DNA of 64,000 nt from Polychytrium aggregatum (lineage: Eukaryota; Chytridiomycota; Chytridiomycetes; Polychytriales). The stretch is from positions 46,659 through 110,658 of the forward strand of contig NW_026516337.1 in NCBI RefSeq assembly GCF_025602895.1, given 5' to 3'. The notes under the pieces were generated by a model. The model worked only from the letters and a program-made list of their open reading frames with translations, made no database searches and was not told where the DNA came from. Shown in pieces: positions 1 through 64,000 of the stretch. A program made the translations under genes and the position numbers. Position 1 is the first letter of the stretch. Every line of letters starts with the position of its first letter.

Positions 1-590
1 GCATCCGCAAAATGGATGCTTCTCGATGGTCCAATGCAGCGATATCGAGAATCGGTAACGTTGTTCACCAGCGACGCACACAGCGCAGCATCTTCATTGA
101 TCACTTTAGCCACGATGTGACGCCCATCCAGATCATGGACAACATGAGCAGACAGACGCCTATGAGCCTCACCATGCAGGACCTGAGCGCCAGGGACCGT
201 GAGCAGACCGCTCGGTCTACCGTCGACCCCGAACCCGAGCGACCCCAACCCGGCCACATCCGCAAGCTGGCCAGGCGCCATACCCTCCAGGTCGACAGAC
301 GGCCACCGAGCGACAGCCATGTGGCACCGGAGACTACATCGGCCCAGACGACCCACCTGCCTGATATCGAAGAGCCATCGTCCAGCATGTCGGCTTGGTT
401 GCCGGCCCCCGAGCCATTCCATGTCGCTGCTGAGCCGACAGCGTTACCTTCACCGGCGCCCGGCCTCCCAACAATGAGCGAGGAGCCTTTGAGCATCGTC
501 GGCACCAGCGGCGTTACTGCAGATCCGAGTCAATCCGCACAAGCAGCGCCATCTGAAGACAAGCCCACACAAACCGAAATGCACCAGTGA
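1..590 (+). CDS. C-terminal part of an unrecognised protein, cut by the window edge
   Basis: The reading frame is open from the left edge to a TGA at 588-590, so this is the 3' end of a gene that starts outside the window. An intron is likely at 55-109: a GTAACG donor and an acceptor ending CACTTTAG keep the frame open (codon split CG/C), although the frame also reads straight through. The visible tail is low complexity, rich in Pro, Ser, Glu and Ala, with one basic patch near residue 80 (HIRKLARRHTLQ) of the kind that kinases phosphorylate. No domain is recognisable, so no function is assigned. It converges on the threonyl-tRNA synthetase gene. Confidence 0.5.
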   Translation, partial: IRKMDASRWSNAAISRIGNVVHQRRTQRSIFIDHFSHDVTPIQIMDNMSRQTPMSLTMQDLSARDREQTARSTVDPEPERPQPGHIRKLARRHTLQVDRRPPSDSHVAPETTSAQTTHLPDIEEPSSSMSAWLPAPEPFHVAAEPTALPSPAPGLPTMSEEPLSIVGTSGVTADPSQSAQAAPSEDKPTQTEMHQ

Positions 591-899
591 AGATCCAAAG
601 ATCCAAAGATCCAAAGAGTAGCGGGCTGCCGGCTGAGTGATGCCGCTTGCCAATCTCGATGACTTAACGATCCTCTCCTCCCTCTGGATACCATGTTCGA
701 CTCGCCTTTCAGCGTCAGCTCGCCCCAGCTGCGATCGTGTCAATATCAGATGTATCTACTTATCGACGCAGTGTCGAGTGGGTTTGATGTCCACAGTTGC
801 CCCGTGTCGGCTCGGAGTCTCGCGGTAGCAGTTGCGATCGTGCCCGAGGACATAGGTTGCGGAGCGGTGGCTCTATGTATTGCCTTGCACTTGCGATGG
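591..899. other. Convergent 3' spacer with a short repeat
   Basis: This holds the 3' ends of two convergent genes. Immediately after the stop codon at 590 the sequence GATCCAAA recurs three times (593-616). Long plus-strand frames running rightwards from here are antisense shadows of the threonyl-tRNA synthetase. Confidence 0.5.
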
Positions 900-3573
900 C
901 TACTCAAAGTCGGCCTCCAGCCGCATGAACATGCGCAAAACATCATCGACCTTCATCGTACCATGGTCTTTGCCGTCGCGTCCCCGGACGCTGACGCTAT
1001 CTGTCTCGGCCTCCTTCGCCCCAACAACCAGGACAAAGTTGTACTGCGCCAGCTGTGCCTCTCGGACTCGCTTGTTGAGGGTACGGTCCGAGGCATCGAC
1101 ATCGACGTAATAGTAGCGGTCGTACACACCGCTGGATGGGTCGGTGCGACCAGGGAGAGACGCAACAGCGAGCCGGTTGCGGACTTGCCGGGCATACTCG
1201 GCCCATGCTTCCGATACAGGTATGACCGTGGCCTGGCGGGGGCTCAGCCAGAAGGGCCATTTGCCCGCAAAGTGTTCGATAAGCACGCCCAGCATTCGCT
1301 CGAAGCTTCCGAGGATGGCCCGATGCACAATGACGGGAGTCTTGAAGTCGCCAGTCTCGGACTGATACTTGAGGCCGAATCGCTGCGGCAGCTGGAAGTC
1401 GAGCTGGATGGTTGCGGTTTGGTGGCTGCGATTCAAGGCATCGCGGACAAGGACGTCGATCTTGGGGCCATAGAACGCCCCGTCGCCTGGGTTGATCTTC
1501 CATCGCCGTCCGGTCTGGTCCAGAGCCTTGGTGAGGGCCTCTTCAGCCTTGGTCCACTCGGCAATGTCGCCCAGGAAGTTCTCGGGCCGCGTGGAGAGCG
1601 TCAGCTCGTATGTCGGGAATTGGAAGATTTTGTATGCCCGCTGGACAAAGTCGAGCGTCAACGAGATTTCTTGGAAGATCTGGTCGACCGTACAGAATAT
1701 GTGGGCATCGTCTTGATGGAACTTACGGACCCGGGTCAGACCAGTGAGAGCGCCTGAGGCTTCGTTTCTGATCGAGTGGAGAGAACATAAGAACGGAGGC
1801 AGATATGGCGCACGGATACCCAGGGCAGATCGAAACGATGGAGAGGCACGCAGAGGAGTCAAGGGCGGTCTGCGACATCTGCAGAGCGACGTGCCCAAGA
1901 ACCATCAGCTCCGGCTGCCCGAAAAGCCTGTCCAGGGACAGTCTGGCCCAGCGACCGCACAGTAGCAGGTTGAGCCAAAGCATACCTGTGCAACGGACTG
2001 AATTCGGCATAGCGCACGGGCAGATCGCGGTACGAGTGCATGGTGCTGTCGAAGAGCAAGCAATGGCCGGGGCAGTTCATTGGCTTGAGACAGTGGATTT
2101 CCTCTGCACCATCGGCCTCGGCCTCGGCGCTGTCGGCTTGGTGGTGGTGATGGGAGCAGCCGTGGCCGTGACCGGCTTTGATGATGTTCTCGATTCCGTC
2201 GCTTCCCCGGACCACGAACATATCCTCGTTGTAGTTTTCCCAGTGGCCAGACTTTACCCAGAGCTCCTTGTTGAAGAGCAGTGGAGTAGCGACTTCTTCG
2301 TAGCCGTACCGCCGGTATTCGCTCCGCAGAAAGTCCAACAGGCGCTGGACAATCCGGGTGCCGTGAGGCAGCATAAACGCCGATCCGGGCGAAAGGGGGT
2401 TCATTGAAAAGAGTCCCTGGGCTTTGCCAATGACTCGGTGATCTCGGCGGGCAGCCTCCTCCTGGCGATACTCCCAGTCCTTGAGCTGAGTCGCCGACGG
2501 GAACGCAATGCCGTTGACTCTCGACAAAGGCTGGTATCCTTTGGAGGCTCCAGCTATGGGGTGATCATCCCACTGCGAACCGCCGGTGCGCAACAGCTTG
2601 ATGGCCCGGACCTGCCCAGTCGAATACACATGCGGCCCGCGACAGAGGTCGATAAAATCGCCGCACCGGTAGAGTGTCACCGGATCGCTCTCGGGAATCT
2701 GTTGCAGAAAGCTGAGCTTGAAGGGATTGTGCTTGAACATTTGGCTGGCAAACTGGCGAGTGACTTGGAGTCGGCGAAATTCGGCGTTTTTCTTGGCGAG
2801 CTTCTTGGCAATGCTATCGATCTCTTTGAGATCGGCATCGTTCAGGTTGTAGGTAGAGCCGTATCGGCTGTCTGGCTTGAGCAGCTCTCGCACAGCGGCT
2901 TCGACGAGGTCTGGATCGGCGTCAGCATCCAGACAGGGAGGGCTGTAGTTGCGTTTCACGATTCCGTCGTAAAAGAATCCGCCCAGCTTGAGGGCCGGCC
3001 CATCGCACAGCAGGATGTCGTCGCCATACTTGGTTTCAAGTGCCCATCCGAGAACATGTGCTCCCGAATGCCACAGCGAATCCAGCGCGGTCTCGTCGTC
3101 TGTATCGGCTTTGGTAAAGTCGAGAGCACATGAATCGGTGAGGGGACGGCCGAGATCCCAAGTCTTGGTGTTGGTGCTGGCGAAGAGATAGTCCTGACGA
3201 GCGTTTGGGTTGATTTCTGGAAAGATGGACGGGTCCAAGAGCAGGTCAGTAAGCATACGACGACAGCACACCGCTGAGGCAGTGTGCGAACGAAGCGAGC
3301 GCCAGAATGCTCCGGATGCACTGGCTAGCCCCGGTTGGATATGCCGATGCTCACCCAAGGCGATATCAAGAGGCCGCACCGATCCTGCTTGGACATGCTT
3401 TGTGGGCCCATTTGGTAGAGTGATGGCGATGATTTGCTCGTTGTTCGGTGCTGCCGCCCGCTGCCGCTCGAGCTCCTGGGTCCAGAGATCAATTCGGTAC
3501 TGGGCAAACACGCCGATCCATCCTATCAGCAGAAACGGGGTGGAAAGTATTAAGGGTATGAGAAAGGGCATGT
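900..3573 (-). CDS. THS1: Threonyl-tRNA synthetase, cytosolic type
   Basis: Class II enzyme that charges tRNA(Thr). In order the protein shows a TGS domain (start IIAITLPNGPTKH), the second additional domain with the HSGAHVLG and RCGDFIDLCRGPHV signatures, the catalytic core (HGTRI, SGHWENY, LKPMNCPGHCL, the arginine-bearing TRVRKFHQDDAHIF, GAFYGPKIDV) and the anticodon-binding domain ending ADFE. Exons that fit family and phase are 3522-3355, 3216-1986 and 1767-900; the introns have GTGAGC/CCAG and GTATGC/TCAG ends. The 5' end is unresolved. An in-frame ATG at 3573 would add a hydrophobic stretch that is odd for this enzyme and is more likely the 3' end of an intron (CTGATAG at about 3523), with a short first exon further upstream. 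A His-rich insertion (GHGHGCSHHHHQ) sits in the catalytic core between the SGHWENY and LKPMNCPGH motifs. The family call is very secure. Confidence 0.93.
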
Positions 3574-4138
3574 CGATCGGTTTGAAGAGTGCCCGGCGTT
3601 GGCAGGCGACAGCCTCCCGACAATGCGCCAATACCAACGTTGTTGGGGAGGATTGATCCAGCTGTTGCAGCGGAGCGGCGAAACCAACTGCCGACGTATG
3701 GCAGCCCGAGCGCTGCCGAAAGTGTGCCCAAGGACCATCCCGGTGATGTGTGGCTGCCAGCGATGCTTGTGCTGGAGCAGTATGAACAGGTCTGGGTGCT
3801 GGGCAGATCGGAAGCGAAGCCCGTTGCGATCGGCAAAACGAAGAACGAGGGAGCCAGATCCGCTGTCGCGCGGCTTGGTGAACGCAGGCAGGCAGGCAGG
3901 CAGGCAGATTCACACGGCAAGCTGCCCAGCTGAGGGACGATCTACTCCAACGGATTGCAGCAGCTGACGAGCACAGGAAAGGGCATAGGTCGCACTCGCA
4001 GAGATTGTTTCGCAGTGGTGGCATGCTGTGGACAGATGTATTCAAAACCCAGAGAGCAGCCGCCATCGGCACTATCTCTCGAGTCCCCCGTTTCGCTCTG
4101 GACAGGCGCTGGCCAGCAAGCAGCTTGGCTTGGTACAT
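3574..4138. other. Spacer between ThrRS and CIAO1; probably holds the ThrRS first exon and promoter
   Basis: About 560 bases with no recognisable coding unit. It should hold the unassigned start of the synthetase gene and the 3' flank of CIAO1. A CAGG tetranucleotide run lies at about 3887-3907. Confidence 0.4.
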
Positions 4139-5832
4139 TCAAAGCGGAATGTATCTCCAGATACGAATGACGCCGTCGTCGCCGGCCGTCGCAATCAGAT
4201 CACGGTCCTCCTCTAGCACGCCCCAGCGAACGCAGTTGATGTCGCTGTCGCCATGGGCATTTGGGTGGTCCAAGACAGTTTTGAACTCGTTGTCGGAACC
4301 CTATCGACACGAGCCCCGTGATTCGGTTGGAACAGAGATGATTGTATACAGCTGTAAGTATGGGGATCGTGCCCAGTGATATCCAACATCCTGCAGGCCC
4401 AGCAATGCGCGAGACAGACCTCCTCCACAATCTTGATAGAGTTGTCGCCTGAGGCCGTGGCAATCTTGTTGTTGAGCTTGGACCACGACACTGAGTAAAT
4501 CGTCCGGGTGTGATGATCGGCCAAGGTAGCGACGCAGCTCCACTTGGGGTCCTTTCGCCAGCCTGATCCCTGAGGCTCGCCGCATTTCCAAACGCGCATG
4601 GATTTGTCGTCGCTCACCGAGGCTGGGCAGGGCCGAGGCGAAGGATCAGATGCGATCAGTGCAAATCGAGGCATGGCAGACGGATGATAGTGATATGCGG
4701 GCAACTGACACGATGTAAATCAGCGCGGGGGCTGTCGAGGAGGCAGCATGGAGGCTGTACTCTTGAGCAATCGTACCTAGACGGTTCCCGCTTGGATCAA
4801 AATCGATGCCCCACACTGTGGACGTATGGCCGCTGAGGGTATCGGAGCAGTACCAGTCGTCGTTGTCTTCTCGCCATACTTTGACTGTATCATCGTAACT
4901 AGCAGAGGCGAGAATCTGGTGTGCACAAGCAGACTGTGTCAGAGGCGATCTTTGCAGAGCCCGCGGCAGCCGACGCCGGTTGATGTAGCTTATGCACTTG
5001 ATCCACGGTCCCGAGCAGCCCTATCGTGGTGCCAGGATTGTCTGAGATACTGCGATCAGAAACATACGTCATCGTGGGGATGCCACTGGACCATTTTGAC
5101 ATCCTGCGAGTGTTCGTAGAGCACGCTGAGACACTCAAACTCGTTGTCTTCGAGGACTGGATCGTGGCATTTGCGGGAGACATTGGCATTGTTAGCATTG
5201 TCATTAGTGTTGGTGTTGGTGTTGGCATTGGCATTGGTATCGGCTGATGCCAAACTGTAGTAGAGGCGGCCGGCTCGAGAACAGCAGCGATCCGCAGTCT
5301 GGTTGCTGAGTTACCTTCCCAGATCCAGACGCTCTTGTCGCGGCTGCAAGTCGCAAGCAGGGAACCCGAAACCGACCATGAGACGCTCTTGACCTCGTTT
5401 TCGTGGCCCTCCAGGGTAGCAACGCACTCGAAATCTGAAGAAGGATGCCGCACAGCATTCGTGAGCCGAAACGTGCAGATCCCCCAGTGATGTGCATGAC
5501 CGTATCTACGGCGGCCAGGAGCTGCCATCGAGCCCACCAAATTGCTCATGTGGCCAAGCCGTCGGCTGACGTTTACCTCCTTCCTCCTTTTCCCATACAG
5601 CTGTGGTTCCGTCAAAGCTAGCCGATCCCAGGCGCTTTCCGTCGGGAGAAAAGGCAACCGACCGGATGGTTCTCGAGTGTGCGTCGTCCAAGAACGTGGC
5701 GCACTGGAACTTGCCGGCTGCGTCCCGCTTCCAGATACGGACGCTCTTGTCGCTCCCGCAGGATGCGATCACCGGCGCCGTCGGAGACCAGTTGACCTGC
5801 CACACCTGGCCGCTGTGTCCTGTTGCCATCAT
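4139..5832 (-). CDS. CIA1: CIAO1/Cia1, WD40 subunit of the cytosolic Fe-S targeting complex
   Basis: CIAO1 is the beta-propeller that, with MMS19 and CIAO2, hands Fe-S clusters to cytosolic and nuclear proteins. Six exons (5832-5577, 5434-5315, 5147-5068, 4915-4777, 4622-4420, 4300-4139) join in phase and give seven WD repeats typical of the family. Visible signatures are [91 protein letters not shown] and the last blade [10 protein letters not shown]. The protein ends RYIPL shortly after the last WD dipeptide, as expected. The start is the [11 protein letters not shown] methionine pair; either could be used. Intron 2 carries imperfect GTTGGT/GCATTG repeats near 5190-5246. Confidence 0.93.
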
Positions 5833-6696
5833 GACGGGGGGAGTTCAGGTCGCCAGCAGGATGGTTGCGATGCAAAGCATGGGATTTGTTTCCACAGGGA
5901 GCGCCAGATGACCAGCTCGAGATGGGAGGCCGCAGTGCACTATCCGGGCGGCGCCATGCATGTCAAGATGCGCTGCATCGGAGCTCGGGCTGCGAACCTC
6001 TTAGTTCGTCGATGAGCTCCAGTCGTCCCATTGCGTGTCGGCTGTCGAGTTGTCGGTTGTTGGGTTGGGCTGGGTGGGCGGCTGTCCTGACCTGGATCAA
6101 AGGCGCCGCAGAGATTGCAGGCAGCAGCAGCGGCCTGATTCGTCAGCGGCGATCCTGGCGGAAGCAGATCAGGCGGTCATGTGGAAGTCACGGTGCTGCG
6201 CCACGGCAGTCCAGCCCCGTCCACCCGCACGAGAACAGGCAACAGGCAACAGACAACAGGCAACGGGACAGTGGACTGTGCTGCGGCTTGCGCTGGTTGG
6301 CTGCGATGGACTCCATGTTCGGCCAGAAGGACAGAGCCGAGCGAAGAAGCCGCCCGGGCCAGAGGCGGCATCGAGAGTCGATGTCCCCGTCGCGGCGGGT
6401 GCGTATTCACATCCGAAACTCGGCGCTCTCGTTTCGCTTTGCGAGCGCTGGCCACGCCCGTTGTCTCCTGGGTGGCCGTCCTCAAGGAAGTTGGCCGTCT
6501 TCCCAGCGCACACCGCAATCTCTTATCGGGCAGGCGCCAATTGTGGCGTCGAGAGTGTCCTCCTTGTACTTCTCTCGATCACCGCGAGCCAAGAGAGGTG
6601 TCGACCACCCTCCCTGCGAGCTGTGCTGGTGAGACTCGGTCCCGGGAGGCATTTGGGGACAACCACAACCACAACCACAACCACAACCGCATCGAC
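5833..6696. promoter_or_regulatory. Divergent spacer between CIAO1 and the 6697 gene
   Basis: This contains the promoters of two divergently transcribed genes. It is GC-rich and several frames stay open by composition. Two simple repeats are present: CAACAGG-type units at about 6233-6265, and an ACAACC hexamer run at about 6660-6688 directly upstream of the next start codon. No conserved promoter element can be named by eye. Confidence 0.4.
6660..6688 (+). repeat. ACAACC hexanucleotide tract
   Basis: About five perfect copies of ACAACC end roughly ten bases before the ATG at 6697, so they probably lie in the 5' UTR or core promoter of the following gene. Confidence 0.8.
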
Positions 6697-7359
6697 ATGT
6701 CCTGTGGTGGAGCCGGGTCGGCCTCGCAGGGCACCGAGCTGCAATCAGCCCGCTGCGATCCCGCTGCCCCGCTCGCTCGCATGCTTGCACAGGAATCTTC
6801 CACCGCAAGCCCACCACCACCACAAGCCTCGGATGAAACAAACAGCGGACCCCGCCCATACGCACTTTGCCCCGGCCTCCACAGCCGTCCTCCAGCAGCC
6901 ATATCCTCGCCGACCGACCGACTCTCCGATGGCCAAGAAATGAGCGAGCACCCTGAACGCAAGTCGCAGACGTACACCATCGCCATCCCGCTGTATTCGC
7001 CGCCTCGCCTGGTCCAGCAGACCCTCGCCAGGGCCAAGAGCCTCCCTGGACAGGCCTATCGGGCAGTATTCCCAGGCCCCGGTCCGACCCTGGCGCCCCA
7101 GCTGCCCGCTCTCCGCACCCGAATCATCCCTCTGTCTCGTCCTGAAGCAGCCGGAGCCAAGACCCATGTCGAGCCATCCCTGCGCCGCAAAGACCCCAAG
7201 GACCGCCACGACCTCGTCGGGCCGAGCGAGCTGGTGATCCAGATGGCCTCGGGCGAGTGTTACTCTGTGAACATTCGGTCCCAGCGACGTCCCAAACTGC
7301 CCCCTCCTGTTCCAGAGACCGACCCGGAGCTGCAGCGTATCCTGGACACCATCATATAG
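6697..7359 (+). CDS. Unrecognised 220-residue protein
   Basis: Single-exon frame from ATG 6697 to the stop ending at 7359. The frame is open for a further 516 bases upstream, but codon content there resembles the GC-rich spacer, so the start after the ACAACC tract is preferred; the methionine at 6781 is an alternative. Residues 1-75 are Pro/Ser-rich and disordered. The second half looks folded: a strand-like TYTIAIPLYSPP, a basic middle, then ELVIQMASGECYSVNIRSQ and a closing amphipathic segment DPELQRILDTII. No signal peptide, membrane span or cysteine cluster is seen. I do not recognise the family. Length and codon use look coding, but expression is not shown. Confidence 0.55.
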   Translation: MSCGGAGSASQGTELQSARCDPAAPLARMLAQESSTASPPPPQASDETNSGPRPYALCPGLHSRPPAAISSPTDRLSDGQEMSEHPERKSQTYTIAIPLYSPPRLVQQTLARAKSLPGQAYRAVFPGPGPTLAPQLPALRTRIIPLSRPEAAGAKTHVEPSLRRKDPKDRHDLVGPSELVIQMASGECYSVNIRSQRRPKLPPPVPETDPELQRILDTII

Positions 7360-7549
7360 ACAGCGTCCGGAGAGACTCTCCTGGCCGCTTTCTTTCACTA
7401 TGTTTATTTTAGTCTGCATCCGATTTCGATACAACATACCCGAGCTGGCTATTGTACAAGCCCGGCAATAGAATAACAACATCATGCCATCTCCGCTGCA
7501 GGACGTGCATTTTCTCGCAGCGCAACGGCCAGTTGGCTGACCCACCGGG

Positions 7550-8167
7550 TTATTGCGGCGAGTGCCCTTCGACATATCGGATGAACCGAGCGGGGTTGCC
7601 AGCAACGACTGTGTAGGGTTTCACGTCCTTGGTGACGACGCTCCCGGCGCCGACGACAGCGCCGTTGCCGATGGTGACGCCAGGAAGGACGACGGTCGAG
7701 CCGCCAATCCACACATCGTCGCCGATGGTGATGGGCTTTGCGTATTCAGGGCCCTGTGTGCCGTTGCGGACTCGATAGTCGGTCGGGTGTGTGGCCGTGT
7801 AGAGCTGCACATTGGGGGCAAAGAGCACCCGGGAGCCGATGCGGACGGGAGCGCAATCGAGGACGACACAGTTAAAGTTCATGTAGACGTCGCTGCCCAG
7901 ATGAATGTTCTTGCCGTAGTCGCACGAGAAGGGTGGCTCCAGATGGACATTGAAAGGCTCGGCAATGGTGCCCAGCAGATCGATCAGCGAGGCCTGGACC
8001 TTTTCCCGCACCCCGGGCGAGCGATCGTTGACTTGGAGGGCGTTGTATTGCTCGAGGCGAGTGCGGCAAGCCTGTCGAGCGGCCACGAGCTCGGGATCGA
8101 AGCCAAAGTACAGCTCGCCGCTGAGCATCTTTTCGTGTTCGGAGCGAGGGGCAGAAGCGTCGGCCAT
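7550..8167 (-). CDS. Maltose/galactoside O-acetyltransferase-like enzyme (left-handed beta-helix)
   Basis: Intronless, 205 residues, the usual length for bacterial Maa/LacA and fungal homologues. These trimeric enzymes transfer acetyl from acetyl-CoA to sugar hydroxyls. An N-terminal maltose-acetyltransferase helix pair ([18 protein letters not shown], then RLEQYN) precedes hexapeptide-repeat coils: [17 protein letters not shown], the catalytic loop [12 protein letters not shown] with its histidine, [20 protein letters not shown] and [14 protein letters not shown]. It ends with the typical [13 protein letters not shown]. The start [14 protein letters not shown] gives the normal N terminus. 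The family occurs in many fungi and bacteria, so an old horizontal origin is possible but not shown here. The physiological substrate is unknown. Confidence 0.9.
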
Positions 8168-8596
8168 GGCGATAGTGGGTGCTCTTGGTCGGGATCCGAC
8201 TGACGGGCTTGGATGCTGCAGCGAGGAAGGACCTGCGAGCGATGTCGGCTCTGAGACAGGGCGCCAGGATCGGGATCAGGGACAGGATCAACACAGCCCT
8301 GGCTGTCCGCAGGCCAGGGTTTCGCGCGGATAGCTGGTGCCAATGGTCGCATGACCGTGGGCGCTCCAGATATCGCTGCCAAGGGCCTGCCGGGATGCAT
8401 TGAGCTGCCGGCGATATTTATTGCGCGGCTCCCATCATAGTTCCGATGCCATCGGTCCCTGAGATGGGCTTTTACTTGTATGACGGGGGTGAAACCAAAG
8501 CTGTATTTGCTCGCGGACCTGCGCAACAGCAGCGACGCCGCCAGTGGGGCAGCGGCATGTGCAGGGAGGGACGGGGTGCGCTGAGGTCTACTTTTT
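8168..8596. promoter_or_regulatory. Promoter of the acetyltransferase and 3' flank of the U1A/U2B'' gene
   Basis: About 430 bases between two minus-strand genes. A T-rich stretch at 8586-8610 lies at the end of the upstream gene. Nothing else is recognisable. Confidence 0.35.
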
Positions 8597-10129
8597 CTAC
8601 TTTTTGGCATATTCTACTACCAAGCTGTAGTTTTGGGTAAGCTTGAAGCCGTTCAGGCCTGTTCGGGCAACGGCGCCTTGGCTGTCCTGCTCGTACTCGA
8701 CAAAGGCCAGACCAGATTTGCCCGGCACCAGCCGTACGTCGATCAGACCCGGGTACTGCTTGAACAGCGTCTCGAGGGCAGCCTCGGTCACTTCCGGCGG
8801 CAGATTGTGGAGAATCAGAACGCGATGGGGTGGAACGTCGGGGGCAGCCTGTTTTTGGTCCTGAGGGTCTGTGTCGGCAAAGGTCAAAGTAGAAAAGGGT
8901 CAGGCTCGGTCCGATCGTCAAAGGGCCAGCTGGCTATCGACAATGCTTCATCCGCTCGACTCCTCGAGGCCGCAATCCAAGAGTGAGTCGGGGATCCATT
9001 TGTCGGTCGGTCTGGGCCAAGGCCCAGGGCTGCAAATGAGCCAAGGAGCACCATATGGGCTCATCATTGTGGCTCGGGCGGCCTCGGATGCTCGTCCAGA
9101 CGATGTCAAATGAGATTGCACGAGCCACCAAATCCGCCTGCTCAACGATCGATGGTACTTGCCGTCTGCGTCTCTGACTCTCTTCTGCTGGCTCTGGTTG
9201 ACAGGCTCGTGATCGTCGTCTGCGCCGTCTCTCTCGCGCTTGATTCCCTGCGCGCCGGTAGGATGTGGTGCTGGACCAGCGGCCTTGACTGAGGACACGG
9301 CCGGCCCAAGCTTGCTTCGCTTGATCATGCTTCCTTCCATAATCGTCAGGATATTGGACTTGGTCCGGGAATATGTGATTTTCTGGTGTGTCGGCAGGGT
9401 ACCGGGGATCCCCCCAAACCGTCGGTATTGCAGTTGGCGTCAGCGACAGCCCGACCATCAAGTGCCCGCAACAGCGACCAGGAAGAAATACTCGCAGTCT
9501 ATCGATCGCTGGCTCAATTGCAACTGCAGGCTCATGACGGAGAACAGCGAGTCGACTCGGAAAACAACTTCAGAGCTGCCTCCCTCTTGCTATGAAGCAG
9601 GGAAGGGGGGGGCTCATCGTGGCTGTCCATCCACATGTCCTGCCGTGTCGATCCAGACGATTCTCATTCTCCCCCTCGAGACTTACGATCGGTTGGTCGT
9701 AGAAAGGAAAGCCCTGTAATCCACGGATCGCCGCTGTGGCCTGGGCGACCTCCTTGAAGACCACAAAGGCCTGCTCCCGCATTTTGGCGTTGCGGACGGC
9801 GACAACATCGAGGACACGACCGTACGGCGAAAACAACGCATAGAGTGATCTCTTGAGCTCTACCGTCCAATGTTTCATCATAATATCGAAGATCGGCAGG
9901 GGGTTTCCGCGGAGGATCGGTAGAGCATTGACAAGCGATCGACGGAGGGGTGTGGATGCGTTAGCGCAATCAATGGACACCGTAGCTCGCCGTCGCATCA
10001 CCAGATCGCGACAGGCGAATACATGGCCTGTCTTTGGTCGGCATAGTGGCTGGCCGTACCTGGCTTCTTGATTTTGCCGTTGATGTTTGTGACGTAGAGC
10101 GTTTGCGAGGGGACGACGATTGTTGACAT
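8597..10129 (-). CDS. U1A/U2B''-type spliceosomal RNA-binding protein (two RRMs)
   Basis: Component of the U1 or U2 snRNP. Exon 1 (10129-10060) gives [20 protein letters not shown], the RNP2 start of RRM1. Exon 2 (9859-9687) gives [19 protein letters not shown] and the RNP1 core [10 protein letters not shown], ending FYDQPI. Exon 3 from 9382 gives [12 protein letters not shown] and a charged linker. The last exon, ending at 8597, is RRM2: [10 protein letters not shown], then [19 protein letters not shown] and a terminal KK. The joint between exon 3 (near 9159-9172) and the last exon (8840-8870) could not be fixed, because no visible donor/acceptor pair restores phase cleanly; a small missed exon is possible. 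Fungi usually have one protein serving as U1A or U2B'', and the sequence alone does not separate these. Confidence 0.88.
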
Positions 10130-10690
10130 GGCGATCGGAGATGTGGTACCGAGCTCGGGCTGGAGTAAGAGGACGGAGGCTTACGGTTTGGGACTGTGGG
10201 GTGTGGCTGGCGGCGGCTACTCTGGGATCAGGGGCGCTGTTGTGCGGCGCTGGTGCAGGATGCCGTTGCTGATGATGCGAGTGTGGGAGGCCGATGTCGC
10301 AGCGGGGCGTCGGGTCTGCATCCGTCGGCGATCGAGCCAGAGGAAGAAACACCCGCACGTCTCGAGATCTCGGGAGGACCGAAAGCGCGCGTGTTTGTGT
10401 GCGCCTCTCGCTTGTGCTCTCGCTTGTGCTCTCGCTTGTGCTCTCGCTCTTGCTCGCTTCCCACGCAGACAAACTGCTCGGCCCAACATCGACGCCGATT
10501 TACTTTCCACCACCATCGCGGGGGATGGCTCTGTCTTGTCCGGCGAGCCCCAGCAAGCATAGGTCCGTCTCGCTCATCGATCTGCAGTCCGAGACACACG
10601 CTCCAGCCCATCCGCGCCGATACAAATCATCTATTCGGACGGTGCCGACGCCATCCCACAACCACCAGCATCTCGCCGCCACCACACACC
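10130..10690. promoter_or_regulatory. Divergent promoter region between the U1A/U2B'' gene and TPGS2
   Basis: About 560 bases serving two divergent genes. A 12-base unit, TCGCTTGTGCTC, is repeated three times with a decayed fourth copy (about 10405-10455). The frame upstream of TPGS2 is open, but its composition is repeat-driven. Confidence 0.45.
10405..10455 (+). repeat. 12-base tandem repeat TCGCTTGTGCTC
   Basis: Three exact copies and one diverged copy in the divergent promoter. The length is a multiple of three, so the repeat keeps reading frames open and creates artificial ORFs on both strands. Confidence 0.8.
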
Positions 10691-12034
10691 ATGGCCAAGA
10701 AGCCCAGCACCAAAAAGTCGGTCCTGCTTGAGGAGATCTTCTCTGGAGCCATCGGCTTTCTCGAATCCTGCCCCGGCGTGCACGAGGTCAAGCTCTGCAG
10801 CCGCAATAACTCGCTCTCGTCGTACCATTTTCTGGCGTGGGAACGCGACCACCCAGGCATCGCCCTGCCCAGCGATCTCAAGGCCTTTCTGCAAATCACC
10901 GACGGCATTCTGCTCGGATGGTCCGTCAAATTCAGTCACCAGGAGGCCTTCCAGCTCGGCGCCATCCACATCAACGCTCTCGAGCGGCTGGTTCGTGTGG
11001 ACTCGCCGCGCCGCACTGCGGATGGGTCGGCTCTGGACCATCCGTACTTCCAGCCGCTCTCCAAGCCGCCAGGGCCATCTTTTGTCTTGCAAGAATGCCG
11101 GGGATACGGTCGTGTGTGTCTTTGCTATATGCACACGCCTCCGCGATACAACTACTCGCCGAGCTCGGAATCCCTGAAGGACGACCCCGCACAGGCGACC
11201 GGTACCACCGGTACCGCTGGTGCCCCCCAGCCCGACGGCGAGTCCAGGGCCCAACCGGTCGTCCAGGTCTGGTTCCAGGAGACCAAGCCCGGTGAGGGTG
11301 CTGGCTCGTGGTTCCGCATCGCCAAGAGCTTCACGGCCTACTTTCGGCTGATGATCGAGCACATGGGGATCCACGGCTGGCAGCTCGCCTTTACGGACTC
11401 GGGCCTGCCCCCGGCGGTGCTGGACTGGATGTGCTTCTACGTGCCCGCTCGAGCCAAGATGTACCGCCAGCACCGGCTCTTTCTCAAGCGGCTCCAGGCG
11501 AACAAGGCCTTGGCCCCGACTCCATCGCCGTCTGAATCGTCTCTACTGTGGAAGAATCAGGTGGCGGCGACCCCAGAGTTCCATTTGGAGGGTATAGCCA
11601 CAGAACAGGGAAGCAAGGCACTCGAAGAGGTCTCCAACTTTGATCCGGAGCGACTTCCCCAGCCCTCATTTGGTGGCTCTGGCTCCGGATCAAAGTCCCG
11701 TCCGGGAAACACACGTAACGACCAAGACAAGCCTGCGTCGGCCACAGCTCCAACCCAGCCCACCGACAAACCCGGAGCAGCAGCGTCAAATCTGACACTC
11801 TCCGGCGGAGACGCTGGTCCCAGCGCGCATGCTGTCCGGTCCGGCGCCAGCACGAACACTCTGCAGCCACCCTCAGGCACCGTCGGGCCCAGCACCACCG
11901 GGTTCTCAAATCCGACAAGCACCCCGAGCAGCCGGGCAAGCTCAGCGACGTCGCATCAGCGGTACCGATACTCGAATGGAAGCGCAGGCACCGGCACCCG
12001 AACAGCCCGTACGTCTGCGACTACGTACTACTGA
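10691..12034 (+). CDS. TPGS2: Tubulin polyglutamylase complex subunit 2-like (TPGS2)
   Basis: TPGS2 belongs to the TTLL1 polyglutamylase complex that adds glutamate side chains to tubulin tails, mainly on axonemes and other stable microtubules. The intronless 447-residue frame starts at MAKKPSTKKS. Residues 1-270 match the family from start to end in order: GFLESCPGVHEVKL, the FLAWERDHPGIALPSDLKAF segment, ITDGILLGWSVKF, LGAIHINALERL, a GRVCLCY core strand, WFRIAKSFTAYFRLMIEHMG, and WQLAFTDSGLPP with a C-terminal tyrosine-rich helix. This is the SMI1/KNR4-like fold. After about residue 280 comes a long Ser/Thr/Gly/Pro tail with no counterpart that I recall in the animal protein beyond its own Ser-rich tail. 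Presence in a genome with fungal-type genes points to a flagellated fungus. Confidence 0.85.
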   Translation: MAKKPSTKKSVLLEEIFSGAIGFLESCPGVHEVKLCSRNNSLSSYHFLAWERDHPGIALPSDLKAFLQITDGILLGWSVKFSHQEAFQLGAIHINALERLVRVDSPRRTADGSALDHPYFQPLSKPPGPSFVLQECRGYGRVCLCYMHTPPRYNYSPSSESLKDDPAQATGTTGTAGAPQPDGESRAQPVVQVWFQETKPGEGAGSWFRIAKSFTAYFRLMIEHMGIHGWQLAFTDSGLPPAVLDWMCFYVPARAKMYRQHRLFLKRLQANKALAPTPSPSESSLLWKNQVAATPEFHLEGIATEQGSKALEEVSNFDPERLPQPSFGGSGSGSKSRPGNTRNDQDKPASATAPTQPTDKPGAAASNLTLSGGDAGPSAHAVRSGASTNTLQPPSGTVGPSTTGFSNPTSTPSSRASSATSHQRYRYSNGSAGTGTRTARTSATTYY

Positions 12035-12282
12035 TGTTCCCGTGGACCGAGTGCCCCTCCCGTGTCCGTGGATAGCGGTATAATAAGAAAGGTGGCTTCT
12101 ATTGCGGAAAATGTATGGAGTTTTGCCGCCGGTTGTTGTGACGGCTGGTGTTGGTGCATAACTGGCGCCAAAGGTAATTGATGGGTGCTTTGGTGTATGG
12201 AGCGGCGTGGCGATGCAGGCAGAGAGAATGGAAAGGTTCATGTAACGACGGCGGGACTGAGCCGCAATTCTGGTGATGCACA
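12035..12282. other. Convergent 3' spacer between TPGS2 and the membrane/SH3 gene
   Basis: 248 bases holding two 3' UTRs. AATAAGAAA at about 12081 is a candidate polyadenylation signal for TPGS2. No other feature is seen. Confidence 0.4.
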
Positions 12283-14797
12283 TCACTTGAGGAGCGGCAT
12301 GCTGTCGCCCTGCTCGTGCTGGATTGTGGTGGCCATCGACTCGCAGCTCGAGGTTCCGCCGGTTTTCTGGAACAAGCTGCCGGGGCCGCCGCCAGGACGA
12401 TCGTGGCCAGGTCCTTCCTGATTCGAAATACGGCCGTCTGCGTCAGAAACAAGGGCGCCTCGATAAGAGGTATGAATGCCATCCGGAGCCTCAAGCCTCG
12501 ACGGGGGATCGTCCAGACCGGCTTGCTCCTCCTCGGCCCGATCGAGAGGGTTGTTCCCGCGCATAGCCGAGTCCTTGAGGGCAAGGATGGGCAGCGGCGG
12601 CGTTGGGGAGTGGATCAGCGTGGCAGGCGGGTTCGTGATGATGGTGCTCATAGATCGATATATGTTGTTGATTTCGTCTTCGGCACTGACATGCTCCTGG
12701 TGGATGGTCGAGATCATCCTGTCGATCTCGGGCAGTGACGGCAGCGGATTCAGCACGACACTCCTGCGCTTAGACTCGCCGGACCATGTCGATGATGTCA
12801 CCGACAGAGGGTTCGAGAGCGTCCGAATCAGGTCGAGGTCGGCGGTAGCCGCGAGGCGGGCGTCATGGCGGGTGGCCGAGCGGTTGAGCTGGTCGAGGAG
12901 CGAGCTGTCCTGCACCGGCTGGTACGGACTGGCCACTCGCACGGGCCAGCGTTCGAGCGTATGGTCTCGGGTGATGTTGTTACGGCCGGCTGGTCCTGAG
13001 AAGGATGGCTGAGGACGATGAAGACTCGAGGACTCAGACGGTAGCGGGGCCACACCATAGTTGTATGAGCCGGCCGGGTCGAGGGCTGGGCTCATCGCAC
13101 GAGTGCCACCGCCCTGCGAGGAGTACTCCAGGTGGTTGGCTTTGCCCTGGGAGGGACGGCGATCCTGGGTGCCAATCGACGGGCCGCCGAATGCCGAACC
13201 GTTGTCAGCACTGAAGCTGGAGAGTGTCGACAGACGATTCGGGTTCTTTCCAGCGGGGCGGAGCTTCTCGAGATGGCTCATTTGTAGGAAACCGATCTCC
13301 TTGGTTTGCACTGATTGAGCAGAGCGAGGCCAAGTCAATTCAAGCGGCACAGGCGCCAAAGGCAAGGGCAGGTGCACAGAGCAAGGGGGGAGCCGGCACC
13401 GGGAGGAGCAGGGACCAGAGTTGCCCCGGATTGACACTGGAAGCGGGCTCCCGGTCCGAGTCAGGGAAGGGAGCGAGCTCCAACAACAGCACTCCGATAC
13501 TCACTGTTGATGGCGTATCCAATCTCGGGCGAGGGCTGGTAGAACACCAGGATGCGGTCGCCTCGCTTGAGCTCAAGTTCGTTCGGGCTCCGCGGGGCAT
13601 ATCCAATCTTGACCCTCGTATCGATCCAGGCCTCGGAGTGCTCGAGCAGCTTCAGCGCCTCGCCCATCCGGCGCAGCCTCAGCTGGCACTGAGCCAGTTG
13701 TTCATAGTAGTCCAGGCGGGCCGCGGGCATCAAGATGTGCTTGGCGAGCTGCTTGAGGACCCGATCGAACTCGAGGACAAAGTTGCGGAAGGTGTGGTTG
13801 GAAAAGTCGGACTGGATGACGAGGGGCAAATGGACGCTGGTTTCGTTGTTATGGAAGGTCAGGACCGACTCGGTGCTGATCGAGGCCTTGTAGGCAACGG
13901 ATTCTTCGAGTTGCGGAGCGGCAGACTGGGCCTCAGATGCAAATGGCACCACAAGGATGGTCTGGGGGCCTGTCTCGGGCCGTTGCGACGAGACGCTGGT
14001 TAGCGACTGCCGATTCCAGAGAACAGAATATCGAGGTTAGTTGGCTCCAACATGGCAGCTGTTCCTGGAGGATCCAGGTGGCTCTGGGGGCGGCCAGGGC
14101 TGCACGAGTCGACGGAGGCACTTACAGCGGACCAAGAGTCAGAGTGGTCGTCCTTGACAAACCTCCAGGAGCAGCTCTGGGTGTTGACGACGAGCAGGCG
14201 CAGACCATCGCCCGATGCCCCCGCAGTCGAGTCGGCATACATGAGCAGGGTGTCCCGCGTCGAGTATGGAATCGACTTTCGGCGTTCGACGGCGGCCCTC
14301 GACAGCTCCTCAGGCGGCAGTTTGGCCAGATCGGTGTCCTTGAAGGCATCCATGTGCACGATTTCGACGGAGCCAGATGGACCGGGCGGAGCAGGCGCTT
14401 TGTGGGCTCGACGTCGTCGGCTCCTCTGGAAGGCACACAGGGCGGCCAGCGCCAACAGCAACGCACCAGCGACGCCAATGCCAGCATACAGGACCATGGG
14501 GCTGGGCGAGGACGACGCTGCCGGAGAAGGAGATGGGACCGAGGTGTCCGACGATTGAACGACGGACGCTGGGCTGGCGACAGACGGCGCCGGCAACAGC
14601 GAGGCGGCAACGGAGTTTGGGGCTGGCGAGGATGATGCTGGTGCTGAGGAGGTTTGGTGCTGGGCGGCGGTGGGCAACAGCGACGCCGACGCCGAAAGGG
14701 TCGGGGGACCAAACCGGGTGTCGGTATGGGCCAGAGCCAGCGGGAGCAAGAGCAGGAGCCCCGAGAGGGGCTGAGAAGCGAGTGTGCCGACGAGCAT
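12283..14797 (-). CDS. Single-pass membrane protein with C-terminal SH3 domain (Fus1-like topology)
   Basis: Three exons (14797-14126, 14006-13505, 13310-12283) add up to 2,202 bases, 733 residues, all in phase. The N terminus is a clear signal peptide (MLVGTLASQPLSGLLLLLPLALA). A short Ser/Ala/Pro-rich ectodomain suited to O-glycosylation follows, then a membrane span (about residues 108-130, GIGVAGALLLALAALCAF) with a strongly basic stop-transfer stretch RSRRRR. The cytoplasmic part holds a predicted alpha/beta region and, at about residues 355-415, an SH3 domain: PNELELKRGDRILVFY, the intron, then KEIGFLQMSHLEKL. A 300-residue Ser-rich tail ends the protein. The SH3 domain has no obvious tryptophan pair after the RT loop (EIGYAIN), so ligand binding may be altered. 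Topology resembles yeast Fus1; homology to Fus1 is not claimed. Confidence 0.8.
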
Positions 14798-15060
14798 TCG
14801 GATGGGCGCCGGAGACGGCAATGCGATCGAGCGGAGCAGGCAGGGCGAGCGGGGAGCAGGCCAAAGCCGGATGAGAAAGGACCGCAGACGAAAAGTGTCT
14901 GTTGGCCTGTGTTCAGTCACGGAAAGGGATTGTGCGATCGCAGAAGGGGCCAGCGGCGTGCAGCGGCAGCCCGTGGGAGTGTGCTCTGCATCCTTTGAGC
15001 AGGTGGGGGCGGGTGGGTGAGGGGGCGTGCACAAGCGGACGCTGGCTGGGCAGAGAGTAA

Positions 15061-15132
15061 GATGGAGGGTGAGATGGAGGGTGAGATGGAGGGTGAGATG
15101 GAGGGTGAGATGGAGGGTGAGATGGAGGGAGG
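15061..15132 (+). repeat. 12-base tandem repeat GATGGAGGGTGA
   Basis: About six near-perfect copies in a row. The period is a multiple of three and encodes Met-Glu-Gly-Glu or Pro-Ser-His repeats in spurious ORFs. Confidence 0.85.
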
Positions 15133-15224
15133 CAAGAAGAACTGCCCTTGGCAAGAAGAACTACCATTGGCACCAGCACATTGTCCCGTTTCGTTCCGAA
15201 CAAGGTGTACTGTATTTGATGATA

Positions 15225-15362
15225 TCAATGAGTGAATGAGTGTAATGCTATCGATGAGTGAATGAGTGCAATGGATTCAATGAGTGAGTGCGAATGAATG
15301 CATATGGAATGAGCTTGTATCGATGGAATGAGTTGAGTGAGTCAATGAGAGTGAAATGAATG
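15225..15362 (+). repeat. Degenerate AATGAGTG-rich block
   Basis: Repeated GAATGAGTG, CAATGAGTGA and related words at irregular spacing just downstream of the F-box/ankyrin gene. The spacing is too variable for a clean satellite. Confidence 0.6.
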
Positions 15363-15402
15363 CATGTGTGAGGTCAAAATCAAAATTGAATAACAAGACA
15401 AT

Positions 15403-16266
15403 TCAACGACCGGCCCAGTCCGGGTTGATCATGCACAGCCGGCGGGTTCTGACCTGCCGAGAGACCACAACCCGGGTGTGGGCCGGAGCAGTCGCAGGGC
15501 CGCTGGCTGCCGTCTCGGTCGCCAGTGCTCCAGACACAACCGGGGCGGCCTCGGTCTTGAAGACGCGGCGGCGGATGATGGCCTGGGTGGTGTTCCAGGA
15601 GATGGATCGCACCGATAGATGGTCACAGAGAAGCCGGGACACCTCCGGGTCGCTGTGCTGGGTGCAGGCCCGCAGCGCCCGGTGGCCGTCCCACTCGAGC
15701 GCCGGCTGGTGCTGCAGCAACACCTGGATGGCTCCGGTCTGGCGGCCTTGGCATGCGACCACCAGGATCTGGGCAAGCATCATCGGGAGATATGGCATGA
15801 TACCCGTCTGAACACGCAGGTGGTCGATCAGCCCGGCCAGCACCCAGGTCTTGCCGTGCCGGGCGGCTCGCTCCAGGCTAGGCTCGATGGGATCGCTTCG
15901 CGAGAGGATCTGCAGGGTCTGAGCTTCGAGCCTGTGCTTGAGCATCCGGTAGTGGTATCGGGAGCACGACAGGAGCGAAACGGCATCGGCGATCGACGCC
16001 GTGAACGAGAAGATATGGATCCACAGTTCCGGCGGGAGTCGGCTGGTCAGTATCGGCTTCATCTTGATCTTGAGAATGACAGAGGACGGCTGCACCGGCA
16101 AGTTCTGCTCAGAGGACAAGGGTATCGAGGTAGCAGCGCCAGAGTTGTGATGGGATGTTGGTGGAGGAGTGCATTCCCACGACATATATGCACCTCCCAA
16201 AAATCGCCGATGCAAGTGGACAAGGAGGGGGGTGGACATCACGACCGCCCCGTCCGCCGTCAGCAA
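15403..16266 (-). CDS. F-box-like protein with ankyrin-like repeats
   Basis: Single exon of 287 residues. Methionines at 16266 and 16239 (MSTPLL) are both possible starts. Residues 70-112 resemble an F-box: SRLPPELWIHIFSFT, then ADAVSLLSCSRYHYRMLKHR. Downstream, weak ankyrin-like units are seen: SLERAARHGKTWVLAGLIDHL, ILVVACQGRQTGAIQVLLQH and HRALRACTQHSDPEVSRLLC. Such proteins usually act as substrate receptors of SCF ubiquitin ligases and occur as large families in early-diverging fungi, but the substrate cannot be inferred. The C terminus ends on a basic stretch (RQVRTRRLC). Divergence of the F-box leaves some doubt over Skp1 binding. Confidence 0.65.
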   Translation of the reverse strand: MLTADGAVVMSTPLLVHLHRRFLGGAYMSWECTPPPTSHHNSGAATSIPLSSEQNLPVQPSSVILKIKMKPILTSRLPPELWIHIFSFTASIADAVSLLSCSRYHYRMLKHRLEAQTLQILSRSDPIEPSLERAARHGKTWVLAGLIDHLRVQTGIMPYLPMMLAQILVVACQGRQTGAIQVLLQHQPALEWDGHRALRACTQHSDPEVSRLLCDHLSVRSISWNTTQAIIRRRVFKTEAAPVVSGALATETAASGPATAPAHTRVVVSRQVRTRRLCMINPDWAGR

Positions 16267-17959
16267 TCATGAACCAATCCCAATGTCCTGACGTCGGCTG
16301 GGATCTTGTCCATGCACCCCGAAAGCGGCAGCAGCGGCGGCGGTGCCGGGGGTGGGTGGACAATCATGACTGTGGTTGTGGTGCTGTGTGCTGGACGATG
16401 ATGCCTGGGATGTTTGCTGGACAGCGGGACTTGTGGGGTACCAGATGCGGGCCTGGCTGCAGATGGTGCAGGAATCGAGCACTGTCTGGCGCTGCCGCTG
16501 CATTCGCAGGTCAGAGGATCAGCAGTGCCTGCAACTGCGGCTGTGGCTCGGCTATCGACATGGAGACCAGGGCGGACGGACAAAGAGCCATGACCGCGGG
16601 GTCATGCGGATGTTCGGCTGCTGGACGACCGGATGGCTGGGCTTTTGGATTGTTGGACAGAGGGGGGTTGAACTTTTGGACTGCTTTGGCTGCTGTGGTG
16701 CTCGACTGTTGGACGGACATGGCCGATTTCGCTGAAACTCCTCCCACATGCGGCTGGACTTGACCAGCGGCACATCGCCGGTCGGGTCCAGCCAAGGTCA
16801 CGATCGGCATGGTACGACTGACTCAGTTGGGTCTGTCTCCTGGTCTGAACGAACAAGCAACCCGCCATTCACTCTATCGGGATGAGCAACGTGTTGGATG
16901 TGATTTTTTTTTCTTTTTGAGTATATTTCCACTTTTTTGTTCTTCTGCACTCTTGCTGCCTACACGAGCCAAGCAAAAAGAGCACAGATTGATGCAACCA
17001 AACGATACACAGGCAGGGAAGAGAGACCAACGGAATCAGTGATTGTTCCTTGTGTCCCGTTGCCCTTGCCTTCAACAAAACGGGAGGGATATGTGGAAGG
17101 GGTGGGGGGTGGGGAAGTTGGAGGACAGGACACCGTACAGGAGGGAAAGGGAGGAAGGGGGGGAGGCGATGGAGAAAACAAGCCAAGCGGCTGATGGAGG
17201 AGGAGGCAAAGGATCATGAGAAAGGGAAACGTCGTTGCTTCATAGGGGACCGAAATCTCCGTTTTCCACTCAGAGACAAACAAAGGGATTAGAAAAGAAC
17301 GAGCAAAACACTGAGGAACTGGACCAGGTAGAGGCGGAGGGCGAGTGGAACGACAGGAGAAGCCGGTCAGATGGGCAAAACATTCATAGAAACGGAAGCG
17401 ACGTGGAGAATTTCAATAAATAAAGGCAGCCTGCTTTGGAGCAACAACAACGATAGGCCATGGCAACAGCAGCAACCAAGAAACATTGAGACAACAGTCG
17501 GAAAGAAGAGCCAAGCCAAGCCAAGCCAAACCAAACCAAACCAGGGCGGGATCGAGGTCGGGAGTGAGTGGTTGAGCGAGCGAGCGAGAGGGATTGTGTG
17601 GAGGCGGGTGAGAGGACGGATCTACGTGAGCGAGCTGGGGACGAGTGTGGGCTGTGACTTTTTTTCTGGTTTTCTCGAGAGGAGCGTGTGATTTCATGGT
17701 GTTGCGGGCGCCGGGCACGGATGAAGAAAAAGCTTGGGAAAATATATACGAAAGGAGTCCGAGAGATGGGCCAGGTGATTGGCGCATCGCGTAGCACGAG
17801 AGAGGTCGATCAAAGCTTCAGGGAGAGGGAGCAGTGGGGCAGCAGCCCAACACCGACACAAAGATGTGTGCCGGCTCGGATAGCAGGGGGGTCGTTGGAC
17901 GGCGCGACATCGACAGGGCGGACGAGAGACCGGGCTACGGCAGGACGGACGCGAATAAC
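16267..17959. other. 1.7-kb gene-free region, GC-rich then GA/A-rich
   Basis: This spans the promoter side of the F-box gene and the 3' side of the coiled-coil/SAP gene. Many ORFs of 60-200 codons overlap in all frames without any conserved motif. From about 16900 the composition shifts to purine-rich on the plus strand, with AAGCCAAGCC/AAACCAAACC runs at 17510-17542. I see no gene. Confidence 0.45.
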
Positions 17960-19341
17960 TTAGGCAATGGGAACAGCCTTGGACTTCTGGGCCTTCTTCT
18001 TGATGTAGCGTTCAAGGCGTTTGCGCAGGATCTTGCGGTTGCCTTCGGTGTTGAGGCCAAGGGCAGCAAGGCGGGACTTGAGGGTGCCGTCGCCGAGCAA
18101 GTGGATGTCCTGGGTCGGGGACGGGGGCTGCAGGCCAGTGGTGGGGGCCTTCTCGCCCAGGCGGCCAAGCTCGTCGGCGATGGTGCCGAAGCTCGAGGCT
18201 TCGAACTGGCTGTCGAAGCGGGCGAGTTCGTCGGCGAGGTTGCCGAGGCTGGGGTTCTGCTCGTCGTAGAGCACCTTGGCATCGGCAGGAATGTCGGGGC
18301 GCTGGCTCGGGAAGTTGGAGACCGATGGCAGGGGCGGCGAGGCCGAGCCCATGTTGGGCGAGCCGGGAATGGACTTTGGAGGAGAGCGGATGTAGGTGCC
18401 GTGGTTGAGCTCGGCGTCGAGATCGATGCCGCCCTCAAAGGAGGTGTCCGAGTGCTGGGCGTGCTCGTCGCGGGACTCGAGCTCGTCCATAAGAGCACTG
18501 ACGGTTTGCTGGAGCTGGGCAATCTCCTCGTCCTGGCGACGGAGCTGGTACTCGCGGGTCTGCAGGCGGTACGTCAGCTCTTCGATCGTCAGACGCTGCT
18601 TGGAGTTTTCTTGCTGGAGCTCAAAGACCGAGACGTTCAGCTTGTTGTTGGCGACGGGAGCGGGCGCTTCTTTGGTAGCGACGCTGGCAAGCTTCTCGTG
18701 GACCGCCAGGGCTTCCCGCATCTCTGTTGCGCACAACGAGTGGTGATCGGAGGCAGAGTTGCCGTTGTCGTGGTGGTTCAGATCACAAATGGTCAGCAAC
18801 GAAGCGAATGGCAGAGGAGGGCGGAAAAGGCAGGCTCGGACGGGAAATCAACTGCAACAGCGCTGCAACCAACTTGCCTTTGAGCTTGCGGTAGTGCTCG
18901 CGGGCAGCCTTCTGGAGTTCGCTCTCCTTCTCCGACCACTTGTTTCGTTCCTCGGCATGCTCGGCGCGTTCGCGAGTGAGGACTCGCTCGAGCTCGGCAT
19001 TGAGCTTTCTCAGACGAGCAGCTTCACCTTCGAGCGAGCTGGACTCTTGGTGAAGCTGGTCCGCGAGGGCTTCAAGGTCCTCGGCCTGGGCATGGGCTTG
19101 GCGCCACTGCTGCTTTTCCTGTAGGCAGGGGTGCAACGAGCATCACACCGTAAGACTGGGCCACCCACTGTGGGCAAAAAAACAGAAACCAAAACAGCAC
19201 GAAATGTGTCCCTGAGGCGAGCGCTATGGCAGGAGGGGCCAGATTCCGACAACCAACCTTTTGCAGTTGTGCTAGTTCTTGTTGGAGCTGCTGGTTCTGT
19301 TCATTGAGAAGCTTGATTTCTTGTTGCAACTGATCGGACAT
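17960..19341 (-). CDS. Coiled-coil protein with C-terminal SAP-like motif
   Basis: Exon 1 (19341-19258) encodes 28 residues of pure heptad sequence, MSDQLQQEIKLLNEQNQQ onward. Exon 2 (19118 to about 18874) continues the coil (EKQQWRQAHAQAEDLEALAD, a Glu/Arg/Lys-rich helix). Exon 3 (from about 18721) adds another coil (VFELQQENSKQRLTIEEL, REYQLRRQDEEIAQLQQTV), then a Ser/Pro-rich linker. It ends in a helix-extended-helix that resembles a SAP motif: LKSRLAALGLNTEGNRKILR followed by Lys-rich residues, with terminal AVPIA. The exon 2/3 joint is uncertain; TTG/GTTGCA with CAGAG/ATG keeps phase. SAP motifs usually bind DNA, but with coiled coils a structural or cytoskeletal role is equally possible. 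Family not recognised. Confidence 0.72.
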
Positions 19342-20504
19342 AATTTGGCAGGCAGGCAAGGTAGCAGGGGCTTTTTTTATGAGACACGAAAAGAATATGA
19401 GGGCTGGCAGGGGCAGAACAGCAGCAGCAACGGCAACAGCAGCAAAGGAAGAGGGGGGGGGAGACAGAGGGTATAGATTAGAAGACGGGTCGGATATCGA
19501 ATTTGTCGCTGGGAGACACCCCTCGTCGGCGCGATTGCGACCGAGATATATAGCGCGAGAGGCGGAGGAAAGGCACGCTGGGGTCGGACGCAGCGAGCGG
19601 ATCCCCGCCCGTGGAAAGAAAAAAAGCAGCCGGAATGCTATGCCACCAAGCCACCCAGCCCAGCTGCATTAGCGGATACAACCGAGGGGGGGGGTGCGCT
19701 GGCCGAGGAGGCAGCGGCCAGGTCCCCGCCGGCAACGAGCCGATATGTGACGAGTGTCTCAAGCAGGGGGGGACCAGGGCACAGCAAGCCGTGGGTGGTG
19801 GGGGGGGGCAGGAGGGCGGCATTTGCCATCGGGGCCAAAGAAATCCCACAGCCGGACGGGTGGACGGAAGCCCGAGGAGCGATTGATCAGGGTCAGAGGG
19901 CGGTCGGGTGCCCGAGTGCCCAGATCCCGGACAGAAAAAAAAATCAAATGGCGTGTGGGATCCCCAAGACCGACGAAAGCAATCGACGCAATGATGGGGG
20001 GAGTGGATGTCGACCGACCGAGAGGATTGCTGTTGGACTGTCGCACCCACAGAAAGGAGGGGGGGGAGGAAGGGACATGTACCGCCGAACCAAGGCAGTC
20101 TGAAGCTGCAGCGACACGACAGCGAGAGAGAAACTCCCTCGAGACAGAGACAGAAACCACCAAGACCGAGCCAGGGCGGAGAGGGCAAAAGGGCTGGGTC
20201 CACATGTCCGGGACAGGTCGCAATTGGTGCGGCTGCTGAGGGACAGCACGGGTCCGGTGCGAGCCGGCGAGCCCAGACGAGGAGGCAGACGGGCGGAACA
20301 GAGCCAGCAGACGCACCTTTGAGCGAGCTTAGCGTTAGACGGGCGGATTGCGCTTGGGGGTGGCGATTGTTTCCAGCAAAAGGAAAAGCAGGGCCAGAGA
20401 AGAAGCTGCGACAGCCGAGGTCGCGCTGGGGCTTTATACGGGGCCGGAGGGCGTGGAGGCGAGCCGTGTGGCCGAGGCGCGGATCCAGGCCGTGGACTCG
20501 GGCT

Positions 20505-20575
20505 GTGGAAACAAGCTGTGGAAACAAGCTGTGGAAACAAGCTGTGGAAACAAGCTGTGGAAACAAGCTGTGGAT
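20505..20575 (+). repeat. 13-base tandem repeat AAGCTGTGGAAAC
   Basis: Five consecutive copies of a 13-base unit with almost no divergence, flanked by two degenerate copies (to about 20615). The period is not a multiple of three, so all frames pass through it. Confidence 0.85.
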
Positions 20576-20818
20576 CAGAGCATTGAATCCAAGCTGCGGA
20601 CTCGGGCTGTGGATCCAGGGAGGCAACGACGCGTGGCCGAATCCGGCGTCAAAAAAAACCTGTGCGCGCCATGGCAGCGCGTGCGCGGCAGAATGTGTGT
20701 CGCCTCTGTGCCACGCGCCGCAGCACAAGCGAGCCTGTGCCACACTCCGTGCGCGTCGCATCGCGTCGGCGCGTGCGCGGCGGTCGCTGTGGCCCGCTGT
20801 GGTTGGCCGCAGCCCGAT

Positions 20819-20876
20819 CTGATTTGAATTGATCGATTCGATTGATCGATTTGATTTGATCGATTTGATTTGATTC
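20819..20876. repeat. GATTTGATC-rich block
   Basis: Overlapping GATTTGAT and ATCGATTTG words, partly palindromic (ATCGAT). A similar GATTT repeat occurs at 52735-52775. Confidence 0.7.
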
Positions 20877-21294
20877 GGCTCCAGCGGTCATGTCGATCAT
20901 GGGCTGTCCCGCATGGCCGGCGCTGTGAATCGATGCTCGGCAGCCGCCCTTACCGCCCACCCAACCTTTGGCACTGGTGTCGAGCAAGTTATATTGATTT
21001 CAACTGGTACTTTGGCTTGGAAGAACAAAACAGATCCAGCAGATAGCAGACAGGGCCGTCTGCCGGTTGGTTGCACTCGGACTGGACGCACGAAGAGACA
21101 GAGCCGTTTGCTCCGGCTGATGCACAATGGGTTTGGAAGGCGGCGTCGCCACGCCAGAAGCGGAGATCGCCATCCCAGAGCTCGCTCGTAGTCCTGGGTC
21201 ATGTCCGGCAGCTCCCGGAATCGATCGTGCCGGCCGTAACCTTCGGCTCGTCTGATCGCCCACAAAGCCGGCCGGAACAACCGTGCTGGTCTCC

Positions 21295-22727
21295 TTACTT
21301 CCAGCCGTGGGTCTGGCTGGCCGGTGCTCCATAGGGCTGGGGCTGCTGGCTCTGGGGGCGAAGCGACGATTCGGACCGCATCTTGCGAATGCCGCGGCCG
21401 CCGTTCTGTTGGGGCTCGCCACCGTTACCACCGTTACCGCCGTTGGCAGTGTTGTTGCCGTTGGAGGGGTTGTTGTTGTTGTTGGCACCGGCACCACCGT
21501 TGGCGTTGCCGCCATTCGTCGAGTCTCGGCGCTGGCCCCAGACACCGGGTCGATCGGGGCGGGCCCACTGGCGCTTGGACTTGACAATGACGGGGAAGAA
21601 GAGGGCGTTCAGTTTGTTCTGGCTGTTGCGGCCGAGAGCATTGGTTAGCACCGCCAGCGTTCCATAGCTCCAAATAGCAATAGCTCCATACACTCGTCCT
21701 ACATACATGCAGCCACACACAACTCGTAGATGCTTCGTCCCACCGACAGAGATCCCGTCCGTCCGCCAGGATACAGAGACGCTTACGCTTGGTAGACATC
21801 GTCGTGAGTCTCCCCAGAGATCTGGATGGCATTCTTCTCCTTGATGTAGGCAATGTCGGTGTAGGTCGACACGGCGATTTGTCTGGATGCGGCGAGTCGA
21901 TATGAAAGCAGCATGACCGACCGAGGAGCGCCGGCGTTAACATGAGATTCGATGCTGTCGGATAGTATCCCGAGGGCAGGTATCCCACTCGGCGATAACC
22001 GCACGCCAGTGGCTCGGGAGTCGTCCCGTTGCCAGCCGGACAGATACCCTTTCCAGAACCGTGCCGAGCTTGGTTGTCTGTCGCTGCCATTCTTTGACAA
22101 GCTGCCATCCTGGACACCGCCCCGCTCCTGCGCAGACCCAGAGCACCACAGGTGGAGGACACATACCCGATCGCCTCGGCGTCTGGTCCCGAGCGGAGAC
22201 GCTGCTCGTCCCATCCCGGGGGACAGTAGACATATCCAACGACATCTGCATCATCGACCATGCCACGGACGGTTAGCCAGAGCAGGCTGCGAACGAGTCG
22301 GACCCGTAACGATTGACTGCACTCGGTTATCCTCGAGCACGAGCTTCCTTACCGACGGCGTCCATCATGGTTTCGATTTGGTCAAATGAAGACAGGCTTT
22401 GGTGCGGTATGTGTGCGGAGGATTGGGGCAGGTCGGAGGACAGTGAATGCGACGATGTGGGCGGCTGGGTCGAGCGAGGGAAGGGTGCACTTGGGCATCA
22501 GCAACACAGCCACAACCACGGCCAGAGGAGGCACACGGGGTATTTCGGAACTGCATCCGCTGCACTCGACACTGGATGAACCTCGATGGAGGCCGATAGG
22601 TCAACGGGGAGAGCTTACAGCGTTGGGGGAAGGATTTCTCTCGATTTCGTTCTGAAGGAGATTCTCAGACGGGAAGAAAGAATCGTTTGTGGCTGGACAA
22701 GACGATGGAGATGCAGAGGCGTTGGGA
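21295..22727 (-). CDS. KH-like RNA-binding protein with Asn/Gly-rich tail (5' end unresolved)
   Basis: Small exons join in phase: 22727-22619, 22464-22353, 22245-22167, 21882-21787 and 21622-21295. The core reads SFDQIETMMDAV, then VVGYVYCPPGWDEQRL, GPDAEAIGQIAVSTYTDIAY, IKEKNAIQISGETHDDVYQA and QNKLNALFFPVIVKS. The pattern of two helices, a strand with IQISG, and a last amphipathic helix resembles a KH-type RNA-binding fold. A tail of Asn/Gly repeats, a basic GGRGIRKMRSESS segment and a Gln/Pro end follow, typical of mRNA-binding proteins. The first listed exon starts in phase 2, so at least one more 5' exon with the start codon lies upstream (22728-23400). I do not recognise the exact family. 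Confidence 0.6.
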
Positions 22728-23430
22728 CTGCAAGTCAGGCAGGGCTTGTCGTCAAAGAGGTTCTTTTGGATGGGAGCGCTTGGAGGCGGGAAGAGGCGCT
22801 GGTCAGGAAGATATGAGGACGGTTGCAAAAGAAGAAGAAAGTAGCCAGATGAAGGTGGCGGGGTTGTTGTTTCAAGCACAGGTAAGATTACAATTGAACA
22901 TGAAAATACAACAGGGGGGAGGACCTGTGAATGAAAACGACAGACGACAAAATGCCCAGAGCGGATCGGCCGAGGCAAGATGGACGAGGACGAAGGACAA
23001 CGGGCGAGGAAGAAGAGGCAGCCCAGAGCTGACATGCCTGCGAGAACAGCTGCGCTTGCACAGGACTGTTGCGTGCTGTGTTTTGCAGGCAGACAATAAC
23101 ACAGCACAGTACACCACAATGGCGTCGCCAAACCAAGAGGCGCGCTGGGACCGCGGTGCGGCAACAAGGACAGGCGCGACCAAGGTGCGGCGTGCGCGCT
23201 TGTGTCGCACGGGTTCAGATGTGCTGCGCATATGTGCCGGGAGGTCTATTCCAGCCGTCCTGGCTCTGATTCGGCTCTCGCCCTGCTCGCCCTGCTCGCC
23301 CTGCTCGCCCTGGCGGTCGGGGTGGGACTCGCAGCACTCTGGCAGGAAACCGCCGGCATGCTCATGGCGCTTGGCAATGGCGCTTGCCGATGGCTCGCAG
23401 GAACCATGCAGCCCGGACTCGGGCGTAGCC
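22728..23430. other. Spacer that should contain the KH-like gene's first exon and promoter
   Basis: About 700 bases between SPT8 (ends 23431) and the first identifiable exon of the KH-like gene. A 9-base unit CCCTGCTCG is repeated about three and a half times at 23281-23312. No exon could be fixed by similarity. Confidence 0.4.
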
Positions 23431-26400
23431 TCACTGTCGCTGCGGCTTCACATCGTAGAACAAACACATATTGGTTGAGACGCCGTCCCATCCTCGCGCG
23501 CCGGATGCGCTGATCAGATACTTTCTAGAGGCGTCGATATCTGGCGAAGGTGGCGCAACAAGCAGTATCAGTGTACAACCAGATGCACAGGCTGTCCGCT
23601 GGTCGCTCAGCTTGCAGTACTTACACAGACTCGAAAGCACCCCGCCATGATGCCCTGGCACGATCGTGAAGGGACACGCGCTATCGCCAAAGTCGAGCCT
23701 CCGGTTGCTCTGCGTCACCGGATTGGCGGCATTCGGGGTGGATGGAACCGACGAGTCGGCTGCTGTTGGCTTGGACTCTGATGCTTGCAGATCCCAAAGA
23801 CGGATGTTGTCGTATGAGGCACTGGGGACACGGGCAGAATGAGGTCTGTCAGCTCCATTGCACCGCCTTGATGACGCGAGGCCAATAGAAAGCCACTGTC
23901 GTCGATTCGGCGTTTGTGACTGCCACTTCGTTGAATAAACCGTTGATTGTTTCGCAGATTGAAGCAGCCTGGCCGAGCGCGGACCAGACCAGACCAGACC
24001 ACGCTCTGCAAGAAAGGCGGGGGACAAATACTTACCAAAGCAAGTGCCGATCGTTTGGCATAATATTCACCTGGCTTACGGCTCCAGAGTCCCGCGGCAG
24101 GCGAAGGGTTCGCAAAATCTTGCCCTCGGCAAAGTCGTACTCATCCACTGGCCAGGAAATGGGAAGCAAGGGCCGTCATAAGCACCGGGCAGATCCAGAT
24201 GGCTGGTCATATGATGCTAGCGCACTGGTCCGATGCGGCTGCTCGGTTGAGAATGGACAGGACACTGTCCAAAATCCGTCGTCGAGGCAGTTCGCAAGAC
24301 CGCAGCAATCTTCGCACCCAGCGACTACAATGCTCGCACCCAGCAGCAGCTTGTCCTTACCGGTGCCGTTTCTCCTCCCGCAGTAGATCCGCTTTCCATC
24401 GTTACTCCAGCAAGCCTGGAGGGAGCAATTGCCGCTTGTTGAGCGATTGTGCCATCAACCGACCTGCGATGTCTTCCAATCTCGAGAAACTCACCGACAG
24501 CGCCCATGGCGGCGACCCTTGAGGCAGGATCTTTCGGATCTGCGGCCGTCCTGGAACCCGCTCGTCGAATATGCCGATGCAGCCGTCAAACGACGTGCAC
24601 ATGAGAATGCTCTCGGTGCTTCGGCTGGGCAGGCCCGTGCCCGTGTTGGGAGTTGGCCGCAGGGATATCGACGTAATCTGGGAGGATGCTCCGGAGAACT
24701 CTCGAACAACCCTACCAACGTTGAGATCCCAGCGCTGCAGTATTGTTCCAGCAGTAGGACGGCGTGCCATGGAGAGGATTTCGATCGCATCAGCACTGAA
24801 GTCACATCCAGAACAATCACTCCGACACATTCGCATCGTGGTATGGCGGGCATCGCCAGACAGTACAGCGGGCACATATCTTGATTCTCACTCACCAGCA
24901 CACTCTTGTCCCACGAGCCACTGAACAGTCCCGTTTCATCTGGCGTGATTTTGAGGACTGATACCGAGTTTTTGTGGTGCTGAAGAGTGTGGAAGCACTG
25001 TCGGAGAGGGATCCGCGTCACTGAGCATACTGGCGCTCGAGGGCTGGATCGAGCTCAGCCTGTCGCTGCACCGCAGTAAAGTCGACTCACCGTCCCTTCG
25101 TCATGTCGTCCAGTCCACATGTTGATGGCTCCGGACTAGAGTTTTAGACACAGTTAAGGAGCGGCGCAGTGTTCGCTGCGGCCAAGAAATGCAGCAGGGC
25201 GGCAGCAGCCAAAGCACAAGCTTGTCCACTCAACGCACCTCACATCCGGTAACGACCCATGCTCCTTCCGAATGAACGTCGATGCTGTATACTGGTGAGA
25301 TGCGGTTCTCTGTCGGTGCCGAATCGGCGGCGTTCGGTCCTGTCTCACGATATGTGTGTTCAGCCAGCGAGCCAACTTGACGAGACCACAGCGCCAGGGA
25401 TAGCTTCATACGCAGTCGTATACTCACGCGGCAGCGTTTCCTCGTTTTCCCATGCTGAGATCAGCAGCCCTCCCTGGCGACGAGCGTGCGGCGAGGAGTC
25501 GTCAGCTTGGACGCGATCATTCGCAGTTGTTTGATAAAAAACGACTCGCAAGTCGTAGCGTTCCAACAAACGGGGTTCAGCCAAAAGAGCTTCGAACAGA
25601 CGAGCTTCTGCGGCTCGAAAGCGCGCCGTACCCGGATGATCGAATCGGCAAGTCCGTGGCGCTGGTTCAGCGGCAGAGGATAGTCACCGTTCATGGAAGG
25701 TACGAAATCAAATTTGCGGATGAAGCCGTCATCGCCCCCAGTGTAGACCCATCGCTGGCCGTTCCATCGAGGAGATATTCGAATGCGTGAGTATCGTCGT
25801 TGTGGCCGTCAGCGGTGTCTGCTCGATACTGTACTGCCCGATGCTGTTCTGCCTCGAGACGATGCGTCGGTGGTGTCCGACGAAGCGCTCCGCTTCCGGA
25901 CTATGTGGCTGCCGTATCGGCTGCATGGTATCCAGGCGATTGGATGGCTCTGGCTGTGGTCGTTTGTCATCTCTGCATTTGCTTGGATCTTTGCTCTCGC
26001 TTCAGCATGGCGAGCGCTTTGCAAGGACCCACCATGTTTCTCGTCGCTGCAACGCAGTACACACTGCAAGGGTGGCCAGCCGAGACCTGTGGGTGTGTTG
26101 ACCAGGCCGTCGTCTGTCAGCGACCACTTGATCGAGAACACCAGACTCGACTGCGTTTTCATGTCTGGCAGGAGTCTGCTCGCCGAATCGACCGGCTGGT
26201 ATTGGCAGGAGCCGTTGCGACCGCGATCATACGGGCTCCAAACGCTTTCATCCCGCAACATTACCACGGGCGTGACGGTATAGCAGATATCGTTGTCATG
26301 CAGAATGACTCCGTCGGTTTCTGGAGTCGACCGCATCGTTGATCCAGAACGAGGATCGCGGACGCAAAGGTCAGTAAAGCTAGCAAGAAACCCGGAGGAG

Positions 26401-26699
26401 CCTCTCCCGTGAACGTCTCCAGCGAGTGTTGAATCATCCTCTCAATGTCTTCTCCTCTAGATATCTTCTTGATATCTTCTTGATATCATCCTCTTGATAT
26501 CCGGACGCCCTTCTCCAGAGCACCCACCTCGGCTGACAGGGTTCAGATAGGTGTCGAGCTCCTCCTCGACAATCGCCGCGCCAGCCAAAGTCGCTGACGG
26601 ATTGCCTCCCGCATGGGCCGGCTGGCTCTCGGGCTGGGCAGGAGGGGTCTGTGCGGCGGGTGTGTCCTGCGGCCGCTGCTCAGGTGTGTCGACCTCCAT
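23431..26699 (-). CDS. SPT8: SPT8, WD40 subunit of the SAGA transcription coactivator
   Basis: SPT8 binds TBP within SAGA and is a hallmark of fungal SAGA. About a dozen short exons are recognisable in the family order. They include YTVTPV; GHPCSVYCVAATRNM (26086-26033); RWVYTGGDDGFIRKFDF with NQRHGLADSIIR (25754-25632); GGLLISAWENEETLP; RISPVYSIDVHSEGAWVVTG; SGAINMWTGRHDEGT; SGSWDKSVL; RWDLNVGRVVREFSG; ILMCTSFDGCIGIFDER; ACWSNDGKRIYCGRRNGT; EYDFAEGKILRTLRLPRDSG; NDRHLLCASYDNIRLWDLQ; FTIVPGHHGGVLSSLY; and the last exon, YLISASGARGWDGVSTN to a TGA at 23431. The acidic N-terminal exon starting MEVDTPEQRPQ at 26699 is inferred. Two joints (near 25411 and 25020-25090) are approximate. The long plus-strand frames here are shadows. 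Confidence 0.87.
26457..26505 (-). repeat. AAGAAGATATC repeat in the first SPT8 intron
   Basis: On the minus strand, ATATCAAGAAG-type units recur four times between the inferred first exon and the next exon of SPT8. The sequence contains the palindrome GATATC in each copy. Confidence 0.7.
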
Positions 26700-27019
26700 G
26701 CTCGGTGTGTCTGGTATCGTGGGGCCTTGGGACGATCTGGGCAGAGGGCCTGGGTCTGGCGGCCAGCCTCGGGGCAGGCGCACAACCCCCTGGCCGCAGG
26801 GTTAGGGCTGCGCCGAAGGACCGCCACCGCCGCGGCCCTGATTGGTGGATCTGGAGAAGGCCTGTGTCACACCGCCGTTTCCGGATTCGGCCTGCGCGCT
26901 TTTTGCGCTTGCTCGGTCTGTTCCTGCCCGAATGGCCACGAGCGATGCTGCTGGCCATCCGCACACCACCACTCCCCCTCATCTCGCTGCTTTCTCGAAC
27001 GCACAACCAGCACGGCGCC
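26700..27019. promoter_or_regulatory. Divergent promoter between SPT8 and peptidyl-tRNA hydrolase
   Basis: 320 bases between two inferred start codons on opposite strands. GC-rich, with no element that I can name. Confidence 0.45.
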
Positions 27020-28744
27020 ATGCAGGACCCGCAGACCCCGCAGATCGACTATGTCGTCGTCGGCCTCGGCAACACTGGCGAAGCGGCCGCTTCCTCCCGA
27101 CACAACGGTACCTCCCTGGTCCTGTCGTGCCTCGCTCTCGCACATCTCCAGTTTGTCGCCGCTAATCCATGTCCCTTCTTCCTTGGCCATCGCCATCGCC
27201 ATCGCCATCGCCATCGCCATCACCATCGCCATCGCCATCGCCATCGCCATCGCCATCGCCATCGCCATCAACGGCGACGTTGTCTTCATCCGCAGCCGGC
27301 TTTCTCTTCTGCGATTACCTCTCCAACTGCATCCACATGCAGCAGCATCTGCTGGCCACAGGCGGCAGCGTAGACAACCCGACCCTGCCAACCCACCCAC
27401 CACGCTATGTCCGCCGCAACGATCTTGGAGGTATTTCGCATCGGTCCGCTGCTCGCTGTCTCCTGTTGACTATCCGTTCTCTGGCACATGCATCGCCGCA
27501 TTCGTCATTTGTTCGGGCTCTGACCAGCAGCGACCGCCGCCTGTCCCTTTGACACTGTCGACCATCCTGCCCACCGGCCATCCGGACGATAGCCGACATC
27601 AATGACACCGTGTTCACAATTTTCCCTGGCGAGACTCTTGCAAGCCACTCCGATGTTGCTATCGCCAAGGCATCCAAGAAGCAGTCCGCCGAGCCAGTAG
27701 TATGTCGCTTGTTCCTGCAATGCCGCTGTCCCGTCGGCTGGAAGTCATGAAGCGGCAATGTCAGGCTACAGCCGTTCGGTCAAGCCCGGACAGTTCCGTC
27801 TGGCTTATCGGTCCTGCTGAATCGTCCAGCACCACTCGCATGTCTCACCGGACTTTCTCCTTCGTTTCCGCATGCATCGACTTGATATTGGCTCGATGTG
27901 CTCTGCAGTCGCGAACACTTCGTTTGCTCATCGTCAAGCCCATCTGGGGAATGAACGATTCAGGCGTCGCCGTGCGGAACGTGCTGCTGGCTTATAATAT
28001 TGCGAACCCGTCCAAGCAGCTCATCGTCGCCTTTGACGATCTCAACACCCTGCCGGGCTCGATCGCGATCCACAGTGAGTAACCATCCACCGATCCAGCC
28101 CGCACTTTCGGATCAGCCCTCACTCTTGCCTCTGATGGCACAGCACCGATGCACAGGCGACTCGGCCTGGCGTCTGTGCATTCCGCCAACATAGCAGTTA
28201 TGGTGCATGGAGCCCCTCCTGTCAGATGATATTTGGCTTGCGCATCGACCCCGTCCTCCATCCTCACCACCCTCGTCACTTCTCGTACAACACCCCTATT
28301 GTCATCATCGCAGCCGGAACAGATCTTGGAGCCATTCGCGGCCACAAGGGCGTCGAGTCTATTGTCCAGCACCTTGGAAACAGCGCCAGCGAGTTTATCC
28401 GATTCCGCCTTGGAATCGGCCGCCCGCACGGAGACACCAAGGCTCTCCAGTTCGTCGACGCTTCGTTCCAAAAGGAAAACCGCGAGCTGGATTTGTTCGG
28501 CTACGCCTTGGACCTGACCGCGCAAGCCCTGCAGTACTATTTTGCTTCCAACGGCGATTCCAAATCCACCAAAAAGAAGTTTGGCAAAAGCAAGAAGCTG
28601 CCCCTGAACAAGCTTCAGCAGGTGAGCGTCCAGATCGCACTGGCTCGCAGTCTTGTCGTCGTCCTCTATTCAATTAGTGCTGACTCGGCTCTGTATCTCC
28701 AGATGGAGTCGCTCTCTTTTCCGTTTGAGACGGTTGGTGTGTAG
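27020..28744 (+). CDS. PTH1: Peptidyl-tRNA hydrolase, Pth1 family
   Basis: Cleaves the ester bond of peptidyl-tRNA released by stalled ribosomes; in fungi the Pth1 type is often mitochondrial. Six exons (27020-27107, 27296-27430, 27593-27699, 27909-28074, 28314-28621, 28703-28744) join in phase to 281 residues. Catalytic landmarks are all present: VVGLGNTGEAAASSRHN supplies the Asn and His, KPIWGMNDSG corresponds to the KPxTFMNxSG substrate loop, AFDDLNTLPGSIAIH supplies the Asp, and RGHKGVESIVQHLG plus FRLGIGRP complete the fold. There is an insertion after the first helix (VDNPTLPTHPPRYVR) and a basic C-terminal extension (KSTKKKFGKSKKLP). No clear mitochondrial presequence is visible. Confidence 0.9.
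27183..27270 (+). repeat. CCATCG hexanucleotide microsatellite in PTH1 intron 1
   Basis: Fourteen or more copies of CCATCG (one interrupted by CAT) lie wholly within the first intron of the hydrolase gene, ending about 25 bases before the acceptor. It creates Met-Ala and Ser-Pro repeat ORFs on both strands. Confidence 0.88.
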
Positions 28745-29041
28745 ACGGTCTGCGGTACCGCGGTGTCGACTATATGCCCTGGTTTGCGCAAAGGCTTGCT
28801 CGGCCACACCAAACCTGTGCGGGTACGATGTGGTTGTCTGCCACTGCGTCCTTTCTTGATGGGTCTGCGCTCATCGGTCTGAGATGCGCGGCTCTTGAAT
28901 CTCGCCTTCTGCGCGATGCCATTCTTCTGCATCCTGGATCGAGCCATGCATTATATTGAACGCCTGTTGCGGGTATATCAACGACCAAGGGTATCTTGCG
29001 CGCAACCCAGCGGCAGCGCGAGGGGGGGGGAGACGGCGGAC
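28745..29041. other. Convergent 3' spacer between PTH1 and the 29042 gene
   Basis: About 300 bases carrying two 3' UTRs. An eight-G run lies near 29022-29030. Nothing else is seen. Confidence 0.35.
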
Positions 29042-30662
29042 TCAGTCGTCACCCAGGATAATGTAGTAAACCGTGGCAAAGGCTACCGACCCCGTCCCGA
29101 TACAAAGGGTTAGCAATATGCCTCAATCCAAGCCGATCGGAATGGGTTTGCCCTGGCTGGTGGCAAGTCGGGAAGAGGCGAGCCGAGAGCATGCTTACTG
29201 TATTTTCCTGCCATCATGCAGCTTCTCAGCTGAGAACAGAGCTTGAGGCGGGTGATCCATATCGCCACATGGCGTATTTTCCGCCGGAGTGACGATTCGT
29301 CTTCGAAGCTGACCATTTTCTTCTGGGACGGGCTGAGCGAGCAGGGCTGAGCACCGGAGCGTTTCAGCGCCGGCCTCTGAGGCGATGCCGATCCATCAGA
29401 GTCGGTGTTGGTGAGAGTTGTGAGCGTAAGATTCAGCGTTGTCTCGCTGCTGTTTGCAGGAAGTGCTGTTGGCAGAGAGCCGACGAGCTGCAGAGCAGCA
29501 GACGGGATGTGGACGGTTTTCGTTGTGAATGTACTATGGGCGGAAAGGCTATTAGCCAGAGCCAAGGTGCATGCTACATCGTGGCGAACAATTTCCTGGC
29601 AGCAGGAAACCTACATGCGTTCGATGTACGCAACAGCCATCACAGGTACTATCGTTTTCTGAATAGGTAAGTAATACCAAAGGGGTGTCTCATAAGCCAG
29701 TAACGAGGCCAAAGCAGAACGTCGTTGGCGCTGGCGGCGGCATCGAATATATAGTTGGGAGGGAACCCAACGAGGACGCCTGCCGACCCGGGCAACAATC
29801 CGTTTGAATCCGTTGAGATTGGCGGTCCCAAGTGCTGCACGCGACCCGGTTTTGATGAGGCAACTCGACGACGGCTTCTTGTCTTGTGTGTTGCTTGCTG
29901 GGCGAGCCTCCGTCCACACCCGGCAACGGATAACGGCGGCATTGTGCCGCTGGCACAGGAGTACATCTGCCTCGTACAAATGGTGTGTATCGATGTTTCT
30001 CGCAGTTGTAAATAGCGGAGGCCCCAGCCACTCGCTATGGCAAGAAGCAGAGCCCCAATCATCCGGCCAGGACCAGATATCGATCGGGTAAACATTGCGA
30101 GACGATGACTCTTGGGACCGGACCCGCTGTTCGCAAGCCGAGACATTGGCTCGGAGATTGAATCTCCTTCAAACCCCTGCGGCAAGCCCGCCAGGGGGTG
30201 CCCATTCTGCGCTGTGGCCCAATCCGCAAATGTTTTGCTTCTTGGTCGTTTGTTGATCCACTGATATGCGCCAATGACAGCACTGCCTCCGGAGTAACCC
30301 TGACTCGCCGTACGCCACCAAACAATCAGAGGAGACGGGCCGGAGAAATGGTGAGTAAGCCTTGAGGCTTGCCTCACTCTGCCTCCTCAGGACCACGACC
30401 AACACCGGAGTGCCTTCACATGCAGCGCACAGCGTGTTGACAAAAGTGTGACGGCATTTGGTTTGGAAAAAATCCCAGAGGGGTTGGATCACATTGTACT
30501 CGGCCAACAACGGCCAAGTGGGGTTGGATCATCTCCGTGGATCCGAGGCAGCCGAGGCGGCCGATCCGCTCCATTCACACTACACATCAATGTGGGCCCG
30601 CTGTAGACCGCCGCTACTGCTGGCGGCCGGTGCAGCGCTTGCCTTGAGCACCGCCATATTGG
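29042..30662 (-). CDS. Unrecognised protein with hydrophobic C-terminal tail (5' exons approximate)
   Basis: The last three exons are phase-consistent: one ending at 29615 (ALASLLAYETPLWYYLPIQ, then VAYIER), 29533-29199 (TFTTKTVHIPSAALQLVG, a Ser/Thr/Asn-rich stretch, SFEDESSLRRKIRHVAIWI) and 29121-29042. The final exon encodes a membrane span that runs to the end of the protein, ILLTLCIGTGSVAFATVYYI then LGDD. The hydrophobic tail suggests a membrane protein with a short exposed C terminus, possibly tail-anchored. Upstream exons between 29650 and 30662 are plausible (for example LYEADVLLCQRHNAAVIRC) but I could not order them. A possible start is ATG 30658 (MAVLKASAAP). The family is not recognised, and the 5' boundary is a guess. 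Confidence 0.42.
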
Positions 30663-30790
30663 ATGCACGATATCGATTTCCACTGGCGATGCTCGACTTG
30701 CGCGCCGCTGAGCAAATCCCCGGCGGCATTGAGCTCGCTGTTCTGGAAGTTGATTGGAGAGTCAGCTATTCTAGGGCCATATGCGTGTAT

Positions 30791-33700
30791 TCACTGGCCA
30801 AGAAGCGGATGGCGGCTGGCTACGGCTCCAGGATGCCCTGCTTCGCTTTGTGAACGCTGTGATTTTTTCTTGCCCTTCTTTTTCAGCTTTTTGGATCGGC
30901 CGATACTGCCGCTGGAGCCGTGATGCTTCAGGCGCTTGGGCTTTGGAGGCGGTCCCACAATCAGTTTCCGTGCAACCTCGCCAAAATCCAGCCCGAGTTG
31001 CGGTGGGCATTTCTCGCCGGCCGCAAGGACACCTTCGTTTGATCCTGTTTCATTGTCGTCCGAGTCACTTTGGAACGACCCGGGACTGGCCACGATTGCC
31101 AGGAGGTCGGGACACAGCAGCTCGGTCGAGAACGCCTTGGCTTGGCCCGATAACCTGGCCACAGGCTTTCTCACGGGTACACTACCAAAGGCATCAAGCG
31201 CACCCATCGAGACTGGGAAGACCCCGACGGCCCCGGTGGCTTCTTCCTCGTTCCAGGACGAGAACTGGTCAAGCTCGAATGAGCTTATGTTTGCGAGCTC
31301 CGGAGACTGGAATACCTTCTCCACAGAGGGCTCGCCCGTGCTTCCCAGTTTCAGCGACGATCGCCGGTCTTTGCGCTTACGGTCCTTGGATTTGGCTTTC
31401 TTCTTCCTCTCCTTGCCTTCTCCAGGACCAGGACCAGGGCCTGAGCCCGACCCTGAGCCCGACCCTGGTCCTGAGCCAGATCCTGAGCCAGATCCTGAGC
31501 CAGATGCAACAGGCGCCGCTCCACTTTCTCTCGGCTTCTTGCCCTCCGCGCAGGCAGTGGGCATTGCTGTCTGTCCATTGGCGAGCCTCTTCCGGCGTTG
31601 CTTTTTGATACATTCTTTCTTGGGTTTGCTCGGCGAATCATTCGCCACTGCTTCGGCGGGAGCATCTGACTCTTCCGAGGAACGCAACTTTTGCGTGGGC
31701 ACAATCTCATAATTCTCGTACTCATCGTCGCAGTCTCCATCCGGCTCGGGATAGACATAGTCCACGAGGTGACCTGGGGCAGCCTTGATAGGCTCGTATG
31801 CTCTGCGCACAGAGAAGACGCTGATATGGCCTGGCTCCTTCAGCGAGTGGGTGTAGTTGCCAGCTCTCGCGAGATTCGGCTTCTTGTAGCTCTTCGATCC
31901 TGATCTGGTTTTCGTTTCAACCTGATTCGATGACCGCAGCACAGATAGACTCCGCTTGTTTTCAGGAGACCGGAGGAGCGGCGAGTCGATGGCGGGTATG
32001 TCCGAGGCTGAGCGGAAAACCTCGATGTTCTCAGAGATCTCGATTGAGCCACTGTTGTTCAGGGTCCGGCCAGTCATTTTTTTGTCGGGCCCTTCCTCCT
32101 CTGTCTCGATCTCGATATCGGCAGTGTCGGAAATGTCCCTGATGACAAGACCTTCTGAGGAGACGTGAGTGGTTTCAAGTGTTTCGCCCGCCGGATGCGG
32201 TCTCTCCGGCACTGGCCCGACCGGCTCGTGAATCGCCGAAATATCGTCCTCCACGGTCTCGCTCGAGTCGAGATTCAGGAGTACCCGGCGAGGGCCAATC
32301 TTGGAGCGGTCAAAGCTCTCGCCTTTGGTTAAATGTGCTGGTGGCGGGCACGGCTCCTTAGGGGTGCTTCTCTCGGCGGAGCTATGCCTCTGGTGCAGTG
32401 CAGAGAACGAAATCTGCAGAATCTTGGCGCTGATGTCCAAGATACTCATCCGCACAGGCTCTGCAGACGACGACCGTGGTGAGAGATTGTTCAGGGAAGA
32501 TGCAGAGGCGGGCCGATTGCATGTTGTGCAGCTGCTGGTACTGGAAAGACCACTTCTCAGCGGCTGTACCGTCGGATCCTTGTCGGACGAGCTCGGATCT
32601 GTCTCAGAGTCTTTCCGGCAACCCCAAGGCTCATACTCGTCCTTGTCGATGTCGTCGTGGATGGGATCAAGATCGATCAAGGTCTCGTTCCTGTCTGGAT
32701 CAGTGTTCCCCTTCTTGACAGCGCCGACAAGTGCCGGCTTCTTGCCCTTGACTTTCTTGGGCCGGATTTTGGTCTTGCGGCGCACCTCCTTTCGCGGCGG
32801 AGTATCGGCCTCGCTTCCCGATCGCTCACCTGCTGAATCGGCCGGCCCCGTACCAGGATTCACAAAGTTGCTATTCCGTCCGGCCTTCTCGAGTTTGCTG
32901 GTGAGTTTTTGCTTGAGCGAGAACAGCTCACGCCGATAGGCCCTCTTTGTGTGCGATGCACGGGTGGCCTTGGTTGGCTTTTTATCGCTCCGCTTCTGTA
33001 TCACTATCGCTTTGGGCTGCTCGACAGAGTCGCTGTCGTCCGATCGCTCTTTATCGGGCTCTGGTGCTAAGCTCGACGAGTCTGGCGTCGAAGGAGGGCT
33101 CTCTTGGGATGGTAGTGGAGTGTCGCTGCCGATGGTAGGATCGCTTGCCAAGGACGAGTTCTTGCGAATCAGCACTTTATTGGGAGTGATTGTCGTGGTT
33201 GGCTGAGGGGCACCCGATGTCGATCCCTTGACAGAATCTTGCGACAAAAGACAGGTTAGATATTGCGCCGTAAGGATAGTAGCGACGCAAGCAGTGCCAG
33301 AAGAGGCAATAATGACCGCTCTGAGCATTGTGCGGTGTATGCGAGTCCTCCCTGTCGTACCCCGACAGGCATCGATGGCCTGGCTCGGCGCTATAATCCC
33401 AAGCGTCCCAGATCGACAGAAGTTACGTCGCCAAGGACTGTTGCAGCACATACCTCCATCACCGCTTTGGGTCATCGACCCCTCTTTGGGCTGGCACTTG
33501 AGTTTGCGCTTTCTTTCCTTCCGCTCCCACAGGATCGTGAGCATCTGCAGCCGATCAATCTCGGCTATTCTTTGAAGAAAGGGGTCAGAGGATGTTGTCA
33601 GGACAGAGTAGTACGAGGTGCCGAACGAACACTGATTGCTGTTGCCGATATTTAGGGAGGCAAAGGGATCGCTGAACGGATATGCCGCTGGCCGCTTCCC

Positions 33701-35304
33701 GCGAACCAGCGAGGTGGCCAGACCGGTCCGAGAGCTCCGCGTTGTTGTCTGGGAAGTGGCTGTGTTATCTTCGGCCGACGCATCCAGTTTCGCTCCCATG
33801 GTTTCGGACGATGTGTCCGCGCTCGCCCTGGACACCCCGGACTCGACTTTCAGCAGGAGACGGCTCTCGTCCTTGGCAATGGCCTCCTTGGTGACCGCCC
33901 TTCCGGTGATGCTAGCAAGGAACGAGGTACCAGCGTGAATCCCAGACACTGGATCGGACATAACCTCCTCAAACTGGATGTATCACCAATCATGCTCTCC
34001 ACAACGATGACTTTGGTAACGACCTTACCACGCTGCGTCAAAGGCGCTCCGGAATGAGATCTGTCCCTTCTGAGCCAGGGCGGTCCGAGAATCGAGCCTT
34101 TCCGCATCCTCAATGTCGTCCAGCACGCGCGGCTTGGCCGCCCTGAGTAAGCATAGCAATGTTCCGGAGAGGGCAAGTTAGACTGCCAAGCTCTAGTCAA
34201 GAGGAGCTGCGTACCAACGCTTGCTCCACACATGTGTGTCGAATATTGTGCAATCCAGCCCAAGCAGTCGTACCCGGATCGAGGACGGTTTTTGAGTTTC
34301 TTTTTCTTTGCCGAGGCGCATATTCGGATTCGTCGCTCACAGGGCTCGTCCAAGAACGGTGCAAAATTAAATATTTTGGAAGGCTGAATCGTTTTGGAGC
34401 TGAACTCCAACTCCGTATCAGAGAACGAGGCCGATGTATCCTGATGCTTGAGGCGCCGTCTAACCTCGCTGACCAGAGCTTTAGCCGCAGTTGCGGCCTG
34501 CGCATCGGTGGCCAGAGTTGGTGCTGGCTTGCGGCTTGATTGCCGCTCGACTACAGCTTTGCTTTCGTTCGATGGACTCGTCTTTGAAGCTTGAGATCTT
34601 GAAAGTCCGGCGGGTTTGCCGATCTTCACGGCGCTTGTTTCGCCACACTCGCCACGCACAGCATCTGCATCGGCTTGTGACTGCTCTTGGGGTCCACCAG
34701 CGGCGCATATCGCCGCTCGGGTCAAGAGCCGTTCCGAATTGACAGATGGCGGACAATCTACCGACGAAGGGCGAGAGATCGTTTTCGGGTCGTCGCAGTT
34801 GCTGGCGGTTTGCGATGTCTGCTCCAGCTTGTCACTCGGCTGACTTGGCTCGGGAAAGTGGTCGATCTTCCCGACATACTTTTGGCACAAGGAGGGCGCG
34901 GTATGTCGACGGCTCTGGTTTAAGGGATCATAGATAAGCTCCATGGACTGGTCCAGCGATCGATAGAGGTGAAAGCGGCTCCGACGGACTTTCTTTCCAG
35001 AGTCGGATGAAGTCGACAACAGCGAATCGCTCGAGATTTTATCGGGCAAGATCGATCTCTCCCTGCTGGTGGACGACCGACGGCTGTCACTCGAGCCCTC
35101 TGCGATTCGGCCACTGCTGGAGTATGTAGATGGACGCTTTGGTCTGTCGCCGGGCTCGCCAGGCTGTGAGCTCATCGACGCAAACAGGCTGCGTGTACTC
35201 TGGCTGAGTTTAAGGGCTCGGTTCAGAACGACATCGCTGGTGCTCGGGTTCTTCCGAAAGGGCACTCCTCGTTTGGGCGTGGATGGAGGTTGATATGGAG
35301 ACAT
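30791..35304 (-). CDS. 1,363-residue intrinsically disordered basic/acidic protein
   Basis: Four exons (35304-34232, 34142-34029, 33911-33454, 33237-30791) join in phase to 4,092 bases. The start MSPYQPPSTPKRGVPFRK at 35304 is the first in-frame Met; an upstream exon is possible. Ser, Lys, Glu and Pro dominate. Recognisable pieces are a short helix SDPFLQRIAEIDRLQMLTIL followed by KERKRKLK, a Lys/Arg-rich helix (RAYRRELFSLKQKLTSKLEK), several basic clusters such as KKQRRKRLANG and KSKDRKRKDRRS, acidic patches such as DCDDEYENYE, a Gly-Ser-Pro repeat (31430-31510) and a terminal KKLKKKGKKKSQRSQ. The composition suggests a nuclear or cytoskeletal scaffold. No enzyme fold is visible and I do not recognise a family. 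It lies directly downstream of the kinase/CAP-Gly gene, in the same direction. Confidence 0.68.
31430..31512 (-). repeat. Coding repeat for Gly-Ser / Gly-Pro dipeptides
   Basis: Within the last exon of the disordered protein, TCAGGATCTGGC-like and GGGTCAGGCTCA-like units recur on the minus strand, giving about 16 Gly-Ser or Gly-Pro dipeptides, a flexible linker before a strongly basic region. Confidence 0.75.
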
Positions 35305-36420
35305 GCTCGGTGGCTTGTTGACGGCAGACGTCTCGGTTGTCTTCAAAATGAGGTCGGGAAGATGTAGCAGTACTCAGTCGATGACCGGAGCACTCCTACA
35401 CAGATCTCCAACGACAACATCGACAAGGCTTGTTCGACTTCAAACAGGGTAGCTCTTCCCAAGTGCGTTGGCATATTGCTCATCCCCTCTGACCAGTTCG
35501 GACAGCAACACATGCGCTGGACCATATTGACTGCGATGCTACAGAGGGTCAACACTTACTGCTCCATGGGATCGCTGCGCTTGCAGCCGCCGGAGAATGG
35601 ATGTGCTTGCATTGTCGCCGCTTTGGTCGAGCCCGTCAGCACCAGCCGATTTGGATCTGAAGGCCGCACACCCAGGCCCGCCGTCCGAGCTGGAACTCGC
35701 TCTCGCTCCTTTACTATGGCTCAGGCGCCACGAGTCTCGACGGGTTCGCCATTCGAAGAAATTTGGTCCGCTGTGAGTATACGCAAGCCGGTGGATGACT
35801 GGGTGGCCGTGTGCGGGATGGTTATCGTGGGAAACTGCATTGGTTGTCGGTCGCTGGAGGAGGACTGGACAGGGACACTCTGCATCTCGTCGAGTCATGG
35901 GGGAGGTGGCGGCGCGGCAGAGACGGTGAGAAAACTCAGCAGGAGATCGATAGGATGAGGCCGAAATAGAGCATTGGTCCGTATGCCTCGTCTTGGCGCA
36001 CTATTCTCAGCCTCGAGCGGCCGGACTCGCAGATGCAGCGCTTGGGCAGGGGCGGGGTCGTCCGGGGCGATGATGTCACATATTGATCTCCCTCACGAAT
36101 CAGAAGCGACAAGGCGGACAGAACTAGTTGGTGCGAAATGGGCGCACTCAAACGCAGATGTCACCGGAGAACCAGCATCGAGTCGCCGACCAGCCATCGG
36201 AGTGCGCGATGCCGGCGGACGAGCCACCTGGCAGCACCATGCCCGCTCAGCCCATGTTACTGGGTTGATCAAGATATTCCAATTTATTGAATGTTCAAAT
36301 ACGAAAGCAAATAACAGTTTGAGTGTGCCGATGTCACCGGGCGTGCGGCTGCGGCAAGTGGTATTGGTATCGTTGCAGTGTCCACTTGCGGCTCTGCAGT
36401 CCAGCGATGCTCTCAGGACC
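35305..36420. other. 1.1-kb spacer between the kinase/CAP-Gly gene and the disordered-protein gene
   Basis: Both neighbours are on the minus strand. ORFs of 70-160 codons exist on both strands without recognisable motifs. A 5' exon of the disordered-protein gene could lie here. No repeat or RNA gene was recognised. Confidence 0.4.
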
Positions 36421-39400
36421 CTATACAGCGACGGCTTTCGACTGTGCAGGCAGCATGTCGCTGTTCTCGGCTCGCTTGGAGTTGCGGTGAGACTGAAGCC
36501 GCAGAATTCCACGGAAGCGTGGACACACACACGTTATAGCGAGAGAAATGGCGGGCCTGCGTCAGTGCTTAGATCAGGTTAAAGTGCTGGATTATGCCGC
36601 GCGCTTACCCTCATGGTCGTGCTGTTCCGGACTGGAATGACTTTGTCCAGCTTGACAAACAGTCCGTGGTTCTCTTCGCAGGTAAAGTATCGCTTTCCAC
36701 GGACTATGCCGTCGTGCTTGCCCACTAAGGAATCGTTGGGGAAAGGACAAGTGTGCATGGGATCAGCAACTGCTATGCAGCGAGGACACTGACACTTTGC
36801 TGAGGAATAGCCAGCAGCGCGCCAGCAAAAACTTACATGGCCGGTCAAGCTTGATGCCGCACCAGAGTCCGGCCTCAGGCGCAGGATCAAAGATTCCCAG
36901 ATACTTGAGCATGCCTGATGAATGGGGTGCATGCCAAAGGATTAGTGTCAAAGGGTACGTGACAAAGGATGAACACCGAGGTGTGGAGCTGTAGCGTCAA
37001 GTCATAGTTGGCTCCGCTGATCCGCCGATTGACTGTTGAATTGGCCAGTGTCCGCTGGGCGTTCAGCCCCCCTCTTATAATGGCAGAGATACAAGTTGCC
37101 CCCGGCTTACCAAGACATTTTTCGTCATTGATCATGACACAGACTCGGTCCCCGCACTTGATATCGATCTTTTGTTGAGCCGCGTGAATCATAGAGTGCT
37201 CGAGCTCTTCCTCTCGATCGGCGTGGGTTGGTCGAACGATCGGAGCCAGTTTGTGCGGCAGAGCCGGAAGTGGCTGGCCGCCTGGCCCCTGCTTCTGCAA
37301 AGACTCCCTGCTACCCGGCACTTGGTCTGAGGGCGGTGTTGGGATACGGTTGTAGGTCTCCAATGGGGCGTGGGATGTCATCGGCTTGTTTGCGCGACCC
37401 TTGCGGACATATCCAGAGGGCAGAGGATGGGAGGAGGATGGCGCAGTCTTGGGGCGAGCCGGAGGCACTGCAACAGGAGCGGCCAAGACAGATGAGCAAC
37501 GAAACACGCCAAGATCGACTGCAAAGGGTGCAAACGCACTGCAATCTACTCACGATGAGCTGATGAATCCGGTCCACTGCCCCACCACCATCTGTTTCCG
37601 CTGTCGGGATGGTTTCCAGTCGGGGGCGGAGGATTCAGCGCAAAGTAATCGACCGATCGTGGGGGCAGATTGCCGATGATGCCGATCGGGGGTTTGCGGG
37701 CCGATGTGCTATACGGCGTCCGGGGCAAATACGGGAAGTACTTTGCCTGAATGCGGAAATTGTACGGCACGATGCGCAAACAGGGGGTGTCAGCGAGGCG
37801 CACGAACAGGCATTTGCGGAATCGCGTGGACCAGACTGGCAAGCCGTTGGAGAGTTTCTGCAGCGACGACACTTACCTCGATGAGCGGATCGGCGAGTGA
37901 GTTGCGCTGAAATTTGAGTCGTCGGATTTCTCGCCGTAGCTTTGCAACCAGGATTTGATATGCCTGAGCGCAATGTCGACAAGTCAGCTCGCATTCCACC
38001 GCATTCCACCGCATTCCACCGCATCGGCCACCACTGCGATCGCCAGCTGAATGCGGCACTACCTTCTTTTGCCGATCAAGCAGTATGCGCATGTTCTTGT
38101 CCAGAATATCCTTGCCTGTCCTTTCGGTTTCATGAATATGCTGTCGATCGGCGCCGGTTCCAAAGACGGGGGGTCAGAATCAGTAGTTCGCAGGTTCATT
38201 GCGTACGATGACGCCCTTACCTCGACAAGTTGATGCTCCCGCTCCTTCGAATCGTCAAGCGCCACGTCTCGACCGCCAATCTCGGATTTGAGCACACTGA
38301 TTTCCCGCCGCAAGCTTGACACAAGGCCAACATAGTCGACATCGCCCTTGTTCTTCTTATTTCTGGAATCGGCGGCCTGGGGATTGGTGTTTGAGCACAG
38401 CATGAGAGGTTGGTCTGTCAGGAACCGCTGGGGCAGCATGTTCGCGGACGAACATACCTCGTAAGAGTTTGATGCAGAGAACATCGGTGGATCCGCTTGC
38501 TTTATCGATTGAGATGAGCGTGTGACCGCATCGCCGTGCGACAGACTCTCACGTTGTGATGGCACGCCTTTGTAAGATCCCTTCTCGCTTGGTCTGTCCT
38601 CGGCACCGGTGGCGGCTGATTCGGTGTGCTCGCTGCTGTGGGTGACTTTCGCGACACTGGCCGATGCAGAGAGACGATTTCGACTGCTACGCACGGAGCT
38701 CGGTTTGGACTTTGGAGGCGTCGGGGCTTTTTGTTCGAGAGGCCGCACTTGCTCCGCCTCTGGCGCCGGTGCTCGAGATGTCTCTTGTTCTGGCTCGAGT
38801 GCGTATTCATCGGCATATCCTCCGACCTGACCCGAGGCTTCTGGCTCGGCCGTGGGAACATGTGAGGCAGTGGGTGCTGCTTCTTCGGTGGCATAGACTT
38901 GGGCTGTGGCCGGCTCGTGATCCGAGGTGTCAGGCGGGAGATCAAAGTCGCTGAAGCCGGCAGAGTAGCTGCTCTCATCCTTCTCCGTGGCCTCTGGATG
39001 GACGTTGGTGGTTTCATCGGTGTACTGGTTGGCAGCCTCTGGGACACCGGCTTCTTCTTCCATTGGAGGAACGGTGAGTGGCTCGGCGCCTCGATCGGCA
39101 ACAGGGTAATCATCAAAGTCGTCAAAGTTGGTCGCATAGTCCTCCTTTCCTTCCTCGGCCGCCGACTCGTCTCCCTTCTGGGCGACCAAATCCGGCTGCG
39201 CGCTGGGAGGCAAGCTCTCTATGGAAGCGTTGGCGAGCTGAGCGACCTCGGCTGGTGGCGCCTCAAACTCTTCTTCTTGTCCATAGAGGGCATCGGTTGC
39301 AGCGCTTTCCTCACGGTCTTGATCGGCGATAGCCTCCGTTGCGAGCTCTTTCTGAGCAGAGTCGATGATCTGAATGGCCATTTCGCTTGCAAGCTCTGAG

Positions 39401-42400
39401 TAATCTGCTACGGATCGGGCGTCGGATGCTGTAGATCATGCCAAACGCACATGTCAGTACCCTGATCTACACGCCAGCATCCACAAGCATCAACTGGTCC
39501 ATCCAAATCTATCAACCCAACCCGCCCACCGATTCCATCTATGAAACCCATCCACCGTCCCCACCAAGCCACACGAGTTTTCAAATCCAGGGCAACGTCC
39601 GCAAACAAATACAACGACTATTTTCTCGGCATGACGACTATCAAAAGACACTCTGCGATGAATTGCGTTGTGGTGATATGATTCCATACTGTCTTGGGGC
39701 GTCGGCTCAGTGACATCCGGATGAACGACTTTGGTGCGCTCGTCATCGACCTCGACTTTGTCAAGCTCATTAACCTCTTCTGCATATTCTCCATATCCAT
39801 CCGACTCATCCAGTTGCGCGCTTTCTTGAGTCGCGTGGCTCTCTTGTGCTAATTCCGGGGCGATTTCCTGCTCCAGTTCGTTGAGATAGTCATATGCAGC
39901 TGTATCTTGCTGCGTATGTGCCCCCTCGTCACGAGCCACCTCAGCCTCTGTTGCAGCTGCGTCTTCGTGGACATTCTCGTTGCTCTGAAGGATGTCATCA
40001 AACTCCTCCAGCCCATATTCCTGCGCAGTCTGCCCAGTCTGCAAGTTGTCTTCGACGGTGGGGTACGCTGGCTGTTCTGCATCCAATGGCTGCAGATCTT
40101 GCGCCTGGGGCTCCTCGGCAAGTTCATGAGGCTTCTCGGAGTGTTCTGCATAATCGTGGATGCTGTGTACTGCATGTCCTTCATGTTCTTGGAGTCCGTC
40201 CACTACACCGGCAAGCTCCTCAACTTCATGTGCAGCACCACCGATAGCGGCGGTGTCACTGTCGATCCCCATCGCCTCCAGGTCGAACTCATCCAAAGCT
40301 GAGTTTTCTTGTCCAGTCCGGGGCTGTGTCGCCTCGGACTCTGCCTGATTGGCTATCGGCTCACTCGAAACAAAGTGCTCCTCAAGATCGCTTGAACTTG
40401 GCTTTTGATCCACGCTTGTTGGCTCCCGATCTTCTTTGGTGGTCGGTGCCACTGAGCTGTCAGCTTGAGTTTCGGCTGCAGCGTCAGCCAGATTCGCCTC
40501 TGCAAACTCTTCGTCGCCATACTGGTCGTTTTCAGCCCCTCTCTGTTCACGATCGACATTGTCCTCTCCAGATACCAGCTCTGAAGTCGACTGAGTTTGC
40601 TGTGCCTCAACGTCCGCGATCAGTGCGTCGAGTTCGTCTTGGCTTGTATGCTCCTCCTTCACTTCAGACCGCGGCTCGAGAGACAGGGCTTCGTCACGGG
40701 TATTACCTGCTGTGTCTTTTTCCGTCGGTACTACTTGTCATTCGGGTATAGAGATGGAGATGCAGATGCAAAGCCGTGGTGGTGAGGATCTGCCAAGGAT
40801 TTGGCTCTCATATCCAGCCCTCTGCACGAGGCAAATGCGTCCGCTCCGAGGCGGGGTGAAAAGTCCATAGACAAGGTCATCCATGCCGCATACCTGCAAG
40901 CTCTGGCTCCTTGCTTAGCGGTGCATCAGTAAAAACACTCCTGGATTGGGCGTAGACCTCCTCAATAGGCGGTATTGATGAGATCTGCAGAAGTGCAATT
41001 ATTGCAAATGTTGAGCACGACAGATCCGAGACATCGTCACTAAATCGCCGCGAAGAGCGATTTCCATTGTGAAGTGGATGGGAGCCATAACTGACCTTGA
41101 CAGCTTTGCCTTGGCTCTCGTAGTAGTCAATCACCGGCATGCTTTGGCTCTCAAAGGTGGCAAATCGCTTTCGAATCACATCGATGTTGTCGTCGTCCCG
41201 CCCGCTGGTCTTTCCACGCTCCAGCAGGCGCTGTTCGAGTATGTCCAAGGTGCAGTGGTAGAACAAAGCCTTCCTGCAGGGACCGATCTATGCGGGCACA
41301 TTCGGTGTTAGTTTGAGTGCATGACATTGCCATGTTGCACCCAGTCTAAAGGAATCCGCGCACCCATCATATCGATAACAGCAGTGACGAATCAATCTTC
41401 GGAATCGAAAATGTCGGATGATCCCCCTCGTCAACGAGGCAACGGCTGAAAATCCATCTCCAAAACAATCGACCTCGGCTCGCTGTCTCGCGCTCAGTGA
41501 CGTGCTCATACCGTCCGTTCAAACTCGTGGGCCTGGTCCAGCGCACGAGGGAATCCGTCTTGCAGTGACAATGTGAGAAATTTGACATGAGCAATGGATC
41601 GACACAGCACAAGTGGGAGAGCAATGGGGCGACCTGGCACGACATAGTGGCCCCATACGCTTACCGATCAGGAATCCCGAGGCATCGCGGTGAGACTCCA
41701 TGGCTTTTCTCAGAAGCCCGATCGTGATTTCCTGACCAGCGGATGGATGATTAGTCAACAAAATCCACCAAAAATGGCGATGTGAGCACACAACAGCCAA
41801 CCTGCCTGCCGCCAGACTCACCATGGGCACAAGCTTGCCCTCTTTCATTAACGCAGAGCACATCTCGCCAACTTCAGATCCGGTGTTGACCTCGTTGCGG
41901 AGCAAATCGCCGGCGCTGAGATGCACAAGGTTGAATTCTTGGGCCAGTCGAGTACATTGTGTGCCCTTGCCTGATCCAGGCCCCCCTGTTGCAGCACACA
42001 ATTTAATGCATTTTATGAACGTTAGTTGAAGGAAAGTAGACCACAAGCTCAACAGCTGTTGCGTTCTGGTGTGATTCAAACAGCCATTGGCATCCCCGAG
42101 CGCAAGTGCTGCTCGTACCCAAAACAAAGACGACATTCGGATGATTGAGAGGACCGTCTGAGAAGTGGAAGCAGGGCAGGTTAGCATGTGCCTTCCGATC
42201 ATAAAAGTTATATCAACGGAATCGAGAGTGATTCTCGACTTACTGAGGGCGATAATCTCATTGGGACGTGAGCTGTGGGCATGGTGACTTTCGTGCTTCG
42301 TTTCTTGCATGGGCTCGGCTTGAGATTCTGACGCTGGCTCTTGAGCTTGGTCTTCAGTCGGCCCGATGGCTGCTAAACTGACACCCACGCTCTTTGGAAG

Positions 42401-45306
42401 CGGCACACTTCGTGCTCGCTCGAATACTTGTGACTCTCGGAGTTCCAATGGTGGCTCGGCGGTCGATTCGACAGGGGCGGCAGATTCTTCAGGCTGGGCA
42501 TAAGGAAAAGTATCAAGCTCGCGAGCTTTGGAGTCTGAGGCAGTGCTTTGATCCAGACTTGCACGGCTCGGTCTCATAGACATCAGGCTGGCGCCAGTGC
42601 TGTAAGGCAACGGCACTTCTGCAGCACGGTCCAGTGAAAGAGAGCCGCGGGAACCGGTGCCCTCTTTTTCGGGTGCTGGCGCATCTGCTGCTGCTTCATA
42701 GGCCTCATTCTCGTATCCGTCGGCTTTTGGAGCTGCATCTTCGCCACCGGAAGCGTCTTCGAACTTGGCCTCATCCTCGTACTGCGCCGTTGTGTCAGTC
42801 GCGGATTGCTCCAGCTCGGCCGCTGCGTTGGTGACATCTGTGTCAATAGGTTCAGGTTCGACATTAGTATCGGTCTCTGCATTGAGCTCTCTCAGGCTGA
42901 TGCTCTGACTTGTGGGTTGAGGTGCATGATCTGCTGCGTCCAGGACCCGGGACTCTCGATCAGCCTGAAGCTCTAGTGCCTCGGCTGTGGCCTCGTCGGT
43001 CTGATGCTGCTGTAGCTGAGGCTCAATTGCAGTCTCTTCGTTTTGGCCCTCTGCATCGATCTCGGCCTGAGGAGAAACGCCCTCCGCCGCAGGCACTTCC
43101 ATGGCCTCGTCTGGAGCCCGAGTGTCGGTGGCTCCAGCTCCCTCCTCATATGATGAATCGAGCGCGTTGAGGCTGTTGCCTCTGCTTTGAGGCAGGGGAA
43201 TCTCGGATGCATGATTCAGCCCTACAGAGGATACCGAAACTCGTGCTGCCTCGGCTTCGACGCCCGCTGTCTCTGGGGCGGCCTCGGCTTCGGCTTCGAC
43301 TTTGGCAGGAAGGTCGGAACCGGCCGACTCAAAATCGTCAATTTGGTCTGCTGAGTAGCTGGCATAGGCTTCAGTGGGCGCCGCCTCGACGAGTGCCCCT
43401 TCACCGTGCGCATCACCCGCGGAGATAACAGGCTGGGAGCCTGAATGCTCGAGCTGGTTGAAACTGCTGGCTCGGCTCTCGGGCAAGGGCTGCTGACGTG
43501 CCTCCTCGAGTGTCAGCGAGCTTTCCGCACGCCGGTGCTCCTGGTGAGATTGTGACTGCTGGGGCGGAGGTTGCTGACCCACCGGCAGTGCCTCTTCCGG
43601 CTCTGCTGGCTTCTGGTCATTGCCCTGGGACCCTTCGTAATTCTCGTTATTGCCCAGATCATTATCGGTTGGTGGCGCCACATCCTGCTGAGGCACTTCA
43701 TCCTCTTGGGTCGCTCTAGATGCTGCTGCTGTCTCGCTGGCAGGCTCAGCGTCCGGAGCTGCTGACTGAGCCTCCCCATCATCGACATTGCTGCTGGGCT
43801 CATGCTCTGCAGACTGCTCAGTCTGGGTAGATTCCAGATAGCTGCTGCCCGGGCCTATCATGTCAGCCCCGGCTGGTGCCTCGTTATCATGGCTGGCGGA
43901 CTCGTTAATGAGTCCACCAAGCGAGTTGAGGCTATCACCACGACTGGCGGGAAGAGGGATCTCTGCGGCTGCGCCGAGGACCTGCGAGTCTCTCGTTGTC
44001 AAGTCCGCCGCGACGGCGGTATCTGCAGCCCGCTCGAGCTGCTCCGGCTGTAGAGCCGGTTCTATAGTGTCTGTACCTTGTGGTATCTCTTGCGTGGTTT
44101 CTTGGTCGACTGCGTCCGCTGCTTGTGCTTCAGTACCCACAAACTCATTGCCGGGTTCCGTCTCTGGAGGGGGAGCGTCTCCTTGCTCTGCAGGTATGGC
44201 ATCGTCGGTAGATACTGCAGCCTCGCCAGGTGCTGATTCCGTGGCGCCTTCATCCAGGTGCTCTGCAGCGACTTCTGGTGATGGCTGAGTCGGTATATCT
44301 GGACAAGAACAGGGCATCGAGTAAGTACAGTGGCTCGGTCATGTGTGTTAGTCTATGGACACATGCATTCGAAACGGTGCTGACGATACTCCACGGCCGA
44401 CTGCCACACCCCAGGATCCCGCTGTTTCCAAGTGGGACATGCTATCCGGGCTGATGATCATCTCGGTGCATCAGCAGCAGAAAGTGTCCTACACGCAGTC
44501 ATCAATTCGCCATCGCGGCTGTCCACGTTTGTCCTGGGTTCCTGCACCTGGCCGCCATCCATGGCGGCGTCATATGCTTGACTCTTATCCGCAATAGAAA
44601 CCTCGCTCTCAAACTCGTCGTCGTAGCTGTAGGCCTGCCCATCCACGTTCTTGGTCGTCTGCGACTCCTCTCGACTCCTTGTCTCCGATGGCCGATGCTC
44701 TTCTACAGGGACGCCATCGCCCTGGCTGCCAGAGCCCATGATAGGCTCGGGTGATTTGTACTCCTCTGACTGCTGTAACTCCTGCTGTTGCTCTTGTTGT
44801 TCCTGCTGTCCTTCCTGCTGTTGTACTTGTTCCTGCTGCTGTTCTTGTCGCTGATCCTCCATGTTTCCATTGGCTGACTCTGCCATTTGCCCCAGGTCAT
44901 CTTGAGAGTATCCAACAGTACCGCCGCTTTGTGGTGCGGCTGAGACATGAGACTCTTCTGTTGCTGGGGATTGGCTAATATGACTCTCGGAGGCTATTCG
45001 AGATCCCGTCTGGTGTCGTTGCTGTTGTGTCTCATGCTCGGCTTGATTTGATTCAACTGCTCTATATGTGTCGCTTGTATTCGCATCGGCAGTGGCGTCA
45101 TCCGCCTCGCCAGCGACGCTATCTGGGCTATATGTATTTGGCGGATCGACTGAAGACGCTGGTTCGTCGACCTCCGCAGAGACCATACCTTCGGTGGCGG
45201 CAACGACATCAGGAGGAGGGGATGGAACCTCACTATCGGGAGGCGCGGACGGGTGCACCTCGGCCGACTCGGGCTCAATGGTTGGTGCTTGCTCCTGCGG
45301 GTCCAT
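36421..45306 (-). CDS. Giant adenylate-kinase / CAP-Gly fusion protein (2,219 residues, 18 exons)
   Basis: Exons: 45306-44493, 44298-42244, 42157-42119, 41985-41822, 41731-41665, 41558-41512, 41287-41096, 40984-40894, 40709-39690, 39428-38458, 38376-38221, 38110-38063, 37963-37877, 37857-37554, 37467-37111, 36914-36837, 36724-36609, 36474-36421. Every junction keeps phase and the sum is 6,660 bases. Residues 1-956 are acidic, Gln/Glu/Ala-rich, with six PLPxSxGxSL repeats. Residues about 957-1150 are a complete short-LID nucleoside monophosphate kinase: GGPGSGKGTQ P-loop, LSAGDLLRNE, IDGFPRALDQ, ERGKTSGRDDDN. A second acidic arm, a coiled coil (about 1828-1917), a conserved-looking Pro/aromatic block (FALNPPPPTG, RWWWGSGPDS) and a CAP-Gly domain (about 2118-2200: CGDRVCVM, GLWCGIKLDRP, GKHDG, GLFVKLDKV) follow. 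Inferred role: nucleotide interconversion (ATP/AMP or UMP/CMP) tethered to microtubules or the flagellum. Confidence 0.85.
37992..38026 (-). repeat. Intronic 10-base repeat GCATTCCACC
   Basis: Three copies in tandem inside the intron between exons 12 and 13 of the kinase/CAP-Gly gene (intron 38062-37964). Confidence 0.75.
42360..43966 (-). repeat. Six-copy PLPxSxGxSL peptide repeat in the N-terminal arm
   Basis: In exon 2 the motif recurs at about residues 382, 537, 632, 722, 826 and 899: EIPLPASRGDSLNSLGGL, QPLPESRASSFNQLEHS, EIPLPQSRGNSLNALDSS, APQPTSQSISLRELN, EVPLPYSTGASLMSM and SVPLPKSVGVSLAAIG. Each is preceded by a Ser-x-Val/Leu and Ala-rich lead-in. Spacing is irregular (70-155 residues), so this is a dispersed linear motif rather than a solenoid. 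Confidence 0.85.
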
Positions 45307-46897
45307 GTCTGCGCAACAGCTACAGGTGGTCCCAGGATCGAGGCTGTGGTTGGCTTGGTCGTCTCACACGCTGAGGCGAAGGCTGCGCTGGTTGAGACTG
45401 TGATGAACATGGTGCACCAGATGCCAGTCGTGCCCACAAATCCAAGCGAAACCATTGCCAGGATACAAATATATGAGTCAGCCATATCCTCATATGAACA
45501 GCTCCTCTCCCCGTCAGCGCGAAAGAGAGTTGAGTGAGAAGCGCCGAGCATCCGACACTGAGTCCAAGGTCAAAAATCATCCGACCAATCCAACCGAGGA
45601 ATAGAGAGACAGCTGCAACACCTGGCTGCGGCGGGAAATCCGCTGTGCAGGCCCAGAGGACGCTGAGCTGTCCGCCAGGTGCCAACGACTGGCGAGGGGT
45701 CGGCAGGTTGCGGCATTTGGAAGCTGTTTCTCACGGACGAGCCCGGTCCGGTCCGGTTCGCAGTGCCAGAACGAGCTGACTGATAGCGCTCGGAGGGGAT
45801 AATGAGGGTCGGAAGTATCCACTCACCAAAGGTGTATCTAGAGGACGTCGTATGGGCTTGCCGATGTTGCTCGTCTGAATACCGTCGCAGTGCAAACGGT
45901 CAGACTGGGGGCAAAAAAAAAGTAAGCGAAAGCGATGATGGCTCTGAACAAGGCGGCTCTGATTCCGCACTAAAGGGTGGGATGGGAGGGAGAAAGCGGG
46001 GGCGGGCGGAGGATGGAAGCCATCGGCCGGTTGTTTTAGACTGTCGAGATTTCTGAGACTCTGTGTTTAGCCCACAATCGCCTCGATGGACAGAATGAGG
46101 GTCGATGGGATGCCTTCCAATCATATTGTCCCTGCAGTATTCCCCGTGCAAGCGGCGGACAGAGACACTGCCTGCGTCTTGCGTCGGCCAGACTCAGGAG
46201 CATCGCAGTTGCCATCTGAATGACCGCAGCATGCGATGACATAGGCAGCGGGGGCAGGCAAGCCATTCTCAGCGATGGCCAGAGGCAATGGACATCATCA
46301 CCAGGTCGTTTGATTCGGATCATACAGTGCTGAATGGCCAAGCTGAGACAACCCGGCCGCCGACAACAAGCGGCTGAATGGCCAGTGCGAGGATGTGATC
46401 AAAAGAATGCTCCGGGAGATGCTTCTGCTCAGAAACAACCCAAAAATCAACGTCAGGTCGACTGCTTTGTCCCAGTCTCATTCCAGAAAGCCTGTTTCTC
46501 CCGACTGACTCGGTTTGCAGAGGGAGGCGCTGCAGGCCTCGCAACTGAACTGGGGTCAAGAGCGATGCTGCCCATGGTTGCTGCAACGCCCAAGCAACGA
46601 GAGCATCTATCACAGCCAAGGGGACATCGGCGCACATGGGCATCTGGCGAGACGCCAGCCAGCAGCAAGCAGACAGGCAAACGGATGGGCAAAGGGATGA
46701 AGCCAGTCGGCTGGCGACGGATGAGGGACGCGAGAGTTCTGCTGATATATAGTTTTATGTGCGTCGTTTTGGTGCTGCCCAGTCGTACCCTGAAATATGC
46801 GGGAGTGAGGGTGCCAGGGGCCAAGCCCACAGGAATGTTAGGTCGCAAAAGGTCCTACATGGAGGAAGAGGAGGAGGGAAGGGGAGGGAGGGAGGGA
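45307..46897. promoter_or_regulatory. 1.6-kb spacer: promoter of the kinase/CAP-Gly gene and 3' flank of NDUFA6
   Basis: Upstream of the start codon the coding frame meets a stop at about 45365, supporting MDPQEQAPT as the N terminus. ORFs further right on both strands, including a long plus-strand frame through 46334-47401, show no motif and are antisense to NDUFA6. A nine-A run lies near 45914. Confidence 0.4.
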
Positions 46898-48052
46898 TTA
46901 CGCTCTTCCCTCGAAAAATCTGTCCAAAAAGGCGTTGCTCTTTGTCGCTTCGGGTTCCTGGAAGTAGCGCATGACGTGCGACGACTGCTTCCACATGTTG
47001 AGGGTTTCTTCGTACTCGATGCGGCCCTTGAACAGCAGGACGTCGATGACACTCTTGTCGGCAATGTGGCGGTTCTTGACAAACTCCTGGCGGATGCGCT
47101 CGCGGACCTGCGACGTGGGGATATCGAGGCGATAGGTCTTGACGACAACAGGGGCCTGGATCCAAGTTCGGCACAGATCGATGCAGAGTGCGATGGGGGC
47201 AGCGGTGGCAGGCGTGACAAGTGTGGGTCGACAGTCCGGCCAAGAGCCCAGCAGCGATCGAATCGGCACGCGAGCCAACGGGAGATCAAGGCGTTCGGGT
47301 TCCGGCATTTCAGCCATTCGCAGGAGAGGTTTCGGTTGCCCAAATCCAAGCGTCCAGGGTCAAGATCCGGAGAGTCGCAGTTCGTCCGGTTCGCAACATA
47401 AGCGTTTGAGCGCACCAACAACGACCGGCAACGGCATTAGACAGCGTGTACGAGTCCCCAAAAGCAACGAGAGCCAGCCAGCCAGCCAGCCGAGCGAGGC
47501 CGCCACGTCACGGTGACAATCCAGGTTGAGTTTGCATCGCCCATGCAGGGAGTTTAGTTGGTTGGTTGGCGGTGTCGGCCGGCATCCCAGTTTATCCAGG
47601 TGGCCGCATCAGGAATACATTATGCCGGTATCCACGAAATCCGCAAGCAACCCGGTAGTCAGTTTCGGGGTTTAAAAGAATCGTAATGCGGCGCGTTTTT
47701 GTGTTGTTGGTATTGTTGTTATTTCCATGAAGCCAGCGTTGATTGAATCCGGCGTCGGGGATGGAGCGAAATCGCAAAAAAGGGGGGGGGAGTGAATGCA
47801 CAACGAATCTGTCAGCGCAGGGAAGACCTATCGATCATGTCACATCCAGAGATCGATGGAATCTCTCTCTTTTGCACGTCCCTCGAAATGCCCCGGTGAT
47901 CTACGTGCGTGGCAGACAAGCATCGTGCCAGCAGCCCGAGCAGGAGCAGGCCTTACCGCACGCAGCCAGTCTCGGTAGAGCGAAATGGTTCTCTTTCGGG
48001 CCTGGACCAGGGAGGCCGAGGACGAGGTCACGACTGAGGGGACGTTGGGCAT
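46898..48052 (-). CDS. NDUFA6: NDUFA6 (B14), LYR-motif subunit of respiratory complex I
   Basis: Accessory subunit of the mitochondrial NADH dehydrogenase matrix arm that binds acyl carrier protein through its LYR helix bundle. Exon 1 (48052-47957) encodes MPNVPSVVTSSSASLVQARK, then RTISLYRDWLRA, carrying the LYR motif and conserved Phe/Trp surroundings. Exon 2 (47155-46898) encodes APVVVKTYRLDIPTSQVRER, IRQEFVKNRHIADKSVIDVL, LFKGRIEYEETLNMWKQ and the terminal DRFFEGRA. The product is 117 residues, near the usual size. The two exons are separated by an 801-base intron (47956-47156), the longest clear intron in the window. The frame through the exon 2 acceptor is open upstream and can mislead gene callers into a longer single-exon model lacking LYR. 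Its presence shows that complex I is retained. Confidence 0.92.
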
Positions 48053-48850
48053 CTTGACTGGGAGGGACGACGGAGATGTGCGGTGAGCCGAGCGCGCAGG
48101 TTCAGCCGGTCAGTCGGTTGGTCGGTGGTTGATGGTCGACGGTCGATGGTCTCGCCAGCTGGATCAGTGCCAGGCGGCCAGCCAAAGATGCGAAAAGGCG
48201 AAAAGCCAGCAACGCGGCGGGCCGGTGGAATGAAAAGTTCATATGCCCACAAGCGGTGCATGCGCAGCACCGACAGGCGACACTGCCACAGACGCGCTTG
48301 GGGCGGTGCAGCCACAGATCTGATCTGCCGCATCTTGGCAGCCAGCCCAACACAACACCCGCACCGCCCGGCGCCGTCACGTAGCCGGCACGGAAATTGA
48401 CATATGCGTGCGCATAGTTTTGTCGCTATTGCTTCTTTGGTCTGACAGCGGTGGAAGAAGGGCGGGGGGTGTGGAGGGGAGGGAATTGCCGGGCTTTTGC
48501 ATACACATTCCATGCACATAGACGCGCCCAGAGCGGGTGCCGCTTCGAGTCAACAGAGGTCAACAGAGGTCAACAGAGGTCAAGGAGTGGGAGAGAAAGA
48601 GAGAGGGAGAGAGATGGGGGCGGACGAGTGGACGAGTGGGAGGGGCCAGGACGGGCACCGTGGCGGGAGCGCAGAAGGACAGGACGATCTGTAGTTTCGA
48701 ATCGCATCGGGCCGAGCGGGTGTATCTCGAATCGCATCGGGCCATGTCGTGTCCGGCGGCGTTCGACCGAGCCGTATCGTATCGGGTCCTTCCGCGTCGT
48801 ATCGTGTCGTAATACTCCATGCTGCAAGTCCCTCATGAAAGGCCGTGGCT
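48053..48850. other. Spacer: NDUFA6 promoter and ORMDL 3' flank, with a GTCAACAGAG repeat
   Basis: About 800 bases. The 10-base unit GTCAACAGAG occurs three times plus a partial copy at 48549-48583, followed by a GA-rich run. TCGTATCG words recur at 48720-48815. No gene is seen. Confidence 0.45.
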
Positions 48851-50055
48851 CTATTTGTCTTGGACAGGGAAGCCCTCGTTGATGCCAAACAGCCGGACTT
48901 TGTACATTTGCGGCAGTTTCGCAATTAATACGACCATCAGCGACGTCAGGTTGATCATGAAGGTCGGAAAGTCGTAATGTGTATAGTGGGTACTTAGCAG
49001 AAACCTGTGTGGCCGATGGCAGCAGGAAAACAACCCATGCCGAGGAGAGACACGGAGGAAGGGATCCAAGAGTTAGACCGAGGAAGGGCCAAGCCCGGGA
49101 TGCGCCGGCTCCAGCACGACCAACACGCTGTCGGAAAATCCAGAGCGGAGTGGAATGAAGGTTCCCGGTGCCCCTCCTATCTTTCCTCCTTTCCTTCCCT
49201 CCTTATGGGGAGCAGCCACAGATACATACAGCACGATCGGCACCGCTGTCAGGTACTTTTTTGTCGGGGTGAACTGGATGCCGCTGTCCATTTGTTCCCA
49301 GAGCGTCAGATTGTTGTACTCGTCCTCGTTGATGGCGAATGGCATTCCAATGATCCCGTGAAACAAAAAATATGAGGCCTAGACGATTCAAGGTCGCTGT
49401 GTAAGTTTTGCTGGTTGAGCAGCCGGTGTGGTTCTCAACATTGACGAGATGGTGTTGAGAAATGGGAGGAAGGTGGGACAGGGGCCGCGATATCGCTCTC
49501 TCTCTCTCCGATTTTTTTGCAGCGGCACTTTGATCCGCTTGTCTGAAAGCGATAATGCAGAGGAAGGGCGGGGGAGGGAAGGTTACCGTATTATAGATCA
49601 GATTCGTCAGGGTCCATGCGGCTTCGGCAGATATTCCCGGGATCGTCGCCAGTCCTATTCGCAGACTGACGATGATGACGACGCCGGTGACCCAGGATCC
49701 TGGACAAGCGCAACGAGGGACAGGGAGCGCGATACCCAACGGGATTAGCAACAACGCCAGAAGGAGAGGAAAGAGGGGAGGGAAGACCAGGCATCATCGA
49801 GAACTGGCGTGGCGTCGTCCCAACCATCCCGTTCGAATCGACCGCATCTTGTGGCTCCATAGCAGCTGCAAGCTTCACCACGAGCAGCTTCGGATGCGCC
49901 TGTCTGGCTCCGGCTTCAAAAGGCGATGGAATGGCAACACACAACCAGCAAGCGAGCCAGCCAGCCAGCCAGCCGGTCAGCGACTGTGACCCACCTCGCT
50001 GGTTCATCCATCCCGATGTGTGCTGGAGAGTCTTCGGAGGTATTTCCATGGACAT
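48851..50055 (-). CDS. ORM1: ORMDL/Orm protein, regulator of serine palmitoyltransferase
   Basis: ER membrane protein that inhibits serine palmitoyltransferase in response to sphingolipid levels. Four exons (50055-49995, 49699-49587, 49378-49230, 49004-48851) join in phase to 158 residues, close to the canonical 153. Family signatures run in order: SGWMNQRG, then SWVTGVVIIV, IPGISAEAAWTLTNLIYN, YFLFHGIIGMPFAINEDEY, NNLTLWEQMD, FTPTKKYLTAVPIVLFLLST, HYTHYDFPTFMINLTSLMVV and KLPQMYKVRLFGINEG. Four membrane segments are expected. The N-terminal phospho-regulated extension of yeast Orm1/2 is largely missing: the start MSMEIPPKTLQHTSG leaves only a short tail, as in animal ORMDLs, so regulation by that phosphorylation is unlikely. 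Confidence 0.93.
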
Positions 50056-51809
50056 GATAATGTTGTTGATGATGATGATGATGATGATAATTCACGGATC
50101 AAAGATCGTGGCGGAGCGATATCAAAGCCACGGGAACGCAGTGAGGAGCACGGTCGGAAGAGGTGAAGGGAAGAAATGGCAACAACAAGAGCCGATAAAT
50201 AGATGTAGAGATGGAACGCTACCGAGTGGGCTTCAAAGAAGAATCCAAAAAAAAAAGTGGGGGGCTGGAAAGGAGAGAAGAGACTGTATATATCGACGAA
50301 TGCGGGCCCGACGTTGACGTGCACACCGACCAAGAAGCGAACGGAGTCGGGGAGAGGGGTGCGACGAGCGCCCAAGGTGTGGAGGAGGGAGAGCGAGTTT
50401 TGCAGGTGCCTATTTCAGGAGATTGCAGGGAGGGTCAGAGCGAGGAAGAGAGCAGCGACGGAGGGATGGGTGAGGGGAACGGCTGTGTTGCGTCGATGCC
50501 AGTTAGGACTGGGTCGCTGCGAGAAGGGAGGCTGCGGAGTGTCCGATGTCAATCGGGGGAGGGAAGAAATCGGCAGGGAAGCGACAGCAGGAGACAGCGC
50601 AAGGGAGGGCAGAAATCGGAGCCGGGCGGATCTGACTGCGAGCGAGACCAGGCTGGGCAGACGTGGGGGGGGGGAAAGGGGATTTGGAATGCTGGCGAGA
50701 GCCTGGCGGGAAGGCGATGGGGATGCGATGGGTGGGTTTGAGCTGGAGCAGACGGCGCTGGAGGTGGACGGCCCTTGCTGTCCCCAAGCAGCCAACCAAA
50801 AGGGGCCGCTGGGCCGAGAGGAGAGGACGGCGAGAGCGGTGCCGAGACCAATCCTGTGCGGACACAATGCGCTGTCGGCGAGAACACGACGGGCACCGCG
50901 TTCTCGGCGTGGCTCTCGTTGGGGCGGCCTGTGTCAGGGGCGCGTCACAGGTGCACCGTCGCCTCGGCGAGAGCACAAGACCGAGATCAAGCGGAATGCG
51001 CTGTATGCAGCATGCTGAGACGATGGCGATGGGGAGCATCGACTGATTCAGACGCATGGGTCATACCGTACCACGCACTCAGTCGGGGGGGGGCGACCAG
51101 GCGGGCTAAATCGCCTCCGTCCCACGGGGTCAGTCCAAAACTCCGGCCGAATCCACCACAACAGCCGATCGAATCCTGTTTCAAGATGGGCGCGCTGTAT
51201 TTGATCTAGGGAAGCATTGACCTGAGAACAAAGGGACCGGCTAGTCTCCGAGGAGGGGGGGAGCTCATCCGTGGCTGCCTAGGACAGCTGGAAGCAGCAA
51301 GGGAGGGGAGGGACGGACGGCAAAAGACATGTGCAAGAAGAATCAAGTGGCAAGATATCGTAGGCAAGAGGTCGTTCATAGATTGACACATAAAGAGGTT
51401 CTGTCAAAGAGAGAGGGAAGGGGCCAAAGGGGACTGGTGAGTTAAAGATGGGGGGGGAATGGCGAGAACAGCAGCGGTTCGGGATCGAGCGCAACGCACG
51501 CACATGGGCACAGACCAGAACCGAGCGACGAGCACGGACTGTATTGACTGGCTTTGCAACCACGATCCCGAGGTCGCCGTAAGACAGCAATAAGGCGAAA
51601 GAGTGGGAAAGAGGGACGGGGGCAAGGCAAGTGCGGTAAAAAACCAAGAAGAGGTATGACGTCATTGATACTTGGACAGCGAGGAAAAGGCGATGGTCAA
51701 AGAAGAGACCCGACCAGCCGGCTCCACGATGAAGCAGAGGAAGCAGCCGGCCGATAGGGCGATGGGGGAGGACGGGCGGAGGGAGCAGCTTGACGCACAG
51801 ACGTGGCCA
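50056..51809. other. 1.75-kb gene-free region
   Basis: Promoter side of ORMDL and 3' side of the arrestin/SH3 gene. A GAT trinucleotide tract (50067-50090) sits just upstream of the ORMDL start. Several G- or A-runs and purine-rich segments follow. ORFs are many, overlapping and without motifs. Confidence 0.45.
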
Positions 51810-54800
51810 CTATTTCTTCTTCATCAAGGCGTTTCGCTTTTGAATGTACTCGGGTCCAGCAATCTCGCCGGCCATCAGCTTGGCGTCAAGCTCAGCCAGG
51901 GCAGCGAGCCTGCTTCGTTGGCGAATGTACTCTGCGCCGTTGATTTTCTCCTCGACCAGCAGCTCGTCAAGCTCCTCGAGGCTGTTGGCGACAGGAACCG
52001 TCGATGCCGTGACGTGCGACAGCGATGGCGAGGCAGGGTTGGACTGAGACTGGGACTGAGACTGGTTTGGTTGCGGGTTCGAGTCGCCTCGGGAGTGGGT
52101 GCTGTTGATGGTGTTGCTCTTGGAGCCTCGGCGGCCGCGTTGGGGCTCGCCACCAAGGGCATTGGGATCCGAGCCCGACACATCCTGGCTGTTGCGGAAG
52201 TTGCCATCGCTGGCAGGCACGGGCGAGGTGATCGAAACGTCGTCGGTGTAGCCCTTGATGGTGTTAGGATCAGCACCCTGGGACGGATTCATGACCATGG
52301 GGATCTGCGAGGCGCCGCTTTGGTAGCTCACTTCCGATGTTGGGTAGCCCGACGAGAGCACAAGCTGTTCGGGGCCGAGGCAGTTCAGGCTGTGGAGGAG
52401 GCAGGATATCCCGTTTGGTCAGTGAGTCGGCCAGCCTCTCCACCTGTCTCTTGCTCAATAGGCATGCCCTAGCTATTTGGCCATTCCGCCAAACAAACTG
52501 CTGCTGAGCTGCATGAACACGAGTGAACCAAACAAATGCGCCCCATTGTGCGAGCGGCGACAGGACCTCCAGCGCCAGAGAGGCTGTACTCACGGAAAAA
52601 CTCCAGACTGTCCAATCGACATATTGGTTCCCTTGGCCCAGCCGTCACCAAAGTTGTGACTATAAATGGCATGCGAGAGGGTCGGGGAAAAGAATTGCGG
52701 TAGGATTGAGCGGGCGAGTTGTGTGGGCATTCGATTTGATTTGATTTGATTTGATTTGATTTGATTTGATTTGATTCGAATCGACGGAGAGAGCGTGCAT
52801 GGGCGAGTCAAGATATAAAGTATCAGCATCGATGCACAACGGGCCAATGAACCCCCAAGGCGTGGCCTGGTACGCACATCGGTACCGAGAGACGCTGTGT
52901 CCGTGGGCACACTCTGCAATGACTTACGCAACAACGACGGTGTTTCCGACGATCATCGTGAGCTCGTCAGGCAGCTGCGGGTTGTAGGGCTTGACAACGG
53001 TGTACCGAGGGAGGTTTCCAAAATCCACATGGCCAGTCGAAGTCGAGATCACGGACGGCGGGGGCATCGAGGGTGGCGCATTGGCGATCTGCACATGCTG
53101 CATCGACAGAGCCAGGTCGTCTTGGTAGTTTTGCACAAAGGGCTGTTGTGGCTGCGGCTGTTGCTGCTGCTGAGGGAGCTTTTGTTGGAGCTGGGCATAG
53201 GCAAGTGCCGTGCTTTGGGCAGTAGCGATTCGGCTCGACGTACGGTTCTGGACGCTGCCGTCAAATCCAGAGAGGATGCAGAGAGGGAAGAAGCCCTGGC
53301 GCCCCGAGCCCAGATGTGTGCCCAAGGCCCAGTGATCTTCGAACGGTTGTCTGGAATACCGAGAGGGAAGGACGTTGGTGAGCGTGCATTCATCCAGCCA
53401 TGACACTCGGAGCACTGAGAGACGCTCCTGCAGCAGACGTAAAGCAGAGTGACAAGCGGCGCGCGGATATGGCCGGTCTGGCACAAGTTCCCATCGAGCC
53501 GAGGCATCCATCCCGCGCTTCGTCGTCACTCACTCGATCGTCACAAAGTCTCCGGGGGCGAGAGGAAGCTCATCGACTTCGATCGGCTGGTAGACTCGGA
53601 TGACCTCCCAGTCCATCGTCTGGCCATTGGCGCCTCTGTCCTTGTCAGCCACAGAGATGGATCGGATAGACGGTGCTTGTTGCGCCGCGCCGGTGACATA
53701 GCCAGCGCCAGTGGCTCCGCCATAGCCCTGATAGGGAGACAGCGCCGGCGAGGACTGATACGCCGTCCTGTAAGCAGGACCGGGGGAGGAAACGCCAGGC
53801 AGTGATGACACGGTGTTTCGCTGGACGTCGACGCTGGATCGAGGAGCGCGCTGGGAGTCCATGCTGGCACGAGGGACGCCGGGCACAGTCGATGCCGAGC
53901 CCGGGGTGACGATGCTTCGGATGTTGCTGGCGTCGATGCTTGCCGTCCGCGTTGAGCCAACCTGGGCCACCAGGATCCGCACAGGAATGGCGACCGAAAA
54001 CTTGGAGCCAACCGAGATCTGGACATGATGCTGGATGACCAGACCGTTGGCCTCGGGGGAACTAAAGTCGTGGTGCAGGGTCTCGCCAACGTTGAGGAAG
54101 ACGGTGAACAAGACGGGGCCCAGGAAGTTCTCGGTGTGAGGCCGGATGGCTTTTCGCGATTCGGCATCGATTTCCTGGGCCTTGATGGGGCGAGAAGTAA
54201 TCTTCTTTTCGGTGACCTTAAACTTGCTGTCGGTTCGGTTTCTGCATCCGATAGCAGAGACACCAGGAAAGTGGCAGAGCGATATCCGCGGGGCGATCAT
54301 CCAAAGTCAGACGATATGACCAACAAGAGCACATACATTCCAGCGCTGTCTGAAGGAAGTGGGACACAAGCGATACTGGGCCGCGACAACCACCAGACAC
54401 ATCGATTTCGGGTCCATGCCGCCAGACGGCCCTCGCCCGAGAGAGGAAAAATAGATCCAGCGAACGACCCGATGCGCACGCGGATACGGCTGGGGACACA
54501 TTGACTCACCCCTGCGAGTAGGTTTCAATGAACGCGAGCTCGGCATTCATGATGTTGATGTTGAGGCCAGGAGTGCTGTCGAAGGACAGGGTGACGTTGA
54601 AGAACTCTGCCGAGCTATAAACGGGGTCGGGGATGCCAACGTAGTACGTATACGGCAGCTCTTTGCCTGGTGGAGACCGCAGGAAGGTGCGTCAGGGCGA
54701 GCAGACGATCGAGCCACAGTGTGCACATAATATCCAGTGCAAGAGACGCACGCAGTCCATGCCAATGAGGGGAGAAAGCGCGGATAGCATCGAGCAAACG

Positions 54801-55832
54801 GGCAAACGAGCAAACGGGCAAACAAACAGCCGACAGACAATGACGAGCGCCGAGAAAATCATCGGAGGAAGCCATCGGAGGAAGCCATCAGAGGAAACCA
54901 CCCAAGGGCAGGTTGACATGTGAAAGATCATGCGGGGTCTAGATAACACTGTGGTCTTCCCCGGCCGCGAAGGGGTGGCCGCCGGTGGCGGAATCGGGGA
55001 CGCAGAACAAGCTGCGCCGTGAGGACCGGCATCACCGCAAGATCCCATCGCAGACGTCGTCCAAGCAACTTACTGTCTCGATTGGTACCGTGGAAGTACC
55101 GGTCCTCGGGCTTGCTCCACGGCACCGAGCGACGAACGTTCAGGATAAGCTCCTTGGTGAGGCTGGGCTCGAGACTCGTTTTCCACATGGCGCCAACAAG
55201 CCGGTAGCAGATTTCGGAGGAGTTGTCGGATTCGACGCCCTTGAAGCTGGGTGGCACAGCGGGATTGATGGGGAGGATGAACGGGAACGAGGACACGCCG
55301 GGCGGGACCTGCTTGACGTCCGGAACGAGGATGTGCTCGACTTTGTGTATGGGACGGCGATGGAACGAGCCGGTGGGCAGCTACGTGCGTGATGAGAGCC
55401 AGTCGGGAGGGAGGCGGGTTAGCGGCGGCGGGCGAAATTATCGTTGCCAAGGCAGCGCCAGTGGAGGAGCCAACGATACGTGGGCGAGTGACTGGTGCTG
55501 AAGGCTCGTTGGTGATGGAGTGAGGATGGCCCGCTTGAAGGGTCAACGACGGGGTGGTGTGTACATACCGCCTTTGAGGTTTTGTCGCCCTGGATCATGC
55601 CGGCAGCGGCGGCATTGAGATATCCCTGACCGACGGAGAGAGCAATAAGCAGCTTGGTGATGATGACGATCTTGGCCGTCGAGTTGTTGAGATGGACGAC
55701 TCCAGAGATGTGGTCCGCATCGAGGGGAACGGCGATCGAGGGGTTGCCGTCCTTGGCAGTATCAAAGGCATCCGTGAGCTCGATCTGCATGGAGACCGAG
55801 CCTCCGGCGATAGACTTGAGGGCCTTGAACAT
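51810..55832 (-). CDS. Arrestin-fold protein with two SH3 domains and SHOCT-like C-terminal hairpins
   Basis: Seven exons (55832-55569, 55380-55074, 54666-54510, 54241-53534, 53350-52928, 52659-52594, 52389-51810) join in phase to 834 residues. Residues 1-240 look like an arrestin N-lobe: SGVVHLNNSTAKI, PPGVSSFPFILPINPAVPPS, ICYRLVGAMWK, IPDPVYSSAEFFNVTLSFDS. A second beta-rich lobe (FLGPVLFTVFLNVGETLHHD, VSVGSKF-type strands) follows. SH3-1 is DWEVIRVYQPIEVDELPLAP + GDFVTIE, then DHWALG and GRQGFFPLCIL. A Gln/Pro linker leads to SH3-2: YTVVKPYNPQLPDELTM, then FGDGWAKG and GQSGVFPLNCL. The end has two copies of an ELDxxL...I.GxEYIxxR hairpin resembling SHOCT motifs. Arrestin-type proteins are usually cargo adaptors for ubiquitin-dependent endocytosis; no PPxY motif was noticed. 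An upstream Met at 55868 (MTSSAPLLSS) is an alternative start. Confidence 0.8.
52733..52778 (+). repeat. TTGAT pentanucleotide tract in an arrestin/SH3 intron
   Basis: About nine copies of TTGAT in the intron between exons 5 and 6 (52927-52660). The word composition resembles the block at 20819-20876. Confidence 0.85.
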
Positions 55833-56389
55833 CCTTTGGGAGGAAAGGAGAGGGGCGGATGAGGTCAAATCAGTGAAACCAATCCAGAGATATCATGGCA
55901 ACGAATGGAAGGGGGGGCGAGGGATCTGGCAATGGCTCTGGGATTCAGGAGCCAGGGCGAGCCAGGGAAAGCCGTGGGGAGGGGGTGGAAAGATGGCCAG
56001 ATCCGATGCCGCAGCAGAATCGCACGCCAGCGACATGCTGTATTGGACGCATGCCCTTCCAAATCCGCAATGCGCCCGAATGGATTTGACGGCGGCTTCG
56101 GGATTGCGGCGAGACTGCATGGCGATTGTCTGGCGTACCTGGATCAGACTGGCTGGCGCCCAAGAAGCCAGGGGAACTGGATATGAGATGGAGAGAGAGT
56201 GTGTGGAAGCGCTGGTGGCGGCCGAGAGAAGAGAGGCCGAGGCAGACGCTTGCGCTGGACAGCAGAGGGAGGGAGCGCGATGGCCCAGGCAAGCAACGAC
56301 GACGGAGGGGTGGAGGATGCCTGTACCGGCCAAAAAGTCGGGGACGGCGGATGGGCAGCAAAAGAGGGCCGCTGGGCAAGGCGGCCAGC

Positions 56390-56452
56390 AAGGCAATGGG
56401 CAAGGCAATGGGCAAGGCCAATGGGCAAGGCCAATGGGCAAGGCAGTGGGCA
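56390..56452 (+). repeat. GGGCAAGGCAAT / GGGCAAGGCCAAT-type tandem repeat
   Basis: About five copies of a 12-base unit with small variations in the spacer upstream of the ArfGAP gene. Confidence 0.75.
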
Positions 56453-56794
56453 AAGGCGACGGGATGGGCACGGGGTTCCCGCAGACTGGCCAGAGCGACG
56501 AGGGGCGAGCGAGCCAGGGCCTTATTTTCCCCCTTGCGCGGGTGCGTGGGACGCACAGCCGCGCGGCGCGCCGGCGTGCGGATGTGCGCGGCGGCGTGTC
56601 TGTGTGTGGAGTGCTGTTGTGTGTGTGGGGTGCTGGTGCTGTTGCTGTTGCTGTTGTGCGCGCCGCGTATCAGTGCGGGCCGTGTGTGCGTGTGTGGATG
56701 CTGGTCGCTGCTGAGCGGGACTGCGCTGGACTGTGCCGGACTGTACCGCTGGCCAGCAGCCACAACGACTGCCATCCGCATTGCCCTCATGCGA

Positions 56795-56862
56795 TTCAAC
56801 ACTTGCCATTCAACACTTGCCATTCAACACTTGCCATTCAACACTTGCCATTCAACACTTGC
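56795..56862 (+). repeat. 15-base tandem repeat ATTCAACACTTGCC
   Basis: Five copies of ATTCAACACTTGCC(A) with almost no divergence, the first at about 56795. Confidence 0.85.
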
Positions 56863-58127
56863 AACTCGGCACTCGCGTCCCACGGGCCCTCGCATCTTCG
56901 CCGTTGCTGTGCCTGTGCGGCCGCCCCTCGCCACAGTCGCCCCCTCCCCTGCCGCCCCTTGTCGCCGGCGCCACACCGGCTCGCTCCTCTGCATCACGCA
57001 CCGTCGTCCCTCGGCTGCCTCCTCGGCTGCCACCCCGGCTGCCTCCTCGGCACATCGCCCTGCTGCAAACAAACCGTGGCTCCTTTCGGCCGTGGCCCTT
57101 GCCGCCCAAGGCCTTGTTGCGCCTGCTCCCGCGGCTATGGTTCGGCCGCGCGACACAGGCCGCTGTCTGTGGGCGCACAAGCGCTGTGCGCCGCTGCTGA
57201 CTGGTGCGGCCGGCCCCCACGCCGCCTCCCCCTCCCGCTCGCTGTCGCGTCGGGGTCGCCGGCACCCGAGGTCAGCATCCCGGTCTGCCCCGGCCTTTGT
57301 GGCCCCAGCCTTGTCCAGTCATGCCGGCTTGGCCATGTACCTGTGGGCTCGTCTCGGTCTCATGGACCAGTGGCGCGAGTGCCGTGTGGTTGCAGCCCGC
57401 ACCGCACCGACCCAGTCCTGCACCATTTCTCACCACCCAGCGGCACCGATTGGTTCCTGTCCCTGCTCGTCACGGCAGCTGCCGTCCCCGTGGTCCTGCT
57501 TGCCACAAGGTGCTCTCGGCTCGCTCTCCCGGCTTGCATCTACAGGTCTCCGTACTCGCTGCTCAGCATGCCGATGTGTCCCATGTCCCCATCTCTGTCT
57601 GCCCAGCGCTCTGGCCGCCAGTGGCCTCGTGTCCCTCTCCGTCGAGCCGCCATGGCTCAGGGTCCGCCACAAACCTGCACCAAAGCCGCATCTTTGGTGT
57701 GAGCGCGGCCAAGTCCCCTCCCCAATGACAAAGCCTGCATCAGAGTCCTTTGGCAGCCAGAGTGATCCCTTGGGGGCTGCATCTCGTCGGCCACAGCACA
57801 AACCCGAGCTGCTGGCCCGGAACAGCATTCCACGCTTCGGACACCTCCCGCTCCTCGTCCAGCCAAACCAGAACAAGTGCGCCGTGATTGGGAAGCAGTT
57901 GGTGCAAAGGGCAGCTGTACGGCCGAATCAGACTCGAGCTTGGAATCTCGCCACATATCGCTTGCCTCTCGCCGTCCGCGCAGCTCGACCGACGGCAGCT
58001 GGGCTGAGGGCGGATCACTGGGCAGTGGCATTAGTGTGCTGTCCACATCTCGGTGTCTTTACTCCCCACCCCTGTCGCCGTCCCAGCAAGTCAAGAGCCA
58101 TCCCCTGCTATCGCGTCCCTGAATGAG

Positions 58128-61100
58128 ATGGATTCGGCAAAAGTCCCAGGTGCATCGACTCTCCTTGTGCTGTCGAGAGGACCGGTCGGCCTCTTGGCAA
58201 CGGCCCTGTAGATCATCTGCGGGGTCTCTGCTGTCTCCGACCATCACTAATCGTCCGCGCCCGACTCTTTCAGACATCACCATCCAGTTTCAACGCGTCA
58301 TTTGCTCATCGCCCGGCGCTGCAGTCGATGTGAGTCGATGCGCACCGCCACGTCTGCACATGCCTTTGCTCTCGATCGCCGCTTCTGCCAATAGTGCTGC
58401 TCAACAATCATATCCATCCCTTCCAGTCACCGCGAGCATTCCAGGCGAGCTGCAGCAAAGCCGCCAGCGGATACTGGCAGCTCGCCGACGACCGGGGAGC
58501 CTATCCCATCGATACCACCGACGGGCTGTCCATCGACTTTTTCATATCCATCTGCGGCGAGCAGTCTATCCTCAAGAATCTTGGATTTGCAAATGTGGCC
58601 GCGCTCGGTGAGTGTTGGGAGCTCGGCAGCCGCCAACGATCGGACAGCACAATACCCACAGAGCAACACTCGCGGAGCAGCAAGAGCACTCACCCGAACC
58701 CTTGTCCACCGGGCGTTCGTGGCAGACGAGATTCCCAGGATCCGGCGGGACCAAATCCGGGATATCGATCTTCAGGTATTATTTGGGCGGCCACCTTGTC
58801 CTCTCGGGAGAATCCCATGGCATTTGCGCAGATCGACACCAGCGACCATCGCCCAGGGCATCGAGGACCTCGACACAGTCGTCCTCTCGTATGCTGGCCC
58901 GTTGTTTCATGCAGTCACCACCACGCAGTCACCACCATGGTCCTCCCACTCACTCACCCACCCAACCAAACTTGTTTCTGCTCCCGAACGCAGGTGATCA
59001 CGTCCATACCTTACCATCCGCCCAACAGCAGATACGACGTCAAGTGGACCTGGAGGTACACCAAGCCACTGTATATGACAATCGAAGGCGATTTCGCCAT
59101 CACCAACTATGCCTGTGTATGTATTTCTGCATGCTCTCACTCGTTTCTGTCTGCTGGTCTTTGCGTAGCCGTCGGCAGCCACATCGAGTGCTTCGTTGAC
59201 AACGGCTGGTTGGGCAACAAAGGCAGTGATGCCGAGACTCTGCAGCATTCTCACGACCTTCGCCCCGCCTCAGTTTATCCACAAGACGACACTGGAAACC
59301 CTTGCCATCTTTTTCTTCCTGACAAGCGGTAAGCATGGAGCACCACGACTGTGTGAGCCTGCACGACGAGCCAAGCGAATTTGACGAACTGGTGGCTTGA
59401 AATCGTCAGCCGATCCGTCGAGCGATTGAGTTGGCTGTTTTGAATGTGTGCCCCGTTCACTTCGGAGCTGTGATGCACTCGCTTGCATACTCACCCCTAA
59501 TGTTGTCTATTCCGGATATCGCTGGCTGACTTTCGACTGGCCGGGTCCTCCATTCGCGGCCTCAGCGGGTGTCGAGCGGCTGCCGTCATCACCGACCCGC
59601 AGCATGCTGGCCGAGACCATCATCCAGAAATTCCTTCCAAAATCCAGCATCACAGCTGCCAGCAACGCAGGTGCATTCGGCACAGGAGTCGCCGCTTCCG
59701 TTGCTGCAACCGCAAGCAATTCCCTGACCGTCAATCCTGCTTCCGAGGCTGGAGCTGAGAGAAAGTCCGTCTCGGCCACCGGCGACCAGCTCCCGCCGGC
59801 CAATTCGACGCTGTGGTCATTCAGCAGCACCAATCCCAGTGGCAGCGAAAGAGGCAAATCGATGGATGCCGGCAACACCGTCGATCTCCTCAACAGCTAT
59901 TGCGATGGACCGCTGCTGCGCTCAAGAATCTCGGCCCTTGAGAAGAAGACCTCGACTCTCAAGCAGGCCGTCAAGCGGGTACTCAAGCAGTCGGCTATCT
60001 ACCTCGAGGCCTCGCGGCGTCAGGACGAAGAGTATCAAAGTCTCGTCAACGGCATCACACAGATCCCCTTTGGCAACCAAAGTATCAAGGACTATCTCGA
60101 GGCCTCCCTCGTGGTCATTCGAGAGGCCACAGACCACTTCCACAACCAGATCCAGAACCTGATTCTGGATCCGCTGAGCAAGCTCTATGCCAACGAGATC
60201 AAAAAGTCCGAGTCGCGCAAGAAGGACTTTGACCAAGAGAGCTCGGTAAGTGTCCATGGTACTTGGTCAGGCCCCAGCACAGCTGGCGGACGATTCGTCA
60301 TCTGATCAGATATGCCGATTGCACCCCGTGGTCCCCAAATCCGTCCCCTGGACTGCCGTTTCGAACCCTCAGGAGTTTGACGAAATCGAGCGAAAGTACC
60401 TCGCGACCAAGACTGGGGACCGAACAAAGAAGAAATCCGAGCTCGACACCAAGTATCACATCCGTCGGAACCAATTTGATCTGAAACGGTATGCGGTGCT
60501 CCGAAATGCATGTTACTGTATCCGTACCTGCCTTTCCACCAAACGCCCCTCTAACTCTCGACACCGCCGGCTGCCCATGGGTTCTTTGGTAACTATCCTG
60601 GCCTTGCTCGCAGATTTGATTACTGCTCAAGCCTAAGCGAGTTGCACGGGCCTCACACAGAGACGGAGCTGGCCTTCATCTTCATCAACTTTGCAAAGAA
60701 ACAGGTGAGCCCCACTCGCCGCTTCACTGTCGCAGCAGTGCTACAGCAGTGTCGACGGACTCGCTGAGCAATCTAGTCCTGATCGACTCGATCGCCAGCA
60801 CTTGCTCTACCAGATCATACACACAAAACTCGACGACCAAAAGCAACTCTTGGATAAACTTACGGGCGAGGTGTCCGAGTCCACCAAGACTGTCCACCAC
60901 CAGCGCAAAGAGCGAGAAGAGCTCCGCAAGCTCATCGAGAATCGCGGAGGCACCGCCGATGAAAGCGGTCCCACCGGCGGTAGCCATTCGAGCCCCAAGG
61001 AGGAGTCTAGAGGCAACCTGGTTCACTCATACAGTGTGCCAAAAGTCGCAACCCTCGTACAGGTCCTCCATCAAAGCTCGCAGCTGTCGAACGAATCGGA

Positions 61101-63861
61101 CACGATGTCGAGGCGCAAGGAGGTGGGTGTACCTCTCGAACAGGCATTCTGATGGAACGGGCCCTAGAGACGGACGCCGACAGGGTCTCAGTTGGCTCTA
61201 CGAGGCCGGATCGTGTGTGGATAGTGAAATCGATACCAGTGAATGCGACCGAGGCACTGTTCCGTCTAACAGACACGACTTGTACTGCACTGCCATCTCG
61301 TTCGACAGGGGTTTCTCTTTGCCACAACGGCAACATTGATGAACGTCCCCGGAGTCATTGGACCCGCTCAGTTTTCTTGGAAAAAGTTCTGGTGTGTCCT
61401 GTCGGGTGGACAGCTTCAGGGTAAGCATCGACCCAGAGTACTCTGACAGAGTTCACCTGCAGGTGCCGGAGGCTGCGTCTTGGGCATGTGCGTGGGATCG
61501 TCCCGCTTCGTAACAACTGCGTCACCCCGCGGATGTTCATAGCGGCTTGTCGTATTTGCAAGGGCAGAGGCTGCCAATGGCTGATTCGACCTCGTGCCTT
61601 CTCGCAGAGTACACCAACTGGACCAAGCAGCTGGAGCCTTCGTACTCGGTTCATCTGCGCCTGTGCACTGTCCGAGAGGCTCGAAAAGTCGATCGGCGGT
61701 TCTGTTTCGAGCTCATCGGCCCACACATTGGTCGGCGGATCTACCAAGCGACCGACGCCGAGGAGCTCAAGTCGTGGATCCAAACGATCCAGCGATCCAT
61801 CGAGTCGCTCCTGGCAGGCACAGGCTCGCTGCTGGATCTGACGACGACAATCCACGAAAGCAACGGCTCCAACGGCAAATCCGCTGGCAGTGAACTGCAG
61901 ATGGCAGTCCTGAATGTCCTCCGGGATGCTGACCCACAAAACCACGTCTGTGCGGACTGCGGCGCACGAGGCCCGGATTGGGCCAGCATCAACCTGGGCT
62001 GTTTAATCTGCATCGGTGAGGAGCTTTGACACAGCGCTTGCAGCGAAAAAGAGCATCCAGCAGCCTCCACCGCTCATTCGCCGAGCTAACTATGGATCTG
62101 CTGGATCTTCCGTCACCACCAATCCCATCGGCATGACTACCAGAATGCTCAGGCACCCATCGCAGCCTCGGAACACATATATCCAAAGTCAGTCAGAATC
62201 GCACATAGAGCTGGTCTGAAAGCGAGCGATACCAGATCTGCCAGACAGGCCTGAGCTGAAGACCGCGCTTACTACCAGATCAGCCTCGTGTGATCGATCC
62301 ATGGGGATCAACGATACATTGGGTATCCTGCTGGCACAACGGGACGTCTTGTTGATACATACTTTGCCTCCCCGCCCCACCAGGTCCGGTCCTTGACTTT
62401 GGATACCGCCAGCTGGACACCAGAACTCATCTACATGATGTGCGCGATCGGAAACACTCTGACCAACGAGATATGGGAGGGAGCGCCAAGCGCCGTCGAG
62501 CAAAAGCCAAAGCCAAGTGACCGGAGAGAAGCCAAGGCTGCATACATACAGGACAAGGTATAAGCAAATCACTGCCCAGGCGCGAGGCCATCACTCCAGA
62601 GTCTGTTATACATTAGCAACCAGGCGTTGTGTGTTCCATCAGTGGGTATTGCGGGGAGGGGGAGGAGACTGGAGTGCCTTGGCCCGCAGCTCGACACAAC
62701 CAGAGAGCTTGATGCCGTCCCAACCAGCCGCTTACTGAATGACGCACACATGCATGCAGTACGTGGCCCGCAAGTTCATCAAGCCGTACCAACCGATTGC
62801 CCTTGCCGATCCGCCGCTCCCCTTGTCCAGCGACGACATGCTGGTCGAAGCCATACGCGAGGGAAACCTGACGACGGCCATGTGGGCGATGGCGCTGGGC
62901 GCCGACCTGAACAAGCCATGGAACGGGCTGCCGCTGCTGCACATGGCATTGGGCTATCCCCTGATACCGAGTGCCAAGTCCTCCGAGTCGACGACCGCGA
63001 TCCCGTCGCATCTGACCGAGTCGCCCTCAGTACCCTCGGTGCCCTCCACACTCAGTCTGGGGCCGATGTCGTCCACCAGCCCCTTGGGGCCGCCTGGGCC
63101 ACAGCCGCCGCCGCTTCTCCAGAACGCAGGCACATCCCTGCAGTTGCCGCCAACGGCATCGATGGTACCGTCGGATGCAGTCCTGAGCAACCCGTCAAAT
63201 CTGTCATGCAGATTCTCGATCATCATTGACCAGCACCCGCTCGCACAAAGCACCCAGCGGTTTATCATGGCTGAGTTTCTGATCCAGAACGGTGCCAGCG
63301 TCAATGCCTGCGACGACTTGACTGTCATTGCGCGCGTGCGGCTCAACGAGTATGCCAACCTGCCAAACGTCTCGCACCTGGGGCTGCTCCACTACGCTTG
63401 TCTCTACCACGACTACGAGTGCCTGAGCTACTTGCTTTCCAAGGGAGCAGAGCCAAAGATCCAGGTGGGTGACGGACCACTGCCGGACCACTGCCGGACC
63501 AGCGATTGCTGCGACTCACGAGCCCGATGGAGCGAGGAGGTGGATCGAGCGGATGCCCTCATTTCGGCAGCGCGCTCTGAGATACCAACAGCGCTTGCTC
63601 GCTACCCTTTCCTTCGTCCTGGCCATGCCATTCTTCCACGCTTCTACCTTTGTTCGCTTCGTCCTTACATCCGCTGTCTCGGTCCAGGATAACTGCTCCC
63701 TGATTCCGGCCTTCTACCTATCCCAACAAACCAGCGCTTACCCACCATCACCACTCGAGCTGGGTGTGTCGCTGCCGGCGCGGTTTGCGTGTATCTGCGA
63801 AGAACGAATCTGGAAAGAGAACAGCAACCAGTCGCACGGCAGTTTGGCGGCCTCGAAGTGA
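58128..63861 (+). CDS. BAR-PH-ArfGAP-ankyrin protein (ACAP/Csx2-like Arf GTPase-activating protein)
   Basis: Sixteen exons (58128-58149, 58274-58329, 58427-58607, 58726-58775, 58994-59116, 59275-59329, 59566-60245, 60373-60488, 60614-60704, 60736-61122, 61309-61420, 61608-62015, 62144-62187, 62384-62557, 62760-63464, 63688-63861) are phase-consistent, 1,125 residues. Residues 1-165 are an unrecognised N-terminal region. Next is a BAR domain (LLRSRISALEKKTSTLKQAV, DYLEASLVVIREATDHFH, EFDEIERKYLATKTGD). The PH domain follows (KEGFLFATTATL, WKKFWCVLSGG, AEELKSWIQTI). The ArfGAP zinc finger is intact, CADC and CLIC cysteine pairs with the arginine finger in CSGTHRSLGTHISK. Ankyrin repeats are present (MLVEAIREGNLTTAMWAMAL, HLGLLHYACLYHDYECLSYL). 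It should deactivate Arf GTPases on curved membranes. The first exons and the final exon are the least certain. Confidence 0.83.
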
Positions 63862-64000
63862 CGATGCTGAACAGCGATCGGGAAACGGGCGAGGAAAGGC
63901 TTGAGGCCCGAGACTGGAGCGAGAAGCATAGCAACCTGAATCGCACATGTAAACGTCACCACCCATCTTCACTGCACCAGCCATGTATTTCGCCAATACA
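63862..64000. other. Right window edge, 3' flank of the ArfGAP gene
   Basis: 139 bases with no recognised feature. If the last ArfGAP exon is mis-assigned, its true 3' end would lie beyond the window. Confidence 0.3.

Follow-up and report, generated by a model that had tools for sequence, protein, structure and literature searches.

We describe a gene that appears to fuse a nucleotide kinase to a CAP-Gly domain, encoded on the minus strand of the window, by which we mean the whole 64,000-nucleotide stretch of DNA analysed here (part of contig C41, in an assembly of 64.7 Mb and 418 contigs). The gene runs from 45306 to 36421 and was modelled with 17 exons and 2,225 residues, all junctions being in phase (Table 1). 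It is well supported as a model and would place both domains on a single transcript; we are confident, short of certainty, that all of 36421-45306 is a single gene. For the whole account, a fused microtubule-associated NMP kinase with an acidic arm whose kinase cassette was gained by exon shuffling, our confidence is moderate. The initial annotation had put a kinase and a CAP-Gly domain in the same gene, and profile searches agree, with matches to PF00406 (7.6e-48) and PF01302 (2.6e-22) that both lie on the minus strand. Its start and stop codons also stand, and its 18 exons and 2,219 residues have given way to the numbers above; as it had claimed, the introns have GT..AG ends (16 of 16), and the reading frame stays open to a single terminal stop.

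Table 1. Exons of the kinase/CAP-Gly gene and extent of the kinase cassette, in window coordinates.
Feature	Position	Strand	Content and remarks
Exon 1	44493..45306	(-)	start codon 45306; acidic; 3' end uncertain, 44493 or 44602
Exon 2	42244..44298	(-)	acidic; six copies of a 28-residue motif; 5' end 44298 or 44284
Exon 3	42119..42157	(-)	39 nt, GPLNHPNVVFVLG; VVFVLG, first kinase strand; phase 1-1
Exon 4	41822..41985	(-)	Walker A GGPGSGKGT and NMP-binding SAGDLLR
Exon 5	41665..41731	(-)	kinase
Exon 6	41512..41558	(-)	kinase, DGFPR..DQ
Exon 7	41096..41287	(-)	kinase, short LID RGKTSGRDDDN
Exon 8	40894..40984	(-)	kinase end and linker
Kinase cassette (exons 3-8)	40894..42157	(-)	600 coding nt; phase 1 at both ends; omission preserves the frame
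Exon 9	39690..40733	(-)	acidic; first in-frame Met is residue 1311, ~154 codons in
Exon 10	38221..39404	(-)	acidic, then start of coiled coil
Exon 11	38063..38140	(-)	coiled coil; placed manually, absent from ab initio and homology-bonus runs
Exon 12	37877..37963	(-)	coiled coil; 5' end manual (finder: 37906); poorest coding score
Exon 13	37554..37746	(-)	Pro-rich
Exon 14	37111..37467	(-)	Pro-rich, then start of CAP-Gly
Exon 15	36837..36914	(-)	CAP-Gly core
Exon 16	36609..36724	(-)	CAP-Gly GKHDG and C-terminal half; 5' end by homology (finder: 36769)
Exon 17	36421..36492	(-)	short tail and stop codon

The model derives from a gene finder that was self-trained on 181 kb of the genome without homology input, the target gene being inside the training set. 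The splice consensus that it learned (AAG/GTAAGT, CAG) is sensible, and its ab initio run returned a single minus-strand gene of 16 exons with the same ends. Exon 3, only 39 nt long, was missed in that run and some kinase acceptors were wrongly placed; a run that rewarded homology in the kinase exons restored both. Five spots were set manually, namely the joining of exon 1, the exon 1/2 junction, exon 11, exon 12 and the start of exon 16. The finder had split exon 1 (45189/44957), which we rejected because the frame is uninterrupted there, and the exon 1/2 junction has two options (44493/44298 or 44602/44284), the choice between which shifts the protein length by about 40 residues. Placement of exons 11 and 12 was guided by the continuity of the coiled coil. 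The acceptor at 36724, which scores below the listing level, was chosen for exon 16 from the CAP-Gly alignment, as it yields LDRPLGKHDG against LDEPLGKNDG in Restin; the finder's own acceptor at 36769 adds residues ahead of GKHDG and was dropped after alignment to CLIP-170. The weak splice scores at exon 11 and at the 5' ends of exons 12 and 16, all of them manual placements, count against the model.

When the target gene was excluded from training, the model frame outscored the other two sense frames in 16 of the 17 exons (exon 12 fails) and all five other frames in 15, and all three sense frames were negative in every one of the 16 introns. The per-base coding scores are barely above zero in exons 1, 2 and 9, which are long and acidic, so support there comes mainly from the contrast between frames. 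With the same exclusion we varied gene cost and intron cost over 24 settings, 12 of them ab initio and 12 with a homology bonus for kinase and CAP-Gly. A single gene ending at 36421 and 45306 was returned by 22 of the 24, its exon number ranging from 13 to 20; in two of the 12 ab initio settings the locus was instead divided within the kinase domain, which speaks against a single gene, and a boundary between kinase and CAP-Gly was drawn by none of the 24. Upstream of exon 3 the kinase frame contains no ATG before it meets a stop at 42215, so the kinase lacks a start codon of its own. We rejected the idea of an independent kinase gene nested in this one, since no ATG lies ahead of the P-loop and the first Met comes after it. 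Exon 9 begins 160 nt past the kinase and is free of Met for about 154 codons, and it therefore requires an upstream exon. On the other side, a stop lies 14 nt beyond the exon 8 donor and would be read if that intron were retained.

The kinase domain is intact, as had been claimed, and the label of adenylate-kinase type needs adjusting. The spliced domain exceeds the curated cut-off of the UMP-CMP kinase family (TIGR01359, 215.7 bits against 207.6) and falls below that of adenylate kinase isoenzyme 1 (TIGR01360, 197.7 bits against 284.1); on these profiles it is better described as a member of the UMP-CMP kinase family. It is identical at 97 of 184 positions to the uridylate kinase 1uky, which we take to be yeast Ura6, and at 84 of 182 to the UMP/CMP kinase 1qf9, presumably that of Dictyostelium. 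The P-loop and the short LID are present, and in the alignment to 1qf9 the fused kinase keeps K19, R42, R93, R131, R137 and R148 (6 of 6), residues that we take to be catalytic. It thus resembles the Ura6/UMP-CMP kinases in its whole domain, short LID, SAGDLLR and catalytic K and R, and differs from them in sitting within a much larger protein. At the position of 1qf9 Asn97 the fused kinase has Gln, the same as 1uky, so use of AMP would be expected. Ura6 phosphorylates AMP, CMP and UMP, according to the abstract of PMC13397275, and a Ura6-like domain would therefore be expected to accept a broad range of NMPs, AMP included. Since a separate Ura6-like gene exists on contig C301, the fused kinase is an extra copy and not the sole one. 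This gene (L027, C301:355986-359264) encodes a UMP-CMP kinase with an N-terminal extension that by eye looks mitochondrial- or membrane-targeting-like.

At the other end of the protein, the spliced C-terminus matches CAP_GLY with 78.9 bits against a cut-off of 26.5 and covers profile positions 2-65 of 65, in line with the claim of a complete C-terminal domain. It matches 38 PDB sequences, with Restin (CLIP-170) and CLIP-115 at the top, and has GKHDG where GKNDG is expected, a single substitution that counts against our reading. The alpha-tubulin of this organism, identified by eye, ends in EEY, which is the CAP-Gly target motif. CLIP-170 has two N-terminal CAP-Gly domains and is not known to carry a kinase. 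The protein described here is like CLIP-170 and CLIP-115 in its complete CAP-Gly profile, W-C-G and GKxDG; unlike them, it has a single CAP-Gly, C-terminal and with GKHDG, in place of an N-terminal tandem. No second CAP_GLY was found on C41 or in the ORFs scanned. The assembly has about six CAP-Gly loci, and only that on C41 and its counterpart on contig C190 have an ADK match on the same contig. Searches with both halves of the protein returned, beyond the gene and its haplotype copy, kinase or CAP-Gly stretches only.

Much of the remaining protein is acidic, and the same acidic style does flank the kinase on both sides: D+E make up 20.9% and 25.2% and K+R 4.5% and 5.2%, with a net charge of -157 over residues 1-955 and -124 over residues 1146-1760. 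A coiled coil and then a Pro-rich stretch (20% Pro, K+R 11%, D+E 7%) precede the CAP-Gly domain, and the coiled-coil region gave four Pfam matches, all below cut-off. Classical MAPs combine an acidic projection, a Pro-rich part and C-terminal binding, and the layout of this protein resembles theirs. Exon 2 carries, between 42362 and 43999 (minus strand), six spaced copies of the 28-residue motif RxSxVLxxAxExPLPxSRGxSLNxL. Its core P[L/Q]PxSxxxS[L/F], a pattern derived from these very copies, occurs six times in exon 2 against a mean of 0.0006 in 5,000 shuffles and has zero copies after the kinase; the repeated motif is perhaps a docking or phosphorylation site. No Pfam match to a RIIa or DPY30 docking domain was found in the nine ORFs and three spliced segments scanned, and the viral contigs, scanned with the C-terminal 360 residues and six peptide patterns, gave no match. 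Aromatic-acidic motifs of the DDFE/DEFD type, a pattern picked after viewing the sequence, occur mainly in exons 9 and 10, with seven in residues 1151-1800 (0.7 in shuffles) and two in residues 1-950 (0.45 expected). The intron between exons 11 and 12 contains, at 37990-38024, a 10-bp tandem repeat, CGCATTCCAC, in 3.5 copies.

The nearest relative found for the fused kinase is domain 2 of a six-kinase gene (L031, approximately C361:50268-58134), which in our model, some of its junctions being rough, encodes six tandem UMP-CMP/adenylate kinase domains. Domain 2 and the fused kinase are identical at 141 of 200 positions, a relation absent from the initial annotation. Identity to the other five domains, whose rows were assembled from tblastn fragments, is 52-65%, and the Ura6-like gene matches at 96 of 175 positions. 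They share GPLNHPNV ahead of the domain and five introns of matching phase, at 5.33, 60, 82.33, 98 and 162 counted from V(V/I)FVLG. The domain 2 splice sites were picked among GT/AG sites guided by similarity to the fused kinase, so this agreement is not wholly independent, and the positions were taken manually from the third solution, without the two-residue insert of the first. Of these five positions, one (98) recurs exactly in the Ura6-like gene, whose model is unrefined; the intron comparison covers domain 2 and the Ura6-like gene, and some of the other five domains probably share several introns. A tree of 13 rows pairs the fused kinase with domain 2 at 90/87, a moderate support, and in one of 11 rows it groups with array domains 2-5 (93/99), no single partner standing out; no branch of either tree reaches the tool's mark for strong support. 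Contigs C259 and C121 have domain runs similar to the six-kinase gene.

These computations show that, at the level of sequence, the fused kinase cassette is kin to the six-kinase gene. We rejected a retrocopy origin because the five introns are kept. Between the fused kinase and domain 2, dN is 0.206 (NG86), dS is saturated and could not be computed, and 37% of third codon positions agree, so the protein has been preserved over a long period. The cassette comprises 600 nt, is phase 1 at both ends and can be removed in frame, since deleting exons 3-8 in silico leaves an open protein of 2,025 residues. Because of these three properties we read the kinase module as having been exon-shuffled, into a phase-1 intron, into an acidic, coiled-coil, CAP-Gly protein, a direction of transfer that we infer.

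The gene is present twice in the assembly. Many domain matches are paired across two contigs, and a 20-kb stretch of C190 is 99.8% identical to the window, which suggests that both haplotypes are present in the assembly. C190 has the same gene, with nine SNVs and no indels across it, and a misassembly is unlikely because the two contigs agree. Six of the nine SNVs alter a residue and three are silent, including the sole SNV in the kinase, numbers too few for a selection test; with six of nine altering a residue, the acidic parts are without clear constraint.

Elsewhere in the window, a search against Rfam at the gathering threshold gave no match over its whole length. We also note a predicted threonyl-tRNA synthetase-like gene at 900-5832 (minus strand; tRNA_SAD, tRNA-synt_2b, HGTP_anticodon), a single-exon hexapeptide protein of the maltose-acetyltransferase type at 7550-8128 (minus strand; Mac, Hexapep) and, at 56698-63692 (plus strand), a predicted gene with an APPL-family BAR domain and C-terminal ankyrin repeats (three of its 12 exons scanned). 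A large predicted gene of 19 exons at 17960-33961 (minus strand) may be more than one gene; its five scanned exons had no Pfam match above cut-off.

The weakest link of the gene model is exon 13/14, because a split there costs 14.3 nats, 12 of which are the assumed gene cost. This is the best-scoring of the splits tried at 60-nt steps, and it would divide the locus into two neighbouring genes on one strand: exons 1-13, encoding an acidic protein with the kinase and closing at the stop at 37546, and a short gene for a small CAP-Gly protein that begins at the ATG at 37381. The fusion would then be an artefact of the gene model. A stop does come soon past the exon 13 donor, an ATG does lie within exon 14, and ahead of that ATG the coding score of exon 14 tells little either way, at 0.029 in the model frame and 0.053 in another. 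Such neighbours would, however, be about 165 nt apart, whereas the nine same-strand gaps predicted by the same gene finder in the sampled contigs measure 251-4,501 nt. Moreover, the donor (4.9) and the acceptor (3.9) score acceptably and join in phase, the Pro-rich composition continues over exons 13 and 14 (20% Pro in residues 1961-2110) and this split was made by none of the 24 settings; we consider the pair of genes unlikely. A division at exon 9/10, with a first gene ending at the stop at 39490 and a second beginning at the ATG at 39381 and holding acidic, coiled-coil and CAP-Gly parts, draws on the exon 9 frame, which is open to 39490, on an early Met in exon 10 and on a best split in this stretch of -19.2 nats. 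Yet the 197 nt beyond the exon 9 donor look non-coding in that frame, with a score of -0.148 per base where exon 9 itself has 0.008, which is why the exon 9/10 link is good; the genes would lie about 108 nt apart, and again no setting of the 24 chose this split, which we regard as very improbable.

It could also be that the fusion is real and that its kinase does not work as an enzyme but has a structural or regulatory role, sensing nucleotides as part of a microtubule protein. Some axonemal adenylate-kinase domains have been seen in an open state, their cycling being unclear in the part of PMC11779644 that we cite, and the genome has other kinase domains. Against this, all the catalytic residues checked are kept in the fused kinase, and the comparison with the nearest relative gives a low dN alongside saturated synonymous change. 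We find such a non-enzymatic role rather unlikely and favour a working NMP kinase fused to a CAP-Gly domain.

Under the favoured reading of a working fused enzyme, the C-terminal CAP-Gly domain, with its Pro-rich flank and short coiled coil, would bind the EEY tails of alpha-tubulin or EB-type proteins. The approximately 1,760 N-terminal residues would make up a projection that is acidic and probably disordered and that holds mid-way an intact NMP kinase of the UMP-CMP type, brought by a phase 1-1 cassette of common descent with domain 2 that would have landed in a phase-1 intron. The kinase would interconvert NMP + ATP and NDP + ADP near microtubules and may so buffer nucleotides for the motors on them, possibly in the flagellum. 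Catalysis, microtubule binding and location are properties that we infer; the earlier suggestion of NMP-kinase anchoring on microtubules is a reasonable one, given the intact catalytic residues, the complete CAP-Gly domain and the EEY end of alpha-tubulin. Dynein heavy-chain domains gave 16 matches, 14 of them over cut-off, which collapse to ten or eleven distinct loci. Non-flagellated fungi typically have one dynein heavy chain; so many loci fit a flagellate, which this organism probably is. A flagellar location for the fusion protein is a plausible guess, and cytoplasmic, spindle and basal-body microtubules are equally possible. CAP-Gly/EEY binding would suit cytoplasmic or basal-body microtubules too. 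Axonemal tubulin is often detyrosinated, which counts against our reading.

Several NMP-kinase domains are tethered in cilia and flagella. AK8 docks via RIIa and AK7 and AK9 via DPY30 on radial spokes (PMC11779644), and CPC1 and FAP42 are subunits of central-apparatus projections (PMC9113940), as far as the cited parts of these papers go. Like AK7, AK8, AK9, CPC1/SPEF2 and FAP42, the protein described here has an NMP-kinase domain; in the same accounts, theirs is anchored on an axonemal structure by a non-catalytic region distinct from it. Unlike in those proteins, its putative tether is a CAP-Gly domain, a direct binder of tubulin tails. The trypanosome kinases ADKA and ADKB are likewise placed in the flagellum, in the paraflagellar rod, by a non-catalytic extension; theirs is an N-terminal targeting extension, and the passage of PMC3499766 cited here does not mention CAP-Gly. 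In the parts of PMC11779644, PMC9113940 and PMC3499766 cited here, CAP-Gly does not figure as a kinase tether. Among the papers searched, those naming both CAP-Gly and adenylate kinase are, by their titles and abstract openings, not about such a fusion; a relative that is unpublished, or known from annotation only, may exist. Within the genome, the six-kinase gene offers the closest comparison, with its domain 2 as nearest relative found and the introns shared in position and phase; it differs in having six kinase domains, an N-terminal region that is weakly Tex55/RIIa-like (E 0.01 and 0.09, below cut-off) and, in a profile search of contig C361, no CAP_GLY match.

It is tempting to speculate that a microtubule protein acquired a working, frame-neutral kinase cassette, related to one domain of a multi-kinase gene that is possibly flagellar, and that splicing out exons 3-8 toggles the enzyme on the microtubule, an idea that we put forward tentatively, at somewhat less than even confidence. 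Skipping these exons leaves a kinase-free protein in frame, and therefore the cell could add or remove the enzyme by splicing. The locus also offers a readable case of domain shuffling, with the candidate relative, the intron phases and the target intron all in a single genome. The tethering of adenylate kinases in cilia is under active study, and a CAP-Gly tether would be a different solution from RIIa/DPY30 helices or central-pair projections to the balancing of nucleotides along microtubules. If transcripts confirm the fusion, it would represent a new mode of anchoring an energy-balancing enzyme on microtubules.
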